DNA of 64,000 nucleotides, taken from NCBI RefSeq assembly GCF_002310495.1, contig NZ_CP023344.1:682001-746000 (forward strand). Direction: 5' to 3'. The DNA is from Nibricoccus aquaticus. Lineage in GTDB: Bacteria; Verrucomicrobiota; Verrucomicrobiia; Opitutales; Opitutaceae. The notes below the pieces were generated by a model. It searched no databases. It saw only the letters and a list, made by a program, of their open reading frames with translations, and was not told the DNA's origin. This document shows positions 1 to 64,000 of this stretch, one piece after another. How positions within the stretch are numbered: position 1 is the stretch's first letter; the number at the start of each line of letters is the position of its first letter. The position numbers and the translations under genes are program-made.

Positions 1-102
1 AGCACCTCCGCTGGCGCCAACCAGACCCTCGCAGCCTCCTCCGAACTCGCGAAAATGGCCGCCGACCTCAAGCGCATCGTCGACTCCGCCAACACCCGCT
101 GA
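1..102 (+). CDS. Methyl-accepting chemotaxis protein, C-terminal end (partial)
   Basis: The window opens inside an ORF whose last 33 residues end in ...SELAKMAADLKRIVDSANTR before a TGA. This is the usual end of the cytoplasmic signalling helix of methyl-accepting chemotaxis proteins; the complete MCP at 57244-58749 in this window has the same kind of region. The gene lies just upstream of cheB and cheR on the same strand, which supports a receptor-cheB-cheR operon. Sensor and membrane parts lie outside the window, so the ligand cannot be inferred. Confidence 0.8.
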   Translation, partial: STSAGANQTLAASSELAKMAADLKRIVDSANTR

Positions 103-211
103 GCCGCGTAACGCGTCCAAACGTAGCCGCGCCCCTTAGGGCGTGGCCACGCAGGGGCAGTTCCTCCGCCGCCTTTCACTCTTCCCCCTTCACCCGTCAC
201 TCTTCCTTCCA

Positions 212-1300
212 GTGTCCCCCGTGCCGCCCAAACTCCGCGTCCTCATCGTGGACGACGCCGTCGTCATGCGCCGCCTCCTCACCGAGGCGCTCAAACGCGA
301 CCCGCGTATCGAAGTCGTGGGCACCGCTCCCAACGGACGCATCGCCCTGCAAAAAATCCCGCAGGTCAATCCCGACCTCGTCACGCTCGATATGGAGATG
401 CCCGACCTCGACGGCCTCTCCACGCTCCGCGAACTCCGCCGCACCCACCCGAAGCTCCCCGTCATCATGTTCTCCGCGCTCACCCAGCGCGGAGCCGTCT
501 CCACCCTCGATGCCCTCGCCGCCGGTGCCGACGACTACGTGACCAAGCCCGTCGAATCCTCCGACCTCGCCGCCTGCATCGCCCAGCTCGAAGCCGAGTT
601 GCTTCCGAAAATCCACGCCCACTGCCGCGCCCTCACCACGCGCGTGCAACCCGCTCCGCCCACCGCCAACGCGCGCACCACGCCGCCTTTCGCCGGCCAT
701 CCCCGCTCCTTCGATCTCCTTTGCATCGGCACCTCCACCGGCGGCCCCAACGCTCTCGCCGAGCTCTTCCAGAAACTCACCGCCCCGCTCCCCGTGCCCG
801 TCGCCATCGTGCAGCACATGCCGCCGATGTTCACCAAGCTCCTCGCCGACCGCCTCAACAACATCCCCGGCCACCTCCGCTGCCACGAAGCCGCCGACGC
901 CGAGCCCATGCTCCCCGGCCACGCCTACCTCGCGCCCGGCGGCCGCCACCTCGCGATCAAACGCCAGCTCGACGGTACCTTCGTCACTCAACTCACCGAC
1001 ACCCCGCCCGAAAATTCCTGCCGCCCCGCCGTCGATGTCCTCTTCCGCACCGCCGCAGAAACCAACGCCCACATCCTCGCCGTTGTCATGACCGGCATGG
1101 GCAGCGACGGCCTCCACGGCGCCCGCCTCATCGCCGCCCGCGGCGGCCGCATCCTCGTTCAAGACGAGGCCTCCTCCGTCGTCTGGGGCATGCCCGGCGC
1201 CATCGCCCAGGCCGGCCTCGCCAACACCGTGAAACCCATCCCCGAGCTCGCCTTCGAGATCGTCCGCCGCCTCGGCTCCCCGCACCTCGCACCCGCATGA
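212..1300 (+). CDS. cheB: Chemotaxis response regulator protein-glutamate methylesterase CheB
   Basis: CheB removes methyl groups from chemoreceptor glutamates, or deamidates receptor glutamines, to reset signalling. With the start used here the receiver domain spans about residues 7-125, with acidic D14/D15, phosphoacceptor D60 and K112. The C-terminal esterase spans about 165-355, with the catalytic serine in GTSTGG (S175), histidine in QHMP (H202) and aspartate in GMGSDG (D299). The reading frame stays open upstream to a GTG at 143, but that stretch resembles intergenic sequence. GTG at 212 or 221 fits the family better, so the exact start is uncertain. Its TGA overlaps the cheR ATG (ATGA), which indicates translational coupling. 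Confidence 0.95.
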   Translation: MSPVPPKLRVLIVDDAVVMRRLLTEALKRDPRIEVVGTAPNGRIALQKIPQVNPDLVTLDMEMPDLDGLSTLRELRRTHPKLPVIMFSALTQRGAVSTLDALAAGADDYVTKPVESSDLAACIAQLEAELLPKIHAHCRALTTRVQPAPPTANARTTPPFAGHPRSFDLLCIGTSTGGPNALAELFQKLTAPLPVPVAIVQHMPPMFTKLLADRLNNIPGHLRCHEAADAEPMLPGHAYLAPGGRHLAIKRQLDGTFVTQLTDTPPENSCRPAVDVLFRTAAETNAHILAVVMTGMGSDGLHGARLIAARGGRILVQDEASSVVWGMPGAIAQAGLANTVKPIPELAFEIVRRLGSPHLAPA

Positions 1301-2133
1301 TTTCCTCGCCCCCCATCGCGGTGCCGCTCGCCCCGGAAAATTTCACCTACGTCTGCGAACTGCTCGCGCGCGAGGCCGCCATCGTTATCGAACCCGGCAA
1401 GGAATACCTCGTCGAAACCCGCCTCGGCACCCTCGCCTCCCGCCGCAATTTCTCCTGCGCCAACGCCCTCGTGGCCCAACTCCGCACCACTCCAGGATTT
1501 CTCACACCACTCCACCGCGAGGCGATCGATGCCCTCACCACCAACGAAACCCTGTTCTTCCGCGACGGTGCTCCTTTCGATGCGCTCCGCGATCACATCA
1601 TCCCTCAATTCCGCCTAAACAATCCCGGCCGCCCCTTCTCTCTCTGGTCCGCAGCCAGCTCCACCGGTCAGGAAGCCTACAGCGTAGCCATGCTGCTTGC
1701 CGAGCACTTCCCCGGTCTCCCCACCACACTGGTCGGTACCGATCTTTGCGCTGCTGTCGTCGCCCGCGCTCGCACCGGACTCTATCAACAGACTGAAGTC
1801 TCTCGCGGGCTTCCTCCCTCACTTCTTTCCAAATACTTCCAGCCCGTGAAAGACGGATGGCAACTGGTCGAGGATGTCCGCCGGCGGGCTGACTTCATCG
1901 AACTCAATCTCGCCAAACCCTGGCCAATCCTCCCCCGCTTCCACGTCGTGATGCTCCGCAACGTCATGATCTATTTCGACCTCGAAACCCGCCGCCGCAT
2001 CTTGAATCAGGTGAAACAAGTCCTCGAGCCCGGCGGCTACCTCTGCCTCGGCGGCGCCGAAACCACCATCAACCTCGACCCCGCCTTCGAACCCGTCCCC
2101 TTCGGCCGCGCCACCTTCTACCGCGTCGTATGA
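1297..2133 (+). CDS. cheR: Chemotaxis protein methyltransferase CheR
   Basis: A 278-residue CheR that transfers methyl from S-adenosylmethionine to receptor glutamates, opposing CheB. The N-terminal helical domain (about residues 10-75) is followed by the conserved TTNETLFFRD stretch and the SAM-binding segment SLWSAASSTGQEAYSVAML. NVMIYFD and LEPGGYLCLGGAE come near the end. The length is typical and no TPR tail is present. The start ATG overlaps the cheB stop. The frame is open for a long way upstream, but that is the shadow of cheB. Confidence 0.95.
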   Translation: MISSPPIAVPLAPENFTYVCELLAREAAIVIEPGKEYLVETRLGTLASRRNFSCANALVAQLRTTPGFLTPLHREAIDALTTNETLFFRDGAPFDALRDHIIPQFRLNNPGRPFSLWSAASSTGQEAYSVAMLLAEHFPGLPTTLVGTDLCAAVVARARTGLYQQTEVSRGLPPSLLSKYFQPVKDGWQLVEDVRRRADFIELNLAKPWPILPRFHVVMLRNVMIYFDLETRRRILNQVKQVLEPGGYLCLGGAETTINLDPAFEPVPFGRATFYRVV

Positions 2134-2176
2134 CGCCTTCCGCCTTGTAGGGCTCGCGCTCGCGCGACGCCTTCCG
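2132..2176. repeat. REP-like GC-rich palindrome bounded by 11-bp direct repeats
   Basis: An 11-bp sequence GACGCCTTCCG occurs at 2132-2142, across the cheR stop, and again at 2166-2176. Between the copies lies GTAGGGCTCGCGCTCGCGCG. A similar core (CTCGCGCTCGCGCGAC) recurs near 3785. The rest of the gap up to ffh holds no gene. Confidence 0.5.
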
Positions 2177-2356
2177 TTTCCGTCGTCACCACGCCCCCAC
2201 CGCGCATTCGCCCCTTCCTCTAATCCTGTCCAAAACTCCGATCCCTCCGATTCCAGCCTTCCTGAGTTCCCCTTAATCCCCCTCTGCATTCCATCCTCCC
2301 TGCCCAAAAAAATCATTCGATAAACCTGCATCGCCCGTTTCACTGAGCGTTTTCAC

Positions 2357-3697
2357 ATGTTCGAATCGCTCACCGAAAAACTCGGCAACGCCCTCCGCAA
2401 CCTCCGTGGCGTCGGCAAACTCACGGAAGAAAACATGGCCGAGGCCCTCAAAGAGGTCCGCACCGCCCTCCTCAGCGCCGACGTCCATTTCAAGGTCGTC
2501 CGCGAATTCGTCGACCGCGTCCAAGAAAAATGCGTCGGCCAGGAAGTCCTCAAAGGCGTTTCGCCCGGCCAGCAGATCGTCAAAATCATCAACGACGAAC
2601 TCGTCCGCCTCCTCGGCGAAGGCACCACCGATCTCTCCGGCGCCCGCCCGCTCAAGATCCTGATGGTCGGCCTCCACGGCTCCGGCAAAACCACCTCGAC
2701 TGCCAAGCTCGGCAAACTCCTCAAAAAACGCGGCTACCGCCCCTTCGTCGCCGCGTGCGACATCTACCGCCCCGCCGCCATCGACCAGCTCGAAATCCTC
2801 GCGAAGCAGGAAGAGCTCGGCTTCTACGCCGACCGCGCGTCCAAAGACGTCCCCGCCATCGGCACCGCCGCGCTCGCCGCCGCCAAAGAAGCCACCGCCG
2901 ACGCCATCCTCTTCGACACCGCCGGCCGCCTCCAGATCGACCACGACCTCATCGAGGAAGTGAAAAAACTCCGCGAGCGCATCCAACCCGACGAAGTCTT
3001 CCTCGTCGCCGACGGCGCCCTCGGCCAGGAAGCCGTCAACGTCGCCAAAGCCTTCAACGACGCGCTCCAGCTCACCGGCCTCATCCTCACCAAGATGGAT
3101 GGCGACGCCCGCGGCGGCGCTGCGCTCTCCATCAAGACGATCACCGGCGTCCCGATTAAATTCGTCGGCACGGGCGAAAAGACCGCCGACTTCGACACCT
3201 TCTATCCTGACCGCCTGGCCTCCCGCATCCTCGGCATGGGCGACGTCGTTTCCCTCGTCGAACGCGCTCAGGAAAACATCGATCAGAAGGAAGCCGAGAA
3301 GATGGCGGAAAAACTCCGCAAGGCCGACTTCAACCTCGAAGACTTCCTCGCGCAGATGCAGCAGATTAAAAAAATGGGCTCCATGCAGAGCATCATCGGC
3401 ATGATGCCCGGCATGAGCGGCATGCAGTTACCTGAAGGCGCCGACAAACAAATGGCCCGCACCGAAGCCATCATCAAATCGATGACGATCCAGGAACGCC
3501 GCAAACCCGAGCTCCTCAACGGCAGCCGCCGCAAACGCATCGCCGACGGCTCCGGCGTGAAGATCGTCGAAGTGAATCAGCTCATGAAGCAGTTCACGCA
3601 AATGCAGCAGATGATGAAGATGTTCAAAGGCAGCGGCGCGAAAAAGATGATGCGCCAGATGGAAGCCATGAAAAACCAAGGCGGCTTCCCCCGGTAG
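2357..3697 (+). CDS. ffh: Signal recognition particle protein Ffh (SRP54)
   Basis: The GTPase subunit of the bacterial signal recognition particle binds 4.5S RNA and signal sequences and docks with FtsY to deliver membrane proteins. It has 446 residues. The N domain spans about 1-95. The G domain contains GLHGSGKTT (105-113), DTAGR (187-191) and [10 protein letters not shown] (245-254). The methionine-rich M domain from about 325 includes [14 protein letters not shown] and a MQQMMKMFK stretch. The TAG stop lies inside a REP-like palindrome (3693-3720). No ffs RNA gene is visible nearby. Confidence 0.97.
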
Positions 3698-3758
3698 GGC
3701 TGGCACGCCGTGCCCAGCCTCCGATCCCCAGGTAGGGCCGGCACGCCGTGCCCGGCCT
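3693..3758. repeat. Two tandem copies of a GGCACGCCGTGCC palindrome
   Basis: Two near-identical units of about 28 bp, GGTAGGGC(T/C)GGCACGCCGTG and onward, lie at 3693-3720 and 3731-3758. Each can fold through the GGCACG/CGTGCC arms. The first supplies the ffh stop codon. There is no run of T residues, so this looks like an interspersed REP-like element rather than a simple terminator. Confidence 0.7.
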
Positions 3759-3891
3759 CCCCTTCGCCCGATTCCCCGCAAGACTCGCGCTCGCGCGACA
3801 CCCCGCAGCTCCCCCACTCCGCTGCCATCTCTGCACTCCCCTTCGCCTTCTCGCCTTCGCGATTCAATCAATCCGTCCCCCCCGATCACAC

Positions 3892-5271
3892 TCACCCCGC
3901 ATCCAGCGGACTCCTCACCCCGATCCCCGGCTTCTTCATCACATGCAGGTAAAGCTGCGTCGTCTCCACACTCTGGTGACCAAGCAGCTCCTGCACCGTC
4001 CGTATGTCCGTCCCACCCTCCAGCAGATGCGTCGCAAAACTATGCCGCAGCACATGCGGCGTCACCCGCTTCGTCAGCCCTGCATCTACCCCCGCCTTGC
4101 GCACCGCGTTCTGAAACGTTCCCTCCTGCACATGATGCCTCCGGTACACACCCGTCTCCGGTGTGCGCATCAGCTCCCTTGACGGAAACAACCACTGCCA
4201 CGTCCACGATACTCCCGCCTTGGAATACTTCCGAGCCAGCCCCTCCGGCAGCCACACACCCGGCACCTTCGCCTTTCGGTCTTTCTCAAATAGCAACTCC
4301 AGCCTGCGCAAATGCCCGCCCAGCCTTTCGCTCAACGACTCAGGCAGCACCGTCACCCGGTCCTTGTTTCCCTTGCCCGCGTAAACCTTCAACTGGCTTC
4401 GCTCCAGATCCAGGTGATGAATACGCAGCCGCAACAGCTCCATCAGTCGTAATCCGGCCCCGTACATCAGCTCCGCCATCAGCCTCGGCGTATCGTTTAG
4501 CTGGTCAAAAACCCTCTGGCACTCCGCCCGGGTCAACACCGTGGGCACCGTCTGCCGGGTGCGCGCCCGCTTGAAATCGAACTGCCCCAGATCTCGCTTC
4601 AGCCCCTCCTGCAAAAAGAAAACCAGCGCGTTGAGCGCCTGTTTCTGAGTGGACGGACTCGCCCGCCGTTCGACCGCCAGCCCGGTCAAAAACGCGGCCA
4701 CATCATCGCCCGTCGCCGCATACGGAGAATGCCCATCCAACTGTGAACTAAACCTTGCCGCCCACATCCGGTACGTCTGCTCCGTCCGCCAAAGCACGCC
4801 CTTCCTACGCAACGCCACGATCAAATCGCGCTCCCAATCCGCACCGCCCAAATCCTCTCCCGCTTTAGGAGCGATTCCACTCCGTGCCGGGAGCGCCGGC
4901 GGCCCGCCGGCTTTTCCGCGACCAATCGCGTCCACCTGCACCCGTCGCGTAGGCGAAGATTCTACGCGGTCCGCTGCGCCCACCTTCTCCGACGTCTCCC
5001 GCGTCTGCGCTGCGCGGAAAAACCACCGCAGCGCCTCCCGCACCTTTTCGAGACGGCAATTTTCTTGTTTCTCGTAAGCCTCGATATACTCCTTCGCACG
5101 CATGATCGTCGCGGGCGCACGGACCGATTTACAATGGCGGAGAAACCCGAGTATCGCGCGCGTATACACCACACGCTCTCGCTCGGTCACCACCCGTTCC
5201 AGCGCGTCCCGCCAATCCGGAAACGACACAGCCGCGCTGTTGCGCCCACTTTTCCCGCCTTGCAAAGCCAT
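3892..5271 (-). CDS. intI: Integron integrase IntI (tyrosine recombinase) with N-terminal extension
   Basis: A tyrosine recombinase catalysing attI x attC and attC x attC recombination of gene cassettes. The catalytic residues are all present: R275 (GAGLR), K300, H406 and R409 (TPHVLRH), H432 (LLGH) and Y441 (QLYLH). The IntI-specific additional domain is visible at about 338-364 (GVWLPEGLARKYSKAGVSW). The protein ends in GVRSPLDAG, nearly the IntI1 C terminus. It is 459 residues long, against about 320-340 for typical IntI. The additional 120 or so residues comprise a helical N-terminal block (about 18-90) and a linker (about 100-145) before the usual core-binding domain. The gene is divergent from the array, as expected. 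The start ATG at 5271 is the first in frame and its Shine-Dalgarno site is weak. Confidence 0.95.
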   Translation of the reverse strand: MALQGGKSGRNSAAVSFPDWRDALERVVTERERVVYTRAILGFLRHCKSVRAPATIMRAKEYIEAYEKQENCRLEKVREALRWFFRAAQTRETSEKVGAADRVESSPTRRVQVDAIGRGKAGGPPALPARSGIAPKAGEDLGGADWERDLIVALRRKGVLWRTEQTYRMWAARFSSQLDGHSPYAATGDDVAAFLTGLAVERRASPSTQKQALNALVFFLQEGLKRDLGQFDFKRARTRQTVPTVLTRAECQRVFDQLNDTPRLMAELMYGAGLRLMELLRLRIHHLDLERSQLKVYAGKGNKDRVTVLPESLSERLGGHLRRLELLFEKDRKAKVPGVWLPEGLARKYSKAGVSWTWQWLFPSRELMRTPETGVYRRHHVQEGTFQNAVRKAGVDAGLTKRVTPHVLRHSFATHLLEGGTDIRTVQELLGHQSVETTQLYLHVMKKPGIGVRSPLDAG

Positions 5272-5277
5272 ACTCGC

Positions 5278-5421
5278 AGTTGAGCTTTGCTAGGCGACAT
5301 GAAGCAACCTCCTTTTCCTCAAAATCTCCCGAATCCCCTCAGCTAAAATTTGTTATGACGTCGCCTTTCCAATGCCCCGCCCCCTCCCATTCTCTCAACC
5401 CCATCCTGGCAAAGCTCAACT
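5278..5421. repeat. Inverted repeat bracketing the intI-attI intergenic region
   Basis: AGTTGAGCTTTGCTAGG at 5278-5294 and CCTGGCAAAGCTCAACT at 5405-5421 are reverse complements with 16 of 17 positions matching, separated by 110 bp. The right copy abuts the TCAACTGAGTTGA palindrome just before the first core site. It may be an integrase or regulator binding pair. Confidence 0.65.
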
Positions 5422-5448
5422 GAGTTGATGCCAATAACACTGTTCGGC
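5405..5448 (+). other. Candidate attI insertion site
   Basis: The first core site, GTTCGGC at 5442-5448, has no attC arm upstream and sits directly before the first cassette ORF, 171 bp from the integrase start codon. Upstream lie the palindrome TCAACTGAGTTGA and GATGCCAATAACACT, which could supply the L half of a simple attI core. The position defines it as attI; its outer limits are inferred. Confidence 0.7.
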
Positions 5449-5455
5449 AAAAGCG

Positions 5456-5863
5456 ATGAAGCCTATTCTTCTACTCCTAATCTTGCTGCTGGTTGGGGCT
5501 GGATGCGTTGGGCCGTTTAAGAAGAAGGCTGCTTGGTCGCCTGCGGAAGTTACAGAGTGGTACCAAGGCACCTCGATTCCTGCTACGATCCATCGCGGTA
5601 TTGGTTATCAGGGTACCGACGAGTCGTTTCACTACTTCATCGCGCGCCCGATCGACTTTTTCGTCTTCATCAAGATTCCCCGCGCACAGCTCCAAATCGA
5701 AGATGTTCAGCCGCGCCAGCAGTCGTCGTCCGCAGGTTTAGGCGTCTATTACTGGGTCGATCCGCTCCAAGGATTCAGAAAGAAAGAGCCGAACCAGCCA
5801 GTACAGCGCAACGCCTCGACGGGGTCCGTTTCGAATTTCGAGTCGCTAGCTCGGCGTGGCTGA
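5456..5863 (+). CDS. Cassette 1: small lipoprotein, unknown function
   Basis: A 135-residue product. The hydrophobic signal sequence ends in LVGAGC, a lipobox placing the mature protein on a membrane via Cys17. The mature part (about 18-110) has a WYQGT...IHRGIGYQG stretch and a FIARPIDFFVFIKIPR segment, and is not recognised. The last 24 or so residues (EPNQPVQRNASTGS and onward) are encoded by the attC, and the stop lies inside attC. The same cassette is repeated at 12496-12903. It is the first cassette, and therefore the one most likely to be expressed if a promoter lies in intI or attI. Confidence 0.8.
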   Translation: MKPILLLLILLLVGAGCVGPFKKKAAWSPAEVTEWYQGTSIPATIHRGIGYQGTDESFHYFIARPIDFFVFIKIPRAQLQIEDVQPRQQSSSAGLGVYYWVDPLQGFRKKEPNQPVQRNASTGSVSNFESLARRG

Positions 5864-5879
5864 CCAGAGAACGATGGGC
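5788..5879 (+). repeat. attC 1 (92 bp)
   Basis: R'' GCCGAAC; L'' CAGCGCAACGCC pairs with L' GGCGTGGCTG; closing core GATGGGC. It has rare variants (GCTAGC, GAGAAC) shared only with attC 17. R'' matches this cassette's own 5' core GTTCGGC. Confidence 0.9.
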
Positions 5880-5887
5880 GGAAGAGC

Positions 5888-6220
5888 ATGAGCATTGTAG
5901 CGGGAGATTTTCCGGAGGCTATCGCGAGATTCGTGGCGAAGAAGAAAGAGGCCGTCCGGCATTCACGGTGCTCGAAGAAAGCGCACGCGACGTTCGTCGC
6001 CACTGGCGAAGCGATGTCTCGAAAGAAAGTGGTCGTTCGGACTTCGGCGTTTTCCAGCGACAGCGTCTCGCTCATCGGCGCCGTTTCCGAAGCGCCCATC
6101 CAGGCGCTACAGACAACGCGCTGGAGCGGGGCCGTTTTTCTCACGCGCCTCCTCCGCTCAACCCTCAGCCGTTTCTCAAACAGCCTGCTGCGCGCTCGCC
6201 AGCGCGCGTCTGACCAGTGA
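5888..6220 (+). CDS. Cassette 2: possible small protein, weak coding evidence
   Basis: The only plausible rightward ORF starts MSIVAGDFPEAIARF after a GGAAGA motif. It gives about 68 residues before the attC and 42 more from attC-encoded sequence. The basic, Ser/Lys-rich product is not recognised. The same 350-bp cassette occurs three times (5874, 7284, 13978) with no visible change. A second open frame (LEESARDV) resembles cassette 24 (DESARAAT), so the true reading frame is unclear. The cassette may instead carry an RNA or promoter. Confidence 0.4.
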   Translation: MSIVAGDFPEAIARFVAKKKEAVRHSRCSKKAHATFVATGEAMSRKKVVVRTSAFSSDSVSLIGAVSEAPIQALQTTRWSGAVFLTRLLRSTLSRFSNSLLRARQRASDQ

Positions 6221-6229
6221 TCGTTAGGC
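6094..6229 (+). repeat. attC 2 (136 bp type)
   Basis: R'' GCCCATC complements the unusual core GATGGGC at this cassette's start. L'' CAGACAACGCGCTGG pairs with L' CCAGCGCGCGTCTG. Closing core GTTAGGC. Confidence 0.85.
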
Positions 6230-6239
6230 AAAGAAGCGC

Positions 6240-6716
6240 ATGGAAAAATATAGCTCACTCGTCGCTAAAATCGGTAGGAAAACTCGAGGTAAATTTGGGC
6301 CAGCCTCCACGTACCGAATCACGCAGCTCAAGAAGCTAAAGTTCCCAAGTGATGTTATTGAGTTTTATCGTCGATACGAGCCGGTGGACATAGTCGAAGG
6401 CTGCGTACGCTTGCTTCCTATCAAGATGATCGTCGCCGAAAACAAGGACTTGATTCCTGGATGCTATGCGTCTCGTAGAGGGTTTGTTGCTTTCGCTTCG
6501 ACGTTTGCTGGAGACGCGTACTGCTTCGATGCGGGCTCCAAGAGTAACCCTAGCCGGATTGTTTTGTTATCCCACGATGAGGTAGGCCCGCGAATGGCGC
6601 GGAAGACTTTGCTTAGGATCGCGGTGCCAGTGGCCACGGAATTGTCAGAGTTCTTGCAGTTGTTCTTAGATGATGCGCTGGATCAGCCGCCCCCAGGTGA
6701 AGGGCTCGAAGACTAG
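6240..6716 (+). CDS. Cassette 3: SMI1/KNR4 (SUKH) family protein
   Basis: A 158-residue protein with SUKH hallmarks: LKFPSDVIEFYRRYEPVDIV near residues 35-55, the turn into RLLPIKMI, RGFVAFASTFAGDAYCFD at about 80-98, and a conserved acidic HDEVG. Many SUKH proteins are immunity proteins that neutralise contact-dependent toxins; that role here is family knowledge, not shown by the sequence. No toxin gene accompanies it. The cassette is duplicated at 11354-11830. The stop precedes the attC, unlike the lipoprotein cassettes. Confidence 0.8.
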   Translation: MEKYSSLVAKIGRKTRGKFGPASTYRITQLKKLKFPSDVIEFYRRYEPVDIVEGCVRLLPIKMIVAENKDLIPGCYASRRGFVAFASTFAGDAYCFDAGSKSNPSRIVLLSHDEVGPRMARKTLLRIAVPVATELSEFLQLFLDDALDQPPPGEGLED

Positions 6717-6736
6717 CCATGCACAATGAAGACGGA

Positions 6737-6828
6737 GCCTAACAAGCCGCTACAGCGCAACGCCTCGACGGGGTCCGTTTCGAGTTTCAAGTCGCCAGCT
6801 CGGCGTGGCTGATCAGTGATCGTTAGCC
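6737..6828 (+). repeat. attC 3 (92 bp)
   Basis: R'' GCCTAAC complements the 5' core GTTAGGC. It carries variants AACAAGCC, TTTCAAG and TGATCAG that recur only in attC 15. Closing core GTTAGCC. Confidence 0.9.
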
Positions 6829-6832
6829 AAAA

Positions 6833-7273
6833 ATGAAGGTCTTTGCAGCCATACTTCTGCTCGCGATGTGCGTATGCTGCGGCTGTCAGTCCGAGAAGGC
6901 GCTTCCTCCCGCAGCATATTCCAGCACGACCATTCAGCATATCGCCACCCTTCGCCGCGGCGACACTCCTGAAGAGGTCGTTCGAAAGCTCGGGGCGCCA
7001 GCATCGGTCGCCGTAGTTCTTCCTTGGCTGATGTATTACGCCCAAGAAAAAGAAGGCTTTTATTATCGTGTGACCTTCACACTCAGAGACGCACGAAAGC
7101 TGAATCCCGAAGATACCATCGAGCAAGTCACGTTGACATCGGGAATCGTGGACGGGCCTGAACCCGTTGTTGTGTGGCCAACGTCGAAGAAGAAAGAGGC
7201 TAACCAGCCGCTACAGCGCAACGCCTCGACGAGGCCCATTTCAAATTTCGAGTCGCCAGCTCGGCGTGGCTGA
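6833..7273 (+). CDS. Cassette 4: BamE/OmlA-like small lipoprotein
   Basis: A 146-residue product. The signal sequence MKVFAAILLLAMCVCCGC ends in a cysteine-rich lipobox. The following IATLRRGDTPEEVVRKLGAP resembles the SmpA/OmlA/BamE motif in which a short helix follows the anchor. A beta segment (YYRVTFTLRDARKL, then IEQVTLTSG) comes next. About 24 C-terminal residues derive from attC. It is probably anchored to a membrane. An identical cassette lies at 8083-8523. A BamE-like fold is inferred from the motif only. Confidence 0.7.
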   Translation: MKVFAAILLLAMCVCCGCQSEKALPPAAYSSTTIQHIATLRRGDTPEEVVRKLGAPASVAVVLPWLMYYAQEKEGFYYRVTFTLRDARKLNPEDTIEQVTLTSGIVDGPEPVVVWPTSKKKEANQPLQRNASTRPISNFESPARRG

Positions 7274-7289
7274 CCAGTGATCGATGGGC
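7198..7289 (+). repeat. attC 4 (92 bp)
   Basis: R'' GGCTAAC complements this cassette's 5' core GTTAGCC. Closing core GATGGGC, which begins cassette 5. Confidence 0.9.
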
Positions 7290-7297
7290 GGAAGAGC

Positions 7298-7630
7298 ATG
7301 AGCATTGTAGCGGGAGATTTTCCGGAGGCTATCGCGAGATTCGTGGCGAAGAAGAAAGAGGCCGTCCGGCATTCACGGTGCTCGAAGAAAGCGCACGCGA
7401 CGTTCGTCGCCACTGGCGAAGCGATGTCTCGAAAGAAAGTGGTCGTTCGGACTTCGGCGTTTTCCAGCGACAGCGTCTCGCTCATCGGCGCCGTTTCCGA
7501 AGCGCCCATCCAGGCGCTACAGACAACGCGCTGGAGCGGGGCCGTTTTTCTCACGCGCCTCCTCCGCTCAACCCTCAGCCGTTTCTCAAACAGCCTGCTG
7601 CGCGCTCGCCAGCGCGCGTCTGACCAGTGA
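7298..7630 (+). CDS. Cassette 5: second copy of the cassette 2 ORF
   Basis: Same 350-bp cassette as at 5874-6223, down to the attC arms; only the upstream and downstream neighbours differ. The predicted 110-residue product starts MSIVAGDFPEAIARF and is not recognised. A GTG at 7277 in the preceding attC would extend the frame but lies outside the cassette, so the internal ATG is preferred. Coding status is uncertain. Confidence 0.4.
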   Translation: MSIVAGDFPEAIARFVAKKKEAVRHSRCSKKAHATFVATGEAMSRKKVVVRTSAFSSDSVSLIGAVSEAPIQALQTTRWSGAVFLTRLLRSTLSRFSNSLLRARQRASDQ

Positions 7631-7639
7631 TCGTTCGGC
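7504..7639 (+). repeat. attC 5 (136 bp type)
   Basis: R'' GCCCATC matching core GATGGGC; same arms as attC 2 and 20. Closing core GTTCGGC. Confidence 0.85.
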
Positions 7640-7647
7640 AAAAGAAG

Positions 7648-7938
7648 ATGATCGCCATCGAAGTATCCTGTAACGGCGCGAAAGTTGTGCTCGCCGGCTC
7701 GGAGGCCCTTGAAGGCGGAATGATTGGTGCGAGTGTCGACGTGCCCGATACATGCGAGGACAAGGTACTCCTCACGGTTTTCGGCGTTACGAAGTATGTA
7801 GAGGGAGAGCAGCAGCGAGTTCTTTATTGGAAGGAGCGGATGCCGTTTTCAGTTGGAGACGAGATTCGAATCAGGGCTATTCCCTCCTCGGTAGCCGATC
7901 CTCACGAGAGCGAAAGCGATCCTCTAACTGAAGAATGA
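7648..7938 (+). CDS. Cassette 6: hypothetical protein
   Basis: A 96-residue acidic protein starting MIAIEVSCNGAKVVLAG, with an ATG just after the core and an AAAGAAG motif. The pattern of short hydrophobic strands (VLLTVFGVTKYV, QRVLYWKERMPF, DEIRIRAI) suggests a small beta-rich soluble domain. The acidic tail HESESDPLTEE ends before the attC. No signal peptide or membrane segment and no recognised family. Confidence 0.7.
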   Translation: MIAIEVSCNGAKVVLAGSEALEGGMIGASVDVPDTCEDKVLLTVFGVTKYVEGEQQRVLYWKERMPFSVGDEIRIRAIPSSVADPHESESDPLTEE

Positions 7939-7942
7939 AAGA

Positions 7943-8078
7943 GCCGAACCAGCCGGTACAGACAACGCGCTTAAGCGGGGCTGTTCTTCTCGAGTGCCCA
8001 GTCCGCTCAACCTTCAACCGTGGCTCGAAGAGCAGAGACTGCGCTCGCCAGCGCGCGTCTGACCAGAGATCGTTAGCC
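7943..8078 (+). repeat. attC 6 (136 bp type, divergent)
   Basis: R'' GCCGAAC complements core GTTCGGC. The arms are of the long type, but the central loop differs from attC 2 and resembles attC 24 (CGCTTAAGCGGGGCTGTT). Closing core GTTAGCC. Confidence 0.85.
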
Positions 8079-8082
8079 AAAA

Positions 8083-8523
8083 ATGAAGGTCTTTGCAGCC
8101 ATACTTCTGCTCGCGATGTGCGTATGCTGCGGCTGTCAGTCCGAGAAGGCGCTTCCTCCCGCAGCATATTCCAGCACGACCATTCAGCATATCGCCACCC
8201 TTCGCCGCGGCGACACTCCTGAAGAGGTCGTTCGAAAGCTCGGGGCGCCAGCATCGGTCGCCGTAGTTCTTCCTTGGCTGATGTATTACGCCCAAGAAAA
8301 AGAAGGCTTTTATTATCGTGTGACCTTCACACTCAGAGACGCACGAAAGCTGAATCCCGAAGATACCATCGAGCAAGTCACGTTGACATCGGGAATCGTG
8401 GACGGGCCTGAACCCGTTGTTGTGTGGCCAACGTCGAAGAAGAAAGAGGCTAACCAGCCGCTACAGCGCAACGCCTCGACGAGGCCCATTTCAAATTTCG
8501 AGTCGCCAGCTCGGCGTGGCTGA
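8083..8523 (+). CDS. Cassette 7: BamE/OmlA-like lipoprotein, copy of cassette 4
   Basis: The translated product equals that of cassette 4 (6833-7273) in all 146 residues, and the 461-bp cassette length is the same. It has the same lipobox (CVCCGC), RRGDTPEEVVRKLGAP motif and attC-encoded tail. It is separated from its twin by cassettes 5 and 6, so it arose by movement of a single cassette rather than by tandem slippage. Confidence 0.7.
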   Translation: MKVFAAILLLAMCVCCGCQSEKALPPAAYSSTTIQHIATLRRGDTPEEVVRKLGAPASVAVVLPWLMYYAQEKEGFYYRVTFTLRDARKLNPEDTIEQVTLTSGIVDGPEPVVVWPTSKKKEANQPLQRNASTRPISNFESPARRG

Positions 8524-8539
8524 CCAGTGATCGTTCGGC
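8448..8539 (+). repeat. attC 7 (92 bp)
   Basis: R'' GGCTAAC complements core GTTAGCC; same internal variants as attC 4 (GAGGCCCATTTC). Closing core GTTCGGC. Confidence 0.9.
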
Positions 8540-8544
8540 AAAGC

Positions 8545-8850
8545 ATGAATGACTGGCCGCCACTTTCCGACTTTCCGGCGACGATTGGCCGACTTGCTAC
8601 CGCTGAAGATACGCGCGCGAATCGCGCCTCATTCCTTCTGGAAGTGAATGGTGAGCGCATCGGCTCTCCTATCGAGATGCCGCTTCCCTGCTACGCTAGG
8701 TTCATAGACCACGAATCTGGAGACCGTCAGCGTTGCGTGCTATTCCAAGCGGAAGAAGCAGACGGAAAGCGCTACTTCGGTGGCTGGCTCTTGGAAGAGA
8801 AGCGCCAAATTGTGGGTTTAGACACTGACTTCGAGATTGTCGCCAAATGA
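8545..8850 (+). CDS. Cassette 8: hypothetical protein
   Basis: A 101-residue soluble protein beginning MNDWPPLSDFPATIGRL and ending DTDFEIVAK just before the attC. Alternating strands (SFLLEVNGERIG, RCVLFQAEEADGKRYFGGWLL) suggest a small beta domain. It has no signal peptide and no recognised family. The ATG at 8545 lies 6 nt after the core site. Confidence 0.7.
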   Translation: MNDWPPLSDFPATIGRLATAEDTRANRASFLLEVNGERIGSPIEMPLPCYARFIDHESGDRQRCVLFQAEEADGKRYFGGWLLEEKRQIVGLDTDFEIVAK

Positions 8851-8857
8851 AGAAAAA

Positions 8858-8949
8858 GCCGAACCAGCCGTTACAGCGCAACGCCTCGACGGGGCTCGTT
8901 TCGAATTTCCAGTCGCCAGCTCGGCGTGGCTGACCAGTGATCGTTCGGC
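8858..8949 (+). repeat. attC 8 (92 bp)
   Basis: R'' GCCGAAC and closing core GTTCGGC; standard arms. Confidence 0.9.
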
Positions 8950-8954
8950 AAAAG

Positions 8955-9356
8955 ATGAAGCTCGCGATGTTCACTCTGGCGCTTCTGGCAGTCGCAACCT
9001 CGGCGTTTTTTGCAAAGATGGCGTGGGCTGATTATCGACGTTTCCGACTCTTGCGGGCGAGAGGTGTGCGAGCGAAGGGCCATATCATCGGCCAGGCCCC
9101 TCGACGGATTGGAGAAGCGCCGCTGCCGGTCGTGCGGTTTGAAGATTCGTCAGGTGCGACCCGAGAGTTTCATTCGCGTTTCCCGCGACGCACGCGCGGT
9201 TTTATCCATCCCGAAGAGGTCGATGTGATTTATCACGGCGATGCGGCAGAGATCGCGACTGCTAGCTATGCGAGGCGCTGGATAGGCGGCACGTTCGCAT
9301 TCGCGGTCGCTTGCACGGTAATCGGATGTCTGTTCGCGTTACTTTCGCTGCGATGA
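8955..9356 (+). CDS. Cassette 9: DUF3592 family membrane protein
   Basis: A 133-residue protein with two transmembrane segments (about 4-24 and 110-130) flanking a soluble domain. The domain has the DUF3592 layout: RARGVRAKGHIIG, then PVVRFEDSSGATREFHS, then EEVDVIYHGDA. The family consists of small membrane proteins of unknown function. The start ATG follows an AAAG spacer after the core, and the stop precedes the attC. Confidence 0.75.
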   Translation: MKLAMFTLALLAVATSAFFAKMAWADYRRFRLLRARGVRAKGHIIGQAPRRIGEAPLPVVRFEDSSGATREFHSRFPRRTRGFIHPEEVDVIYHGDAAEIATASYARRWIGGTFAFAVACTVIGCLFALLSLR

Positions 9357-9363
9357 AGAAAGA

Positions 9364-9455
9364 GCCGAACCAGCCGCTACAGCGCAACGCCTCGACGGAG
9401 TCCGCTTCGAGTTTCGAGTCGCCAGCTCGGCGTGGCTGACCAGTGATCGTTCGGC
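9364..9455 (+). repeat. attC 9 (92 bp)
   Basis: R'' GCCGAAC and closing core GTTCGGC; loop variants GGAGTCCGCTTCGAG. Confidence 0.9.
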
Positions 9456-9463
9456 AAAGAAAG

Positions 9464-9706
9464 ATGAAGCAGCTCTCTGACGAAGAAATTGCCGGTCGTT
9501 TAGTCTCCATCATTAGCGACGGCTTTAATCGGTCTATGAGCGCTCTCGAAAAGGCTGGCGCGATAGACACGAAGAAGATGAGAGCGCAGTACCGCGGCGT
9601 CGGTAGTAAGTACTACGACATCGTTACCGAGCAGATTGAGCTATCAGCCAAGTACGCGGCTCCTGGCTTGAAGCAGCTTTTCCAGCACGATGAAGAAAAA
9701 GCCTAA
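9464..9706 (+). CDS. Cassette 10: hypothetical protein
   Basis: An 80-residue, predicted helical protein (MKQLSDEEIAGRLVSIIS ... KYAAPGLKQLFQHDEEKA) without signal or membrane segment. It is not recognised. Its TAA stop lies within the R'' site (GCCTAAC), so the gene ends exactly at the attC. This cassette is the single exception to core/R'' matching in the array. Confidence 0.65.
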   Translation: MKQLSDEEIAGRLVSIISDGFNRSMSALEKAGAIDTKKMRAQYRGVGSKYYDIVTEQIELSAKYAAPGLKQLFQHDEEKA

Positions 9707-9792
9707 CCAGCCGCTACAGCGCAACGCCTCGACGGGGTCCGTTTCGAATTTCGGGTCGCCAGCTCGGCGTGGCTGACCAGTGATCGTTCGGC
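9701..9792 (+). repeat. attC 10 (92 bp), mismatched R''
   Basis: R'' is GCCTAAC, whereas the cassette's 5' core is GTTCGGC (expected GCCGAAC). It is the only cassette of 24 with a mismatch. Closing core GTTCGGC. Confidence 0.9.
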
Positions 9793-9801
9793 AAAAGAAA
9801 G

Positions 9802-10116
9802 ATGATCTCCAAGTCGCCACTTAAAGCAGCGCTTGTGACCTTCGGCCTGACTGTCGCGGTGGTGTTGGCATTTTGGGCACTAGAGCTTCTCGTCCTGTTT
9901 CTGTTTTTCAGGAATTCAGACGAGGCATCGTGGGGAGTAGTTCTCTACGGTTTTTTCTTCGCCGTCGTTGCTTTGCCTATCGGTGTACTTCTTTCCATCG
10001 GCACCTTCATGAAAGTTAAGATTCAGAATCCAAAAGCAGAGCCGAACCAGCCGCTACAGCGCAACGCCTCGACGGGGTCCGTTTCGATTTTCCAGTCGCC
10101 AGCTCGGCGTGGCTGA
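9802..10116 (+). CDS. Cassette 11: two-helix membrane protein
   Basis: A 104-residue product with two strong hydrophobic segments (about 9-34 and 45-68) joined by a short loop FRNSDEASWG, then a basic exit (KVKIQNPK). Residues from about 81 on are the attC-encoded tail (EPNQPLQRNASTGSVSIF and onward). Unknown function. It resembles the small integral membrane proteins that are common cassette cargo. Confidence 0.65.
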   Translation: MISKSPLKAALVTFGLTVAVVLAFWALELLVLFLFFRNSDEASWGVVLYGFFFAVVALPIGVLLSIGTFMKVKIQNPKAEPNQPLQRNASTGSVSIFQSPARRG

Positions 10117-10132
10117 CCAGTGATCGTTGGGC
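10041..10132 (+). repeat. attC 11 (92 bp)
   Basis: R'' GCCGAAC matches core GTTCGGC. Closing core GTTGGGC. Confidence 0.9.
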
Positions 10133-10136
10133 GAAG

Positions 10137-10439
10137 ATGACTCCCGAAAAAGAACGCGAACTCCAGTTGCGCGCTGCTGCTCAAATCGCGCTTCTTGGCG
10201 AGACGCCGCTTTCGCTTCGCAGCTTATCTTTCCGCCATGCGGATCGAGCGATTTGGTTTAAGGCGATTTTGGCGACGGACGCGACGGACCAAGATAAGGA
10301 AGACGTCACTTGTGTAGCGACCGAGGTTCTCGCGGCATTTGATGACGGTCGATGGTCTTGGAATGAAGAGATCGTTGTCTCCGATGACGACTTGAGAGGC
10401 GCTGAGTTCGAAGTGATCACTTACCGCAGAAAAGAATGA
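10137..10439 (+). CDS. Cassette 12: hypothetical protein
   Basis: A 100-residue acidic soluble protein. A helix-rich start (MTPEKERELQLRAAAQIALLG) is followed by SLRSLSFRHADRAIWFKAIL and an acidic stretch DATDQDKEDVTCVATEVLAAF; it ends FEVITYRRKE. The arrangement suggests an alpha/beta domain. No family is recognised with confidence, and the stop precedes attC. Confidence 0.7.
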   Translation: MTPEKERELQLRAAAQIALLGETPLSLRSLSFRHADRAIWFKAILATDATDQDKEDVTCVATEVLAAFDDGRWSWNEEIVVSDDDLRGAEFEVITYRRKE

Positions 10440-10445
10440 AGAAGA

Positions 10446-10537
10446 GCCCAACCAGCCGCTACAGCGCAACGCCTCGACGGGGTCCGTTTCGAATTTCGAG
10501 TCGCCAGCTCGGCGTGGCTGACCAGTGATCGTTCGGC
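10446..10537 (+). repeat. attC 12 (92 bp)
   Basis: R'' GCCCAAC complements core GTTGGGC. Closing core GTTCGGC. Confidence 0.9.
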
Positions 10538-10543
10538 GGAAGA

Positions 10544-10855
10544 ATGAGCGAAAGTATTCACACACCGAAGAGCGTCTGGGCGGCATTCGCCTGCATGTTC
10601 ATCGCCATGGCGGTCGGTGTGCTGGGCTGGTTCCGCATGTTGGCGATGTCGGGCGACTTTCAGCCGATCGCATTCTTCTTCGTCTGCTTGAGTGCGAGCG
10701 CGATACTTACTCTCGCCGCTATCGGTGGCACTTTCTACGGAGCGCGACGCAGACCTCGTTCGGTACCGACAATAGCAGCCATGTATTTAGCTGGTGCATC
10801 CGGAATCACTATGGTCGCTATAGCCATTTGGATTCTGCTGAGTTTTTCATCGTGA
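10544..10855 (+). CDS. Cassette 13: small three-helix membrane protein
   Basis: A 103-residue protein (MSESIHTPKSVWAAF) with three hydrophobic segments at about 10-32, 41-64 and 76-100. A basic loop GARRRPRSV lies between the second and third. The start follows GGCGGAAGA. A longer overlapping ORF (10525-10944) in another frame begins in the previous attC and is rejected. Function unknown. Confidence 0.65.
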   Translation: MSESIHTPKSVWAAFACMFIAMAVGVLGWFRMLAMSGDFQPIAFFFVCLSASAILTLAAIGGTFYGARRRPRSVPTIAAMYLAGASGITMVAIAIWILLSFSS

Positions 10856-10868
10856 ACCGAACCCAAGA

Positions 10869-10960
10869 GCCGAACCAGCCGTTACAGCGCAACGCCTCGA
10901 CGGGGTCCGTTTCGAATTTCCGGTCGCCAGCTCGGCGTGGCTGACCAGTGATCGTTCGGC
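10869..10960 (+). repeat. attC 13 (92 bp)
   Basis: R'' GCCGAAC and closing core GTTCGGC; standard arms. Confidence 0.9.
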
Positions 10961-10968
10961 AAAAGAAG

Positions 10969-11238
10969 ATGGCCGCTGAAGCAATAGCCCAAGTTGTTCT
11001 CGAGGTCGTAGCGTACCCGATTTTCTACGTCATCGGTTTTATTGTCGTTAAGATCTTGTCGCTTGGGCGCGCTAGGATCTTGGCGCTGACTGATCGAGGC
11101 TACGAAAAGGAAATGCGTTGGTATCAGTTTTTCGTCCGCCGTTCTGGCATTCGATTCTGGACTCCGGAAAGCATCATCCTCGTCGGCGGTCTTTTCACGC
11201 TATGTGCCGGTGTTGGCGCTTATCTAATCCTATCCTAA
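10969..11238 (+). CDS. Cassette 14: small membrane protein
   Basis: An 89-residue product starting MAAEAIAQVVLEVVAYP. It has hydrophobic segments at about 6-31 and 68-88, with a basic amphipathic middle (TDRGYEKEMRWYQFFVRRSG). It ends in LILS before the attC. No recognised family. Confidence 0.65.
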   Translation: MAAEAIAQVVLEVVAYPIFYVIGFIVVKILSLGRARILALTDRGYEKEMRWYQFFVRRSGIRFWTPESIILVGGLFTLCAGVGAYLILS

Positions 11239-11251
11239 GTATGAAAGAAGA

Positions 11252-11343
11252 GCCGAACCAGCCGCTACAGCGCAACGCCTCGACGGGGCCCGTTTCGAAT
11301 TTCGAGTCGCCAGCTCGGCGTGGCTGACCAGTGATCGTTAGGC
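11252..11343 (+). repeat. attC 14 (92 bp)
   Basis: R'' GCCGAAC and standard arms. Closing core GTTAGGC. Confidence 0.9.
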
Positions 11344-11353
11344 AAAGAAGCGC

Positions 11354-11830
11354 ATGGAAAAATATAGCTCACTCGTCGCTAAAATCGGTAGGAAAACTCG
11401 AGGTAAATTTGGGCCAGCCTCCACGTACCGAATCACGCAGCTCAAGAAGCTAAAGTTCCCAAGTGATGTTATTGAGTTTTATCGTCGATACGAGCCGGTG
11501 GACATAGTCGAAGGCTGCGTACGCTTGCTTCCTATCAAGATGATCGTCGCCGAAAACAAGGACTTGATTCCTGGATGCTATGCGTCTCGTAGAGGGTTTG
11601 TTGCTTTCGCTTCGACGTTTGCTGGAGACGCGTACTGCTTCGATGCGGGCTCCAAGAGTAACCCTAGCCGGATTGTTTTGTTATCCCACGATGAGGTAGG
11701 CCCGCGAATGGCGCGGAAGACTTTGCTTAGGATCGCGGTGCCAGTGGCCACGGAATTGTCAGAGTTCTTGCAGTTGTTCTTAGATGATGCGCTGGATCAG
11801 CCGCCCCCAGGTGAAGGGCTCGAAGACTAG
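11354..11830 (+). CDS. Cassette 15: SMI1/KNR4 (SUKH) protein, copy of cassette 3
   Basis: The 158-residue translation equals that at 6240-6716, and the 599-bp cassette including its distinctive attC is repeated. See cassette 3 for the SUKH motifs. The two copies are 5.1 kb apart and have different neighbours, and the lack of visible divergence points to recent duplication or conversion. Confidence 0.8.
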   Translation: MEKYSSLVAKIGRKTRGKFGPASTYRITQLKKLKFPSDVIEFYRRYEPVDIVEGCVRLLPIKMIVAENKDLIPGCYASRRGFVAFASTFAGDAYCFDAGSKSNPSRIVLLSHDEVGPRMARKTLLRIAVPVATELSEFLQLFLDDALDQPPPGEGLED

Positions 11831-11850
11831 CCATGCACAATGAAGACGGA

Positions 11851-11942
11851 GCCTAACAAGCCGCTACAGCGCAACGCCTCGACGGGGTCCGTTTCGAGTT
11901 TCAAGTCGCCAGCTCGGCGTGGCTGATCAGTGATCGTTGGGC
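11851..11942 (+). repeat. attC 15 (92 bp)
   Basis: R'' GCCTAAC complements core GTTAGGC; shares the rare variants of attC 3. Closing core GTTGGGC. Confidence 0.9.
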
Positions 11943-11949
11943 AAAGACA

Positions 11950-12390
11950 ATGAGCGAGGCGGACTCTAAGGCGGTTATCTGGTTATCTGAGACACATCCT
12001 ACGTCCGGCCGGATTATCGTGTTGGAGGACGACGGTCGTAGCTGTTGGCTATACTTCCGCGACAGTTGTCCGGACGGTGCGACAAGGTCAGTGATTGTTT
12101 ATTCTCCGATCGCTCCCGTGAGTCGTTCAGAGTTCCAAGCCAAAGTAGGACGTGGCGATACGCCGATTCTGATGGCCGACTATGCCTCGAGCCATGCGGT
12201 GATCACGGAAAGATACCCTGACGATTTTTCTTTCGTCTGGCGCGAGGATGGCGATGCCGCCGCAGTACGTTATCGCGACGAGATTATCGCTGTCGTTTCC
12301 GTCGACGAGGAGCATGGCAGTTCACGCGCAATTTCCCGCTCAGGTCCGTTTGGTGACCCATTGCAGTTAGCTCGCTACCCGTGGTTATGA
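11950..12390 (+). CDS. Cassette 16: hypothetical protein
   Basis: A 146-residue acidic soluble protein. The pattern (SGRIIVLEDDGRSCWLYF, RSVIVYSPIAP, ILMADYASSHAVITERYP, then FSFVWREDGDAAAVRYRDE) suggests an antiparallel beta-rich domain. The ...EDDGRSCWLYF start resembles some cassette-encoded immunity-like proteins, but no family is claimed. The stop lies before attC and there is no signal peptide. Confidence 0.7.
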   Translation: MSEADSKAVIWLSETHPTSGRIIVLEDDGRSCWLYFRDSCPDGATRSVIVYSPIAPVSRSEFQAKVGRGDTPILMADYASSHAVITERYPDDFSFVWREDGDAAAVRYRDEIIAVVSVDEEHGSSRAISRSGPFGDPLQLARYPWL

Positions 12391-12396
12391 AAGAAA

Positions 12397-12488
12397 GCCC
12401 AACCAGCCGCTACAGCGCAACGCCTCGACGGGGTCCGTTTCAAATTTCGAGTCGCCAGCTCGGCGTGGCTGACCAGTGATCGTTCGGC
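12397..12488 (+). repeat. attC 16 (92 bp)
   Basis: R'' GCCCAAC complements core GTTGGGC. Closing core GTTCGGC. Confidence 0.9.
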
Positions 12489-12495
12489 AAAAGCG

Positions 12496-12903
12496 ATGAA
12501 GCCTATTCTTCTACTCCTAATCTTGCTGCTGGTTGGGGCTGGATGCGTTGGGCCGTTTAAGAAGAAGGCTGCTTGGTCGCCTGCGGAAGTTACAGAGTGG
12601 TACCAAGGCACCTCGATTCCTGCTACGATCCATCGCGGTATTGGTTATCAGGGTACCGACGAGTCGTTTCACTACTTCATCGCGCGCCCGATCGACTTTT
12701 TCGTCTTCATCAAGATTCCCCGCGCACAGCTCCAAATCGAAGATGTTCAGCCGCGCCAGCAGTCGTCGTCCGCAGGTTTAGGCGTCTATTACTGGGTCGA
12801 TCCGCTCCAAGGATTCAGAAAGAAAGAGCCGAACCAGCCAGTACAGCGCAACGCCTCGACGGGGTCCGTTTCGAATTTCGAGTCGCTAGCTCGGCGTGGC
12901 TGA
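12496..12903 (+). CDS. Cassette 17: lipoprotein, copy of cassette 1
   Basis: The 135-residue lipoprotein equals that of cassette 1, with the LVGAGC lipobox and attC-encoded tail. The 431-bp cassette matches 5443-5873, including the rare GCTAGC and GAGAAC attC variants. It lies 7 kb downstream of its twin; one copy sits at attI and the other deep in the array. Confidence 0.8.
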   Translation: MKPILLLLILLLVGAGCVGPFKKKAAWSPAEVTEWYQGTSIPATIHRGIGYQGTDESFHYFIARPIDFFVFIKIPRAQLQIEDVQPRQQSSSAGLGVYYWVDPLQGFRKKEPNQPVQRNASTGSVSNFESLARRG

Positions 12904-12919
12904 CCAGAGAACGTTCGCC
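12828..12919 (+). repeat. attC 17 (92 bp)
   Basis: R'' GCCGAAC; same rare variants as attC 1. Closing core GTTCGCC. Confidence 0.9.
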
Positions 12920-12928
12920 GAAGCCGCC

Positions 12929-13432
12929 ATGACCCTAGACGAGTTTTGGACCCTAATAGAACAAACCAAGGATGCCTCCGCTGATATCGACGAGCGCACT
13001 GAAGTTCTGCGCGCGAAACTATCGCGACTATCCACGGAAGACGTCGCGGCCTTTGATCGGCGTTTCACGGAAACCTTAGATCGAGCGTATTCGCACGATT
13101 TGTGGGGAGCCGCCTACATCATCCAAGGCGGTTGCAGCGATGACGCCTTCTGGGACTTCAGAAGCGTTTTGATATCCATGGGAAAGGATGCGTTTGAGCG
13201 GGCCATCCGCGATCCCGACAGCTTAGCGAGCTTATCAGCCGAGGACCTCGATGAGCTTTATGCCGAGGGATTCCAGTATGTAGCAGGAAGCATCTATGAA
13301 GAGCGGACGGGCGTGCTCCTCGAGCGATCGCATCCTCATCCGCCAAAGCCCGTCGGAGAGAAGCGCAGCGATGATCCCGACGAGTTACGGAAGCGCTGGC
13401 CCAAATTGTTTGCGAAGCACTGGGAAGAATGA
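12929..13432 (+). CDS. Cassette 18: DUF4240 family protein
   Basis: A 167-residue protein with the DUF4240 pattern: MTLDEFWTLIEQTK at the N terminus, then a helix ending LSTEDVAAFDRRFTE, then the conserved YSHDLWGAAYIIQGGCSDD, FWDFRSVLISMGKDAFE and ...DPDSLASL. DUF4240 proteins are of unknown function and are often found near toxin-immunity loci. The ATG at 12929 is chosen because upstream codons belong to the previous attC. Confidence 0.85.
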   Translation: MTLDEFWTLIEQTKDASADIDERTEVLRAKLSRLSTEDVAAFDRRFTETLDRAYSHDLWGAAYIIQGGCSDDAFWDFRSVLISMGKDAFERAIRDPDSLASLSAEDLDELYAEGFQYVAGSIYEERTGVLLERSHPHPPKPVGEKRSDDPDELRKRWPKLFAKHWEE

Positions 13433-13433
13433 G

Positions 13434-13525
13434 GGCGAACCAGCCGTTACAGCGCAACGCCTCGACGGAGCCCGTTTCGAATTTCGAGTCGCCAGCTCGG
13501 CGTGGCTGACCAGTGATCGTTGGGC
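13434..13525 (+). repeat. attC 18 (92 bp)
   Basis: R'' GGCGAAC complements core GTTCGCC. Closing core GTTGGGC. Confidence 0.9.
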
Positions 13526-13533
13526 AGAAGACC

Positions 13534-13884
13534 ATGGCGGAAAAGCGATACAAGTTGGCGAAGGAGCAAATCAAGCCGTTGGCCGTCGGCCACGGTGCTT
13601 GCATTGCAAGCGATCACATCGTCGTCGACGGCAAGAAAGTTGGTTTCATGTATCGCGAGTCTCCGTCGAATACGGTCGATAGCGGATGGCGCTTCTTTTC
13701 AGGCGAAGAAGACCAAGCATACGTCGATCAGCCGGAGCACCTCGCTTTCTACGACATCAATACGGTCGCGAACTATGATCCCGCGATAATCCTGCATCTC
13801 GGCGCCGCTATCGGCACGCAGTTAGGCCGTGTAGAGGGCACCGATAGATTCGTTCAGGAGAAATTTACGCCTCCCGAAGAATGA
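13534..13884 (+). CDS. Cassette 19: DUF2185 (Imm33-like) protein
   Basis: A 116-residue protein with the DUF2185 signature: GACIASDHIVVDGKKVGFMY at about 21-40, then DSGWRFFSGEEDQAYVDQP, then FYDINTVANYDPAIILHL and a GTQLGRVEGT end. Related proteins are classed as predicted immunity proteins; the role is taken from the family, and no cognate toxin is seen here. Start ATG after GGGCAGAAGACC. Confidence 0.85.
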   Translation: MAEKRYKLAKEQIKPLAVGHGACIASDHIVVDGKKVGFMYRESPSNTVDSGWRFFSGEEDQAYVDQPEHLAFYDINTVANYDPAIILHLGAAIGTQLGRVEGTDRFVQEKFTPPEE

Positions 13885-13891
13885 AAACGGA

Positions 13892-13983
13892 GCCCAACCA
13901 GCCGCTACAGCGCAACGCCTCGACGGGGTCCGTTTCAAATTTCGAGTCGCCAGCTCGGCGTGGCTGATCAGTGATCGATGGGC
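13892..13983 (+). repeat. attC 19 (92 bp)
   Basis: R'' GCCCAAC complements core GTTGGGC. Closing core GATGGGC, which begins cassette 20. Confidence 0.9.
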
Positions 13984-13991
13984 GGAAGAGC

Positions 13992-14324
13992 ATGAGCATT
14001 GTAGCGGGAGATTTTCCGGAGGCTATCGCGAGATTCGTGGCGAAGAAGAAAGAGGCCGTCCGGCATTCACGGTGCTCGAAGAAAGCGCACGCGACGTTCG
14101 TCGCCACTGGCGAAGCGATGTCTCGAAAGAAAGTGGTCGTTCGGACTTCGGCGTTTTCCAGCGACAGCGTCTCGCTCATCGGCGCCGTTTCCGAAGCGCC
14201 CATCCAGGCGCTACAGACAACGCGCTGGAGCGGGGCCGTTTTTCTCACGCGCCTCCTCCGCTCAACCCTCAGCCGTTTCTCAAACAGCCTGCTGCGCGCT
14301 CGCCAGCGCGCGTCTGACCAGTGA
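13992..14324 (+). CDS. Cassette 20: third copy of the cassette 2 ORF
   Basis: Third occurrence of the 350-bp GATGGGC-core cassette, predicted product again starting MSIVAGDFPEAIARF. No nucleotide change relative to the copies at 5874 and 7284 was noticed by eye. Coding status is as uncertain as for the other copies. Confidence 0.4.
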   Translation: MSIVAGDFPEAIARFVAKKKEAVRHSRCSKKAHATFVATGEAMSRKKVVVRTSAFSSDSVSLIGAVSEAPIQALQTTRWSGAVFLTRLLRSTLSRFSNSLLRARQRASDQ

Positions 14325-14333
14325 TCGTTCGGC
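14198..14333 (+). repeat. attC 20 (136 bp type)
   Basis: R'' GCCCATC matching core GATGGGC; same arms as attC 2 and 5. Closing core GTTCGGC. Confidence 0.85.
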
Positions 14334-14338
14334 AAAGG

Positions 14339-14689
14339 ATGAAGTCCTCGCTCCGCAAGAATCGTTCGGTCTCTGGGCCCGCTAAGTCGCCAGAGGAGAA
14401 GAATCGAAATTCAGCGAGACGCTGGAGTATTGGCCTCTTGTGCGCTGGCTTACTCGGCATCGCCAGCCCGCTTGTTTCCAGTCGACCAATGAGCGAGTGG
14501 CGCGGGACCAGTGCGAATAGGGCCGGCCCGTCTACAGGCTGGTTTCAGCTAGGCTTAGGAGCGCTTTTCCTTTTCATGTCCGCGTCTTGTTATCGGATCT
14601 CCAAGAAGAAAGAGCCGAACCAGCCGGTACAGCCAACGCCGGGAACGGGGCCTGTTTCGAATTTCGAGTCGCCAGCCCGGCGTGGCTGA
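14339..14689 (+). CDS. Cassette 21: two-helix membrane protein
   Basis: A 116-residue product. The basic N terminus (MKSSLRKNRSVSGPAKS) is followed by hydrophobic segments at about 30-47 and 66-84 (LGLGALFLFMSASCY). The last 24 residues or so come from the attC, in this case with a PTPGTGPV variant instead of RNASTGSV. Unknown function. Confidence 0.6.
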   Translation: MKSSLRKNRSVSGPAKSPEEKNRNSARRWSIGLLCAGLLGIASPLVSSRPMSEWRGTSANRAGPSTGWFQLGLGALFLFMSASCYRISKKKEPNQPVQPTPGTGPVSNFESPARRG

Positions 14690-14705
14690 ACAGTGATCGT
14701 TCGCC
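14614..14705 (+). repeat. attC 21 (92 bp, variant)
   Basis: R'' GCCGAAC. The L'' arm reads CAGCCAACGCCGGG and the right arm CCCGGCGTGGCTG, a compensatory change keeping the stem. Closing core GTTCGCC. Confidence 0.9.
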
Positions 14706-14711
14706 GAAAGC

Positions 14712-15125
14712 ATGCCTTTCATCCACAAGCAGATTAGTCGAGAGCACGCCGAGAGCGAGATGACCCAGCTAGTGCAGAACAATGTACCGGCTAAGATTCG
14801 CTATCTGCGGGGTCCGGTTTTCTCCAGACCTATGTATGGAGTTTGGGTAGAAGAGGAAGATCTTCAGGACGCGCTGAGGGTCCTGGATATGGTTGAGGTC
14901 GTGCCCGACTCGGAGCCTGAGCCGCCTTACGAGACCATTCTAGCCTGTCCCCGCTGTGAAAAGAGGCGTGTCGAATGCCCCGACGATAACCCGCCACGTT
15001 GGCTGTTCTTCGTGTCAGTGTTTTTGCTGATGATCCCGAAGATGATCTGGTTTTTCTGCAGAAGCATGAAGGGATCCAAGAAGAGGTGCGGCTACTGCGG
15101 GAATGAGTGGAGGAGCAAACCATGA
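14712..15125 (+). CDS. Cassette 22: DUF2007-like protein with zinc ribbon and membrane segment
   Basis: A 137-residue protein. The N-terminal part (about 10-65) has the pattern of signal-transducer DUF2007: a helix, IRYLRGPVFSRPMYGVWVEE, then EDLQDALRVL. A zinc-ribbon-like pair of cysteine motifs follows (CPRCEKRRVEC near 79 and CGYCGNEW near 126). They are split by a hydrophobic segment (WLFFVSVFLLMIPKMIWFF, about 96-114). It is probably membrane-attached. The family assignment rests on pattern only. Confidence 0.65.
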   Translation: MPFIHKQISREHAESEMTQLVQNNVPAKIRYLRGPVFSRPMYGVWVEEEDLQDALRVLDMVEVVPDSEPEPPYETILACPRCEKRRVECPDDNPPRWLFFVSVFLLMIPKMIWFFCRSMKGSKKRCGYCGNEWRSKP

Positions 15126-15135
15126 GACCCCAAAG

Positions 15136-15227
15136 GGCGAACCAGCCGTTACAGCGCAACGCCTCGACGGGGCCCATTTCGAATTTCCAGTCGCCAGCTC
15201 GGCGTGGCTGACCAGTGTTCGTTCGGC
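15136..15227 (+). repeat. attC 22 (92 bp)
   Basis: R'' GGCGAAC complements core GTTCGCC. Closing core GTTCGGC. Confidence 0.9.
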
Positions 15228-15240
15228 AGAAGATGACGGC

Positions 15241-15801
15241 ATGAAGAAGCGGAGGATCATAATGGCAGTCACTGCGTTGGCTGTGGTTTGTGTCTGCGCC
15301 TTTGCCTGGAAGTGGAACGCTCCAGACTGGGCTTTCGTCAGACAGGTCACCGGATTTCATTTTCCGACGGGAACGAAGTATCTTGCGCAATTCGATAACG
15401 CCGAATGGTTCGTCGTCTCTGTGGTGGAATTGCCCAGCGGACAGATTCCGGCGTTTGCGAACGCACATAGGTTTAGTCTAGGCGACCCGAAAAGCATCGA
15501 TACGGCACGCTCGCTCCCTCCGAAGTATCGCAGCATCCCCGTTCGTCCCGATATCCTCACAGCGGATGCGCAAACTGAGTATCAGTCTTGGACTGCGATT
15601 CTAGATCCTCAAACGCGACTGCTGTGGATTCAGATCATATATCCTGATTGGTCGGGTGACCACTCAGGTACCGCGCCCCAGCCCAGACAGAAGAAAGAGC
15701 CGAACCAGACGCTACAGCCAACGCCTACGTCTGTCACGCCTCGTGCTGACGCACGAGTCGCGCCAAGCAACGCCGTGCCTCATCTCAAACGTTCGGCGTA
15801 A
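15241..15801 (+). CDS. Cassette 23: membrane-anchored or secreted hypothetical protein
   Basis: A 186-residue product: MKKRRIIMAVTALAVVCVCAF is an N-terminal signal or anchor. An extracytoplasmic domain follows (about 25-150; YLAQFDNAEWFVVSVVELP, then YQSWTAILDPQTRLLWIQII). The last 33 or so residues come from attC-like sequence. An ATG at 15233 gives only three codons, so 15241 is used. No recognised family. Confidence 0.65.
   Translation: MKKRRIIMAVTALAVVCVCAFAWKWNAPDWAFVRQVTGFHFPTGTKYLAQFDNAEWFVVSVVELPSGQIPAFANAHRFSLGDPKSIDTARSLPPKYRSIPVRPDILTADAQTEYQSWTAILDPQTRLLWIQIIYPDWSGDHSGTAPQPRQKKEPNQTLQPTPTSVTPRADARVAPSNAVPHLKRSA
15699..15797 (+). repeat. attC 23 (99 bp, atypical)
   Basis: The left half is standard (GCCGAAC, then CAGACGCTACAGCCAACGCC). 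The right half (GTGCCTCATCTCAAAC before GTTCGGC) lacks the matching L' arm. An internal CTCGTGCTGACGCACGAG hairpin is present. It may be a hybrid or weakened site. Confidence 0.65.
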
Positions 15802-15806
15802 GATTT

Positions 15807-16109
15807 ATGGCGATACGGGCGGAGAGTTTTGTGAGCGACGCAAGCGAGCGTTTGGCGTCGCTCAAAGAAGAGGTGGTCGCGGGTCGTCGCAGCCGTTTCA
15901 GCGAGAAGAAAAGTTTCCGTGGAGTCTTCGACGAGAGCGCACGCGCCGCTACGATGACTTCTGTTTGCTGGCATCGCTCGTTGCCGAACCAGGCGGTACA
16001 GACAACGCGCTTAAGCGGGGCTGTTTTTCGCGAGCGCCCTCTCCGCTCAACCTCCCGCCGTGGCTCCAAGAGCCGAGACCGCGCTCGCCAGCGCGCGTCT
16101 GACCTTTAA
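15807..16109 (+). CDS. Cassette 24: hypothetical small protein, last cassette
   Basis: The ORF gives about 58 residues before attC (MAIRAESFVSDASERLASLK, then EEVVAGRRSRFSEKKSFRG) plus 42 from attC. The N-terminal helix-like, charged sequence could be a small DNA- or protein-binding domain; it is not recognised. Part of the sequence (DESARAA) resembles an alternative frame of the three-copy cassette 2. The stop lies within the attC. Confidence 0.5.
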   Translation: MAIRAESFVSDASERLASLKEEVVAGRRSRFSEKKSFRGVFDESARAATMTSVCWHRSLPNQAVQTTRLSGAVFRERPLRSTSRRGSKSRDRARQRASDL

Positions 16110-16117
16110 CGTTCGGC
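15983..16117 (+). repeat. attC 24 (135 bp), distal end of array
   Basis: R'' GCCGAAC; long-type arms (CAGACAACGCGC with GCGCGCGTCTG). The right spacer is ACCTTTAAC instead of ACCAGTGATC. The closing core GTTCGGC at 16111-16117 is the last in the array; no cassette ORF or attC follows. Confidence 0.8.
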
Positions 16118-16337
16118 AGAAGTTTACCCGCCGCCACCCTCGCGATAGAGACCGGCACGCACATCCCCTGGATCAGCCGCCTTGCACACCCTTCATCCTC
16201 CTTCTTTGCGCCTTAGCCCCCTTGCGTGAACCGGTTTGCGCGCCCCCCCCATCACCGCAGCACATCCCAGTGAGCACTCGCCTCATCTTCACTCGTACGC
16301 AACAGCGCACACGTCTGCCCCACCGCCCCTCAACGCC
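16118..16337. other. Gap at the distal array boundary, no gene seen
   Basis: Pyrimidine-rich sequence between the last core site and the response regulator. It includes TTCTTTGCGCCTTAGCCCCC at about 16201-16220, a partial copy of the dispersed TTTGCGCC...TTGCGTG repeat seen at 32930-32956. Confidence 0.5.
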
Positions 16338-17114
16338 TCACCCCTTCACATCCTCCGGAATCTCCAGGCACCGCGTCCCGAACCGCATGAGCAACGTCTG
16401 GCTGAACCCCAGATCCTCCAGCAACTCGATCGACGACGTGACGCACAAAATCACCCGTGCCCGCGGCTTCGATACATAGTCTTTCAAGACCAGCTGCGCC
16501 GCATCCGACAAATCCGCCGCCGACGGAATCACAATCACCCGGTCATGCGGCACATCGTCGAGTAGATCCGCCCCGCCCGACTCCGGCAGCACGATCTCGA
16601 CCTGCGGCGCATCGCCCACGATCCGCTTGATAACCGCCGCAAACGGCGTCTTCCGGCTCCCCAGCAGCGTCAGCGTCGCCGGAAAATCCTTCACGCGCGC
16701 GATCTCTTTATCGAACGCCCGCTCCTTGTCCGTCTTCTCCACGACCACCTCCGCGGCCACCGGCGACAACAACGCCGCGATCCCATCCCGCAGCGTTATC
16801 GGGTTCACCGGCTTCGCATAAATCCCCCCCGCCCTCAGCGCCGCGTACTCCTGCGACAACTCCGGCGTCACCGTCCCCGACACGATGATCACCGGGATCT
16901 CCGAGTGATCCCGCACCAGCCGCAACACTTCCATCCCGCTCGCGTGCGGCATCTCGTGATCGAGCAAAATAATATCGAACCCCTCGCGCTCCAGATAACC
17001 GATCGCCTCCTTCCCATCGCGCGCCTGCTTCACCTCGTGCCCCTGGTTCGTCAGCAAAATGGACAGCACGGTCCGGCATACGGTGGAATCGTCAGCGATC
17101 AAAATCTTGGCCAT
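16338..17114 (-). CDS. Response regulator with receiver domain and unassigned C-terminal domain
   Basis: A 258-residue protein. The receiver domain occupies residues 1-120, with DDS at 8-10, phosphoacceptor D52 (ILLDHEMPHASG) and K101 (YAKPVN). The remaining 130 or so residues (FPATLTLLGSRKTPFAAVIK, then IVIPSAADLSDAAQLVLKDY and ILCVTSSIELLEDLGFSQTL) vaguely follow the order of a sigma-54-type AAA domain. They lack a Walker A GxxGxGK and a helix-turn-helix. Start MAKILIADDS at 17114 is preferred over an upstream extension. It is monocistronic. Confidence 0.85.
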   Translation of the reverse strand: MAKILIADDSTVCRTVLSILLTNQGHEVKQARDGKEAIGYLEREGFDIILLDHEMPHASGMEVLRLVRDHSEIPVIIVSGTVTPELSQEYAALRAGGIYAKPVNPITLRDGIAALLSPVAAEVVVEKTDKERAFDKEIARVKDFPATLTLLGSRKTPFAAVIKRIVGDAPQVEIVLPESGGADLLDDVPHDRVIVIPSAADLSDAAQLVLKDYVSKPRARVILCVTSSIELLEDLGFSQTLLMRFGTRCLEIPEDVKG

Positions 17115-17519
17115 AAAAAACGGGGTGAGAAAAAATCGGGCATCCCAGCCGGGAACAAATAACCCGGCCGGGCAGCCACGCACGCAAAAGCCTTAAACGG
17201 CCCACCGCCACACCAAATAAAGCCCATCCCCCGGCACCGCTCCTCACTCCCCCTCCCACCACCGCTCCACCTCCCGCCTGCGCCTCAAAATACCTCCGCT
17301 CCCACCCGCCGCATCCCCTGCAACCTCCCACACCAGTTGCGTGTTGTGAGACACCTCTCACGCTCCCTCTTCCTTCACTGACTCCTTCACTCCCACCCTC
17401 ACGCTCTCCACCCTTATTTCTATTCCCTCACCCTTTCTTCTCACTCCGCCTTCACGCCCTCGCCCGCTCTCTCCCTCACGCCCACTTTCACGCCCACGCT
17501 CACTCGCCCACACGCCACC
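17115..17519. other. Intergenic region without recognisable gene
   Basis: A 405-bp, strongly C-rich and pyrimidine-rich region between two divergent genes. It contains degenerate CTCCCTC/CACGCTC strings. No terminator, RNA or ORF with coding character was seen. Promoters for both flanking genes presumably lie here. Confidence 0.5.
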
Positions 17520-18353
17520 ATGCGCACCCCGCCGTCCCCCGTCTCCTCCATCCGAGAAGCCTTCACCTGCGCCCTCCTCGGCCTGCGCGACGGCTTCACG
17601 TTTCGCATGATCGCCTTCTCCCTCGGTCTCTGGGCCGGTGCGCTCGCCCTCTGGGCCATCCTGCTCGTCTTCGCCTGGACCCCGATAAAAACCGCCGCCG
17701 CCTTCCTCACCGCCTGGTCGCTCCTCGGCCTTTTCCGCCTCTTCCCCAACTGGCTGCCCGCCTCCGCCCAGGAAAAAATCACCGGCGTCCCCCTCGCCGA
17801 CGGCGCGGCCGCCCTCCTGGGCAACGTCACCTTCGGCACCGCCACCTGGATCATGCTCGTCCTCCTGATTCTCGTCGCCGTGTACGCTACCGTGCGCATC
17901 GCCGTCGAGTTCCTCCTCATGCCCGTCATCCGCCAGGCCGTCGAAAAACACTACCCGCCCTTTCCCCCGCGCCCGCCCTACAGCCTCCTCTCTTCCGTCA
18001 CCAACGTCGCCAAGACCGGCGCGCTCGCCGTCCTCCTCGGCCTCCCCTTCCTCCTCATACCCGTCGCCAACGTCGTCCTCCTCTTCGTCCTCTTCGGCTA
18101 CCTCAACATCCGCACCCTCGTGAACGAAGCCCTCGACGGCCTCGCCACCCGCGACGAGCAACGCCTCCTCATCCGCCGCGCCCGCCTCCGTATGATCTTT
18201 CTGGGCACGCTCCTCGCCGCCGCCCCCGCCATCCCCATACTCGGCCTGATGACCCCCGCCTGGATCGGCGCCGCCACCTGCCACCTCTTCCTCCGCGAAC
18301 TCGCCCGCCTCCGAGCGGGCAGCGCGCCGCCCGTAACGGCCACACTCAAATGA
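17520..18353 (+). CDS. EI24/CysZ-like integral membrane protein
   Basis: A 277-residue protein with about five to six hydrophobic segments (about 37-62, 98-131, 160-200, 225-250). It has the EI24-domain layout: SIREAFTCALLGLRDGFTFR, then HYPPFPPRPPYSLLSSVTNV, then LLFGYLNIRTLVNEALDGLATRDE-like features and a re-entrant end. EI24/CysZ members include sulfate transporters and uncharacterised proteins; substrate unknown. Start MRTPPSPVSS is the first in-frame ATG. Confidence 0.75.
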   Translation: MRTPPSPVSSIREAFTCALLGLRDGFTFRMIAFSLGLWAGALALWAILLVFAWTPIKTAAAFLTAWSLLGLFRLFPNWLPASAQEKITGVPLADGAAALLGNVTFGTATWIMLVLLILVAVYATVRIAVEFLLMPVIRQAVEKHYPPFPPRPPYSLLSSVTNVAKTGALAVLLGLPFLLIPVANVVLLFVLFGYLNIRTLVNEALDGLATRDEQRLLIRRARLRMIFLGTLLAAAPAIPILGLMTPAWIGAATCHLFLRELARLRAGSAPPVTATLK

Positions 18354-18423
18354 AACGTAAGCCTCCGCGGCTGCCCGTTTTGTCGGTTGCCAGCGCCGTC
18401 CCCGGTCCTGACGCTAGGTCACC

Positions 18424-20505
18424 ATGGCGGCTCCAGCTCCCTACACCCCCGGGCACTCCCGTATCCTGAAACTCGCTGCGCGCAGCCTCGCTCTCGCCGC
18501 CCTTTTTCTCGGCGCACATCCGCCCCTCCACGCCGCCAAATGGGAACCCATCCCCGCCGCCGAACTCGCCTCCGATAAACCCACCATCGACCCCGAGGCC
18601 GGCGCCGAAATCCTCTTCCGCGAAACCGTCATCATGCACAACTTGGTCGAGGAATTTGAGCGGAGGCATTTTGTGCGCGCCAAAATTTACTCAGAGAGAG
18701 GGCTCCAGGACTTCCTTAAAATCGACCTTCCCTACGATCAAAAAACCAAGATCCGCGACATCGCCGTCCGCACCACCAAACCGGATGGCCAGATAATCGA
18801 GCTGGAGAAAAAAGACATCTACGACCGCGAAATCATCAAGCTCGGCAAAGAGCGTGTGAAGGCAAAATCCTTCTCCCCGGCGGGCCTTCAGCCGGGCGCC
18901 ATCGTCGAATATGCCTATACCGAAATCACCGAAGGGTGGAGCTGGTACGTACCGATGTACTTTCAAAGCAACCTGCCTGCGCGACTCGTACGGTATAAAT
19001 TCCAGCCCGTGGATCTCAGCGGGATGTACACGACCAGAGAAACCCAACTCACCGCACGCGTCCTGTCATTCAACTGCGCACCGCAGCCGCTCAAACCGGA
19101 TAAAAACGGATTCTTCGTCTTCGAATTAGCGAACGTTGCCGCTGCCAGGGAGGAGCCCTACCAACCGCCTCGCCTCAACTCCGAGTCATCCCGCATTGTT
19201 TGCTACAGTCTCCAAAAGCAGCTTCCCCCCACCCAGTATTGGGCAAAACAAGGCAAAGAACTCCACGAGCGCATGCTCAAGGAAACCAAAGCCACGAAAG
19301 TCGTCCAGACCACCCTCGCGAACATCGTCACCCCGACCGACACACCCGACCAAAAACTCCGCAAACTCTACGACTTTACCCGCACCAAACTCCTCAACCG
19401 CGCCAGCCCCCTCGCCGGCTTCACCAACGCACAGCGCGCGAAATTCAAACCCAACGAAACCGCCACCGACACCCTCAATACCGGCCACGGCACCGCCGAA
19501 GATCTCAACGCCGCCTTCGTCGCCCTCGCCCGCGCCGCCGGCCTCGACGCCCGCTACGCCGCCGCCGGGGACAGAGCGTTTCTCTCCTTTGACGCGAATA
19601 TCACTGAGCCCTTCATGACCAGCGACCTCATCGCCGCCGTTCAGCTCGAAGGCCAGTGGCAGTTCTTCGACCCCGGCGTCCTCTACCTACCCTACGCCGT
19701 CCCCCACTGGCGCAACTCCGACACCGGCGTCCTCATCGCCGCCCCCAAAGACGCCACTCTCATCGCCATCTCTGTCTCCGCGCCCGCCGCCTCCCCGATC
19801 AAACGCAAAGCCTTCCTCACCCTCGACGCCGACGGCACCCTCGAAGGCACCGTCACCCTCGAATACGACGGCCACCACGCCCACGCCCGCAAATGGGATC
19901 TCCACGACAAAGGTACCGCCGAGCTCGAAGAGTACGTCCGCGATCTGATCCGCGAACACCTCAAGCTCGCCGAGCTCTCCGACATCAAAGTCGAAAACGC
20001 CTCCAACCCCCTCGCCCCGCTCAAAATCTCCTTCCGCCTCCGCGTCCCCGAATACGCCGACCGCACCGGCTCCCGCCTCTTCGTCCAACCCGCCCTCTTT
20101 CAAAAAAATCTTCCGCTCCTCCTAACCGAAAAAACCCGCCGCACCCCGCTCGCCTTCGACTTCACCTACACCACCACCGACGACATCCGCATCACCCCGC
20201 CCGAAGGCTACGAACTCGAACAAGCCAGCGCCCCGCCCTCCTTCGACCTCGGCGCCCTCGGCTCCTACGCCGCCACCCTCGGCGTCGCCAAAGACACCGG
20301 TGCCCTCGTCTTCCGCCGCAACTTCACCCGCAAAGCCATCGCCATCCCCACCCAGTACTACGACGCCGTCCGCGACGCCCTCGAAGCCATCCACGCCCGC
20401 GACGCCCACACCGTCACCTTCCGCCGTAAACCCACCGCCGACACTCCCCCCACCGTATCCAACACTCCGGCACCCGCCGCCCCACCTGCCCCCGCCAGCC
20501 CCTGA
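18424..20505 (+). CDS. DUF3857 / transglutaminase-like secreted protein 1
   Basis: A 693-residue protein. A signal-like segment (about 15-38, SLALAALFLGAHPPLHAAKW) is followed by the DUF3857 domain (about 60-250), with VRTTKPDGQIIELEKKDIYD and FSPAGLQPGAIVEYAYT. A transglutaminase-like region spans about 285-420 (KLRKLYDFTRTKLLN, GHGTAEDLNAAFVALARAAG). The position of the catalytic cysteine (GDCKD in the next gene) is occupied by GTAED, so protease-type activity is doubtful. First of three tandem paralogues. Start ATG 18424. Confidence 0.85.
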   Translation: MAAPAPYTPGHSRILKLAARSLALAALFLGAHPPLHAAKWEPIPAAELASDKPTIDPEAGAEILFRETVIMHNLVEEFERRHFVRAKIYSERGLQDFLKIDLPYDQKTKIRDIAVRTTKPDGQIIELEKKDIYDREIIKLGKERVKAKSFSPAGLQPGAIVEYAYTEITEGWSWYVPMYFQSNLPARLVRYKFQPVDLSGMYTTRETQLTARVLSFNCAPQPLKPDKNGFFVFELANVAAAREEPYQPPRLNSESSRIVCYSLQKQLPPTQYWAKQGKELHERMLKETKATKVVQTTLANIVTPTDTPDQKLRKLYDFTRTKLLNRASPLAGFTNAQRAKFKPNETATDTLNTGHGTAEDLNAAFVALARAAGLDARYAAAGDRAFLSFDANITEPFMTSDLIAAVQLEGQWQFFDPGVLYLPYAVPHWRNSDTGVLIAAPKDATLIAISVSAPAASPIKRKAFLTLDADGTLEGTVTLEYDGHHAHARKWDLHDKGTAELEEYVRDLIREHLKLAELSDIKVENASNPLAPLKISFRLRVPEYADRTGSRLFVQPALFQKNLPLLLTEKTRRTPLAFDFTYTTTDDIRITPPEGYELEQASAPPSFDLGALGSYAATLGVAKDTGALVFRRNFTRKAIAIPTQYYDAVRDALEAIHARDAHTVTFRRKPTADTPPTVSNTPAPAAPPAPASP

Positions 20506-20548
20506 TCCGCGATTGGTCATTGGTCATTCTACCGCCTCTACTTTCCCC

Positions 20549-22522
20549 ATGTCGCGCCTCCTCCGCTTCCTCGCGCCCGTCCTTCTCGCATTTTCCCTCA
20601 CCGCGGCCGCCCACGCCAAACCGCCCGCCTGGCTCACCGCCCTCTCCGCGAAACCCGCCGCCATGCCCTACGGCGACGCCTCCCACGCCGTCCTCTTGGA
20701 CGAAGCCGACTACACCCTCGATAAAACCGGTCTCGTCACCAAACGAACCCGCCACGTCATCCGCGTTCTCACCAAAGACGGTCGCGACGACGCCATCGCC
20801 CGCCTCGGCTACGACACCAGCTCCGACAAGGTGAAATCCTTCCAGGCCTGGCTCATCCCCGCCACCGGCGCCCCCATCGACTACGGCAAAAAACACACCC
20901 TCGACATCGCCAGCTTCTCCAACGCCCGCGAACTCTACGGCGAAGCCCGCATGTTGGTCATCTCCGCCTCCGACGCCGCCACCCCCGGCTCCCTCTTCGC
21001 CTACGAATCCATCACCACCGAAAAATCCATCTACACCCAGGACATCTGGTTCTTCCAGCAATCCGTCCCCGTCGAATACTCCGCCATCACCTACACCCTC
21101 CCCGACGGCTGGACCACCCGCACCCTCACCTTCAACCGCGACCCCATCGCCCCCACCGCCACCGGCAAAAGCCAGACCTGGGCCCTCACCAACCTCCCCG
21201 CCCTCAAGGAAGAACCCCTCGGCCCGCCCACCCACTCGCTCGCCCCCTGGCTCGCCATCGACCTCGTCCCGCCCCCCGGCACCGCCACCAACCGCGTCTC
21301 CTTCGCCTCCTGGCAATCCATCTCCGAGTATTTCACTCCCCACTACGAAATCTCCTCCACACCCGACGCCGCCATCAAAGCCCGCGCCGCCACCCTCGTC
21401 GCCGATGCCACCACGTCGTGGGAAAAAATCGCCCGCCTCTGCCGCTTCGCCCAGCAGGTGAACTACATCTCCATCAACCTCAACGCCGCCACCGCCGGCG
21501 GCATGATCCCCCGCCCCGCCACCCGCGTCCTCCAGTGCAATTACGGCGACTGCAAAGATAAGAGCTCCCTTCTCCGCTCGTTGCTCCGCTCCCAGGGCAT
21601 CGTCTCCCACCCCGTCATCGTTTACTCCGGCGACGCCACCCGCGTCCGCCCCGACTGGCCCTCCCCGTTCCAATTCAACCACTGCATCCTCGCCATCCCC
21701 GTCGATGATTCCGTCACCCTCCCCGGCGTCCTCGTCCACCCCGAACTCGGCCGTATCCTCTTCTTCGATCCCACCAACGAAACCACCCCGCCCGGCTGGC
21801 TCGCCAGGGAAACCCACGGCGGTCACGCCCTCGTCCTCGCCGGCCCCCGGGGCCGCCTCGTTCAGCTCCCCACCACCACTCCCGCGACCGACAGCGTCAC
21901 CCGCACCATCACCGCCCGCCTTGATCCCTTCGGCTCCATCGCCGGCACCATCGTCGAACGCTTTGACGGCTACGCCTCCAACTCCGTCCGCGACGAACGC
22001 CAGCCCCTTTCCGAATCGGACTACCGCACCAAAGTCATCCAGCCCTGGCTCGCCCGCACCCTGCCTTCCGTCCGCGTCACCCAGCTCGAAGCGACCGACG
22101 ACTTCTCCGCCGCCCGCCTCGACCTCACCATCGGCTTCGAAGCCCACACCTACGGCAAAATGATGCGCGACACCCTCCTCGTCTTTAAGCCCGTCATCGT
22201 CGCCCGCCGCGACTCCGTCTCCCTCAAACGCGGCAACCGCACCCAGCCTGTCGTCATCACCTCCAGCTCCTTCACCGAGAAAACCGAGATCGAGCTCCCG
22301 CCCGGTTACGCCGTGGACGAAGCCTTCCCCGCCGCCGACATCCAGTCCCCATTCGGCCACTACCGCGCCCGCGCCGAAGTCCGCGACGGCAAACTCCACT
22401 TCGAACGCACCCGCGAGCTCAGCGCCGCCACGCTCCCGCCCGATCAATTCGAAACCGCCCGCACCTTCTTCGAAAAAATCTTCCAGGCCGAGCAATCCCC
22501 CGTCGTCCTCCGCCGACTCTGA
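20549..22522 (+). CDS. DUF3857 / transglutaminase-like secreted protein 2
   Basis: A 657-residue protein. The signal peptide MSRLLRFLAPVLLAFSLTAAAHA is clear. The DUF3857 domain spans about 35-255. The transglutaminase-like domain (about 280-440) retains the canonical NYGDCKDKSSLLRSLLRSQG with its cysteine, plus a later FNHCILAIPVDD histidine and a downstream LFFDPTNE aspartate. It is therefore the only one of the three paralogues with an intact catalytic centre. Immediately upstream (20515-20528) lie two copies of the TCATTGG repeat unit. A longer frame starting at 20300 is an artefact. Confidence 0.88.
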   Translation: MSRLLRFLAPVLLAFSLTAAAHAKPPAWLTALSAKPAAMPYGDASHAVLLDEADYTLDKTGLVTKRTRHVIRVLTKDGRDDAIARLGYDTSSDKVKSFQAWLIPATGAPIDYGKKHTLDIASFSNARELYGEARMLVISASDAATPGSLFAYESITTEKSIYTQDIWFFQQSVPVEYSAITYTLPDGWTTRTLTFNRDPIAPTATGKSQTWALTNLPALKEEPLGPPTHSLAPWLAIDLVPPPGTATNRVSFASWQSISEYFTPHYEISSTPDAAIKARAATLVADATTSWEKIARLCRFAQQVNYISINLNAATAGGMIPRPATRVLQCNYGDCKDKSSLLRSLLRSQGIVSHPVIVYSGDATRVRPDWPSPFQFNHCILAIPVDDSVTLPGVLVHPELGRILFFDPTNETTPPGWLARETHGGHALVLAGPRGRLVQLPTTTPATDSVTRTITARLDPFGSIAGTIVERFDGYASNSVRDERQPLSESDYRTKVIQPWLARTLPSVRVTQLEATDDFSAARLDLTIGFEAHTYGKMMRDTLLVFKPVIVARRDSVSLKRGNRTQPVVITSSSFTEKTEIELPPGYAVDEAFPAADIQSPFGHYRARAEVRDGKLHFERTRELSAATLPPDQFETARTFFEKIFQAEQSPVVLRRL

Positions 22523-22552
22523 CCCCCGCGCCTCAGCTTCTCCACCTCGCCC

Positions 22553-24520
22553 ATGCCTTCCCTCCTGCGCCGCCTCCACAGGATTCCCTGCGCGTTGATC
22601 CTCACCATCGCCTTCGCGTCCACCGCCAGCGCCGCCCCCGAATGGCCCATCCTTCTCCCCGCCGCCCTCACCGAAACCACCCCGCAGGTCGATCCCGACG
22701 CCGGTGCCGAAATCCTCCTCCAGGAAACCACTCTCACCAGTTACACCGGCACCGTCGCCCACTTCGAAATCTTCGTCCGCATCAAGGTGTACAACGACCG
22801 CGGCGTCTCCGCCAACGCCCTCATCGATATCCCCTTCAGCCGTCACTACCGGATCAAGGAAATTGCCGCCCGCACCATTCTCCCCGACGGCACCATCCTC
22901 CCGCTAGCCGCCAAAGATTTCTTCGACCGCGAAATCATCAAAGCCGGCAGCCTCCGCCAAAACCTCAAATCCTTTGCCCCTCCCGGCCTCCGCCCCGGCG
23001 CCATCATCGAGTACCGCTACGAGGTGAAACAATCCGGAGACGTTTACCCGCTCATCATCGAATTTCAGAACAGCCAGCCCACCCGGCATTCCATTTTCAG
23101 ATTCAATGAGTCCGATCATCGCGACTACGGCATGAGCCCCCAATACCTGAACTGCGACGACCTGGATACGGTCCTCAAAAAAGATTTCGCCACCTACATT
23201 CTCAAAAAAATCCCCGCCGCCAAAGACGAGCCCTTCCAGCCCCCGCTCATCAACCGCGTCCCCGTCCTCATCTTCCTCTCCCGCTACAACCACTCCCGCT
23301 GGGCCCACGAAACCAACGAGGCCCTGCTCAAAGACACCGAGCACCAGACCAAGCCCACCCGCCTCGTCACCAGCACCCTCGCCTCCCTCGTCGCGCCAGC
23401 CGACACCCCCGAACAAAAGCTCCGCAAAATCTACGACTACGCCCGCACCAAAATCCTCAACCACAGCCTCGAAACCACCCGCCTCACCGACTCTCAGTGG
23501 GCCCACGAAAACAAAAACGCCACCGCCACCCTCAAAGCCGGCCACGGCACCGACGACGACATCAACGACGTCTTCGCCGCCCTCGCCCGCGCCGCCGGCT
23601 TTGAAATCACCCCCGTCCTCTGCAGCGATCGCGAGTTCTACTTCCTCGGCTTCGACCGCGCCCAAAACCGCATCCCCCGCACTCCCTACGTTTTCACCCA
23701 CCGCGTCATCGCCGTCCTCGATAAAGAGAAAAAATACCGCTTCTTCGACCCCGGCTCCGCCTACCTCCCCTTCGAGGAACTCGCCTGGAAAAACTCCGAG
23801 ACCACCCTCTTCGTCGCCAGAAAAGGCCAGCCCGAATTCCTCTTCTTCTACGCCCCGCCACCCACCGCCTCCGTCCGCAAACGCGTCGCCGTCCTCAACC
23901 TCGACAAAGAAGGCACGCTCCAGGGCACCGTGAAAATCGAATACACCGGCCTCTGGCAGACCGGCGCCAAATTCGAACTCGACGACGCCGGTCAGCAAGC
24001 CCGTGACCTCTTCGTAAAAAACGAAATCGCCCCCTACATCGAACACGCCGAGATCACCGACATCCGCGTCACCAACGCCGACCGCCCCGATCTTCCCCTC
24101 GCCCTCTCCTGCGATCTTCGCATTCCACACTACGCCGAGCTCACCGGCACCCGCCTCTTCTTCCAGCCCCTCGTCTTCCTCAAAAATTCCACCCCCGTCT
24201 TCCCCGAAGCCACCCGCCGCCACTCCATCCACTTCCCGTATCCCTGCGCCGAGGACGACCTTCTCACCATCCTCCTGCCCGCCGACTACCAGATCGAATC
24301 CGGCAGCAGCCCCGGCCGCACCGACTTCGAAAAAATGGGCCACTACCTCGGCGCCATCATCCTCCAGCCCAAAAACCGCACCCTCACCCTCCGCCGCGGT
24401 TTCATCCGCCCCGTCGTCAACATCCCCGTCAAAGAATACCCCCAGCTCAAAGCCATGTTCGACGAGGTCCACACCCGCGACACCCACGTCCTCACCCTCA
24501 AACGCACCGAGTCCAAATAG
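22553..24520 (+). CDS. DUF3857 / transglutaminase-like secreted protein 3
   Basis: A 655-residue protein with signal peptide (about 10-28, CALILTIAFASTASAAPEW). The DUF3857 domain (about 45-235) has ARTILPDGTILPLAAKDFFD and FAPPGLRPGAIIEYRYEV. In the transglutaminase-like region, GHGTDDDINDVFAALARAAG again lacks the cysteine. It is closer in architecture to paralogue 1 than to paralogue 2. The stop is followed by a REP-like palindrome at 24544. Probably periplasmic; substrate unknown. Confidence 0.85.
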   Translation: MPSLLRRLHRIPCALILTIAFASTASAAPEWPILLPAALTETTPQVDPDAGAEILLQETTLTSYTGTVAHFEIFVRIKVYNDRGVSANALIDIPFSRHYRIKEIAARTILPDGTILPLAAKDFFDREIIKAGSLRQNLKSFAPPGLRPGAIIEYRYEVKQSGDVYPLIIEFQNSQPTRHSIFRFNESDHRDYGMSPQYLNCDDLDTVLKKDFATYILKKIPAAKDEPFQPPLINRVPVLIFLSRYNHSRWAHETNEALLKDTEHQTKPTRLVTSTLASLVAPADTPEQKLRKIYDYARTKILNHSLETTRLTDSQWAHENKNATATLKAGHGTDDDINDVFAALARAAGFEITPVLCSDREFYFLGFDRAQNRIPRTPYVFTHRVIAVLDKEKKYRFFDPGSAYLPFEELAWKNSETTLFVARKGQPEFLFFYAPPPTASVRKRVAVLNLDKEGTLQGTVKIEYTGLWQTGAKFELDDAGQQARDLFVKNEIAPYIEHAEITDIRVTNADRPDLPLALSCDLRIPHYAELTGTRLFFQPLVFLKNSTPVFPEATRRHSIHFPYPCAEDDLLTILLPADYQIESGSSPGRTDFEKMGHYLGAIILQPKNRTLTLRRGFIRPVVNIPVKEYPQLKAMFDEVHTRDTHVLTLKRTESK

Positions 24521-24543
24521 TCCGCTCGCCTCCCATGCTCCTC

Positions 24544-24568
24544 GTAGTCGCGTCACTTAAGACGCGGA
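24544..24568. repeat. REP-like palindrome, family B (copy 1)
   Basis: GTAGTCGCGTCACTTAAGAC followed by GCGGA: a CGCGTC/GACGCG stem around ACTTAA. The second copy is at 26592-26616, with two substitutions. Confidence 0.7.
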
Positions 24569-24636
24569 GCCCGCGCCAAAAATTGCTCCGAAATTCCCCG
24601 GACGACACCCCGCCACACTCGTGCTAGTTTGTCCGG

Positions 24637-26085
24637 ATGCGCCTCACCGATAAAACCATGTACGCCCGCGTCCTCGCCGGAGACGCCGACTACAACGGGC
24701 GCTTCTTCACCGGCGTGCTGACCACCGGCATCTACTGCCTGCCCTCCTGCAAGGCCCGTAAACCCAAAGCCGAAAACGTCCGCTTCTTCCCCACCTGCGA
24801 AGCCGCCCGCGCTTTCGGCCTGCGCGCCTGCCTGAAGTGCCACCCCGACGACTTCGCCCGCGGCGCCGATCCCGTCCTCGAATCCATCGAGACGCTCGTC
24901 GCCGAAATCCGCGCCACCCCCTCCGCCTTTCCCGACGTCCCCACCATCGTGCGACGCTCCGGCTTCGGCTCCACCCGCCTCTTCGAACTCTTCCGCCAGC
25001 ACTATCACACCACCCCCGCCGACCTCCTCCTCACCGCCCGCCTCACCACCGCCCGCTCGCTCCTCACGCAAACATCCCGTCCCCTCGCCTCCATCGCCGC
25101 CGACTCCGGCTTCGAATCGCTCTCCGTCTTCCACGACCATTTCCGCCGCCTCACCGGCCTCACACCCGCCGGTTTCCGTCAGCTTCCGAAACAAAACACT
25201 TTCACCCTCACCCTCCCCGAGAACTACCCGCTCAACTACCTCCGCCGCGCCCTCAGCCGAGATTCTGACAGCATCACTGAAAAGCTCGAAGGCGACAGCT
25301 ACACCACCGCCCTCCGTCTCGCCGACGACTCCCCCGCCCTCCTCACACTCGCGCTTTCTTCCGCTTCCATCTCGGTCTCTTTTTCCCTCGGACTAACACA
25401 TTCGCCCTCGACCACCCACACCCTCGAAATCCACCGCCTCGTCACTGCCCTCCTCGGCCTCGACCAGGACGCCCGCGCCTTCGCCCGCCTCGCCAAAAAA
25501 CTCGGCCTCACCCGCCTAGTCAAAAACCGCGAAGAACTCCGCATTGTCCAGACTCCCTCCATCTACGACGGCCTCCTCTGGTCCATCATCGGCCAGCAAA
25601 TCAACCTCCCCTTCGCCCGACTCCTCCGCACCCGCCTCATCCAGCTCTGCGGCACCCCACTCGCCGAAAATCTCTACGCCCTGCCCACTCCCGCCACCGT
25701 CGCCAAACTCACGCCCGCCGATCTTCTCCCGCTCCAATTCTCCCGCCAGAAAGCCGACTACGTCATCGCTATCTCTCGCCTCATCGCCACCGGCCAGCTC
25801 GACCTAACCGCATTGCCCGCGATGTCCGCCACCCGCGCCGAACGCACCCTCCTCGCCATCCGCGGCCTCGGCCCCTGGTCCGTCAATTACGTCATGATAC
25901 GCTCCCTCGGCTTCGCAGACTGCGTCCCCTACGGCGACACCGGCGTCACCAGCGGCCTCCAGTCGCTCCTGAAACTGGATACACGCCCCGATCTCGACGC
26001 CACCCGCCGCCTCATGACGCCATTCTCCCCCTACCGCAGCCTCGCCACCGCCCACCTCTGGCAGCTCAACCAGCCGATTCCATGA
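24637..26085 (+). CDS. Ada-type zinc/AraC domain fused to AlkA-type DNA glycosylase
   Basis: A 482-residue fusion. The N terminus (1-80) matches the Ada metal-binding domain, with four cysteines C34, C38, C65 and C68; in Ada, the first of these accepts methyl from DNA phosphotriesters. Residues about 85-180 form an AraC-type helix-turn-helix (RRSGFGSTRLFELFRQHYHT and onward). The C-terminal part (from about 190) is an AlkA-like 3-methyladenine glycosylase with the helix-hairpin-helix IRGLGPWSVNYVMIRSLG followed by the catalytic-type aspartate in PYGDTGV. The role is adaptive response to alkylation: sensing plus base excision. It is coupled to ogt by an ATGA overlap. Confidence 0.92.
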   Translation: MRLTDKTMYARVLAGDADYNGRFFTGVLTTGIYCLPSCKARKPKAENVRFFPTCEAARAFGLRACLKCHPDDFARGADPVLESIETLVAEIRATPSAFPDVPTIVRRSGFGSTRLFELFRQHYHTTPADLLLTARLTTARSLLTQTSRPLASIAADSGFESLSVFHDHFRRLTGLTPAGFRQLPKQNTFTLTLPENYPLNYLRRALSRDSDSITEKLEGDSYTTALRLADDSPALLTLALSSASISVSFSLGLTHSPSTTHTLEIHRLVTALLGLDQDARAFARLAKKLGLTRLVKNREELRIVQTPSIYDGLLWSIIGQQINLPFARLLRTRLIQLCGTPLAENLYALPTPATVAKLTPADLLPLQFSRQKADYVIAISRLIATGQLDLTALPAMSATRAERTLLAIRGLGPWSVNYVMIRSLGFADCVPYGDTGVTSGLQSLLKLDTRPDLDATRRLMTPFSPYRSLATAHLWQLNQPIP

Positions 26086-26567
26086 CCGCCTACACCTCAA
26101 CCTTTCCCACGCCCTTCGGCCCCTTCTCCGTCGCGGTCTCCGAAACTGGCGCCGTCCTCGCCACCGCCTTCGGCAACCTCGACGCCCTCCGCGACCGCTT
26201 CGACGCCGACACGGTCATCGATGACTCGAAACGCACTCAGGCAGCACGCGACCAAATCTCCGCCTACCTCGCCGGCAAACGCACCGACTTCGATCTCCCC
26301 CTCGCGCCCGAAGGCTCCGCCTTCCAGCAACGCGTCTGGTCTGCCCTCCGCTCCATTCCCCGCGGCGAAACCCGCAGCTACGGCTACCTCGCCAAAAAAC
26401 TCCGCACCGCCGCCCGCGCCATCGGCCGCGCCAACGCGACAAATCCCATCTGCCTCATCGTCCCTTGCCACCGTGTGATCGGTGCCGACGGCTCCCTCAC
26501 CGGCTTCGCCTTCGGCGAAGAAATCAAACGACGCCTGCTCGAACTCGAAGGCTTGAAAATCGTCTGA
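26082..26567 (+). CDS. ogt: Methylated-DNA--protein-cysteine methyltransferase
   Basis: A 161-residue suicide alkyltransferase that repairs O6-alkylguanine. The active site PCHRV has C129 as acceptor. The preceding helix-turn-helix (GYLAKKLRTAARAIGRANAT) and the following GADGSLTGFAFG loop are intact. It overlaps the Ada-AlkA gene by 4 nt, so the pair forms an alkylation-repair operon. Start at 26082 is fixed by the overlap and by the conserved MTAYTSTFPTPFGPF start. Confidence 0.95.
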   Translation: MTAYTSTFPTPFGPFSVAVSETGAVLATAFGNLDALRDRFDADTVIDDSKRTQAARDQISAYLAGKRTDFDLPLAPEGSAFQQRVWSALRSIPRGETRSYGYLAKKLRTAARAIGRANATNPICLIVPCHRVIGADGSLTGFAFGEEIKRRLLELEGLKIV

Positions 26568-26591
26568 TCGCCACAGCTTCAGTTCCCGCCC

Positions 26592-26616
26592 GTAGCCGCG
26601 TCATTTAAGACGCGGA
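26592..26616. repeat. REP-like palindrome, family B (copy 2)
   Basis: GTAGCCGCGTCATTTAAGAC followed by GCGGA; see 24544-24568. Confidence 0.7.
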
Positions 26617-26647
26617 CTTCACCGCACCTTTTTCGTGCTCGCTGCCC

Positions 26648-27097
26648 TCACGGCAGCTTCGCCTGCACGATTTTGCTGACCGCACCGAAGTCGATCAACG
26701 CCGCGTCCGGATGCTTCTTCAGCGCGCCGATCACCTTGCCCATCTCCTTCTTCGACGCCGCGCCTGTCTCCTTGATCGCCGCGTCAACCAGCACCTCGAC
26801 CGTCGCTGCATCGAGATTCTTCGGCAGATACTTTTCCAAAATCCGGATCTCGTTCTCGTTCGCCGCGATCAGATCCGCGCGCCCGCCCTTCGCGAACTCC
26901 ACGTTCGCATCCGCGAGATTTTTAACCGCCTTGCGCAGCGTCGTCAGCACGAGCGCGTCGTCGATCGGCTTGTTCGTATCCATCTCGGCGCGCTTGATCG
27001 CGGCATCGGCAGTACGCAGGGCAGTCGTGGTGACAGCGTCACGGGCTTTCATAGCGACGACGATGTCGGCGCGGAGTGTTTCGTAAATGGTGGCCAT
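26648..27097 (-). CDS. GatB/YqeY domain protein
   Basis: A 149-residue stand-alone YqeY-domain protein, the domain found at the C terminus of GatB amidotransferase subunits. Seen in the sequence: YETLRADIVVAMKARDAVTT at the start, ENEIRILEKYLPKNLDAATV in the middle, and TGAASKKEMGKVIGALKKHP near the end. The family is thought to bind tRNA, but the role of stand-alone members is unclear. Start MATIYETLR is preferred over a 46-residue upstream extension with poor composition. Confidence 0.9.
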   Translation of the reverse strand: MATIYETLRADIVVAMKARDAVTTTALRTADAAIKRAEMDTNKPIDDALVLTTLRKAVKNLADANVEFAKGGRADLIAANENEIRILEKYLPKNLDAATVEVLVDAAIKETGAASKKEMGKVIGALKKHPDAALIDFGAVSKIVQAKLP

Positions 27098-27125
27098 GAT
27101 TTGAAAAATTAAACGCCTGCCCCGC

Positions 27126-28028
27126 TCACCGCGCAACCGCCCTGATCCGGTCAGCCGCGGGCGGACGTACCGTTTCTTCCAGCGAAGCAGGCTCAAAGAT
27201 CCGCGCCGGCAGATCGATCCCCATCGCCGCCCCATTCACGATGAACTCCGTCTTGTTCCCCGTCTCCTCGCCGCGGAAATCCACCGACATCGGAATCATC
27301 TGCCCATCGACTTTTTTCAGCGACACCAGGTTCAGCGTCTTCAACACCCGCCCCGCATCGCCGATCTGCTCAAACTGCAAAATCGCCCGCTCCGACGTAT
27401 CCACATAGATACGCACGCCCGTCAGCTCCGGACGCTGCGCCGCCACCTCCGCCGGTGGATAAAAGAGAAACACATACGCCGGCCGGTTCTTCCGGTTCGT
27501 CACGCCTTCAAAAACGAAATCGTTCCAGTAGATGAACGGCATCTGCAGATCGAACGCCGACAGCTCCGTCCCCGCCAGCGGTGCAAACCACGCCGACGCA
27601 TCCATCACGCTTACGCCCGCCGCCGCCTTGTCCGCCTGCCAGCTCCACGTCGCGTTCTTCGGCCCGTTCTGAATGAGCAGCCGCCGCTCGTTCGCCGCCA
27701 CGCCCGGCCATAACACGATCCGCGTGATCGGCCCCTTCTCATTCCGGCTCCCCCACAAGCGCCCGGGGATAAACGAATCCTCCCCGCGCCGCGGTTTCAC
27801 CCGCAGCGAAAACTCCCAGTAATACTCCCCTTCGATTCCGCGCATCCGAAAATCCTCCAGGATGCGTTTCCCCTCCGCCTGATCGGGCTCGCCGATCTGC
27901 ACATACTGCGGCTGCGGCCGAAACCGCTTCGGCTGCGCCGACACCACCGTCGCCGCGCCTAGAAAAAACAGAAGGCAGGCAGCCGAAGCCACCTGCCTTG
28001 AAAGAGTCGAGCTGAGCGCCCGCATCAT
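27126..28028 (-). CDS. Outer membrane lipoprotein-sorting (LolA-like) protein
   Basis: A 300-residue protein with a signal peptide (about 10-31, ASAACLLFFLGAATVVSAQP). The mature part has the order seen in LolA-like outer-membrane lipoprotein-sorting proteins: QAEGKRILEDFRMRGIEGEY, then MDASAWFAPLAGTELSAFDL, then ARIFEPASLEE at the end, with repeated beta strands. Probably periplasmic. Its stop lies about 28 bp upstream of the yqeY start and the genes are co-directional with secG, suggesting a secG-lolA-like-yqeY unit. Confidence 0.75.
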   Translation of the reverse strand: MMRALSSTLSRQVASAACLLFFLGAATVVSAQPKRFRPQPQYVQIGEPDQAEGKRILEDFRMRGIEGEYYWEFSLRVKPRRGEDSFIPGRLWGSRNEKGPITRIVLWPGVAANERRLLIQNGPKNATWSWQADKAAAGVSVMDASAWFAPLAGTELSAFDLQMPFIYWNDFVFEGVTNRKNRPAYVFLFYPPAEVAAQRPELTGVRIYVDTSERAILQFEQIGDAGRVLKTLNLVSLKKVDGQMIPMSVDFRGEETGNKTEFIVNGAAMGIDLPARIFEPASLEETVRPPAADRIRAVAR

Positions 28029-28045
28029 GTCGTTACCTCGACCGA

Positions 28046-28426
28046 TCAGGGAGTCGTGGTCGCCGGAGCGGGAGCTGGCGTCGCTGCGGCCGGAGCCGCT
28101 TCAGGAGCCGTGGCCGCTGGAGCTGGGAGCACCGCCGGAGCCGTGATCGTCGGCAGTGCGCCCTCTTCCTTCGCCTTGTGTTTGTACTGATAAATCTTCC
28201 CCAGGTAGAGACCGAAGCAGAGCACGAAGAACGCGATGGATGCCTTGATCGTGGCATTCGTGAGCACATTGCCCGTCTCCGCGCCAAACGTCGCCTCGGC
28301 TACACCGCCGCCCATGGCCGCACCGACACCGCCGTCAGACTTCGCCTTCTGAGCCAGCACGATCAGCACCAGAAACGCCGACACCAGGACCAACACGACC
28401 ATGAAAATGTTAATGAGGATAGACAT
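28046..28426 (-). CDS. secG: Preprotein translocase subunit SecG
   Basis: A 126-residue SecG, the small non-essential subunit of the SecYEG channel. Two transmembrane segments (about 4-26 and 59-76) flank the conserved [20 protein letters not shown] with a [13 protein letters not shown] loop. The C-terminal 40 residues are an Ala/Pro-rich low-complexity tail, common in this phylum. It is first in the leftward group, ahead of the LolA-like gene. Confidence 0.93.
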
Positions 28427-28659
28427 TTGAAAGGGTCGAACTCAGCAGTCCCCCCCAGTCGATGTCAACGCCGGGTTCGAGTGGTTACGCTCAACGCCAG
28501 TCAGTCGAAAACCCTCCTCATACCAACAGGCCAACTCCGTTGAAATTAGACACTCGCTCCAGCTTTAACCCACATCTAACCAACTCCCAAACACCCCGGC
28601 GGGCAGATCACCCAATCCGTCCGCTCAAAGGGGTAACACTGCCTCTCCCACTCAATCAT
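28427..28659. other. Divergent intergenic region, no gene seen
   Basis: 233 bp between secG and the next rightward gene. An open frame from 28462 runs into the downstream gene but has no signal or codon support. Promoters of both genes presumably lie here. Confidence 0.5.
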
Positions 28660-29169
28660 ATGAAGCCACGCTACGTCATACTGACACTTCTCCTCACTGC
28701 CCTGCCTATGCTTGCAGGTACCAAAACGCTCACTGTTTTAGGTGATAAAAAGGTACGGCTCGAATTCGATGGAAAGATGCCGAAAGCGTCCGTGGTCGAA
28801 GGTGTGAAAACTGACGCCACAGGTTTCATCATAGATAACCGACAGCTCATTCCTTCCTTCGGATTCGAGTACAAAAACCCCAAAAAGCTTAAGAAGGTTG
28901 TCGTGGAGGAAGTCTCTGGAAAGGAAGCCCAAGTTATGGTGGAAGATCTCGCGCCCAAAGCCGAGAAGGGGCGCTGGATCGGAAACTCGAAGCCGATTGA
29001 AGTTTCCAAGCGCGCGAGTCCTTGGATCTTCTCCAAAAAAGACACCACGATGATTTTCCGGTTTACCTTGGAGTTTGAAGAGGACTCCAAGCCTCTCGAA
29101 ATCTACCAAGCCGCTGTTTTCGGCGCTGAAACAAAAAGCCTCTTTCAGCTCTTTGAGAAACGAGAGTGA
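28660..29169 (+). CDS. Secreted hypothetical protein
   Basis: A 169-residue product with signal peptide MKPRYVILTLLLTALPMLAG. The mature domain is beta-rich and lysine-rich (KTLTVLGDKKVRLEFDGK, KKLKKVVVEEVSGKEAQVMV, then TMIFRFTLEFEEDSKPLEIY). It is not recognised. Codon use is less GC-biased than its neighbours (many AAA and AAG, A/T in third positions), which may indicate acquisition. Start ATG 28660 follows no obvious Shine-Dalgarno site. Confidence 0.75.
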   Translation: MKPRYVILTLLLTALPMLAGTKTLTVLGDKKVRLEFDGKMPKASVVEGVKTDATGFIIDNRQLIPSFGFEYKNPKKLKKVVVEEVSGKEAQVMVEDLAPKAEKGRWIGNSKPIEVSKRASPWIFSKKDTTMIFRFTLEFEEDSKPLEIYQAAVFGAETKSLFQLFEKRE

Positions 29170-29199
29170 ACCAGTAGAAAAAACGCAGCGAACGCCCTT

Positions 29200-29230
29200 G
29201 TAGCCGCGAGCGCCAGCAAGCGGTCCCCGC
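29200..29230. repeat. REP-like element, family C (copy 1)
   Basis: GTAGCCGCGAGCGCCAGCAA followed by GCGGTCCCCGC. The second copy is at 32021-32050, with three or four substitutions. It lies at the 3' end of the secreted protein gene and overlaps the cytidine deaminase boundary. Confidence 0.65.
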
Positions 29231-29650
29231 TCAAAACAACCCCTGCGCCAGATTGTGCGGTCCAAACGCCTTTGGCAGGAGCACGTCTAGCGTCGTCTCG
29301 ATCCGCTCCTCGCCATCGCAGACCGAGATCACTGGGATCTTCGGCCCGAACTCATTGATCACCTGCCGGCACGCGCCACACGGCGACGTCGGCTCGCGCG
29401 TCGGCGTGTAAACCACCACGCAACTCAGTACGCGCTCGCCCGCCGCCACCGCCGAAAAAATCGCCGTCCGCTCCGCGCAGTTGCACAGCCCGTACGACGC
29501 ATTCTCCACATTCGTCCCCGTGAAAACCTTCCCCGACTCCATCAAGATCGCCACGCCCACCGGAAACATACTGTAAGGCGAGTACGACTTCTTCGCCGCC
29601 TCACGCGCAGCCTTCTCCAAACGGCGTTTCAAAACAGGCGTGATCTTCAT
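29231..29650 (-). CDS. cdd: Cytidine deaminase
   Basis: A 139-residue homotetrameric-type cytidine deaminase of pyrimidine salvage (cytidine/deoxycytidine to uridine/deoxyuridine). Zinc ligands and the catalytic glutamate are visible as C58-A-E60 and PCGAC (C91, C94). FPVGVAILMESGKVFTGTNV-ENASY matches the substrate loop. The length is typical. Its 5' end abuts the MGMT-like gene on the same strand with a gap of 19 bp. Confidence 0.95.
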   Translation of the reverse strand: MKITPVLKRRLEKAAREAAKKSYSPYSMFPVGVAILMESGKVFTGTNVENASYGLCNCAERTAIFSAVAAGERVLSCVVVYTPTREPTSPCGACRQVINEFGPKIPVISVCDGEERIETTLDVLLPKAFGPHNLAQGLF

Positions 29651-29669
29651 GCCGCGAGACGCAAACCGC

Positions 29670-30221
29670 TCAGCCCTCCGCGATCAACTCCGCACCTTCG
29701 ATCGCCAGCAGCTTCCGTTTCGTGACGAGCCCGCCCGGCGCCGAAAACCCCGTCATCTTCCCGTTCGCCCCGATGAACCGGTGACACGGCACCAGCAAGG
29801 GCCACGGATTCTGCCCAAGCGCACCGCCCACCGCCCGGCTCGCCACTGTCCCGCGCCCCGTCTGGTCCGCCGGCCAGCCATACGTCCGCGTCTCCCCCGC
29901 CTTCACGCGCAACGCCGCCTCATACACCTCCCGCTGAAACGCCGTGACACGGCTGAAGTCGTACCGCACATCCGCGAAATCCTCCGCCTTCCCCTCTAGG
30001 TGCCGCGTCACCCGCGCGATCAACTCATCAACCCACACAGTCCGCCCGTCCCCGGACCGGCACTTATCAAGTGCCGCCCCTCCCTCGCCATCGCGCTCCC
30101 GAAAACCCTCCGCATCCACCGGCGGCAGCACAAACCCGCTCACCCCGCGCTCCGTCCACGCGATTCCGCAGTCGCCGAGAGCCGTTGAGAAAATCGCGTA
30201 CGCCATCGCTACCTCGTCCAT
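29670..30221 (-). CDS. MGMT-like alkyltransferase with REP-encoded insertion
   Basis: A 183-residue second member of the methylated-DNA--cysteine methyltransferase family. The C-terminal half has FQREVYEAALRVKAGETRTY, then VGGALGQNPWPLLVPCHRF with acceptor C146, and a GANGKMTGFSAPGG loop. The canonical Val after PCHR is Phe here. Residues about 48-58 are encoded by a 31-bp REP-like palindrome (30050-30080) found almost unchanged at 34811, lying in the linker between the N-terminal and catalytic domains. Start M at 30221 or 30206 (MAYAIF). Confidence 0.88.
   Translation of the reverse strand: MDEVAMAYAIFSTALGDCGIAWTERGVSGFVLPPVDAEGFRERDGEGGAALDKCRSGDGRTVWVDELIARVTRHLEGKAEDFADVRYDFSRVTAFQREVYEAALRVKAGETRTYGWPADQTGRGTVASRAVGGALGQNPWPLLVPCHRFIGANGKMTGFSAPGGLVTKRKLLAIEGAELIAEG
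30050..30080. repeat. REP-like palindrome family D inside a coding sequence
   Basis: CCCCGGACCGGCACTTATCA followed by AGTGCCGCCCC. It matches 34811-34841 at 30 of 31 positions. The GGCACTT/AAGTGCC arms can form a hairpin. It is inserted in frame in the MGMT-like gene. Confidence 0.8.
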
Positions 30222-30254
30222 CGCATCAACACCACACGCATATCGCCGTCCGCC

Positions 30255-30743
30255 TCAGCTCTGCTTCTTCGCGAACGCCTTCGTCAACGCCTCCGCCACA
30301 TTCGCCGGCACGAAATGCCCCACATCGCCGCCGTACCGCGCCACCTGCTTCACCAGATTCGAGCTGGTGTAGCTGTACATCTCGTTCGGCATCACGAACA
30401 GCGTTTCGATCTCCGGCTTCAGATGCCGGTTCATCAGCGCCATGTTAAATTCAAACTCGAAATCCGACAGCGCCCGCAACCCGCGGATGATCGCCACCGC
30501 CTTCTGCTCCACCACAAAATCCACCAGCAACCCGCCAAACGTCGTGATCTCCACATTGGGCAGCTTCGCCAGATTCGGCCGGATCATCTCCACGCGCTCC
30601 TCCGCGCTGAACAGCGGCCCCTTCCCCGGATTGTGCGCGATCGCCATCGTGACTTTGTCGAAAAGTTTCGCCGCGCGCCCGAGCACATCGAGATGCCCGT
30701 ACGTGATCGGATCGAAGGTGCCGGGATAGATGCAGTGCCGCAT
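30255..30743 (-). CDS. coaD: Phosphopantetheine adenylyltransferase CoaD
   Basis: A 162-residue enzyme joining ATP and 4'-phosphopantetheine, the penultimate step of coenzyme A synthesis. MRHCIYPGTFDPITYGHLDV contains the nucleotide-binding TxGH-type motif (YGHL), and RGLRALSDFEFEFNMALMNR and MYSYTSSNLVKQVARYGGDV match the family. The longer frame (to 31388) lies opposite pgsA and is a shadow, so the start at 30743 is used. Confidence 0.96.
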   Translation of the reverse strand: MRHCIYPGTFDPITYGHLDVLGRAAKLFDKVTMAIAHNPGKGPLFSAEERVEMIRPNLAKLPNVEITTFGGLLVDFVVEQKAVAIIRGLRALSDFEFEFNMALMNRHLKPEIETLFVMPNEMYSYTSSNLVKQVARYGGDVGHFVPANVAEALTKAFAKKQS

Positions 30744-30887
30744 TTTCGTGAAAGGATTCTTGCTCGCGTTGGTAATCGCGCTCGTCATCGGACGTCTTTT
30801 TCCACCGGTGACGAACGCCATGAGCACGAACACGATTAACCCTGCGATGACGAGGCTGATTTCAGCCCGCCGCCGCTGCGCGCGCCC

Positions 30888-31493
30888 ATGAAGCTCAACC
30901 TCCCCAATCTCATCACCCTCTCGCGCATCCCCACGATGTTTCTCCTCGTGTGGCTCATGTACTGCGAATGGCGCTGGTCCGCCACGCTCGCCTTCTGGAT
31001 CTTCATCGCCACCGCCATCGGCGACTGGCTCGACGGCTACCTCGCGCGCAAACAAAACCTTGTCTCCAACTTCGGCAAATTCATGGACGCCCTCACGGAT
31101 AAAATCCTGATCCTCGGGCTCATGGTCGCCTTCGTGTCGCTCCCTCAATACAACTGGCCACCCTTCCTCGTGATGGTCCTGCTCACCATCTGCCGCGAAT
31201 TCCTCGTGAGCGGCATGAGGATGGTCGCCGCCACCAAAGGCGTCGTCGTCGCCGCCGAGCGCGGCGGCAAAGCCAAGACCCTCTTCCAGCTCATCGCTGT
31301 CGGCTTTCTCCTGTTCGTCCCCATGCTGGAGATCGACTTCGCCCCGCTGCTCCCGTTTCCAGTCTCTGAATACGGCACGATCCTTCACCGCACCGGCTAC
31401 GCGCTCTTCATCGTCGCCACTGTGCTGACCGTCACCTCCGGCATCAGCTACCTGCGCAAATACCAGCAGGTCTTCGACGACTCGGCCAAATGA
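30888..31493 (+). CDS. pgsA: CDP-diacylglycerol--glycerol-3-phosphate phosphatidyltransferase
   Basis: A 201-residue membrane enzyme making phosphatidylglycerophosphate from CDP-diacylglycerol. The CDP-alcohol phosphotransferase signature is complete: D49-G-x2-A-R54-x8-G63-x3-D67-x3-D71. About five transmembrane segments. It overlaps pgpA by ATGA, so the two consecutive steps to phosphatidylglycerol are translationally coupled. Confidence 0.95.
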   Translation: MKLNLPNLITLSRIPTMFLLVWLMYCEWRWSATLAFWIFIATAIGDWLDGYLARKQNLVSNFGKFMDALTDKILILGLMVAFVSLPQYNWPPFLVMVLLTICREFLVSGMRMVAATKGVVVAAERGGKAKTLFQLIAVGFLLFVPMLEIDFAPLLPFPVSEYGTILHRTGYALFIVATVLTVTSGISYLRKYQQVFDDSAK

Positions 31494-32020
31494 GCTTCGC
31501 GCACCCGATCTGGCCGCGCTTTCTCCCGACGCCGACCGTCCTCGCCATCGCCCGCCTCGGCCCTATCGGCCGCCTCAAAGCCCCCGGCACTTGGGGCTCC
31601 CTCGCCGGCCTGATGTACCAACTGGTCTTCTTTCATTACCTCGGCCCCATCGTCGGTTTTCTCTGCGCGATCCCCGGCCTCTGGTTCGCCGTCGCCCTCT
31701 GTGGCGAAGCCGAATTCCGCCTCGGCCGCCGCGACCCCGGCGAAGTCGTCCTCGATGAATTCGTCGTCATGCCCCTCTGCTTCCTCGGCTGGCCGTGGAT
31801 GCTCCGCGCCCTGCCCGACGCTCCTTGGATCGGCCCCTGGATTCCACTCCTCGCCGGTTTCGCCCTCTTCCGCTTTTTCGATATCCTGAAACCCCTCGGC
31901 ATCGCGAAACTCCAAAACCTCCCCGGCGGCTGGGGCGTGGTCGCCGACGACGCCGCCGCCGCCCTCGCCACCTGCGCCACCCTCCACGCCATCGCACTCG
32001 CGATAGCTCACTTCGGTTAA
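31490..32020 (+). CDS. pgpA: Phosphatidylglycerophosphatase A
   Basis: A 176-residue integral membrane phosphatase converting phosphatidylglycerophosphate to phosphatidylglycerol. Family features: RLGPIGRLKAPGTWGSLAGL near residue 20, the acidic VVLDEFVVMPLCF near 87 and FRFFDILKPLGI near 125, plus GGWGVVADDAAAALAT. Start overlaps the pgsA stop. A family C REP-like element follows the stop. Confidence 0.93.
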   Translation: MSFAHPIWPRFLPTPTVLAIARLGPIGRLKAPGTWGSLAGLMYQLVFFHYLGPIVGFLCAIPGLWFAVALCGEAEFRLGRRDPGEVVLDEFVVMPLCFLGWPWMLRALPDAPWIGPWIPLLAGFALFRFFDILKPLGIAKLQNLPGGWGVVADDAAAALATCATLHAIALAIAHFG

Positions 32021-32050
32021 GTAGCCGCGAGCACCAGCGAGCGGTCCGCG
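32021..32050. repeat. REP-like element, family C (copy 2)
   Basis: GTAGCCGCGAGCACCAGCGA followed by GCGGTCCGCG, directly after the pgpA stop. Confidence 0.65.
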
Positions 32051-32105
32051 CAACTTTGCACACCTCATCGGTGTTCTCGTCGTAACAACGAGAATCCTCC
32101 CACCG

Positions 32106-32306
32106 ATGAAAATCCTCCTCGCTCTCCTCCTCTGGTCCCTGCTCCTCGCCCTCTGCTGGCCGCTCGCCTTCCTCATCTTGCTCGCGGGGCCCGTCCTCTG
32201 GCTGCTCTCAATTCCCTTCCGAATTATCGGCGCACTCCTCGAAGCCATCGTCTCACTCCTCAGCGCGATTCTGCTGCTCCCCGCCCGCCTCCTCGGCCAG
32301 CGTTGA
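32106..32306 (+). CDS. Small hydrophobic protein
   Basis: A 66-residue, very hydrophobic product (MKILLALLLWSLLLALCWPL, LILLAGPVLWLLSIPFRIIG) with two or three membrane segments and a short basic C terminus (PARLLGQR). No recognised family. Start ATG 32106. It could be co-transcribed with pgsA-pgpA, although a REP element lies between. Confidence 0.55.
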   Translation: MKILLALLLWSLLLALCWPLAFLILLAGPVLWLLSIPFRIIGALLEAIVSLLSAILLLPARLLGQR

Positions 32307-32343
32307 ACACGCACTCATCAAATTATCCGGTAAACAGTCCGGC

Positions 32344-32374
32344 ATCCGTGCCCTCAGTGCAATCCGTGGTTTAA
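32344..32374. repeat. Dispersed GTGCCCTC..GTGCAATCCGTGGTT repeat (copy 1)
   Basis: ATCCGTGCCCTCAGTGCAAT followed by CCGTGGTTTAA. Close copies lie at 62871-62900 and, more diverged, at 39673-39706. It is intergenic between the small hydrophobic ORF and aroQ. Confidence 0.65.
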
Positions 32375-32381
32375 TCTGCCA

Positions 32382-32810
32382 TCACTTCTTCAGCAAAAAC
32401 CTCACTGCCGCGAAATACCCCTCGAGCCCCAGCCCTGTGATCACCGCGATACACGCCGGCGCCGTCAGCGATTTGTGGCGGAAATCTTCGCGCTTATAGA
32501 TGTTCGAAATGTGAACCTCGATCGTCGGCAAATGCGCACCCAATAAAGCATCGCGCAGCGCCACGCTCGTGTGCGTGAACGCCCCGCCGTTGATCACCAC
32601 GCCGTCGAATTTCGCGTCCGCCAGCGCCGCGATCTTGTCGATCAGCGCACCCTCGTGATTCGACTGAAAAAACTCCAGCTGCGCCTTCCCCGCAAACTCC
32701 GCGCGCACCAACTCCTCGAGCTGCGCCAGCGTCGTGGAACCATAGATCTCCGGTTCACGTTTGCCGAGCCGGTCGAGATTGGGGCCATTGAGAATCGCGA
32801 TCTTTTTCAT
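32382..32810 (-). CDS. aroQ: Type II 3-dehydroquinate dehydratase
   Basis: A 142-residue shikimate-pathway enzyme dehydrating 3-dehydroquinate. Type II signature: KKIAILNGPNLDRLGKREPE with the catalytic tyrosine region IYGSTTLAQLEE. VINGGAFTHTSVALRDALLG and the histidine-bearing EVHISNIYKREDFRHKS also match. aroA (EPSP synthase) is in the same window at 41248 but is not linked. Confidence 0.96.
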   Translation of the reverse strand: MKKIAILNGPNLDRLGKREPEIYGSTTLAQLEELVRAEFAGKAQLEFFQSNHEGALIDKIAALADAKFDGVVINGGAFTHTSVALRDALLGAHLPTIEVHISNIYKREDFRHKSLTAPACIAVITGLGLEGYFAAVRFLLKK

Positions 32811-32882
32811 CGAGGAAGTCCCTCAGGAAAAACACGAAACCCCTCCGAAGGGCAGCAGAATTTTCATGGCCAATCTTTGCCT

Positions 32883-32956
32883 CACGCAAAGCCGCCAAGG
32901 CGCAAAGAATACCGTCCCCTCCTCCTGCTTTCTTTGCGCCTTCGCGCCTTTGCGTG
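32883..32956. repeat. Long inverted repeat of TTTGCGCC/GGCGCAAA type
   Basis: Left arm 32883-32909 (CACGCAAAGCCGCCAAGGCG and AAAGAA side) and right arm 32930-32956 pair at 25 of 27 positions across a 20-nt loop. It lies in the gap between convergent/divergent genes aroQ and the Nif3-like gene; a half copy is near 16201. Confidence 0.75.
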
Positions 32957-32984
32957 CCCCCTTCCGACTCTCACGCTCTCTCAG

Positions 32985-33737
32985 CTACAGCGGATTCTCC
33001 GTCCCGATAAACTCCCACGGCACCCCGAACTTCCCCGCCAGCTCCGCCGCCAGCGCCTTCACGCCGTGCACCTCCGTCGCATAGTGCCCGCACAGATAAA
33101 GATTCAGCCTCTGCTCCTGCGCCGTGTTGAACCACTCCTCACGCAGCTCGCCTGTCACGAGCGTATCCACCTTCTCCTTCGCCAGCTCCGGCACCGCGCT
33201 GTTGCCGCTTCCGCTACAAAAAGCCACCGCCTCCGGCTCGGTCGATCCGCACTCAATCGCGATCACCCGCCCATAAAGTTTCTCTAGCCGCGCCCGCAAC
33301 TGTGCCCGCGTCTCCCCATGCGCCGCGATCCAGCCCACCGCTTCTCCATCCCTCACTAAAAACGGCCGCTTCGCCTCCAACCCCAGCTGACGCGCCAGCA
33401 ACGCATTATTCCCCAGCTCCGGATGCCCATCGAGCGGCAGGTGGTTCGAGTATAGCGCACAGTTGCCCTTCACCAAACTCACGACCCGCTCATAAACCGG
33501 CCCCGTCAACGGACGCGGCATGTCCCAGTACATCCCATGGTGAACGATTAAAAAATCCACGCCCGCCTCCACCGCCTTCTTGAACGGCACCAGCCCCGCA
33601 TCCACCGCTGCGCCTATCTTGGTGACGCGTCCATCATTCGCGACCTGGAGTCCGTTAAACGCCCCCGGCGCATCCTTGAACGCGCTGCGCCGCGTCCGCT
33701 CATCGCAATAATTCACCAGCTCTTGAAGCGTTGCCAT
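32985..33737 (-). CDS. Nif3-like dinuclear metal center protein (YbgI/YqfO family)
   Basis: A 250-residue protein of the Nif3/YbgI family, which forms ring-shaped assemblies with a dinuclear metal site; the cellular role is unsettled. Seen: GAFNGLQVANDGRVTKIGAA, DFLIVHHGMYWDMPRP (metal-binding HHG), ALYSNHLPLDGHPELGNNAL (histidines), then FCSGSGNSAVPE and LVTGELREEWFNTAQ. The longer upstream frame overlaps the next gene and is rejected. Start MATLQELVNYCDE. Confidence 0.92.
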   Translation of the reverse strand: MATLQELVNYCDERTRRSAFKDAPGAFNGLQVANDGRVTKIGAAVDAGLVPFKKAVEAGVDFLIVHHGMYWDMPRPLTGPVYERVVSLVKGNCALYSNHLPLDGHPELGNNALLARQLGLEAKRPFLVRDGEAVGWIAAHGETRAQLRARLEKLYGRVIAIECGSTEPEAVAFCSGSGNSAVPELAKEKVDTLVTGELREEWFNTAQEQRLNLYLCGHYATEVHGVKALAAELAGKFGVPWEFIGTENPL

Positions 33738-33784
33738 GCCCGCCACTACGCCGCGCCCGCGCGCCCCGGTCAATTCTCCCGCGC

Positions 33785-34711
33785 TCAGTCTTTCGCCAGC
33801 CGCTCCGCCGCCGCTTTCGCGCGCGCAAATTCCTCGTCCAACCCCACCTCCGCCGCCACGCGCAGCCGCAACCGCACCGCCAGCTCGCTTTCCCGCCACT
33901 CCACCGGCAGTCGCGACAACGCCAGCCACGCATCGCCCGTCCGCGTCGGCTTTTTCGCCATCGCCTCGACCGCCTCGCGCAACAAATCCGCCGGCTCCGC
34001 TGGGAGCGATCCCTCGCCCGCCGCCTCCGCCACGAGTATTCGTGCCGCGCCCACCACAGTCACATTGCCCGACTCCCGCACATAAACCTCGTACAACCGG
34101 TCCGCCTGCAACCCGCGCTTCTGCGGACTCTCCAACTGCGCAAATTCCACCGGCGACCGCACTTTCTGCGCGATGCGCGGCGGCGCCATCGGGTCCGCCG
34201 GATCGATGATCGCCACGTCGTAGTCGGTTTTTGGACGCGCCGCCCAAGCCACCACCGGATTCCTGAAACGCGTCACACTCACCGGCGACACGATGCGCAC
34301 ATCGCCCGTCGTCCCGCTCGTCCGCTCCGGCGCGACATCCACCAGCTCTGCCAGCGGCACCGCCAAAAAGTTATCCACCGTTTCCCCGCGCAGTGCGATC
34401 GCCGGCACCAGGCTCGTGACCGGTCCGCTCACGTCTTCAGTGCGCCCGTCTGGATAAATCACACGCACGCGCGATTCATCCGGTATCCGCAATGTCTGCC
34501 CCACCGCAAACGTGCGCGCAGTCGTCAGCGCCTGCACGAACCACGCCCCACCCGCCCGGCTGTTCGCATCGAGCGGGACCACATATGCGCCCGGCGGCCC
34601 GCCAGCTCGCGCCCGCAAAAAAAATCCACCCGCGATCGCCAGCACCACCAACGCGCCAACCAGCCCCCAAACAAAACGACGCGCGCGCGAACCCGTGGAA
34701 ACGTTGGTCAT
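33785..34711 (-). CDS. Membrane-anchored hypothetical protein
   Basis: A 308-residue protein with one N-terminal membrane anchor (about 12-33, FVWGLVGALVVLAIAGGFFL) and an extracytoplasmic remainder. The middle (TLRIPDESRVRVIYPDGRTE, then VAPERTSGTTGDVRIVSPV) resembles FecR- or DUF-type surface beta domains. The C-terminal 90 residues are helical and rich in Ala/Glu/Arg. It is not recognised. Start MTNVSTGSRARRF; it lies 47 bp upstream of the Nif3-like gene and is co-directional. Confidence 0.7.
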   Translation of the reverse strand: MTNVSTGSRARRFVWGLVGALVVLAIAGGFFLRARAGGPPGAYVVPLDANSRAGGAWFVQALTTARTFAVGQTLRIPDESRVRVIYPDGRTEDVSGPVTSLVPAIALRGETVDNFLAVPLAELVDVAPERTSGTTGDVRIVSPVSVTRFRNPVVAWAARPKTDYDVAIIDPADPMAPPRIAQKVRSPVEFAQLESPQKRGLQADRLYEVYVRESGNVTVVGAARILVAEAAGEGSLPAEPADLLREAVEAMAKKPTRTGDAWLALSRLPVEWRESELAVRLRLRVAAEVGLDEEFARAKAAAERLAKD

Positions 34712-34810
34712 AGAAAAGATGCGAAGAGGCTGCTCAAGAGACCCGGCGACGCAAAAAACGCTCAAACTTTTTTCCAACCACCAACGAGCAATGACTCCGT
34801 CACGCATTCT

Positions 34811-34841
34811 CCCCGGACCGGCACTTCTCAAGTGCCGCCCC
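34811..34841. repeat. REP-like palindrome family D, intergenic copy
   Basis: CCCCGGACCGGCACTTCTCA followed by AGTGCCGCCCC; one substitution from the in-gene copy at 30050. Confidence 0.8.
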
Positions 34842-34873
34842 CACGCTCCGCCCCAACGATCACCGCCCATCCG

Positions 34874-35019
34874 TCATTGGTCATTGGTCATTGGTCATTG
34901 GTCATTGGTCATTGGTCATTGGTCATTGGTCATTGGTCATTGGTCATTGGTCATTGGTCATTGGTCATTGGTCATTGGTCATTGGTCATTGGTCATTGGT
35001 CATTGGTCATTGGTCATTG
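34874..35019. repeat. Tandem repeat of TCATTGG, about 21 copies
   Basis: An essentially perfect 7-bp repeat over 146 bp, ending 70 bp before the dCMP deaminase start codon. Because 7 is not a multiple of 3, it is open in frame as a repeating heptapeptide (VIGHWSL) in all three rightward frames, producing false ORFs. The same unit occurs twice upstream of the second DUF3857 gene (20515-20528). Confidence 0.97.
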
Positions 35020-35089
35020 CGGCGCGCGCTCCGCGCGCCGCCCTCTTCGCTATCGCCTTTTCCGACTCCCCTCCCACGCTGCCCGCGCA

Positions 35090-35572
35090 ATGAGCAGTCT
35101 AGCCACCGAGTCACTCGTCGATTGGGTCGCCCGCGCGGCCGAGAACCGTGAAAACCGCCCCTCGTGGGACGATTATTTCATGGCCACCGCGCTGCTCATC
35201 TCCACCCGTTCCCCCTGCGAACGCCTCCACGTCGGCTGCGTGATCGTCAGCGGCGGCGAACGCAAAAACCGCATCGTCGCCGCCGGCTACAACGGTTTCC
35301 TCCCCGGCACCCCGCACGTCTCCCGCGTCCGCGATGGCCACGAACAAGCCACCGTCCACGCCGAGCAAAACGCCATCGCCGAAGCCGCCCGCCGCGGCTC
35401 CCCCGTCGATGGCTGCATCGCCTACGTCACCCACTTCCCCTGCATCAACTGCGCGAAAATCCTCGCCGCCGCCGGCATCTCCGAAATCCGCTACCGCACC
35501 GACTATAAAAGCGACCCCCTCGTCGCCCCGCTCCTCGCCGACGGCGGCGTGAAAATCACCCACCTCGCCTGA
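35090..35572 (+). CDS. Deoxycytidylate (dCMP) deaminase family protein
   Basis: A 160-residue ComEB-like dCMP deaminase (dCMP to dUMP). Zinc-site features: ATVHAEQNAIAEAARRG (His-Ala-Glu) and FPCINCAKILAAAGI (C-x2-C). The N-terminal SWDDYFMATALLISTRSPCE and GFLPGTPH also match. The ATG at 35090 is chosen since the apparently long upstream frame runs through the 7-bp tandem repeat. The repeat sits where the promoter would be expected. Confidence 0.93.
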   Translation: MSSLATESLVDWVARAAENRENRPSWDDYFMATALLISTRSPCERLHVGCVIVSGGERKNRIVAAGYNGFLPGTPHVSRVRDGHEQATVHAEQNAIAEAARRGSPVDGCIAYVTHFPCINCAKILAAAGISEIRYRTDYKSDPLVAPLLADGGVKITHLA

Positions 35573-35590
35573 CCGCCGCCTCGCCCGCCG

Positions 35591-36151
35591 ATGCGCGAAT
35601 CCCACCACTCCGACCCCTCCGCCCTCGCCGGCGCCCTCCTCCTCGCGCACCCCTCGCTCAAGGAAGATAACTTCCGCCGCACCGTCATCCTCCTCTCCGC
35701 CCACGACGAAAAAGGCGCCATGGGCATCGTCCTCAACCGCCCCCTCGGCAAACGCCTCGGCCAGCTCAACGCCGAGTTCGCCCTTAGCCCCCTCTCCGCC
35801 GTCCCCATCTTCCAAGGCGGCCCCGTCGACACCGACCGTCTCCTCCTGTGCGCCTGGCGCTTCAATCCCGAGGGCACCGGCTTCCAACTCATGTTCGGCA
35901 TCGACCCGCAAAAAGCCCTCGAACTCCAATCCGAAGACGGCATGCACCTCCGTGCCTTCCTCGGCTACTCCGGCTGGAGCGCCGGCCAGCTCGAAAACGA
36001 ACTCAAACAAAACACCTGGATCGTCAGCCCCCTCATGGCCGACGTCCTCGACCTCGATCAGGACGACACCCTCTGGCGCGCCATCCTCGGCAACATCGGC
36101 CACGAGTGGAAACTCCTCGCCGGCGAACCCGACGACCCCAGCCTGAATTAA
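35591..36151 (+). CDS. YqgE/AlgH family protein
   Basis: A 186-residue protein of the YqgE/AlgH family (DUF179). [40 protein letters not shown], then [15 protein letters not shown] and [20 protein letters not shown] are the conserved blocks. Biochemical function unknown. It lies 18 bp downstream of the dCMP deaminase gene, probably in the same operon. Confidence 0.93.
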
Positions 36152-36251
36152 GCAGCCCATCGCCATTTGCCGCCCGCCTAACCATCAGAGTGCTCCTTCC
36201 CCAAAATTCCGTTTGACACTCCCCCTCGCGAACGGTGTTTTCACCCCTTTT

Positions 36252-36377
36252 ATGAAAGTCGTCTCCTCCATCAAATCTGCGAAGAAGCGTCACCCGGCGT
36301 GCCAAGTCGTCCGCCGCCGCGGCAAGATTTACGTGATCAACAAAGTCGAACCCCGCTACAAGGCGCGTCAGGGTTGA
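36252..36377 (+). CDS. rpmJ: 50S ribosomal protein L36 (zinc-free form)
   Basis: A 41-residue protein, [20 protein letters not shown] followed by [20 protein letters not shown] and G. It matches the L36 type with a KKRH...[10 protein letters not shown] core and only one cysteine, so the CCHC zinc site is incomplete. It is paired with L31 25 bp downstream. Confidence 0.95.
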
Positions 36378-36402
36378 TTTTCTAACCTCTATTTTTCCCA
36401 CC

Positions 36403-36663
36403 GTGAAAGCCGAAGGCCATCCCACACTCAACAACGTTTGCTTCCTCGACGTAGGCACCGGCAAACGCTTCCTCACCAAGTCCACCATGAAGTCTGCTCG
36501 TAAAGAGAAGATCGATGGCGAGGACTACTTCGTTGTCGTCCGCGACGTCACGATGGATTCGCACCCCGCCTACACCGGCGAAAAGCGCATCGTCGACACC
36601 GCCGGCCGCGTCGAGAAGTTCACCACCAAGTTTAAGCGTGGTGGCGGCAAATCTGCCAAGTAA
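36403..36663 (+). CDS. rpmE2: 50S ribosomal protein L31 type B
   Basis: An 86-residue L31. The zinc-binding cysteines of type A are absent (MKAEGHPTLNNVCFLDVGTG), while SHPAYTGEKRIVDTAGRVEK is conserved. Start is GTG at 36403. L36 and L31, both in zinc-independent form, are adjacent, which in other bacteria is part of the zinc-starvation response; no Zur site was verified here. It is followed by a strong terminator. Confidence 0.93.
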   Translation: MKAEGHPTLNNVCFLDVGTGKRFLTKSTMKSARKEKIDGEDYFVVVRDVTMDSHPAYTGEKRIVDTAGRVEKFTTKFKRGGGKSAK

Positions 36664-36684
36664 ACCTCCCGCAGGTTCCCTTTC

Positions 36685-36714
36685 AAAACCCTCCCCGCAA
36701 CGGGAGGGTTTTTT
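36685..36714 (+). terminator. Rho-independent terminator after rpmE2
   Basis: Stem CCCTCCC/GGGAGGG with loop CGCAAC, preceded by AAAA and followed by six T residues. Confidence 0.9.
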
Positions 36715-36745
36715 CATGCCCAAACCCGCCGCCCGCCCACCTGAG

Positions 36746-36770
36746 ATGGAGGAGCGACTTCCTCGTCGCG
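36746..36770. repeat. REP-like element, family E (copy 1)
   Basis: ATGGAGGAGCGACTTCCTCG followed by TCGCG; related copy at 38201-38228. Confidence 0.6.
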
Positions 36771-36805
36771 CATAGCGTCCGCCCGCTTCCCTCCCCCGCT
36801 CCCCG

Positions 36806-37564
36806 TCACTCCTCCGTCAAAAAATCCCCCTGCGCAGGGTCCACCCGCTGCGCCAGCAACTTCCTCAAAAACATCTCCCGGTGCTGCGTGCACTTCCCGA
36901 TCCGCAGCACCGCGTCCCGATGCTCCTCCGTCCCGTACCCCTTGTGCTGCGCGAACCCATAGCCGGGAAACGTTCCCTCCAGCTCCGACATCAGCCGGTC
37001 CCGGGTCACCTTCGCGATGATCGACGCCATCGCGATACACAACGACCGCGCATCGCCCTTCACGATCCCACTATGCGGATACGGGAAACTCTTCAACGGC
37101 AACCCATCCACAAGAATCCTCGCCGACACCTGCGGCTGGAAACTCGCCACCTCATCGGGCGACGCAAACAAGTCCGGCTCGCTCTTCTGCTGAAACGCCG
37201 ACGGCGGATAAATCCCCTCCAGCGCCCGCCGCATCGCCAGCTTCGTCGCGCCCAGGATGTTCAGCTGCTCGATCTCCTCCACGCTCGCCACGCCGAAGTG
37301 CGCGTGGATTTCGTTCTGCGCCGACAACGTCTCGAACTCGAACCACAACTCACTTCGCTCCGCCGGCGTGAGCAGCTTCGAATCGTTCACCTTGTTCGCC
37401 CGCGTCACCGCCCAGCGGCTCTCCAAAAACTCCTTCGTCACCAACACTGCTCCAGCCACCACGGGCCCCGCGAGCGCGCCACGCCCCGCCTCATCGACAC
37501 CGATGAGACTGGCGAATCCGTCGATCTGTTTAAGGTCGTAACCGCGCAGCTGGCGGCGCTTCAT
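36806..37564 (-). CDS. rnhB: Ribonuclease HII
   Basis: A 252-residue RNase H type 2 that removes RNA from DNA-RNA hybrids and misincorporated ribonucleotides. Catalytic D24 and E25 are in IGVDEAGRGALAGP. The internal ILVDGLPLKSFP and SLCIAMASIIAKVTRDRLMS blocks are conserved, with GYGFAQHKGYGTEEHRDAVL near the end. A 13-residue upstream extension to 37603 is possible. It is somewhat longer than typical, with a central insertion near 115-145 (KSEPDLFASPDEVASFQPQ). Confidence 0.95.
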   Translation of the reverse strand: MKRRQLRGYDLKQIDGFASLIGVDEAGRGALAGPVVAGAVLVTKEFLESRWAVTRANKVNDSKLLTPAERSELWFEFETLSAQNEIHAHFGVASVEEIEQLNILGATKLAMRRALEGIYPPSAFQQKSEPDLFASPDEVASFQPQVSARILVDGLPLKSFPYPHSGIVKGDARSLCIAMASIIAKVTRDRLMSELEGTFPGYGFAQHKGYGTEEHRDAVLRIGKCTQHREMFLRKLLAQRVDPAQGDFLTEE

Positions 37565-37673
37565 CCGGCCCGTTGTAAAGACCTCCCCGCCACGCGCAAG
37601 CACCGGACTCGCCTCGCCACCATTGCCCGCCCGCGCCTTCTTCGTACCGTATTCGGAAACCGGCTAACCTCCC

Positions 37674-38165
37674 ATGAACCTCTTCGAGACCTTCGAGTTC
37701 CTCAGCTACGCTGTCACCGTCGTCGGCCTCCCCTTCGCGATCATCGTCTACCTACTCGAACAGCGCAAAGAACGCACCAACGACCAGGAGGAGATCTTCC
37801 AACGCCTCTCCGACGAGTACCGCGAATTCCTCAAGCTCGTCCTCGATAACTCAGACCTTCACCTCCTCCGCCGCGAAAGCGCGCGTATCGAATTCACCGA
37901 GGAGCAAAAAGAGCGCCGCCTCGCCATCTTCGGCATCCTCATCTCCCTCTTCGAACGCGCCCACCTGCTCGTTTACGAGGAGAAGATGGACAAACAAACC
38001 CGCCGCATGTGGCAAAGCTGGGAAGACTACATGCGCGAATGGCTCCGCCGCGCCGATTTCCGCGCCGCGCTGCCCACACTCCTCGAAGGCGAAGACGAAG
38101 AATTCACCAAATACATCCAGCGCCTCGCCGACGCCGAACTCGGCAAAACCATCCTCGCTGCATAA
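37674..38165 (+). CDS. Membrane-anchored hypothetical protein
   Basis: A 163-residue protein with one N-terminal membrane helix (about 9-27, LSYAVTVVGLPFAIIVYLLE) and a charged helical cytoplasmic domain (EQRKERTNDQEEIFQRLSDE, then RRLAIFGILISLFERAHLLV). It resembles small DUF4760-like membrane proteins but is not confidently assigned. It is divergent from rnhB. Confidence 0.7.
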   Translation: MNLFETFEFLSYAVTVVGLPFAIIVYLLEQRKERTNDQEEIFQRLSDEYREFLKLVLDNSDLHLLRRESARIEFTEEQKERRLAIFGILISLFERAHLLVYEEKMDKQTRRMWQSWEDYMREWLRRADFRAALPTLLEGEDEEFTKYIQRLADAELGKTILAA

Positions 38166-38200
38166 TGCTCAAGGGCTCAACTAACCGCCCACTGACAAAA

Positions 38201-38228
38201 TGGAGGGACGACCTCCGTGTCGTCCCTG
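38201..38228. repeat. REP-like element, family E (copy 2)
   Basis: TGGAGGGACGACCTCCGTGT followed by CGTCCCTG; GGGACGAC/GTCGTCCC arms form a hairpin. Confidence 0.65.
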
Positions 38229-38364
38229 TCCAGCCATCATCCGAACAGCGATGTTCTTTCTGAACTGTCCTTAGCGTCTTCGCGATTCACCTAAACATCG
38301 CCCGCTTCAGTTCCGCGTTTCCGCCCCTCCGGCGCTTCCGCGATAAAAATCCGCGCGCGCTTTC

Positions 38365-39375
38365 TCACCACTCCATCTTCGGCGGCGGTGGCTTCAACGG
38401 CAGCTCATCCAGTTTTCCCATCTCTGAAACGACTTCGTACGCCGTGCGGAAATGCAGCTTCGCAAACTCGCCCAGCGACTTCGCGCCAAACTTCTCGATG
38501 ATCCCGCGCGCCTGATCCTTCACCAGCGGACCCGCGCCCTTCTGCAGATTCGCGCCAAATTTCCGCGAGAGCTTCACCATCTGCCGCACGTATTCGGCAC
38601 GCGCGCACACCGATGCTGCCGCCACGACCGGATCTTCTTCCGCCTTCGTGCGCATCTTCAGCTCGAAGTTCTTCAGCTCCTTTTTCGCGAGTTCCTTCTG
38701 CACGAGCGGCTGCTCAGTAAACTGGTCGAGCAGCCCCCACGACACCGCCTTCCGGTCGAGCGCTGCCAGCAATCCCTTCGCATGCTGCCACGCCAGCAAC
38801 CGGTTCAGATTAGCGCCCGGCCGCAGCATCAGCTCGTTGTACTTAGTCATGTACTCCCAGGAAAACGTCTCCACGACCACGCCGCGCGTGTTGCGGATCA
38901 CGTCCTCCAGTTTGAAGATCTGCCCTTCGGAAATCTTCTTCGAATCCTTCACCCCCGCCGCGAGCCACGACTCCACCGCATCGCGATCCGCAATCACCGT
39001 CGCCGTCGTCACCGGTCCGAAGAAATCGCCCTTACCACTCTCATCGAGCCCTGCGTGCGACTCAAACCAGTCCGGGTGATTCACCTCATCGTAGCCCAGT
39101 TTCGGCGCGCCCGTCACTTCGGCCTCGATCGTATCGCGCACAAAATCCTCCGTCCCTTTCCCAGCGATCACGACCTTGCCGCTCGTGTAAGCCGTCACGT
39201 TCACCTTTGCCTGCTCGCCCTTGAAGGCGAACCGCGTGTAAGCCACCTCCGCCTGCTCCCAATGCCGTGCCGCGCAGATCGCGCGCAATTTCTCCATCTG
39301 AGCATCGTCCAATTTGACGGTGTACGACGAAAGCTTCTTCGGCTGATCGGATTCAAAGTCCGTCTTCTTAGGCAT
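38365..39375 (-). CDS. rnhC: Ribonuclease HIII
   Basis: A 336-residue RNase HIII. The N-terminal TBP-like domain (about 14-90; SYTVKLDDAQMEKLRAICAA, YTSGKVVIAGKGTEDFV) precedes the catalytic domain with D111-E112 in GLDESGKGDFFGP. A lysine-rich stretch and PVVAAASVCARAEYVRQM complete the match. Start MPKKTDFESD, since the 56-residue upstream extension has poor coding character. Encoded near rnhB, giving two type-2 RNases H in this genome. Confidence 0.95.
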   Translation of the reverse strand: MPKKTDFESDQPKKLSSYTVKLDDAQMEKLRAICAARHWEQAEVAYTRFAFKGEQAKVNVTAYTSGKVVIAGKGTEDFVRDTIEAEVTGAPKLGYDEVNHPDWFESHAGLDESGKGDFFGPVTTATVIADRDAVESWLAAGVKDSKKISEGQIFKLEDVIRNTRGVVVETFSWEYMTKYNELMLRPGANLNRLLAWQHAKGLLAALDRKAVSWGLLDQFTEQPLVQKELAKKELKNFELKMRTKAEEDPVVAAASVCARAEYVRQMVKLSRKFGANLQKGAGPLVKDQARGIIEKFGAKSLGEFAKLHFRTAYEVVSEMGKLDELPLKPPPPKMEW

Positions 39376-39756
39376 CGCGCCACAGGCCACATTTTTTTCC
39401 AAAAGACACGCCCGTTTTCCCGACGATTTTTGAAGCCTCAACGAAACGAAGTCGCCAAGTTCAGAGCCAGAAACTCCCAACATAATTTGATTCCGATAAG
39501 CCCCGTCGGATTTATGGGCCCAGTCTCTCCTGGTGCTTTCCAATCTCGCTAATCCCGTCCCAAAAAAATCAGCTCCGAAATCCCGTCCTCATCCTTCCGA
39601 ATCTGTGGTTAAAAACCTCCGCTCTCCGACCTCATAGTCACTCCCCAAAAACGTTCCCAAATTTCCGTCTTCATCCTCCGTGCCCTCTGTGCCTCTGTGG
39701 TTTCAACAAATCTACGTCCTCCGTTTCCAGCCTTCCTGATTTCCACACCCAGTTCC
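39376..39756. other. Intergenic region with repeat fragments
   Basis: 381 bp without a credible gene. It contains a diverged copy of the dispersed repeat (39673-39706, CTCCGTGCCCTCTGTGCCTC and onward) and a fragment ATCTGTGGTTAAAAA near 39600. Both flanking genes point outward. Confidence 0.55.
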
Positions 39757-40833
<1,077 letters not shown>

Positions 40834-40847
40834 AATTCCGGCCGTGG

Positions 40848-40872
40848 GGCCTCACCTCGCGTGAGGCCTTTC
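40848..40872 (+). terminator. Probable terminator after mutY
   Basis: Stem GGCCTCAC/GTGAGGCC with loop CTCGC, followed by TTTCCCC. Confidence 0.7.
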
Positions 40873-41247
40873 CCCTCCACTATCTCAACTCAGCGCAAAC
40901 ACGGGGGGCTCGGCCCCGCACAAACAAACCGTCCGCTGGCGATTGGCGTGGTGAAGATGCAGTGCCTCGTTTTCACAGGGGAGAAAGATTAGAGCCCAAC
41001 GCTTGCCCCGCGTCACCACCCACACCAGCCCCACCAACACTCTCCTACCAACCGCCCCTCACGCCTCCTTCGCGTCGTTGCGCACTCGCGCTTCAACCTC
41101 AGTCGAAACCTTCACCGAGCGCCTCGGAATCTCTGATCTAGCCGGAACGCACGCTGCACACCTCGCAAGCCCCCCACGCCACGTTTTTCGAATCAAGGCA
41201 AAGCTCGCCTTGCAGACATGCCCGGTTTTTCTGACCAATTTCCACGC
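40873..41247. other. Intergenic region before aroA, no gene seen
   Basis: 375 bp of mixed composition between mutY and aroA. A small hairpin (AAGGCAAAGCTCGCCTT) lies at about 41196-41212 just ahead of aroA. No riboswitch or ORF was recognised. Confidence 0.45.
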
Positions 41248-42603
41248 ATGTCGCTGCCCGATCTCCTGCCCATCCGCCCCTTCACCAAACCCGTGAAAGG
41301 CGACGTGACTTTGCCCGGCTCGAAAAGCCTCACCAACCGCTCCCTCCTCCTCGCCGCCCTCTGCGACGGCCCCGTCACGCTCACCGGCGCGCTCTTCAGC
41401 GAAGACACGCAGCTCATGGCCACCGCGCTCACCCAGCTCGGCATCCCCGTCCGCACCGACGAAGCCAGTAAAACCATCCACGTCACCGGCTGCGGTGGAA
41501 AAATCCCCGCGCAACGCGCCGAAATCTTCGTCGGCCTCGCCGGCACCGCCGCACGCTTCCTCACCGCATTCTGCGCCGCGGCTCAAAGCGGCATCTACAC
41601 CATCGACGGCGTCCCCCAGATGCGGAAACGCCCGATGAAAGGCCTCTTCGACGCCCTCGTCAGCCAGGGCGCCGAAATCAAATACCTCGGCCAGCCCGGT
41701 TTCTTCCCCGTCAAAATCCACGCCCACGGCTTGCGCGGCGGCCCCGTCGAAATCGACGCCACCGAGAGCAGCCAGATGCTCTCCGCCATGCTCATGGTCG
41801 CGCCGCTCGCCGCCAAGCCGCTCGAAATCAAACCCGTCGGCGGCGTCCGCGAGCCATTCGTCGAAATGACCGCCAGGCTGATGACCAGCTTCTCCGGCCT
41901 GACCGCTGATCGTCAGGCGGGCGGCACCTACAGCGCACCGGTGCTCTCACAAGGCGCGCGCTACCGCAATCCCGGCACCTACGCCATCGAGCCCGACGCC
42001 ACCGCCTCCAGCTACTTCGCCGCGCTCCCGCTCGTCACCGGCGGCCAGATACAACTCTCCGGCCTTCGCGGTGTCGGCGCCGGTCTGCAAGGCGACACCC
42101 AGTTTCTCACCATCGCCGAAAAAGTCGGCGCAACCGTGCGCCTCGACCCCACCGGCAACCACACGCTCACGTCCTGGAGTTCCCCAGCCGCACGCTCCGG
42201 AGTGACGGCCAGTTTCAACACCTTCTCCGACACCTTCCTCACGCTTGCCGCGATTTCTCCGCTCCTCAGCGGCCCGACCAAAATCACCGGCATCGCCCAC
42301 ACGCGCAAACAAGAGACCGACCGCGTCGCCGGAATGGCCTGCGAACTCATCAAACTCGGCCAGCACGTGATCGAGACCGAGGACTCACTCGAAATCCACC
42401 CACGTCCGCTGAAGCGCGACGTCGAAATCGAGACCTACCACGACCACCGTTTCGCCATGAGCTTCGGCATCCTCGGCTGCCACGACCTCGATGGAAACGG
42501 CATCCCGTGGCTCTCCATCAAAGATCCCGCCTGCTGCGCAAAAACTTTCCCCCACTTCTTCGACGTCCTCGGCCAGCTCTGGACGCAATCCCACTCCGAC
42601 TAA
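41248..42603 (+). CDS. aroA: 3-phosphoshikimate 1-carboxyvinyltransferase (EPSP synthase)
   Basis: A 451-residue shikimate-pathway enzyme. LPGSKSLTNRSLLLAALCDG near residue 20 binds shikimate-3-phosphate. GLAGTAARFLTAFCAAA, GVPQMRKRPMKGLFDALVSQ and HTRKQETDRVAGMACEL are the other conserved blocks. An in-frame ATG at 41218 would add 10 residues. It begins an aroA-cmk-plsC unit with tight spacing. Confidence 0.96.
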   Translation: MSLPDLLPIRPFTKPVKGDVTLPGSKSLTNRSLLLAALCDGPVTLTGALFSEDTQLMATALTQLGIPVRTDEASKTIHVTGCGGKIPAQRAEIFVGLAGTAARFLTAFCAAAQSGIYTIDGVPQMRKRPMKGLFDALVSQGAEIKYLGQPGFFPVKIHAHGLRGGPVEIDATESSQMLSAMLMVAPLAAKPLEIKPVGGVREPFVEMTARLMTSFSGLTADRQAGGTYSAPVLSQGARYRNPGTYAIEPDATASSYFAALPLVTGGQIQLSGLRGVGAGLQGDTQFLTIAEKVGATVRLDPTGNHTLTSWSSPAARSGVTASFNTFSDTFLTLAAISPLLSGPTKITGIAHTRKQETDRVAGMACELIKLGQHVIETEDSLEIHPRPLKRDVEIETYHDHRFAMSFGILGCHDLDGNGIPWLSIKDPACCAKTFPHFFDVLGQLWTQSHSD

Positions 42604-42607
42604 GCGC

Positions 42608-43273
42608 ATGACCGACTCCCCTTTCATCATCGTCGCCATCGACGGCGGCGCCGCCTCCGGCAAATCCTCCACCTCGCGAGCTCTCAGCGAACGCTTCAAC
42701 CTGCTGCACGTGGACACCGGCTCCTTCTACCGCGCCGTCACCGCCGAGTTGCTACGCCTAAAACTCCGCGCCGACGATCTGCCCGCCGTCCGCGCTGCCG
42801 TCTCCAATCTGAAATTCGGCACGCGCCTCAACGGCCGCAGCGCCCAGATGGAAATCAACGGCCGCGTCGTGGACTCCGAAGAAATCCGCAGCCCCGGCGT
42901 CAATGCCGAGGTCGCCCACTTCGCCGCCATCTCCGAAGTCCGCGCCGCTCTCCTCGACTATCAACGCGGTCAGACCACCACCGGCCGCAAACACACGTTC
43001 CGCGGCCTCGTCATGGAAGGCCGCGACATCGGCTCAAAGATTTTCCCCGACGCCGATTTCCGTTTCTTCCTCTTCGCCGATCCCGTCGCCCGCGCGAAAC
43101 GCCGCGAACAAGAAGGCCGCGAAGACCAGGTCGCCAAACGCGACACGCTCGATCACCAGCGCCTTGTTGAAAGCGCCCAGGGCGCCGAGCTCATCGACAG
43201 CACTTACCTGACGCTCGAACAGGTCGTGGATAAAATCTCCGCGCAACTCGCCACCAAACTCACCGCCGCATGA
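42608..43273 (+). CDS. cmk: Cytidylate kinase
   Basis: A 221-residue CMP/dCMP kinase. The P-loop GGAASGKSSTS lies at about 14-24, LHVDTGSFYRAVTAELLRL at 33-51, and GLVMEGRDIGSKIFPDADFR near 137-156. Start 4 bp after the aroA stop and overlap with plsC by ATGA show operon coupling. Confidence 0.96.
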   Translation: MTDSPFIIVAIDGGAASGKSSTSRALSERFNLLHVDTGSFYRAVTAELLRLKLRADDLPAVRAAVSNLKFGTRLNGRSAQMEINGRVVDSEEIRSPGVNAEVAHFAAISEVRAALLDYQRGQTTTGRKHTFRGLVMEGRDIGSKIFPDADFRFFLFADPVARAKRREQEGREDQVAKRDTLDHQRLVESAQGAELIDSTYLTLEQVVDKISAQLATKLTAA

Positions 43274-43929
43274 GCTACAGTTTCCGCCAGGTCGAGATGA
43301 CCCGCGTCTACGGCTTCTGCCATTACGTGTTCCGCGTGATCTTCGACATCGCCTTCCGCGGCGAAGTCGTCGGCCTGGAAAACCTGCCGAAGAACGGCGC
43401 GTTCATCATCGCGTCCAACCACGCCAGCCACCTCGACCCGCCAATCGTCGGCTCCCTGATCCCGAAGCAGGTCTGTTTCTTCGCGAGAAAAACACTTTGG
43501 AAAAAAGGCTTCGCCTCCTGGTGGCTCGACATCGTCGGCACTATCCCCGTCGACCGCGACGGCGGCTCCGACGTGAGCGCGATCAAGCGTGTCCTTCAAG
43601 CGCTCAAGAACGACAAAGTCATCATCCTCTTCCCCGAAGGCACGCGCTCACCTGACGGAAATCTTCAATCCGCCAAACCCGGCGTCGGCCTCCTCGCCTG
43701 CCGGACGGCCGTACCTGTCGTGCCCGCCCGCATCTTCGGCTCATTCGACGCCTTCGGCCGCGACGGCAAAGTCCACATCCCGACTCCCGTTACCGTCGTT
43801 TACGGGAAGCCGATTTCTCCCGCCGACTACGACGATCCATCCGCAGGAAAAGAACGCTACCAACGCGCCAGCGAACGCATCATGACGCACATCGCCGCAC
43901 TGAAAAAACCGGCGGAGACAGTCGTCTGA
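43270..43929 (+). CDS. plsC: 1-acyl-sn-glycerol-3-phosphate acyltransferase
   Basis: A 219-residue acyltransferase making phosphatidic acid. The catalytic HX4D motif is NHASHLDPP (H51, D56). The substrate motif FPEGTRS lies at 121-127 and VVPARIFGSFDAFGRD follows. One hydrophobic segment near the N terminus. The start overlaps the cmk stop. Confidence 0.93.
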   Translation: MSYSFRQVEMTRVYGFCHYVFRVIFDIAFRGEVVGLENLPKNGAFIIASNHASHLDPPIVGSLIPKQVCFFARKTLWKKGFASWWLDIVGTIPVDRDGGSDVSAIKRVLQALKNDKVIILFPEGTRSPDGNLQSAKPGVGLLACRTAVPVVPARIFGSFDAFGRDGKVHIPTPVTVVYGKPISPADYDDPSAGKERYQRASERIMTHIAALKKPAETVV

Positions 43930-43976
43930 TTCGCGAACAATCGCTGAAACACAAAGCCTCCTCCGACGCCGAAAAA

Positions 43977-44004
43977 AAAGGCCACCGATCACTCGGTGGC
44001 CTTT
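43977..44004. terminator. Bidirectional terminator between plsC and PhoH-like gene
   Basis: AAAAGGCCACCGATCACTCG followed by GTGGCCTTTT: stem GGCCACCGA/TCGGTGGCC between A and T runs, serving the two convergent genes. Confidence 0.9.
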
Positions 44005-44030
44005 TGTGTGAACTAATTTTCAGCAAGAAC

Positions 44031-45575
44031 TCAGAGCAGATCCGCTGCTAGTTCAGCGAGCTTGGAGCGCTCGCCCTTCATCAGCGTGATATGCGCGGCG
44101 AGTGACTGGCCCTTCATGCGGTTGTAGCAATAGACGAGGCCGTTGCTGCGCGAATCGACGTACGGATTGTCGATCTGCGCAGGATCACCGATGAGTACGA
44201 TCTTCGAGCCTTCGGAAATACGCGTGATGATCGTCTTCACTTCATGCGGCGTCAGTTGCTGTGCTTCATCGAGGATGAAGAACCGGCGCGCAATCGAGCG
44301 ACCGCGGATGAATGCGAGTGCTTCGATCTCAACGAGCCCGCTCTTGATGAGTTTCTCATAGGGCTTGATCGGCTGCCCACCATTCCCGTTGCCATGATGA
44401 TGATTCGAATGAACCGCCGGAGCCGGCGCGGCCTGAAGAGCGGCGTCTTCGTACTGTTTCTTCTTATGCTTCTTCGAAACCTTCTTCGCGGCGAACTGCG
44501 GCTCTTTCTGAGGCTTCGACGGCAGCATGACTTCCAGCGCATCGAAATACGGCTGGAGCCACGGCTTCATCTTTTCCTCGAGAGTGCCAGGGAGAAAACC
44601 GATGTCCTTACCCAGGGCGATCACCGGCCTGGAAATCGAAAGGCCGTCGTAGTGCGAATGATCGTCGTGCGTCTGATGCAGCGCGCACGCGATCGAGATC
44701 AGCGTCTTGCCCGTGCCGGCTTTTCCGAAGCACGTCACCATCGACAACGACTCGTCGAGCAGCGCATCCATGAAGAACTGCTGCTCAAGATTGCGCGGCC
44801 GGATCGGAATACCGCCGGGCGCTTTCACGAAGTCAGGAATTTTCAGACGGCGCACAGATCCGTTTCCATAGAAACGGGCGGGCATCGTCTTTCCTTCATT
44901 CGAACGCAGGAGGATGTACTCGTTTAAGAAAAGGTCTTTGCCGACATCAGGACCGAGATCGAATTCACCCTCCGAGCAAAAGCGCTGGAGTTCATAAATC
45001 GTGACCGGGATCTCGCGGTAGGACGTCTCTTCGACGGCCTCGGGCACCTTGTCGTTGAGATAGTCCTCTGACTCGAGACCGACCGCGCGCGCTTTAAGCT
45101 GCACGTTGACGTCCTTGGTCACGAGGATCGTCGGCGGATCGTACTGCTCCTGCACGAAAAGCGCGCACGCGATGATCCGGTTATCCTTTTTCGAGAAATC
45201 CGGGAGCACCGCGCGGAAGCGCTGCATCGCCGGAGAATCGAATTTTTGATCAACCAGATACCGGTTAATAATCACCGAGAGCGTGCCGCCGTTAGGCAGC
45301 TTGACGCCTTCGAGCATCGTCCGGGAATCGGGCAGTAACTCCTGAAGGATTCGATGCACCCGGCGCGCATTGCGGCCGCGCTCGGTGGATTGTTCAGTCT
45401 TGATGGCGTCCAGCTCTTCCAAGACCTCGACTGGGATGGCGAGGTTGTTGTCCTCAAACTTGAAGATCGACTGTGGATCGTGAAGTAGGACGTTTGTGTC
45501 CAAAACGAAGGTTTTCACCTTCGCGGACACCTTGAGCTGTGTTTTGGGGTCTGTGACCCTGCTCAGAATTTCCAT
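44031..45575 (-). CDS. PIN domain-PhoH family ATPase (YlaK-like)
   Basis: A 514-residue fusion. The N-terminal PIN nuclease domain (about 20-155) has FVLDTNVLLHDP and acidic residues typical of PIN metal sites (PVEVLEELDAIKTEQSTERG). The C-terminal PhoH ATPase (about 255-514) has CFGKAGTGKTLISIACALH, RPVIALGKDIGFLPG, FFILDEAQQLTPHEVKTIIT and LIGDPAQIDNPY. A low-complexity insert (about 375-405, SKKHKKKQYEDAALQAAPAP) splits the PhoH domain. Likely RNA-related helicase/nuclease. Confidence 0.92.
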   Translation of the reverse strand: MEILSRVTDPKTQLKVSAKVKTFVLDTNVLLHDPQSIFKFEDNNLAIPVEVLEELDAIKTEQSTERGRNARRVHRILQELLPDSRTMLEGVKLPNGGTLSVIINRYLVDQKFDSPAMQRFRAVLPDFSKKDNRIIACALFVQEQYDPPTILVTKDVNVQLKARAVGLESEDYLNDKVPEAVEETSYREIPVTIYELQRFCSEGEFDLGPDVGKDLFLNEYILLRSNEGKTMPARFYGNGSVRRLKIPDFVKAPGGIPIRPRNLEQQFFMDALLDESLSMVTCFGKAGTGKTLISIACALHQTHDDHSHYDGLSISRPVIALGKDIGFLPGTLEEKMKPWLQPYFDALEVMLPSKPQKEPQFAAKKVSKKHKKKQYEDAALQAAPAPAVHSNHHHGNGNGGQPIKPYEKLIKSGLVEIEALAFIRGRSIARRFFILDEAQQLTPHEVKTIITRISEGSKIVLIGDPAQIDNPYVDSRSNGLVYCYNRMKGQSLAAHITLMKGERSKLAELAADLL

Positions 45576-45734
45576 CTGTGGATAACGTGTGAAGAAGTCA
45601 GCACAGGGTGTGCCGCCTGTCGATTCGTGACTGCAAGAAAACGGCGGAAAGTTGCCTCAGCGTTGCAACAGCCGATGTGAACATCCGCTCGAAATTATCT
45701 GTGCCGCGTGTCGCTCGCTTTGGGCAAAAAAAGA

Positions 45735-45766
45735 GGGCGGACCGTCTACCCCTAGACGATCCGCCC
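45735..45766 (-). terminator. Leftward rho-independent terminator
   Basis: GGGCGGACCGTCTA pairs with TAGACGATCCGCCC. On the minus strand it is followed by TC and seven T residues (complement of 45726-45732). It faces left, away from the response regulator genes. Confidence 0.8.
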
Positions 45767-45789
45767 ATTGCTTTCTTGGTTACCCCAAA

Positions 45790-45817
45790 TCTCCCGCTAA
45801 GCGGGAGAAAGTTTTTT
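45790..45817 (+). terminator. Rightward rho-independent terminator
   Basis: TCTCCCGC, loop TAA, GCGGGAGA, then AAG and six T residues at 45812-45817. No gene precedes it on this strand for 1.8 kb. Confidence 0.75.
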
Positions 45818-45938
45818 AAGCGATCTGCATACATATGACGCGGCGCCTTTCGAAAAGTTTCAAAAAAGATATCGGTCTTTCTGCTGAGAACTTGAGGCTC
45901 GAAACAGAGTACACGGCAAAAGCCACATATTCGCCATT

Positions 45939-45980
45939 AGTCAGAGTCAGAGTCAGAGTCAGAGTCAGAGTCAGAGTCAG
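45939..45980. repeat. Hexamer tandem repeat AGTCAG, 7 copies
   Basis: Perfect (AGTCAG)7 within the 459-bp gap 45576-46034, which otherwise holds two terminators and no credible ORF. Confidence 0.95.
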
Positions 45981-46034
45981 ACAAAACTAAAACTCTCAAC
46001 TCGGGAGCGAAACGCTCCTCTCACGAGGCCCTGA

Positions 46035-46424
46035 CTACGCAGTTTGCGCCAGCAGCACGCTCACCTTGGTAAATAAATCCCGGATGCTGAAAGGCTTCCC
46101 AAGAAAATCGACGCTCTTCTTCTCAAAAATTCCGTGAACGACGACATCGTCGGCATATCCGGACATCACGAGAATTTTAATCTCGGGCCGCTTCGCCAGG
46201 ATTTTACCCGCGAGTTCCATCCCATCCACATCAGGCATCACCAAGTCAATGATGACCAAATCCACGACATCGCCTTTCTTGGAATCGAGAAAGGCCATCG
46301 CGTTAGTCCCGCGATTATAGGTCATCACATTAAAACCACGCGTGGACAGCGCTTCTTTAACGAGCGTCAAAGCCTGTTCGTTGTCATCAACTACCAGGAT
46401 GGTTTTGTTCTCTTTGGGTTTCAC
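46035..46424 (-). CDS. Receiver-only response regulator
   Basis: A 129-residue CheY-like protein with DD at 13-14, phosphoacceptor D60 (LVIIDLVMPDVDG) and a GKPFS lysine near 111. No output domain. GTG at 46424 (VKPKENKTILVVDD) is the best start, placing it inside the 3' end of the next regulator gene (overlap of 38 nt). An upstream extension without signal is possible. Confidence 0.88.
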   Translation of the reverse strand: MKPKENKTILVVDDNEQALTLVKEALSTRGFNVMTYNRGTNAMAFLDSKKGDVVDLVIIDLVMPDVDGMELAGKILAKRPEIKILVMSGYADDVVVHGIFEKKSVDFLGKPFSIRDLFTKVSVLLAQTA

Positions 46425-46899
46425 GTTTGAGGGATGACTGACCAGCAGGATGAAGACTTTGAAAAAGACGAAGCTTAACCAAGGTCTGGCGGATCGCCTT
46501 GATGATATCGGCAGGATCCTTGGTTTTCTCAACGAAACTGCACGGTTCCAGCCATTTCAAACCCATCTCCACCTGTGGATTTTGCAAGCTGGAAACAAAT
46601 AGTAGCGGTACCGATTTGGACAACTTTCTCAGCTCAATCGCGAGCATCCAATTATTCCGAGAACTGAGATTCACATCCATCACCAAAATATCAGGCGTGA
46701 ACTGCACCACATCGGCTAGGATCTTTGCGAAATCCGATCCATGTCCACACACTGACATATCCGCCTCCGTATTGATCAAGGATGCCAGCGCCGTGGCGAA
46801 AAACGGGTGGTCATCTACCAAGTAAATCCGATCAACCCAAGGGTTATTGGAATTACGTACATTACCTAGCTCTTGGGAAATTTTGCTCGATGGATTCAT
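46387..46899 (-). CDS. Receiver-domain response regulator
   Basis: A 170-residue protein with one receiver domain (about 22-140): IYLVDDHPFFATALASLINT resembles NarL-type receivers. The phosphoacceptor is in ILVMDVNLSSRNNW, and the usual alpha4-beta5 lysine is in FVEKTKDP. There is no helix-turn-helix; the C-terminal 30 residues are hydrophilic. It overlaps the following receiver gene and diverges from the kinase gene at 47185. Confidence 0.85.
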   Translation of the reverse strand: MNPSSKISQELGNVRNSNNPWVDRIYLVDDHPFFATALASLINTEADMSVCGHGSDFAKILADVVQFTPDILVMDVNLSSRNNWMLAIELRKLSKSVPLLFVSSLQNPQVEMGLKWLEPCSFVEKTKDPADIIKAIRQTLVKLRLFQSLHPAGQSSLKRETQREQNHPGS

Positions 46900-47089
46900 T
46901 TAGGGTGATCATCAGTCCATCGCTACAATGATGCTCGATATGTGGGGTTAGCTAGGAACCTGTAGGTAAGCTAAAGGATGCAAGAATTCAGGCTTAGACT
47001 AAAATACCCGAGGGGTGCCGTGAACCTCCCGCATCAATTATCTTAGTCAAGGTCATAGTCATGAAAGATTTCTACATTTCCGGTCGCTC

Positions 47090-47188
47090 ATGGAAAACAC
47101 TACAAACCCCAAAGGAATAACCTTAGCCAAACCGTCCAAAGCCTCGACTACTTCAATACAGCTGCAACGAATCCGCTTACTTAAATGA
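47090..47188 (+). CDS. Possible short upstream ORF coupled to the histidine kinase
   Basis: A 32-codon ORF, MENTTNPKGITLAKPSKAST and onward, whose TGA overlaps the kinase ATG (ATGA at 47185-47188). The kinase itself lacks a clear Shine-Dalgarno site, so a leader peptide or coupling role is possible. The coding evidence is weak. Confidence 0.3.
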   Translation: MENTTNPKGITLAKPSKASTTSIQLQRIRLLK

Positions 47189-48312
47189 AATCCCTCACAC
47201 CTAAAAAGGCCTCCGCGGGTTCAACCTCAGTTGCCCGCAAAAAAGAATCCGCCACGACTAAGCCGTCGGGAAAGCCACAGCCGGTTCCCGCCACGTTAAA
47301 GAGCGATATCACCTCTTCGAAAGCTCCCGCCTGGGCGGCTCACGGCATTTTCAGTGAAGCCCGCATCATGGCGTGGGAGGGCAAGGCCTCTCCCATTTCC
47401 GCCACCACAATCTTCCCAACCGATGCCGCCGTTTTCAAATCACTGCCCACCGCCTCCCCGGCCAACTGGCATCGCTGTATCCACCCCCTTGATCGCGCCC
47501 GGGCTCAGCTGCACTTTTCAAAACTCGACGCCAAAAATCTCCCCGCGAGCATCGATTACCGTCTGATCGACAAATACGGCTCCATCCTCTGGGTCCGCCA
47601 CTCCATCCACGAAATTCAAGGCCGCGGAAAGAACGCCGTCACTCGTGGATTCGTGACCGATATTCAAAAGGAAAAAAGCTACCAACTGGAAAGCTTGAGC
47701 GTCAGCGAACGTGAACAAAATCGCATCGGTCAGGATCTCCATGACGACCTTTGCCAAGTTCTCGCCGGCGTCAGCTGCCTGATGCGCGTCGCGGAAAGCC
47801 GCATCGCCGCCAAGGCCCCGGAAGAAGCCGGTAACTTCAAAGAGTTAAACCAGCAGATCATCGATGCCATGCATCGTACTCGCGCACTCACTCACGGATT
47901 GTTTCCCGGGAAAATCCAGATTGCGGATATTCGTGGTGCTCTCCTCGAGCTCAGTGCCCAAGTCAAAGTTCGCTTCACGGTTGAAATACAAACCCAGTTC
48001 AAAGGTCGTTTCCCGAAGCACTCGTCAGCGCAGATCATCCAAATCTATCGCATTTCGCAGGAAGCCATGAGCAACGCCATCAAGCACGGCCGTGCAACTC
48101 GCATCGACGTAAGCCTCGAATCATTCCCCGACCGCATGGAGCTCAACATTCGCGATAACGGCAGCGGTCTGGCTAAGTCGGATACCTCTACCGCAGGCGT
48201 CGGTCTGCACATAATGCATTACCGCGCCGGCATCCTCGGCGGAGAGCTTTCGATCGCAAACGCCACTCCGCAAGGGGTAACAGCTTGCCTTCGCTATCCT
48301 TTCCAAAACTAA
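47185..48312 (+). CDS. PAS-containing NarX/DegS-type histidine kinase
   Basis: A 375-residue cytoplasmic kinase. After a low-complexity Lys/Ser/Pro-rich start (1-45) comes a PAS-like domain (about 50-165; WEGKASPISATTIFP, then WHRCIHPLDRARAQLHFSKL). The HisKA_3 dimerisation domain follows with phosphorylated H186 (IGQDLHDDLCQVLAGVSCL). The HATPase domain has SNAIKHGRAT and RDNGSGL, then VGLHIMHYRAGILGG. The response regulator gene lies 19 bp downstream. Confidence 0.92.
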   Translation: MKSLTPKKASAGSTSVARKKESATTKPSGKPQPVPATLKSDITSSKAPAWAAHGIFSEARIMAWEGKASPISATTIFPTDAAVFKSLPTASPANWHRCIHPLDRARAQLHFSKLDAKNLPASIDYRLIDKYGSILWVRHSIHEIQGRGKNAVTRGFVTDIQKEKSYQLESLSVSEREQNRIGQDLHDDLCQVLAGVSCLMRVAESRIAAKAPEEAGNFKELNQQIIDAMHRTRALTHGLFPGKIQIADIRGALLELSAQVKVRFTVEIQTQFKGRFPKHSSAQIIQIYRISQEAMSNAIKHGRATRIDVSLESFPDRMELNIRDNGSGLAKSDTSTAGVGLHIMHYRAGILGGELSIANATPQGVTACLRYPFQN

Positions 48313-48331
48313 TACGCGCCACCCAGCATCG

Positions 48332-48994
48332 ATGAGCGCCAAAACTCGCATATTCATTGTGGACGATCATCCGCTCCTGCGACGTGGCCTCGCCGAATTG
48401 ATCAACCGCGAACCCGACATGGTCTTTTGCGGCGAAGCCGAGGATTCACCTTCGGCCCTCAAGATGATTTCCCAGATCAAACCCGATCTGGTCATCGTCG
48501 ACATCTCGCTCAAAGGCTACAACGGCATCGAGCTCATCAAGAATATCAAGGCCTTCGACTCCAAGATCCAGATCCTCGTGCTTTCGATGCACGACGAGTC
48601 GATCTACGCGATGCGTGTACTCAAGGCCGGAGCCAAAGCCTACGTGATGAAGCAGGAAGTCGTGGATAAAGTGATGGAAGCTGTCCGCCGCATCCGCGCA
48701 GGAAAAGTTTTTGTCAGCGAACGCGTCGCCAGCCGAATGCTAGACCAAGTCGTCGTCGGCGGAGATCCCGCGCCCGACTCGCCGGTCGATCTCTTGAGTG
48801 ATCGAGAACTCGAAATAGTGAACATGATCGGCAGCGGTCTCCCAACTCGCGAAATTGCCGGCAAGCTTCACATCAGTATTAAGACGGTGGAATCCCACCG
48901 CGCCCGTATCAAAGAAAAGCTCAATCTCCAGAACGCCATCCAGCTTGTGCAGTTCTGCGTCCGCTGGGTCGAAGAAGGCGCCAAAGCGCTTTAA
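48332..48994 (+). CDS. NarL/FixJ-type response regulator
   Basis: A 220-residue regulator. The receiver domain (5-125) has DDHP at 11-14, phosphoacceptor D57 (VIVDISLKGYNG) and a lysine in YVMKQEV. A LuxR-type helix-turn-helix (about 150-210) has LSDRELEIVNMIGSGLPTRE and ISIKTVESHRARIKEKL. It is the probable partner of the kinase immediately upstream. Confidence 0.95.
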   Translation: MSAKTRIFIVDDHPLLRRGLAELINREPDMVFCGEAEDSPSALKMISQIKPDLVIVDISLKGYNGIELIKNIKAFDSKIQILVLSMHDESIYAMRVLKAGAKAYVMKQEVVDKVMEAVRRIRAGKVFVSERVASRMLDQVVVGGDPAPDSPVDLLSDRELEIVNMIGSGLPTREIAGKLHISIKTVESHRARIKEKLNLQNAIQLVQFCVRWVEEGAKAL

Positions 48995-49180
48995 TTTTCC
49001 GCTCTGGATTGCGCCGAAGAACTCCGCGCAATTCTCGATAAACTGCTCTGCTGAGCTTAGCACGGTCAGGACAGGACCAAAGCGGCCACATACTCACGTC
49101 CATCAGCCGCTTCACTTGTAGCATGCTGATGTAATCACTCACCCTTAACCACCAGACATTGCCAGGTGCTTTCCGGCCAA

Positions 49181-49207
49181 TAAAAAACCCGGTCCGAAGA
49201 CCGGGTT
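49181..49207 (-). terminator. Terminator of tRNA-Gly transcript
   Basis: On the minus strand CCCGGTC, loop TTCG, GACCGGG is followed by TTTTTTA. It lies 5 bp past the CCA end of the tRNA. Confidence 0.9.
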
Positions 49208-49211
49208 AAAA

Positions 49212-49287
<76 letters not shown>

Positions 49288-49352
49288 AGGGCAGGCGGAG
49301 AGAAGTAAAGTCCGCTTCGCATCCGTCAATAGCTTTTTAGAAAGAATTCCAC

Positions 49353-50207
49353 TCAACGCACCTGTGGCCGTCCACTGAGCGGAACCGGCATGAGCGCAGG
49401 ATTTTTCGCGAGACTTCCCGCCACCTCATCACTCCATAAAAACGTCAGCAGTGACCGGAGCCTTGCCGCACTTTCGCTCCGATACACGACATACACCGGC
49501 AGCCGTAGTGGATAATCTCCCGTGTGGATGTTCTCGGCCGACGGGCCAAAAGCCGGTTCGCCCTCTCCTCGCGCAACCAGCAACGCTCGCAAGCCGCCAC
49601 CCACCGGCGGCACGTACGGCAACACAGCTAGTCCGCCCTCTTCAGCCGACAACCGCGCCTTCAACGTCGCGAAATCATGATAGCGCAAAACCGACGACTT
49701 CAGCTTCGGCACGCGCAACGCCGTCCGTGCGAAAAGATCGACCGACAACTCATCGCCTTTCCCCGCCAGCACATGCGTGGTCACCGTCAACGGTGCCGCA
49801 GCTCCGCCCGCACCCAAATCACGCCATAGCGAAAACCCCGCCGCGCCGCCCACGCCAAAAGCCCCATCGAGCGCCTTGAATGAAATCTGCGTCAGCTCGA
49901 TGTGCTCCGGCACCACCACCACCGCGATCCGGTAAGCCAACGGCAGGGCAACGAAAGACCCCTCCGGTTTTTTTTCATCCGGCGCAAAGGCCACCAGCGC
50001 CACATCCGCTTTGCCCGCCTTCAACTCATCCAAACCCGCACGACTGCCCGCAAACGCCGTCGTGAGCCGCAGGTTTTCCCGCTTTGAAAAAACCTCCAAC
50101 ACCGTTCCGAAATCCGCCCCCAACAGATCACTGCCGACCACGCGCACATCCGCCGAAAACCCGATAAGCGGCACCAACCACAGCGCTAAAAAAACAATAA
50201 GTCGCAT
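49353..50207 (-). CDS. Periplasmic binding protein (PstS-like)
   Basis: A 284-residue protein with signal peptide (MRLIVFLALWLVPLIGFSA). The mature part has the PBP-like start VRVVGSDLLGADFGTVLEVF and ...AFAGSRAGLDELKAGKADVA, then ALPLAYRIAVVVVPEH and LPVYVVYRSESAARLRSLLT. It resembles phosphate-type (PstS) substrate-binding domains, but no transporter genes are adjacent. Start at 50207; a longer frame runs opposite other sequence. Confidence 0.8.
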   Translation of the reverse strand: MRLIVFLALWLVPLIGFSADVRVVGSDLLGADFGTVLEVFSKRENLRLTTAFAGSRAGLDELKAGKADVALVAFAPDEKKPEGSFVALPLAYRIAVVVVPEHIELTQISFKALDGAFGVGGAAGFSLWRDLGAGGAAAPLTVTTHVLAGKGDELSVDLFARTALRVPKLKSSVLRYHDFATLKARLSAEEGGLAVLPYVPPVGGGLRALLVARGEGEPAFGPSAENIHTGDYPLRLPVYVVYRSESAARLRSLLTFLWSDEVAGSLAKNPALMPVPLSGRPQVR

Positions 50208-50232
50208 CACGAAAAATCCCTCCGCCCTAGTC

Positions 50233-52437
50233 TCAGCTCTTCCTACGCTCATCCCGTTCGCGCTCGGTGAACGTGATGCGCTCATCGCTCTTGGCCCGCT
50301 CCGCCTGCTCCGTGCGCGACCGTTTGTCACGTCGCTCCGACGAGCGGTTTTCCCGAGCACTGTAATAAGCGTAATTGCGCGTGTAGTAGCCGTAGTCGTC
50401 ACTCGAATTCACCGGAACGCGGTTCAACACCACGCCCACGATCTGCTTGTGCAGCCCTTCGATGATCTGCTGCGCGCGCACCACCATGCTGTGCGGATTG
50501 CGCCTGTGCTGGACGAGCAGGAGAACATCATCCGCCACGCTCGCGAGCACCGAGGCATCGCTCACACCGATGATCGGCGGCGCATCAAAAATTACACGAT
50601 CATAGCGCCCGCGAAGCTCCGCTAGTAACGCCTTCAACCGGTCGATATAAAGCAGGCTCAGCGTAAATCCACCGACCGCTCCGCACGGAATGAAATCCAA
50701 ACCCGGCGACACGCCACGCTGCGTGACCTTCTCGAGCGTCGCTTTACCCTGCAAAAGATCGGCCAGCCCCGGTTCCTTCGGCAACGCCGCCAGCTGATGC
50801 TGCGTCGGACGGCGCAGGTCGGAGTCGACCAACAACACCCGCTCGCCCGCCGCTCCCATCGAACGCGCCAGCCGCAGCACTGTCGTCGATTTACCTTCGC
50901 CCGGCCCCGCCGAGAGCATCACCAAACTGCGTCCCGGAGTGACGCCCTTAAGCGCCAGATTGAGATTAGTGTGAAGCACGCGAAACGGCTCCAACTCCGC
51001 AGGATCTTCGACGATCCCCGATTTGGCCGGAGGCACCGCCTCGCTGGAGTGCGGGATGACTCCGAGCACTGGCTTGCCCAGACGCCCCTCCAGCTCTGCC
51101 ACATTGCGAAAGCTCGTATCGAAAAATTCGATCAACACCGCCGTGCCGATGCCCAGCACTCCACCGAAGAGCACCGCGAACGCGATATTCAGCGGCCAGC
51201 TCGGTTTCGCCGCACGCCGGGCCGGCTCGGCATAATTCAAAATCTCAATGCTGCGCTTCGGCACCTGGAAATCGATTTCCCGCTGGCGCAACGTGACCTT
51301 GAGAGTCGAAAGCAGCCGCGTCTCGTCTTCGAGTTTCCGCGCCGCTTCCTCGAACGGCCGCATCCGGTCACGCGCCGAGAGGATTTGATCCACCTTCGCC
51401 TGTGCGAGCTGGTTCTTCAATTCAGCCACGCGCGCGTCAGCTTCCTTGTAGGCTATTTCAAGCGCGCTCTCATAACCACGTAGCTGCGCATCAAGCTGCT
51501 CTTTGATCTTCGCCCGATTGTCCGTCGCACCGATCAACTCCGGATGCGCCGCACCGAGCCGCGCGCGAAACTTCGTCACGTTCTGGTCAGCGATGAGATA
51601 AGCCTGAAGCAGGTTCTGGATATTCGGATCTTGGATAAGCTCCGAGTTGATCAGGTTGATCCGGTCTTCCGCCGGGATGCTCTTGAAACGCTCATACCGC
51701 GTCTTGCGCCCGATCGCATCCACACTCAACGCGATGAGCGAATTCTGCATCTGCCGGAGCGTCTCGATCTCCATGTCGCTGTAGCGCGCGTTCAGATCCA
51801 CGCCCGAGATCCCGAGGTCTTTCCTCAACTGCTCCACCATATCGCGTTGCAACGAAACCGTGCGCTCCTGCGACTCCAGTTCCTTGCGCAGCTGCGTCAG
51901 CCCTTCGCGCTGCTCCGACGTCGCGAACATGATTCGGTCGTCCGAGTAAACCCGGGCAATCTCATTCGCGATCGCCGCCGCCAGTGCCGCGTCCTGTGAG
52001 TAAACACCGACCTCGATCATCGAGGAACCGCGCGGCGACTCCACGCGCAGCATTTTCTTCAAAAGATAATTATACGTCTCATCCGTCGCGAGTGGCGCAT
52101 ACGCACCGATCGAGCGCCCGATCTTGTCGTTGAGCCCGAGATTCTCGATGACCGGATAGAGTACCTTCGCCGACTGCATGATCTTGAACTGATCCTGCAA
52201 AAAATACGGGTCGTAGTAGCCGCTCGACTGCGCCTGGAAAAGTTTCACTTCTCCCTCGGGCTTCTCCACGCGCACGTTGAGCGTCGAAAGATACCACTTC
52301 GGCAAAAACGCCGTCACCACCACCGTCGTGATCACGACCAGGCTGAGGATGAGAAAAATCAACGCCTTGCGCAGGCGGAGCAGATGGAAGAAATCGGCGA
52401 GCGAAGCGCCCTCTTTGCTGACGTGGGTATGGGCCAT
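50233..52437 (-). CDS. Wzc-like polysaccharide co-polymerase / BY-kinase
   Basis: A 734-residue inner-membrane protein. An N-terminal Wzz domain has transmembrane helices at about 27-48 and near 425-445, and a long periplasmic coiled-coil region. The C-terminal cytoplasmic tyrosine-kinase domain has Walker A SAGPGEGKST (509-518), the Walker A' LLVDSD (536-541) and FDAPPIIGVSDAS. A tyrosine cluster YGYYTRNYAYY lies at about 682-692. It controls exopolysaccharide length or export. Start MAHTHVSKEG. Confidence 0.93.
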   Translation of the reverse strand: MAHTHVSKEGASLADFFHLLRLRKALIFLILSLVVITTVVVTAFLPKWYLSTLNVRVEKPEGEVKLFQAQSSGYYDPYFLQDQFKIMQSAKVLYPVIENLGLNDKIGRSIGAYAPLATDETYNYLLKKMLRVESPRGSSMIEVGVYSQDAALAAAIANEIARVYSDDRIMFATSEQREGLTQLRKELESQERTVSLQRDMVEQLRKDLGISGVDLNARYSDMEIETLRQMQNSLIALSVDAIGRKTRYERFKSIPAEDRINLINSELIQDPNIQNLLQAYLIADQNVTKFRARLGAAHPELIGATDNRAKIKEQLDAQLRGYESALEIAYKEADARVAELKNQLAQAKVDQILSARDRMRPFEEAARKLEDETRLLSTLKVTLRQREIDFQVPKRSIEILNYAEPARRAAKPSWPLNIAFAVLFGGVLGIGTAVLIEFFDTSFRNVAELEGRLGKPVLGVIPHSSEAVPPAKSGIVEDPAELEPFRVLHTNLNLALKGVTPGRSLVMLSAGPGEGKSTTVLRLARSMGAAGERVLLVDSDLRRPTQHQLAALPKEPGLADLLQGKATLEKVTQRGVSPGLDFIPCGAVGGFTLSLLYIDRLKALLAELRGRYDRVIFDAPPIIGVSDASVLASVADDVLLLVQHRRNPHSMVVRAQQIIEGLHKQIVGVVLNRVPVNSSDDYGYYTRNYAYYSARENRSSERRDKRSRTEQAERAKSDERITFTERERDERRKS

Positions 52438-52614
52438 TGATCGAGCCGCTAGGGAATTTCCCTCACCTCCTGTCAGCAAGCTCGTTTTCTCCGGCCTCCA
52501 CCACCAGACGCGCCGACTCCACCAAAGCATCTCGGCTGCGTTTAGCCGCTTTCCTCCTCCCGGACCTTTCGCTCCCACTCATTCAAGCCTTCTCTTCACC
52601 ACACCAGCCTACCC

Positions 52615-53811
52615 TCAAAACACGCACCGCACCGTGAGTCCGCCGCGCGTGCGTTTCAGCATCCGGCCCGGGTCGTCCGAGGTCACATCGTCGCGATCCA
52701 GCGTCGCCGAAACCGTCCAGCGCGTGTTCAGCCGGTGGATCAACGCCACCCCGAGCTTCACGTTCGTCTCGTCGCGATCCGGACTGACTCCTTCGCGTCC
52801 ATTGAGCTTTCCCGGCTCCCAGCTCAGCGAGCCCGTCGCCACCAGCCGCGGGCTGATCACCTGCTGCACATTCGCGAAGAACCGATGCACCGTCATGTCC
52901 GTGTACACATCGAGATTGGAAACTTCCTCGACCGAAAAACCATAACCCGCCGACACGTACGAGCCCTTCGCATAGTCAGCCTTCACCGCCAGCTCGGCAT
53001 ACGGCATCAGCTCATCGTCCGCGTCCTTGCGCCGCCGATACTCCGCGCCCAGCCGTCCACTCAACGCCGTGCGCGCGCTGAGCACATAGTCCGCCCCCGC
53101 CAGCACGAAGTCCGAGTCCTTGTCCTTCGTCTCCCCTCCATCCGCGTACCGGATCGCCTGATGCCGGTACTCCGCCACCGCCTGGATCTCCGGCAGCAGC
53201 GCGTGCGTGAGCACCAGCCCGCCGAGGAACTCACTGCGGTCCAGCTCCTCCGCGAGCGTTTCGTTGTCGTAGGAAAATGTCGCCACGCGCCCCTTGAACG
53301 TCAGCCCCGTCCGCTTCGTCAGATTCGCCGCCAGCCGCCCGTCGAGCTGGTTGAGCGAGTACGACTGGTCCGTGTTCAGCACCGTGGACAACCCCGGCAG
53401 CAACGACTCGGGATTTTTCGAAAGCTGAAACGCATCGCTCAACTCCATCTCCAGCCGAGGGCTGAACGTGTGCTTCACGCTCGCACTCGCGCTGTGGCTG
53501 TCGAGGAACTGCTTCCCCGGCCGGTCCACGAAATAATCGACCGATAGCTGGTACGAGGCCGACACTAGCGTCTGGTCCGATGCCGACACATTAAACACAA
53601 ACCGCGGCGACACTTGATAAACCATGCTGCTCAACTCATCTGCCGGCGCGCCAAAAATGTTTGTGTCATAGTAAGCGCCCGCCGTCGCGTAGATCGTGAG
53701 CAACTTTCCTTGCTCCTGCTCCGGGATCGGCGCGTACACCGCGAACGCACTCGCCGACAAAAGCCCCACGCAGGCAGTGGCGAATATCGGGTGCTTCAGA
53801 CGTCGGATCAT
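52615..53811 (-). CDS. Outer-membrane beta-barrel protein of exopolysaccharide locus
   Basis: A 398-residue protein with signal peptide (about 6-24, PIFATACVGLLSASAFAVYA). Beta strands alternate throughout (TIYATAGAYYDTNIFG, LVSASYQLSVDYFVDRPGKQ, RHQAIRYADGGET), ending in the terminal Phe (TVRCVF). It resembles beta-barrel porin-2 type outer-membrane proteins associated with exopolysaccharide secretion. Start MIRRLKHP; the frame extends to 53874, overlapping the upstream gene. Confidence 0.8.
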   Translation of the reverse strand: MIRRLKHPIFATACVGLLSASAFAVYAPIPEQEQGKLLTIYATAGAYYDTNIFGAPADELSSMVYQVSPRFVFNVSASDQTLVSASYQLSVDYFVDRPGKQFLDSHSASASVKHTFSPRLEMELSDAFQLSKNPESLLPGLSTVLNTDQSYSLNQLDGRLAANLTKRTGLTFKGRVATFSYDNETLAEELDRSEFLGGLVLTHALLPEIQAVAEYRHQAIRYADGGETKDKDSDFVLAGADYVLSARTALSGRLGAEYRRRKDADDELMPYAELAVKADYAKGSYVSAGYGFSVEEVSNLDVYTDMTVHRFFANVQQVISPRLVATGSLSWEPGKLNGREGVSPDRDETNVKLGVALIHRLNTRWTVSATLDRDDVTSDDPGRMLKRTRGGLTVRCVF

Positions 53812-53873
53812 AGCGAGATTGCGGATGTAACGAACGCGCACGCTACGGAAACCAAACGAAAACGCGCAACGCA

Positions 53874-55673
53874 TTACTGCCTCCGCCCAGCCCCGCCCAT
53901 CGCCAGCGGATCGATCAACACATAAAAATTATCCGCCACTTTCTGCGGCAGGCTCAGCGGAAACCCCGCCGGAAACCGGTTCGTCACCAGCGCCCCATAA
54001 ACCTCAGACCAGTCGCCTAATTTCCCCCCGGCCTCGTTGCGTTTCGTCAGCTCGCTGAAAAACGGCCGGTCGAGCGTGTGCGGCGTCAACACCAGCGCCA
54101 CCTGCGCCTGCTCCTGGCACACCCCATAAAAATCCCGCAACGTCGCCGGCCGCGCCCACACGCGCTGCCCGCTGTACCACGCCGCCCCCGCCGGCACATC
54201 CGCCAGCCACGCCGGATGCGCCCCGCCGCGCCGCGTCATCTCCTCGCGCATTCCGAGAAACAGCCCGGGATAATACGGCGGATAACTAAAATGCAGCCTC
54301 TGCGGCTCCATCACATCATGCGCCAGCGGCAAGGCCTGCACCGCTAGGAGCACCGCCGCCGCCCACCGCGCGTGCGAGCGCAACGCCTCGCTGCTCGCCA
54401 CCAGCACCACAAAAAACCCCGCACCAAAAATCGCGATCAACGGCGTCGCATACACCACCGGAAACCGCTCACCCTCCCCCGAATCGAAAAACGCCTGCGC
54501 CACCACCAGCAGCGCGAGCGTCGCCACAAACAGCCAGCGCACCCGGTTCACCCGGTCCTCGCGAAACCGATACACCAGCCCAGTGACGAAAAACGCCGTG
54601 AAGAAAATCCCCCCGCCCGCCCACAACCGCTCGCGAAAACTCTTCTGCAGCGAGGTCAGCATCTTGTTTCCGAGCTTGTCCAGATCCACCACCGGTGCCG
54701 CCGCCGACAACGTCGCCCGCACCGTCTCCGGCTCCGCCGTCGGATCGCCCGCCTTCAACGCGATCCCCTGCCAAGCCAGCGCCACCGGATTCCCCGTCAG
54801 CACCACGTTCCGAATCATCCAAGGCCCCGCCACGATCAGAAAAACGCCCGCCACCACGACCGTCGCAATCACTCGCGCTCGCCCCAAAAACCTTAACCAC
54901 GCCCAACCCAGCGCCGCCACCAGCGCCACACCCGCCGCATAGTCCGCGAGAAACATCAACCCGCTCACGCCGCCCGCCGCACCGAGCGCCAGCCACGGCA
55001 TTTTCCCCGCTGCTGCGCCTTGGTCGATCCGCACGAGCGCGTGAAACAACGCCAGCATCAGCACCATCAGCAGCGGCATTCCGCCGACCGCCACGGTCGT
55101 GCTCCAAATCGACGCCGACAGCAGCAACCCCAGCATCGCCACCACGCCCACCTGTTCATCGAAAAGCCTCCGCCCCAGCGCATACGTCTGCCACGCCGCC
55201 ACCCACAGCAGCACGATGTTCAGCACCAGCAGCACATAGTCCGCGCCAAACCCATCCGGCGGCTTCGGCACCGTGTCGAACAACGCCGCCCGCTTGCCTT
55301 CGGGAAACACCTTGAGCGCCCCAGCGATCACCACCGGATAAAGCGGCGCCTGATGCAGCTCCGGCAACGCCTTCGCCGGATCGAACTGCGACGCTTCCGT
55401 CCCTCCGCCCGCTCTGCCCGTGTGCTCTTTCATCCACGCCACCGTCTGCGGATAATTCACCAGCGTCGTGAATCCTTCGCCCTTCACCAACTGCCGCGCC
55501 ACCACCGCCTGCGCCAGAGTCGTCTCCGTCAGCGGCCCGTGAAACTGCACGTACCCGATCCTCAACGACAGCAACACCACGCCTAGGATCACCGCCACCC
55601 GCGCCACCCAGCGCCCGCCCGCGCCCACCTCCAGCCAGTGAACCCATTCTTGAAGCGAACGACGTGAATTCAT
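53874..55673 (-). CDS. GT39/ArnT-like membrane glycosyltransferase-type protein
   Basis: A 599-residue protein with about ten to twelve membrane segments, mostly in the first 450 residues, and a C-terminal soluble part. Features are GT39-like: N-terminal helix and loop with RIGYVQFHGPLTETTLAQAV, then YVLLVLNIVLLWVAAWQTYA and GPWMIRNVVLTGNPVALAW. The catalytic loop aspartates are not clear. It is the upstream gene of the exopolysaccharide-like block (glycosyltransferase, barrel, Wzc, all leftward). Confidence 0.75.
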   Translation of the reverse strand: MNSRRSLQEWVHWLEVGAGGRWVARVAVILGVVLLSLRIGYVQFHGPLTETTLAQAVVARQLVKGEGFTTLVNYPQTVAWMKEHTGRAGGGTEASQFDPAKALPELHQAPLYPVVIAGALKVFPEGKRAALFDTVPKPPDGFGADYVLLVLNIVLLWVAAWQTYALGRRLFDEQVGVVAMLGLLLSASIWSTTVAVGGMPLLMVLMLALFHALVRIDQGAAAGKMPWLALGAAGGVSGLMFLADYAAGVALVAALGWAWLRFLGRARVIATVVVAGVFLIVAGPWMIRNVVLTGNPVALAWQGIALKAGDPTAEPETVRATLSAAAPVVDLDKLGNKMLTSLQKSFRERLWAGGGIFFTAFFVTGLVYRFREDRVNRVRWLFVATLALLVVAQAFFDSGEGERFPVVYATPLIAIFGAGFFVVLVASSEALRSHARWAAAVLLAVQALPLAHDVMEPQRLHFSYPPYYPGLFLGMREEMTRRGGAHPAWLADVPAGAAWYSGQRVWARPATLRDFYGVCQEQAQVALVLTPHTLDRPFFSELTKRNEAGGKLGDWSEVYGALVTNRFPAGFPLSLPQKVADNFYVLIDPLAMGGAGRRQ

Positions 55674-55692
55674 CGAAAACGAATGCGCGCGC

Positions 55693-57174
55693 TCACTTAT
55701 CGATTACATCCAGCTCCGGCCAGTCCGCCAGTTTGCGATGCAGCGTCCGCCGGCTGATGCCCATCAACTCCGCCGCCTTCGTGCGATTCCCCCGCGCTTT
55801 GATCAGCGCTTCACGCAACAACCGTTTCTCGTTATCCTGAATCAAAAGCGACGCACTCGCCGGGCTCGAAAACACCTGCGCCCCCGCAGGCGCACTCCCC
55901 GCCGCACTGGCTCCCGTGCTCGCGAGCCCACTCGCGCCCGCCTGAGTCCCGGCCGCACCCGCCGATCCGGCGGCCATCGAGCTCCCCGACGGCAGCGCCA
56001 GCACTTCCCCGCGAAACCGCGGCTCCAGATCGTACTCCGTCAACTTCCCGCCACGACGCAGCACCACCGCGTTCTCCGTAAAATTGCGGAGCTCACGAAT
56101 GTTCCCAGGCCACGGATACGCCTGCAAATGCCGTAACGCTCCCGGCTCGATCGAGAGCGCGGGCAACTTGTTCTCTTCACTGAAAAACTTCAGATAATGC
56201 GCCAGCAACACCGGGATGTCTTCCCGGCGCTCCCGCAGCGGCGGCATCGTGATCCGCACCACGTTCAGGCGGAAAAACAAATCCTCACGAAACTTTCCTT
56301 CGCGCACGAGCTGCTCCAGCGTCCGGTTCGTCGCCGCGACTAGGCGCACATCCAGCGGGATCGGCTTCGATCCACCCACGCGCTCCACCGTCTTCGTCTC
56401 AAGAAACCTCAGCAGCTTCACCTGCGTGGACGCCGAGATCTCGCCGATCTCGTCAAGAAACAGCGTCCCGCCATCCGCCGCCTCGAAGCGCCCCACCCGC
56501 CGCTCCATCGCACCGGTGAATGCGCCGCGCTCGTGACCAAAGATTTCGCTCTCCAGCAAATTCTCCGAGAGCGCCGCGCAGTGAACCGCCACAAACGGCC
56601 CCCGCGCCCGCGTGCTCGTCTGATGCACCGCCTGCGCGATGAGTTCCTTGCCCGTGCCCGATTCGCCCTCGACGAGCACCGTCGCCTTCGACGGCGCCAC
56701 GAGTTTCACGCGGTCGATCACTTCCTGCAGTTTCGCCGAATGCCCGATGATGCCTTCAAAACTAAACTTATCGTCCAGCCGCTCGTGCAGCTGCTTCACT
56801 TCGACCTCGAGCGTCTTCGTCTTGAGCGCCCGCTGCATCAGCACTTCCAGCCGCTCGATGTTTACCGGCTTCGTCAGAAAATCCACCGCGCCGCGCTTCA
56901 TCGCCTCCACGGCTGTCTCCACATTGCCGTACGCCGTCATCATGATCACCGCCGGCTTGTTCGGCAGCGTCAGCGCCTTGTCGATCACCTTGAGCCCCGA
57001 TTTCCCCGGCATCCGCAGATCGGTCAAAATCACATCGTACTCCTGCGACTCGATCAGGTTGAACGCCTCGTCTGCGCTCGCCGCCACCGACACATCGTAG
57101 TTGTCCTCCAATGCCTGACGCAGCCCTTCTCGGGTATGTTTCTCGTCATCGACGATGAGGACACTGGGGACCAT
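55693..57174 (-). CDS. NtrC-family sigma-54-dependent response regulator
   Basis: A 493-residue activator. The receiver domain has D52 (VILTDLRMPGKSG). The AAA+ domain has GESGTGKELIAQAVHQ and the sigma-54 contact loop GAFTGA, then GGTLFLDEIGEI. After an Ala/Ser/Gly-rich linker (about 395-440) comes a Fis-type helix-turn-helix (RGNRTKAAELMGISRRTLHR). It activates sigma-54 promoters after phosphorylation; the NtrB-like kinase at 60708 is a possible partner. Confidence 0.95.
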   Translation of the reverse strand: MVPSVLIVDDEKHTREGLRQALEDNYDVSVAASADEAFNLIESQEYDVILTDLRMPGKSGLKVIDKALTLPNKPAVIMMTAYGNVETAVEAMKRGAVDFLTKPVNIERLEVLMQRALKTKTLEVEVKQLHERLDDKFSFEGIIGHSAKLQEVIDRVKLVAPSKATVLVEGESGTGKELIAQAVHQTSTRARGPFVAVHCAALSENLLESEIFGHERGAFTGAMERRVGRFEAADGGTLFLDEIGEISASTQVKLLRFLETKTVERVGGSKPIPLDVRLVAATNRTLEQLVREGKFREDLFFRLNVVRITMPPLRERREDIPVLLAHYLKFFSEENKLPALSIEPGALRHLQAYPWPGNIRELRNFTENAVVLRRGGKLTEYDLEPRFRGEVLALPSGSSMAAGSAGAAGTQAGASGLASTGASAAGSAPAGAQVFSSPASASLLIQDNEKRLLREALIKARGNRTKAAELMGISRRTLHRKLADWPELDVIDK

Positions 57175-57243
57175 GCGCGCCATTCACACGAGCGCCCCCG
57201 GACCGGTCAAGCGCGGCGAAACCACCCCGCCCGCGCTTCGACC

Positions 57244-58749
57244 TCACTTCGCTTTCACGTCTGAACTCTCCAGAGTTCCCTTCGCCACTTCACCAGCACC
57301 CGGCTTCCCAGAATCATCGCCCGCTTCATCTCTCCCCAAACGCTTCCCCTCCGCCGCCCCGCCCAGCAACGCCCGCAAATCGTCAATCGCCGCGCGCAAC
57401 ACCGCGACTTCCCGCTTCATCTCCGTCGTCACACTCGCGTTCTCCTCCGCGCCCGCCGCATTCCCCTGCGTCACCTGGTCGATCTGCGTCACCGCCGTCA
57501 CGATCTGGGAAAAACCCGTGCTCTGCTCGTTCGACGACGTCGCGATCTCGCCAATCAAATCGTCCACCTGCCGCGCCGATCCCAAAATCTGGTTCAGCCC
57601 CTCCGCCACTTTCGCGCTGAGCGTCACGCCCGTTTCCCCGCGCTCGATCGAGTCGGCGATCTTCTCCGCCGATTCACGCGCCGCCTGCGCAGAGCGTTGC
57701 GCAAGATTTCTCACTTCATCGGCGACGACCGCAAAGCCCGCCCCGGATTCGCCCGCACGCGCGGCCTCGACCGCCGCATTGAGCGCCAGGATGTTCGTCT
57801 GAAACGCGATCTCGTCGATCGTCTTCACGATCTTCCCGATGTTGCTGCTCGCCTCTTTGATCGCGCCCATCGCACTCGTCAGTGCCTGCATGTCGGCCGT
57901 GCCCGCATCCGCCGCCTGCCGCGTGATCGCCGAGCTGCTCTTCGCCCGGCCCGCGCTGTCCGCATTGCGCCGGGTCATGCTGGAAATTTCTTCGAGCGAC
58001 GCGCTCGTCTCCTGAAGCGACGCCGCCTGGCTGCTCGCGCCTTCGGCCAGATTCTGGCTCGAGCGGTTCACTTCCTCCGCAAACTGCGCGAGCGCATCCG
58101 CCACCTCATCGAGTTTGCCCGCCGTATCCGCCAGCGGCCGCGAGATCGCCCGCTGAAAGCGCCACGCGCCCAACGCCAGTGCGAGCAACGTCGCCAGCAA
58201 CACGCCCGCCGCGATCTGCATCGCTTGCGCATCCGCTCGCTCGCGCTCCGCCATCTCGACCGCCGCCAGCCGCTCGACTTCATCCGCATGTCGCCGCAAC
58301 GCCAGCACGCACACCGCGAATCGCGGGTTGTACCGGTCCACATAAACTTCCAGCGCCCCCGCGCCATTGCCCGTGATCACCTGCTCGATCACCGCCTTCC
58401 CCGCCTCCTGCAACGCCGTCAGCCCTGCGCGCAAACCTGGCGAGAACGTCAGTATCTGAGCCACGGATTCACGGTCCGTCTTCTCGTACTTTTCCAGCGC
58501 CGCCTCGATCTCGTCCGCGTCCTTCAGCCGCAGCATGCCCTGCAACACCGCCTGCGCCGTCATCAACTTTTCCAACGCCGAATAAGATCCGCGCAGTCCC
58601 GCACTCACCGACGTCGCGATGCGCGCATCCGCCTCGCGCGTCCAGCGGACGAACCACGCCGACGCCAGCGCCACCACGAGCAACGCAACCATGGCCGCCC
58701 CCGCAAATGCCAGCAGTCGCCCCCGGACCGACGAGAACCAGTGACGCAT
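57244..58749 (-). CDS. Methyl-accepting chemotaxis protein
   Basis: A 501-residue receptor with two membrane segments (about 12-31 and 185-205) around a four-helix periplasmic domain. The cytoplasmic signalling tip [21 protein letters not shown] is complete with [19 protein letters not shown]. It ends with an unusual long hydrophilic tail. A secreted sensor-like gene lies immediately upstream. Confidence 0.95.
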
Positions 58750-58768
58750 AAAAATTCCCTCCGCCCCC

Positions 58769-59323
58769 TCAGCTCGAGAGCTTGCTCACGCTGATCCCGA
58801 CCACGAGCGAGCCGATCGGCTTGCCCCCATCGAGCACCGGCACCGCGATCTGCAGCTGCTGCATCCCGCTCGACTCATCGACCTCCACCGGACCCTGCCA
58901 CGCTTTACCAGTCATCGGCACATCATGCTTGGGTTTTCCTTTGTGAGACCAGCCCGAGGTCTTCGCGATGAAGCCGACTTTCAATCCTTCCGCATCCGAG
59001 ACAAATGCCTCGGTGACGAGGTCGCTCTTCTTCGTTTTAAGAAATTGCCCGACGGGATTCTTCGTGAACCCACGCACCAGCGGATCGAGCACCGTGAGCG
59101 CACGCCACTTGTCCTGCGTGAGCGCTGCCTGCTCCGGCGGTACCGATGCGTTATGCGCACGCACCGCCTCCACGACCGCCGGCTCGGCGGCCCAGGCCGT
59201 GATGAGTTTGATCTGTTCTTCGACTTTGGACTGAACCGCCGGCGCAAGAGCCTGCGCGTGGACGATGCTCGCGCTGGCGAAAAGCCAGAGCGCGGCAGTG
59301 ATAAATGAGAGACGGATTTTCAT
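58769..59323 (-). CDS. Secreted Cache-like sensor protein
   Basis: A 184-residue protein with signal peptide (about 4-26). The remainder resembles a PAS-like Cache domain: [20 protein letters not shown] at the start, then [39 protein letters not shown] and the final strand [20 protein letters not shown]. It is secreted without a transmembrane anchor. Adjacency to the MCP (stop 20 bp before its start) suggests it delivers a ligand to, or acts as a separate sensor for, the chemoreceptor. Start [10 protein letters not shown]. Confidence 0.78.
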
Positions 59324-59355
59324 GGGAAAAAGAAGCATGGGACGCGGTTGAGAAC

Positions 59356-60576
59356 TCAGAAAATGACCTGCAAGCGCCCCAGCAGACGCCCTTGGTCGGA
59401 AAGCACACCGGCGGGATCGCCCAGCAGATAGTTGAGCGACAGTTTCAAGTCGTCGCCCTTTAGGTAATAATTGAGCCCCAGCGTCCACGTGTCGCTCGTG
59501 GTGTCCGCCGTGTTCGTGTTCGAGTCATACGTCTCGAAACGCAGCACCGCCTGCAGGGTCTTCGGCAGCACGAAGTATCCGGCAAACGCATTCCAGCCTT
59601 CCGCCGTCGCGTCCACGCCCGTGCGCCGGTTCGCGAGCAGGTGGAGAAACTCGCCGCCGACATCCAGCCGCCCCAGCGTCAGCTGTCCATCCGCGCCCCA
59701 GCCCGTGCGGTGCCCGGTAAATGTGCCCGTCAGTATGGGTACGGTGATCCCCGTGTCCGCCGAGGCGAACCCGTTCACACCAAACGCCAGCTTGTCCGTG
59801 CCGCGCGTCCACGCCGTCGCCGCCACGCGGCCCGCGTACAGGAAGTTCTCGTTGTCGTTCGCGCCGTTGTTCACGCCGTTGCCGTTAAAAAGTCCCACGC
59901 CGTAGTTCACGCGCTTGTTCGCAACCACGCCGTTCACGCCGAGCCCGATCTGCCGGCTCACCGTCAGCTGGTCGTTCGGCAGCGAGCGCTCGATGAAAAT
60001 CGTCTTGGTGTCAGACAGCAGCTGCTCGTAGCCGTGCGGCGTCTTGAACTGCCCGATCTGCACATTCGCAAACGCGTACTTGTTCCAGTTCACGAACGCG
60101 TCCGCCAGCTGTGCCCGGTATCCCGATACGCCGCCGACGGAGTTGTTGCCGAAGTCCGACTGGATCGTGAAATCGAAGTTCTCCGCGAACGCGCCCTTCA
60201 CCGTCAGCCGCGTGCGCCGCAGCAGGAAACGGTCGTTGATCCCCGTGAAGCGCGAGTCCGGCGCATCGCCCGCCTCGCCCTGCATCTGGATGTAGCCGCC
60301 GAGCGTGAGCGCCTTCTCTTTGCCCGCGGCCTTCACCACCGTCATCGGCTTGCCGTCATAGCCGATCTGCCGCGTCAGATCGGAAAATTCCTTCAACGTC
60401 GGCGCCAGTTCGTCGGCGCTCACCGTATCGTTCATCCGCGACTCGAGCCGCAAGATCGCGGCCTCGATTCGCTTGAGCCGTTCTTCAACGGATAATTCAG
60501 GATTCTGGCCATGCGCGACAGTCGTCAGCGCAGCCGCCACCATCAGCGCGTGCAGGTAGGTTTTGGAGTTGTTCAT
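59356..60576 (-). CDS. Phosphate-selective porin O/P family protein
   Basis: A 406-residue outer-membrane porin with signal peptide (about 10-23). A coiled-coil-like segment (LSVEERLKRIEAAILRLESR) and the OprO/P-type barrel follow: ALTLGGYIQMQGEAGD, FTIQSDFGNNSVGGVSG, then LFNGNGVNNGANDN. It ends in LQVIF. It is probably for anion uptake; it lies upstream of the sensor and MCP genes. Confidence 0.9.
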   Translation of the reverse strand: MNNSKTYLHALMVAAALTTVAHGQNPELSVEERLKRIEAAILRLESRMNDTVSADELAPTLKEFSDLTRQIGYDGKPMTVVKAAGKEKALTLGGYIQMQGEAGDAPDSRFTGINDRFLLRRTRLTVKGAFAENFDFTIQSDFGNNSVGGVSGYRAQLADAFVNWNKYAFANVQIGQFKTPHGYEQLLSDTKTIFIERSLPNDQLTVSRQIGLGVNGVVANKRVNYGVGLFNGNGVNNGANDNENFLYAGRVAATAWTRGTDKLAFGVNGFASADTGITVPILTGTFTGHRTGWGADGQLTLGRLDVGGEFLHLLANRRTGVDATAEGWNAFAGYFVLPKTLQAVLRFETYDSNTNTADTTSDTWTLGLNYYLKGDDLKLSLNYLLGDPAGVLSDQGRLLGRLQVIF

Positions 60577-60707
60577 AGGTCAGTCCGCAAAACAGCGGAC
60601 GCACTTAACAACGACCCCTGCTCGCTGTCCCTTGAGGTGTTTCCCTGCCTATTGCAGTCGGCTGGCCAAAATTTCTGTAAAATCCCCGCCCCTCCTCCCG
60701 CCCTCGC

Positions 60708-61886
60708 TCACGTCAACATCCGCACCCGCCGGTCCCGCCGCGGGAACTGCACTGTCACCACCGTGCCCACGCCCGGGTTGCTCTCGATCCCGATCTGCCC
60801 GCCATGCGCGCGCAAAATCCGCTGCACGATCATCAGCCCCAGCCCGCTCCCGCCGACCTTCGTCGTCTGATACGGCTGAAACAACTTCACCAAATCCTCC
60901 TGCTTGATCCCGCTCCCCGTGTCCCCAAACGACAGGAACACGAACTCGTCATCCGACCACGTCCTCATCCGCAACGCCCCACCCGGCTCCATCGCCTCCA
61001 TCGCGTTTTTGATCAGGTTGAAAAACACCTGCTTCAACTGATTCCGGTCCGCCAGAATCACCGGCAACGACTCCGGCAGCTCGGCCTCGACCGTGATGCC
61101 ACGATCCTCGAGTTCGTTATGTTGAAAATTCAACACCTCCGCCAGCACCTCGGTCAGATGCGTCTCCGCCAGATCCGGCGGCCGCGGCCGGATCGCCTCC
61201 AGGAAATTCGTGATGATCCCATCCAGCCGCTGCACCTCGCCCTGACACACACGGATCGATTCCGCCAGCGCTTCCGAGTCCTTGTCCTTCGCCGCCTTCA
61301 ATTTCTTCAACCGCCGCTCGATCAACTGCAGGTGGATCGTCAGCGAGTTCAGCGGATTCCCCAGTTCGTGCGCCACCCCCGCCGCCAGCAGCAAAATCGA
61401 CGACGTGCGCTCGCTCTCGATCCGCGCCTCCGTCGTCTGCTTGTCCCGCGTGATGTCCGTCAAAATCACCGCAAACCGCCGCTCCGCCCCGCGTCCCTCC
61501 GCCTGAAACGGCACCAGATAAAGCCGCACCACCCGCGCCTCCGGATAAGTCAGCTCGATCTCCCGTGTCGCGACCGGCGAGCCCTTCACAGAATCGTCCA
61601 GCGCCGACTCGAGCGACGCCCGCAACCCTGGCACCAGACGCCACAACGTCACCCGTGTCAGCTCCTCCTCGCGCAACCCGATCAACGGATGCGCCGCCTG
61701 GTTCGCGTACTCGATCACCCCGTCCGCATCGATGATGAGTACCCCTTCCTGCAACGTGTTGAAAATGTCCTCGAACACGCCCCGCTCCCGCGCCAGCCGC
61801 TGCACCAGATTCGCCAGATTCACCGAATCCAGCGTGTCCAGACGCCCCAGCACACGATCAAGCGAAGAATGTTTTTTGCCAGCCAT
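60708..61886 (-). CDS. PAS-containing NtrB-like histidine kinase
   Basis: A 392-residue cytoplasmic kinase. A PAS domain (about 38-150) has [10 protein letters not shown] at its end. HisKA has H173 in [14 protein letters not shown], and HATPase has [30 protein letters not shown] and [16 protein letters not shown]. The gene is separate from the NtrC-type gene at 55693 but in the same orientation. Start [11 protein letters not shown]. Confidence 0.93.
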
Positions 61887-61951
61887 CGCCCGCGGTTGTG
61901 GCGAAGCCCCCCGCACCGGTCAACGGCGGCTCACCACCCGCCCACTCCGCC

Positions 61952-62704
61952 TCAATGCGCATGCCCGTCGTGCCCGTGATGCTCATGCCCCGCGCCAGCC
62001 GCCCCACCATCTCCCCACATCAGATGCTCATGCATCCAGTGATGCACCGCCGGTTGCCCACGCACGAGCGTGAGCACGCCAAAAACCACCAGCGCCACCC
62101 CGCTCGCCCGCACCAGCCAGCGCCGCTTCGCCACACTGATCTTCTGCCCCACGAGCGCCACCGCCAGCAGCCCCGGCAACGTCGCCAGCCCGAACACATA
62201 CGCGCCCAGCACCACACCCTTCGCCGAGTTAAAACTCACCAAATAAAGCAGTGCCATCAGCGACAGCCCGCACGGCAGAAACCCATTCACCCACCCGATC
62301 AACAAACTCTTAAACAACGACTGCGCGCGCCACAATCCTCCCAGCGCTCCGCACACCGCGCTCCCCTGCCACCAGCGCGCGACCACCGGCGGCAGCCGCC
62401 ACTCCAGCGCATACGCCAGCCCCGCGACGATCATCGCCGCACCTGCGATCGCACCGAGCACCGTCTGGAAATTCTCAATCGATGTCCTCGCCTCTATCCA
62501 CTGCCCCGCCAGCAGCAGCAAGACTCCAAGAAACACATACGACGTCGCCTTCCCCACTTGATAACTCACCTGCCGCAACACCACCCCGCCAGCCCCTTTT
62601 GATCCCGCCGATGCCGCGATCGCGAACGCCCCGCACATCCCCACGCAATGCCCGCTGCCAAGCAAACCGAGCACGAGCACACCGACATAATCACTAAAAA
62701 ACAT
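61952..62704 (-). CDS. UreH/SafE-like membrane protein (COG2836-type)
   Basis: A 250-residue protein with six or so membrane helices. It carries the SafE/UreH-like GSGHCVGMCGAFAIAASAGS and GWVNGFLPCGLSLMALLYLV motifs. The C-terminal tail is histidine-rich (WGDGGAAGAGHEHHGHDGHA), suggesting metal binding. Members act in metal handling or cytochrome assembly; substrate not determined. Confidence 0.82.
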   Translation of the reverse strand: MFFSDYVGVLVLGLLGSGHCVGMCGAFAIAASAGSKGAGGVVLRQVSYQVGKATSYVFLGVLLLLAGQWIEARTSIENFQTVLGAIAGAAMIVAGLAYALEWRLPPVVARWWQGSAVCGALGGLWRAQSLFKSLLIGWVNGFLPCGLSLMALLYLVSFNSAKGVVLGAYVFGLATLPGLLAVALVGQKISVAKRRWLVRASGVALVVFGVLTLVRGQPAVHHWMHEHLMWGDGGAAGAGHEHHGHDGHAH

Positions 62705-62997
62705 TCCGCGTCACCTTTCGCACCCGCCCACCCGCCGCAAACCGAAAGCCACCGCGCCCCCCGTCTATCACCATCATCCGCACCTCGATCCACGGCTGCT
62801 AATGACAATCGCTGCTCCCGATACTTCACCCGCCCGACCTCGCGTCCGCACTTCCCTCCTCCGGTCCATCATCCGTGCCCTCCGTGCAATCCGTGGTTAA
62901 AACAATATCCCCGCCAGTCCGCCCGTCCACCCACACCGGCCCCCGTTTGCAAACCGCCCTTGCGTGCGTTTGTTCCCCTGTGCAAAGCAATCCGCCC
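62705..62997. other. Intergenic region with dispersed repeat
   Basis: 293 bp. It holds a copy of the dispersed repeat at 62871-62900 (ATCCGTGCCCTCCGTGCAAT and onward). No other gene is evident. Confidence 0.55.
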
Positions 62998-63381
62998 GTG
63001 TCCGCTTCCGTCGCATTACCCGGCCTCACCGCCCGTCTCGATAAACTCGTTTATCACCACGGCGGCATGAGCCTGCCCGAGGACAAGCCCCACGCCTTCG
63101 TTTACTTCATCACCATCGAAAACGCATCCGACCGCACCATCACCCTGCTCGGTCGCAAATGGGTCATCCAGCACGCCGACGACACCCACCTCGTCGTCGA
63201 AGGCGATAAAATCGTCGGCGAAACCCCCCGCCTCCCCCCCGGCGAACACTTTTCCTACAACAGCTACCACGTCACCGGCGTCGATGCCCGCGCCGCCGGC
63301 TGCTTCCACGGTATCGACGAGCTCGGTAACAAAATCCACGTGCTCCTCGCCCCCTTCGACATGCGTGTCCCGGCCACCTGA
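62998..63381 (+). CDS. ApaG-like domain protein
   Basis: A 127-residue protein with the ApaG fold pattern: LVYHHGGMSLPEDKPHAFVY, then IENASDRTITLLGRKWVIQH, VVEGDKIVGETPRLPPGEHF, then YNSYHVTGVDARAAGCFHGI. ApaG domains bind divalent metal or nucleotides in some proteins; the exact role is unknown. GTG at 62998 is preferred; upstream in-frame codons lie in the repeat region. Confidence 0.88.
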   Translation: MSASVALPGLTARLDKLVYHHGGMSLPEDKPHAFVYFITIENASDRTITLLGRKWVIQHADDTHLVVEGDKIVGETPRLPPGEHFSYNSYHVTGVDARAAGCFHGIDELGNKIHVLLAPFDMRVPAT

Positions 63382-63405
63382 GCCGCCCCCCGGCCCGACG
63401 CCACT

Positions 63406-63774
63406 ATGAGTCTCCCACCCCCGATCTCACGCATCATGCTTTATGTGCGAGACCCGCAAAAAATCGCGGACTTCTACATTACTCACTTCGGCTTCTCAGC
63501 CCGCTCCGAGGTCCACGCCGACCTGATCCAGATCGACACCGGCGACAGGAAATTCTCCCTCCTGCTTCACCAAGCCAGCAAAGGCCACCGCCTCGGCCAG
63601 TCCTGCATCAAAATCGTGTTCGATGTGGACGACATCGAAACTTTCAAAAGCAACTCGCTCAAAAAGGGGCTGAAGTTCGGCAAAACATTCAAAGGCGAGG
63701 GCTACGAATTTGCAAATGCCCGCGACCCCGCCAAAAACCCGATTCAGATCTCCCGCCGGGCTTTCCTGACCTGA
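63406..63774 (+). CDS. VOC (glyoxalase/bleomycin resistance) family protein
   Basis: A 122-residue single VOC domain: ISRIMLYVRDPQKIADFYIT, then FSLLLHQASKGHRLGQSCI and KIVFDVDDIETFKSNSLKKG, ending in DPAKNPIQISRRAF. It lies 24 bp downstream of the ApaG-like gene. Metal-binding residues cannot be confirmed, so the substrate is unknown. Confidence 0.88.
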   Translation: MSLPPPISRIMLYVRDPQKIADFYITHFGFSARSEVHADLIQIDTGDRKFSLLLHQASKGHRLGQSCIKIVFDVDDIETFKSNSLKKGLKFGKTFKGEGYEFANARDPAKNPIQISRRAFLT

Positions 63775-63852
63775 AACGTCCACCGTTTGTTCGGCGGGCA
63801 GAATCAACGCTTGCCGGTCACCCCCTGCGCCGTCTTCACTCATCCTTTATAC

Positions 63853-64000
63853 ATGAAGTTAATTGATTTGAACCGCGACGGCGGGATCGGGGCTAACAGC
63901 CATTTTCTCCAGATTGGCGACCTGAACATCGTCATCGACAGCGGCCTGAACCCGAAACAAACCGGCCGCACCGCCACCCCCGATTTCAGCCCGCTGCGCG
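63853..64000 (+). CDS. Metallo-beta-lactamase-fold hydrolase, N-terminal part
   Basis: The first 49 codons of a gene cut by the window end: MKLIDLNRDGGIGANSHFLQ and IGDLNIVIDSGLNPKQTG. The GANS-FLQIG...IDSGL start is typical of RNase-J/CPSF-like or related metallo-beta-lactamase-fold enzymes. The metal motifs lie beyond the window. Confidence 0.7.
   Translation, partial: MKLIDLNRDGGIGANSHFLQIGDLNIVIDSGLNPKQTGRTATPDFSPLR

Follow-up and report, generated by a model that had tools for sequence, protein, structure and literature searches.

An integron integrase of Nibricoccus aquaticus with a predicted second SAM-like domain N-terminal to its core-binding domain

Plain integron integrases (IntIs) are ~320–340 aa long and work on attC without an extra domain. 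The intI gene considered here lies in a 64,000-nucleotide stretch of the Nibricoccus aquaticus genome (the window), and its product has 459 residues. A sequence-only reading of this DNA had proposed that the recombinase carries an extra N-terminal domain of ~120 residues, which raises the questions of whether the additional residues are genuine coding sequence, what they fold into, and what they could do at the integron. The extra part proved a bit longer than proposed: ~143–152 residues (about 145) precede the part matching known integron integrases, and this front end is made up of a ~14-residue N-tip, a domain (about residues 15–98), and a ~45-residue linker. Coordinates of the features in the window are collected in Table 1.

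The body of IntI is apparently that of an ordinary integron integrase

For classification of IntI outside the extension, a combination of profile matching, structural comparison and residue conservation was used. The integron integrase profile TIGR02249 scored 357.5 bits against IntI (curated cut-off 265), with only residues 154–458 aligned. Helices of the core-binding domain were placed by AlphaFold2 at residues 145–156, 161–176, 188–200, and 206–223. The top structural relative of the full-length model in Foldseek was the Vibrio integron integrase (VchIntIA, 2a3v; E 1e-26), which aligns to model residues 143–443; a VIA structural alignment of the two gave a Z of 27.2 over 301 residues (rmsd 7.5). 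R275, K300, H406, R409, H432, and Y441, which we take to be the catalytic R-K-H-R-H-Y residues of a tyrosine recombinase, were invariant across 27 sequences (own IntI counted). IntI could thus be placed in TIGR02249 by a score over the cut-off, the presence of these six residues, and the attC-like array adjoining the gene. Because the profile, 2a3v, the invariant residues, and the array all fit, IntI minus its extension appears to be an ordinary and intact integron integrase, of predicted activity, with ~145 residues extra.

No Shine–Dalgarno-like sequence was seen at the usual spacing from the intI ATG (positions 5272–5320); a GGAGG 36 nt before this ATG precedes an out-of-frame ATG, perhaps that of a small upstream reading frame. 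A promoter and terminator scan of positions 5200–5500 found nothing.

Table 1. Features of the intI locus in the window (strand relative to the window; residues are those of IntI)
Feature	Position	Strand	Basis or remark
intI, integron integrase with N-terminal extension	3892..5271	-	459 aa, ATG start
Catalytic domain, residues 245–446	3934..4539	-	PF00589 match (245–446); best structural match VchIntIA 2a3v
Canonical core-binding (SAM-like) domain, residues 145–235	4567..4839	-	PF13495 match (153–229) and AlphaFold2 helices
Flexible linker, residues 99–142	4846..4977	-	Low pLDDT and alignment
Dispersed palindromic repeat copy in linker-coding DNA, in frame	4889..4911	.	Genome pattern scan and BLAST copies
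Extra N-terminal SAM-like domain (predicted), residues 15–98	4978..5229	-	Alignment, hhalign, AlphaFold2, dN/dS, Pfam
Third, partial repeat copy within first intI codons	5258..5268	-	Leader repeat analysis
Inverted accessory repeat copy (putative), just 5' of intI start codon	5277..5294	+	Other arm of the 18-nt inverted repeat
Accessory repeat copy (putative) adjoining attI	5405..5422	-	18-nt inverted-repeat arm, 94% complementary
Palindrome adjoining attI (TCAACTGAGTTGA)	5416..5428	.	Shuffle p 0.03, own locus
Putative attI core, GCCGAACAGTGTTATTGGC on intI strand	5430..5448	-	Motif common to 29 loci
Cassette array, attC-core-like repeats	5792..16001	+	24 of 25 matches on + strand

The N-terminal extension is conserved in close relatives

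A search with IntI of 95 whole genomes (own and 94 relatives) gave matches at E ≤ 1e-30 in 32 of them, the own genome among these, and many of the matches start at IntI residues 1–15. To examine sharing of the extension by homologues, 33 sequences whose match starts no later than residue 20 were picked, the own IntI and near-duplicates among them, and residues 15–91 aligned across the set with 2% gaps. Mean information in this set was 2.17 bits for residues 15–91, 2.88 for the core-binding domain, and 3.22 for the catalytic domain. The domain is kept in relatives at 40–60% identity, W20, L24, and W83 are invariant in 27 extended sequences (own counted), and the "MA(L/F)" at the chosen ATG was seen again in loci L002, L033, L034, L046, and L047. 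A wrongly extended intI start is very unlikely, since residues 15–91 align and the two tryptophans and L24 do not vary. The contrary pattern, in which homologues start at about residue 145 and the DNA upstream is unconserved, was not seen among close relatives; more distant IntIs lacking the extra domain are common.

Substitution rates were then compared by domain. For the extra domain, dN/dS was 0.10–0.69 with a median of 0.20 (computable in 13 of 14 pairs) and below 0.4 in 12 of the 13, where several pairs are saturated at synonymous sites and the top value reflects very few changes. Corresponding values were 0.08–0.24 for the core-binding domain (12 pairs) and 0.25–5.3 for the linker (12 of 14 pairs). 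Catalytic-domain values of 0.60 and 0.66 came from both pairs involving L050, whose gene is broken, and one of 1.37 from L008/L048, resting on very few changes. By these rates, the extra domain is mostly under purifying selection. It is also the fastest-changing folded part of IntI: mean identity among 20 clade members was 33%, against 59% and 67% for the other two domains.

The extra domain resembles the core-binding domain

The helical block had been likened to a second SAM-like or DNA-binding domain, a likeness that is backed by hhalign, by Pfam on homologues, and by AlphaFold2. With hhalign, the extension profile paired with IntI's own core-binding domain (probability 75.8%, E 2.3e-5, 67 columns), placing R78 of the extension opposite K210, and gave no pairing with the catalytic domain. 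In some plain IntIs, the one core-binding domain present was also matched by the extension HMM (L100, E 2.9e-6; L074, E 1.1e-5). Among 29 homologous extension segments searched against Pfam, 8 matched PF13495 (best 2.9e-5) and 4 matched PF02899; the segment of the N. aquaticus IntI itself had no Pfam match. AlphaFold2, run on an 18-sequence alignment, predicted four helices in the extension (residues 20–27, 30–49, 56–69, and 74–98), in the same order as the four of the core-binding domain, with a pLDDT of 83–93 by 10-residue block over residues 21–90. The pTM of this model was 0.56, and placement of the domains relative to each other is therefore not to be trusted.

A single-sequence model of the extension alone (residues 9–104) was poor (pLDDT 52) and for that reason was not taken into a fold search. 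Fold searches used the full IntI model and covered mainly residues 143–449, so that the absence of PDB hits to the extension among their results is without meaning. Two candidates were rejected. A PDB profile search for a solved relative of the extension returned 19 sequences at E 0.083–4.6, mostly ferritins, which were taken for chance matches, and a lambda-type arm-binding fold was ruled out on the all-helical AlphaFold2 prediction.

Several basic residues of the domain are strongly conserved in the 33 sequences (R33, 79%; K48, 94%; K60, 94%; R78, 97%; R82, 76%), and the mean net charge of 115 extra domains was +3.2 (sd 3.9). The near-invariant basic residues are consistent with DNA binding by the extra domain. 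Taken as profile and model evidence, these results support a conserved second SAM-like (core-binding-type) domain tethered N-terminal to the core-binding domain of IntI.

As for the tether, the description of the intervening segment as a proline-rich linker was right as to the linker and only partly so as to its composition (5 prolines in the 51 residues 92–142). Residues 97–133 have pLDDT below 50 and are predicted to be disordered, and in the 33 sequences the positions corresponding to residues 91 and 143 are separated by anything from 18 to 97 aa. The palindromic repeat carried in frame by the linker-coding DNA is dispersed in the genome, with 8 copies at ≤ 2 mismatches (linker copy counted) and 0 for the reversed pattern. 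In two loci (L033, 1589–3553; L034, 3001–4914), the linker is ~200 aa or longer and contains degenerate DGTDGTD-like repeats.

Distribution of the extra domain across the phylum

To follow the domain across the phylum, 387 genomes were scanned; the extension profile matched 38 and TIGR02249 matched 123. A profile iterated over all fetched loci was then applied. Of the 227 distinct IntIs among 254 matched loci, 149 had 40 or more aa upstream, and 115 of these carried the domain. Nine of the 34 IntIs that gave no match have at least 70 upstream residues. Shuffled upstream sequences never matched the extension profile (0/745).

By source, the domain was present in 46 of 57 loci from relatives, a rate biased upwards by a group partly fetched using the extension itself; in 9/15 loci from a scan of genome contigs; and in 59 of 89 distinct IntI loci of the phylum sample, which consists of the 30 best-scoring and 60 hand-picked loci minus one duplicate and so gives no random-sample rate. 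It was present in 1 of 66 distinct IntI relatives on viral contigs, and a tblastn search of plasmids and phages with one divergent example as query gave no match. One carrier (L040) is labelled uncultured proteobacterium. The two-domain layout is common in the phylum and not unique to the N. aquaticus genome.

A FastTree tree of the shared IntI part was built from 201 rows, 112 with the extra domain and 89 without, leaving out rows that were shorter than 270 aa, at contig edges, or had at least 70 upstream residues and no match. Presence and absence changed 13 times on this tree, with well-supported (starred) branches forcing at least 5 changes; in the clade of the N. aquaticus IntI, 58 of 62 rows have the domain. 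Gain or loss of the domain has thus occurred repeatedly, and an IntI can persist without it.

Several loci depart from the usual arrangement. In L158 (1498–2834) and L161 (1755–461), the extra domain is in another frame than the remainder of IntI, as after a frameshift, with the IntI part open; L016 and L158 are one gene fetched twice. In L143, the extension domain occurs in a 158-aa ORF (1740–1483) and is either a remnant or a free-standing copy, since neither a core-binding nor a catalytic domain was found anywhere in this 3.2-kb locus. A second intI in the N. aquaticus genome (L052, 3396–4812; C1:4624395–4625811) is without the extension, starts in the middle of the core-binding domain, and lies directly 3' of a separate short tyrosine recombinase ORF.

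The attI region, leader repeats and cassette array

In 29 loci, a count that takes in the own locus and near-duplicates, the sequence CAGTGTTATT or a close variant was found at a distance of 126–387 nt ahead of the intI start used. This motif, which resembles GCCBAACAGTGTTATTNG on the intI strand and lies upstream of intI, was read as the attI core. Across the 29 loci, the palindrome on the attI side had a mean score of 4.66 against 3.61 for shuffled sequence, and p was ≤ 0.05 individually in 7/29; in the N. aquaticus locus it is overlapped by the repeat arm at 5405–5422.

Matches resembling attC cores with ≤ 2 mismatches numbered 26 in the window, against 0.64 expected, and 25 of them are within the array; the one at 14530 has the opposite orientation to the others there. 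The array repeats some of its cassettes, the 158-aa ORFs at 6240 and 11354 being alike by eye, as are the 146-aa ORFs at 6833 and 8083.

Leader repeats in the clade of the N. aquaticus IntI consist of a shared GCTTT-type half, used here as an anchor, and a variable half. They were examined in 20 leaders (own counted, six near-duplicate loci dropped), with positions set by script-picked intI starts. Sites with GCTTT or a close variant occurred at 13.0 per kb in leaders and 2.4 per kb in intI coding sequence, a difference of which part may be due to unmatched base composition. The six letters before the anchor were alike in at least 5 of 6 positions in 13 of 39 within-locus pairs, compared with 73 of 1087 between-locus pairs, and none of 5000 permutations gave so high a within-locus excess. 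At least one matching within-locus pair was found in 9 of the 20 loci. By orientation, matches numbered 9 of 19 opposite pairs and 4 of 20 same-direction pairs, the latter with a permutation p of 0.045 by loci. These repeats resemble accessory sites, with a specificity that shifts from one locus to the next.

The same count elsewhere gave 1 of 54 within-locus pairs in other extended loci (78 loci), 0/42 in 99 non-extended loci, and 0/8 in intI coding windows; the zero for non-extended loci is partly one of choice, because the anchor was taken from the repeats of the N. aquaticus clade. Leader repeats of any kind reached p ≤ 0.05 in 15/29 extended loci with the attI motif, 18/73 other extended loci, 9/37 non-extended genome loci, and 9/60 non-extended viral-contig loci. 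Neither the pair counts nor these repeat tests bore out a general link between the extension and leader repeats beyond the clade of the N. aquaticus IntI.

Similarity of the site words, which were picked by eye, was also compared with that of the protein domains in the 20 loci. The raw correlation was higher for the catalytic domain (0.374) than for the extra domain (0.213), and a partial Mantel test of site-word against extra-domain similarity, given catalytic similarity, showed no association in these 20 loci and their eye-picked words (r 0.059, p 0.28). RNA folding of the N. aquaticus intI leader was unremarkable (z −1.44), with the start codon within a predicted local hairpin. A long-range RNA stem was rejected, the minimum-energy fold leaving the two distant arms unpaired.

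Proposed function and alternatives

Phage integrases such as lambda Int have an N-terminal arm-binding domain, and attI1 has direct-repeat-bound protomers. The reading that we favour, tentatively, is that the second SAM-like domain is an accessory, arm-like DNA-binding module acting at attI. It would probably bind outside the two core boxes of attI, at the repeat copies next to attI and ahead of the intI start codon, in a role comparable to that of a phage arm-binding domain or of the repeat-bound protomers of attI1. Such binding could raise the affinity of the integrase for its own attI and help in building or orienting the synapse between attI and attC; it might also repress intI. An arm-like mechanism is proposed because the variable half of the leader repeat matches within a locus and differs between loci; and since the repeats vary by locus and no folded part of IntI changes faster than the extra domain, it may be this domain that reads them. 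Against the arm model stand the low partial correlation (r 0.059, p 0.28) and the 1/54 matching pairs in other extended loci. The sequence-only reading had suggested changed attC recognition or dimerisation; the leader DNA hints, rather, at accessory sites beside attI.

One alternative, which we consider unlikely, is that the extra domain helps to recognise folded single-stranded attC, as a hairpin or extrahelical-base clamp, and that the leader repeats are unrelated to it. Its homology to a domain that grips core sites would suit this role, as would the long array with 25 attC-core-like matches at 5792–16001. However, IntIs that have the domain are mixed on the tree with others that lack it (13 changes), and plain IntIs of ~320–340 aa handle attC without it.

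We give about the same small weight to a protein–protein module, serving protomer contacts or autoinhibition, with the leader repeats as an intI operator or a start-codon RNA hairpin. Because most matching leader-repeat pairs are inverted, an RNA hairpin is a possible reading of them, and many such pairs lie near the start codon, which itself falls inside a predicted local hairpin of a gene lacking a Shine–Dalgarno-like sequence at the usual spacing; the invariant tryptophans of the extra domain could likewise serve protein contacts. The leader RNA, however, folds as usual (z −1.44), direct pairs also match (4/20, permutation p 0.045 by loci), and the domain has several near-invariant basic residues.

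That the domain is a functionless leftover of a fusion or duplication seems improbable: two genes (L016/L158 and L161) with the domain and an open IntI part in different frames, and the many IntIs without it, would agree with this, but dN/dS is below 0.4 in 12 of 13 pairs, the domain is retained in 58 of 62 rows of the clade, and its core is invariant. A true start near residue 145, with the upstream frame open by chance in GC-rich DNA, is barely credible: GC is high and frames are open upstream of some domain-less IntIs (e.g. L170, L192), but alignment, hhalign, invariant residues, AlphaFold2, and dN/dS are all opposed and 0 of 745 shuffled upstream sequences match the extension profile, so that a wrong start codon or chance ORF was ruled out on conservation, hhalign, shuffles, and dN/dS.

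Comparison with known systems and implications

With the integron integrases described before (TIGR02249; VchIntIA, 2a3v; IntI1), the N. aquaticus protein has in common the core-binding and catalytic domains, the catalytic residues, an attC-like cassette array, and an attI-like core adjoining the gene; it differs in ~145 more N-terminal residues and a predicted second SAM-like domain. As in lambda Int, an extra N-terminal domain precedes the core-binding domain and there are possible accessory sites beside the core site. The arm-binding domain of lambda Int is mostly beta, whereas the extension here is predicted to be all-helical and SAM-like, and its arm sites are putative. XerA/XerD-type tyrosine recombinases (PF13495/PF02899) have one SAM-like domain each; the extension resembles that domain, so that IntI would have two in tandem.

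Longer IntIs were already remarked in 2008 for a deltaproteobacterial clade. The IntIs of this clade 15 were described as a gene fusion, on average ~120 aa longer and maybe from functional genes (Nemergut et al. 2008, PMC2426708); the available text of that paper gives no domain identity, structure, or sites, and the likeness drawn here is one of length. The literature also speaks of an "additional domain" of IntI, a term that in the text available refers to the surroundings of the patch III motif and not to an extension of the present kind (PMC9668308). A domain such as that found here is not described in the available text of PMC3414803, PMC9668308, PMC3108266, or PMC8371274, and no description of it or its function was found in the open-access literature among the matches listed. 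As far as this open-access literature shows, an IntI with a second SAM-like domain is previously undescribed.

A broader version of the arm-like reading, which we put forward with more doubt, would have two core-binding-type domains in a large class of integrases phylum-wide, one for the core sites of attI and attC and a fast-evolving second one for locus-specific arm sites at attI; each integron's attI would then be private and its use of attC universal. Specificity for attI would in that case be built into the integron and evolve with it, possibly together with self-repression. Much of integron biology has been worked out on short integrases that have a single core-binding domain (IntI1, VchIntIA). 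Should a common type of integrase in a large environmental phylum have a second DNA-binding module, the textbook rules for attI recognition, for cassette insertion, and for host specificity may fail there. The leader repeats offer concrete candidate sites for the question of how an integrase distinguishes its own attI from that of another integron.
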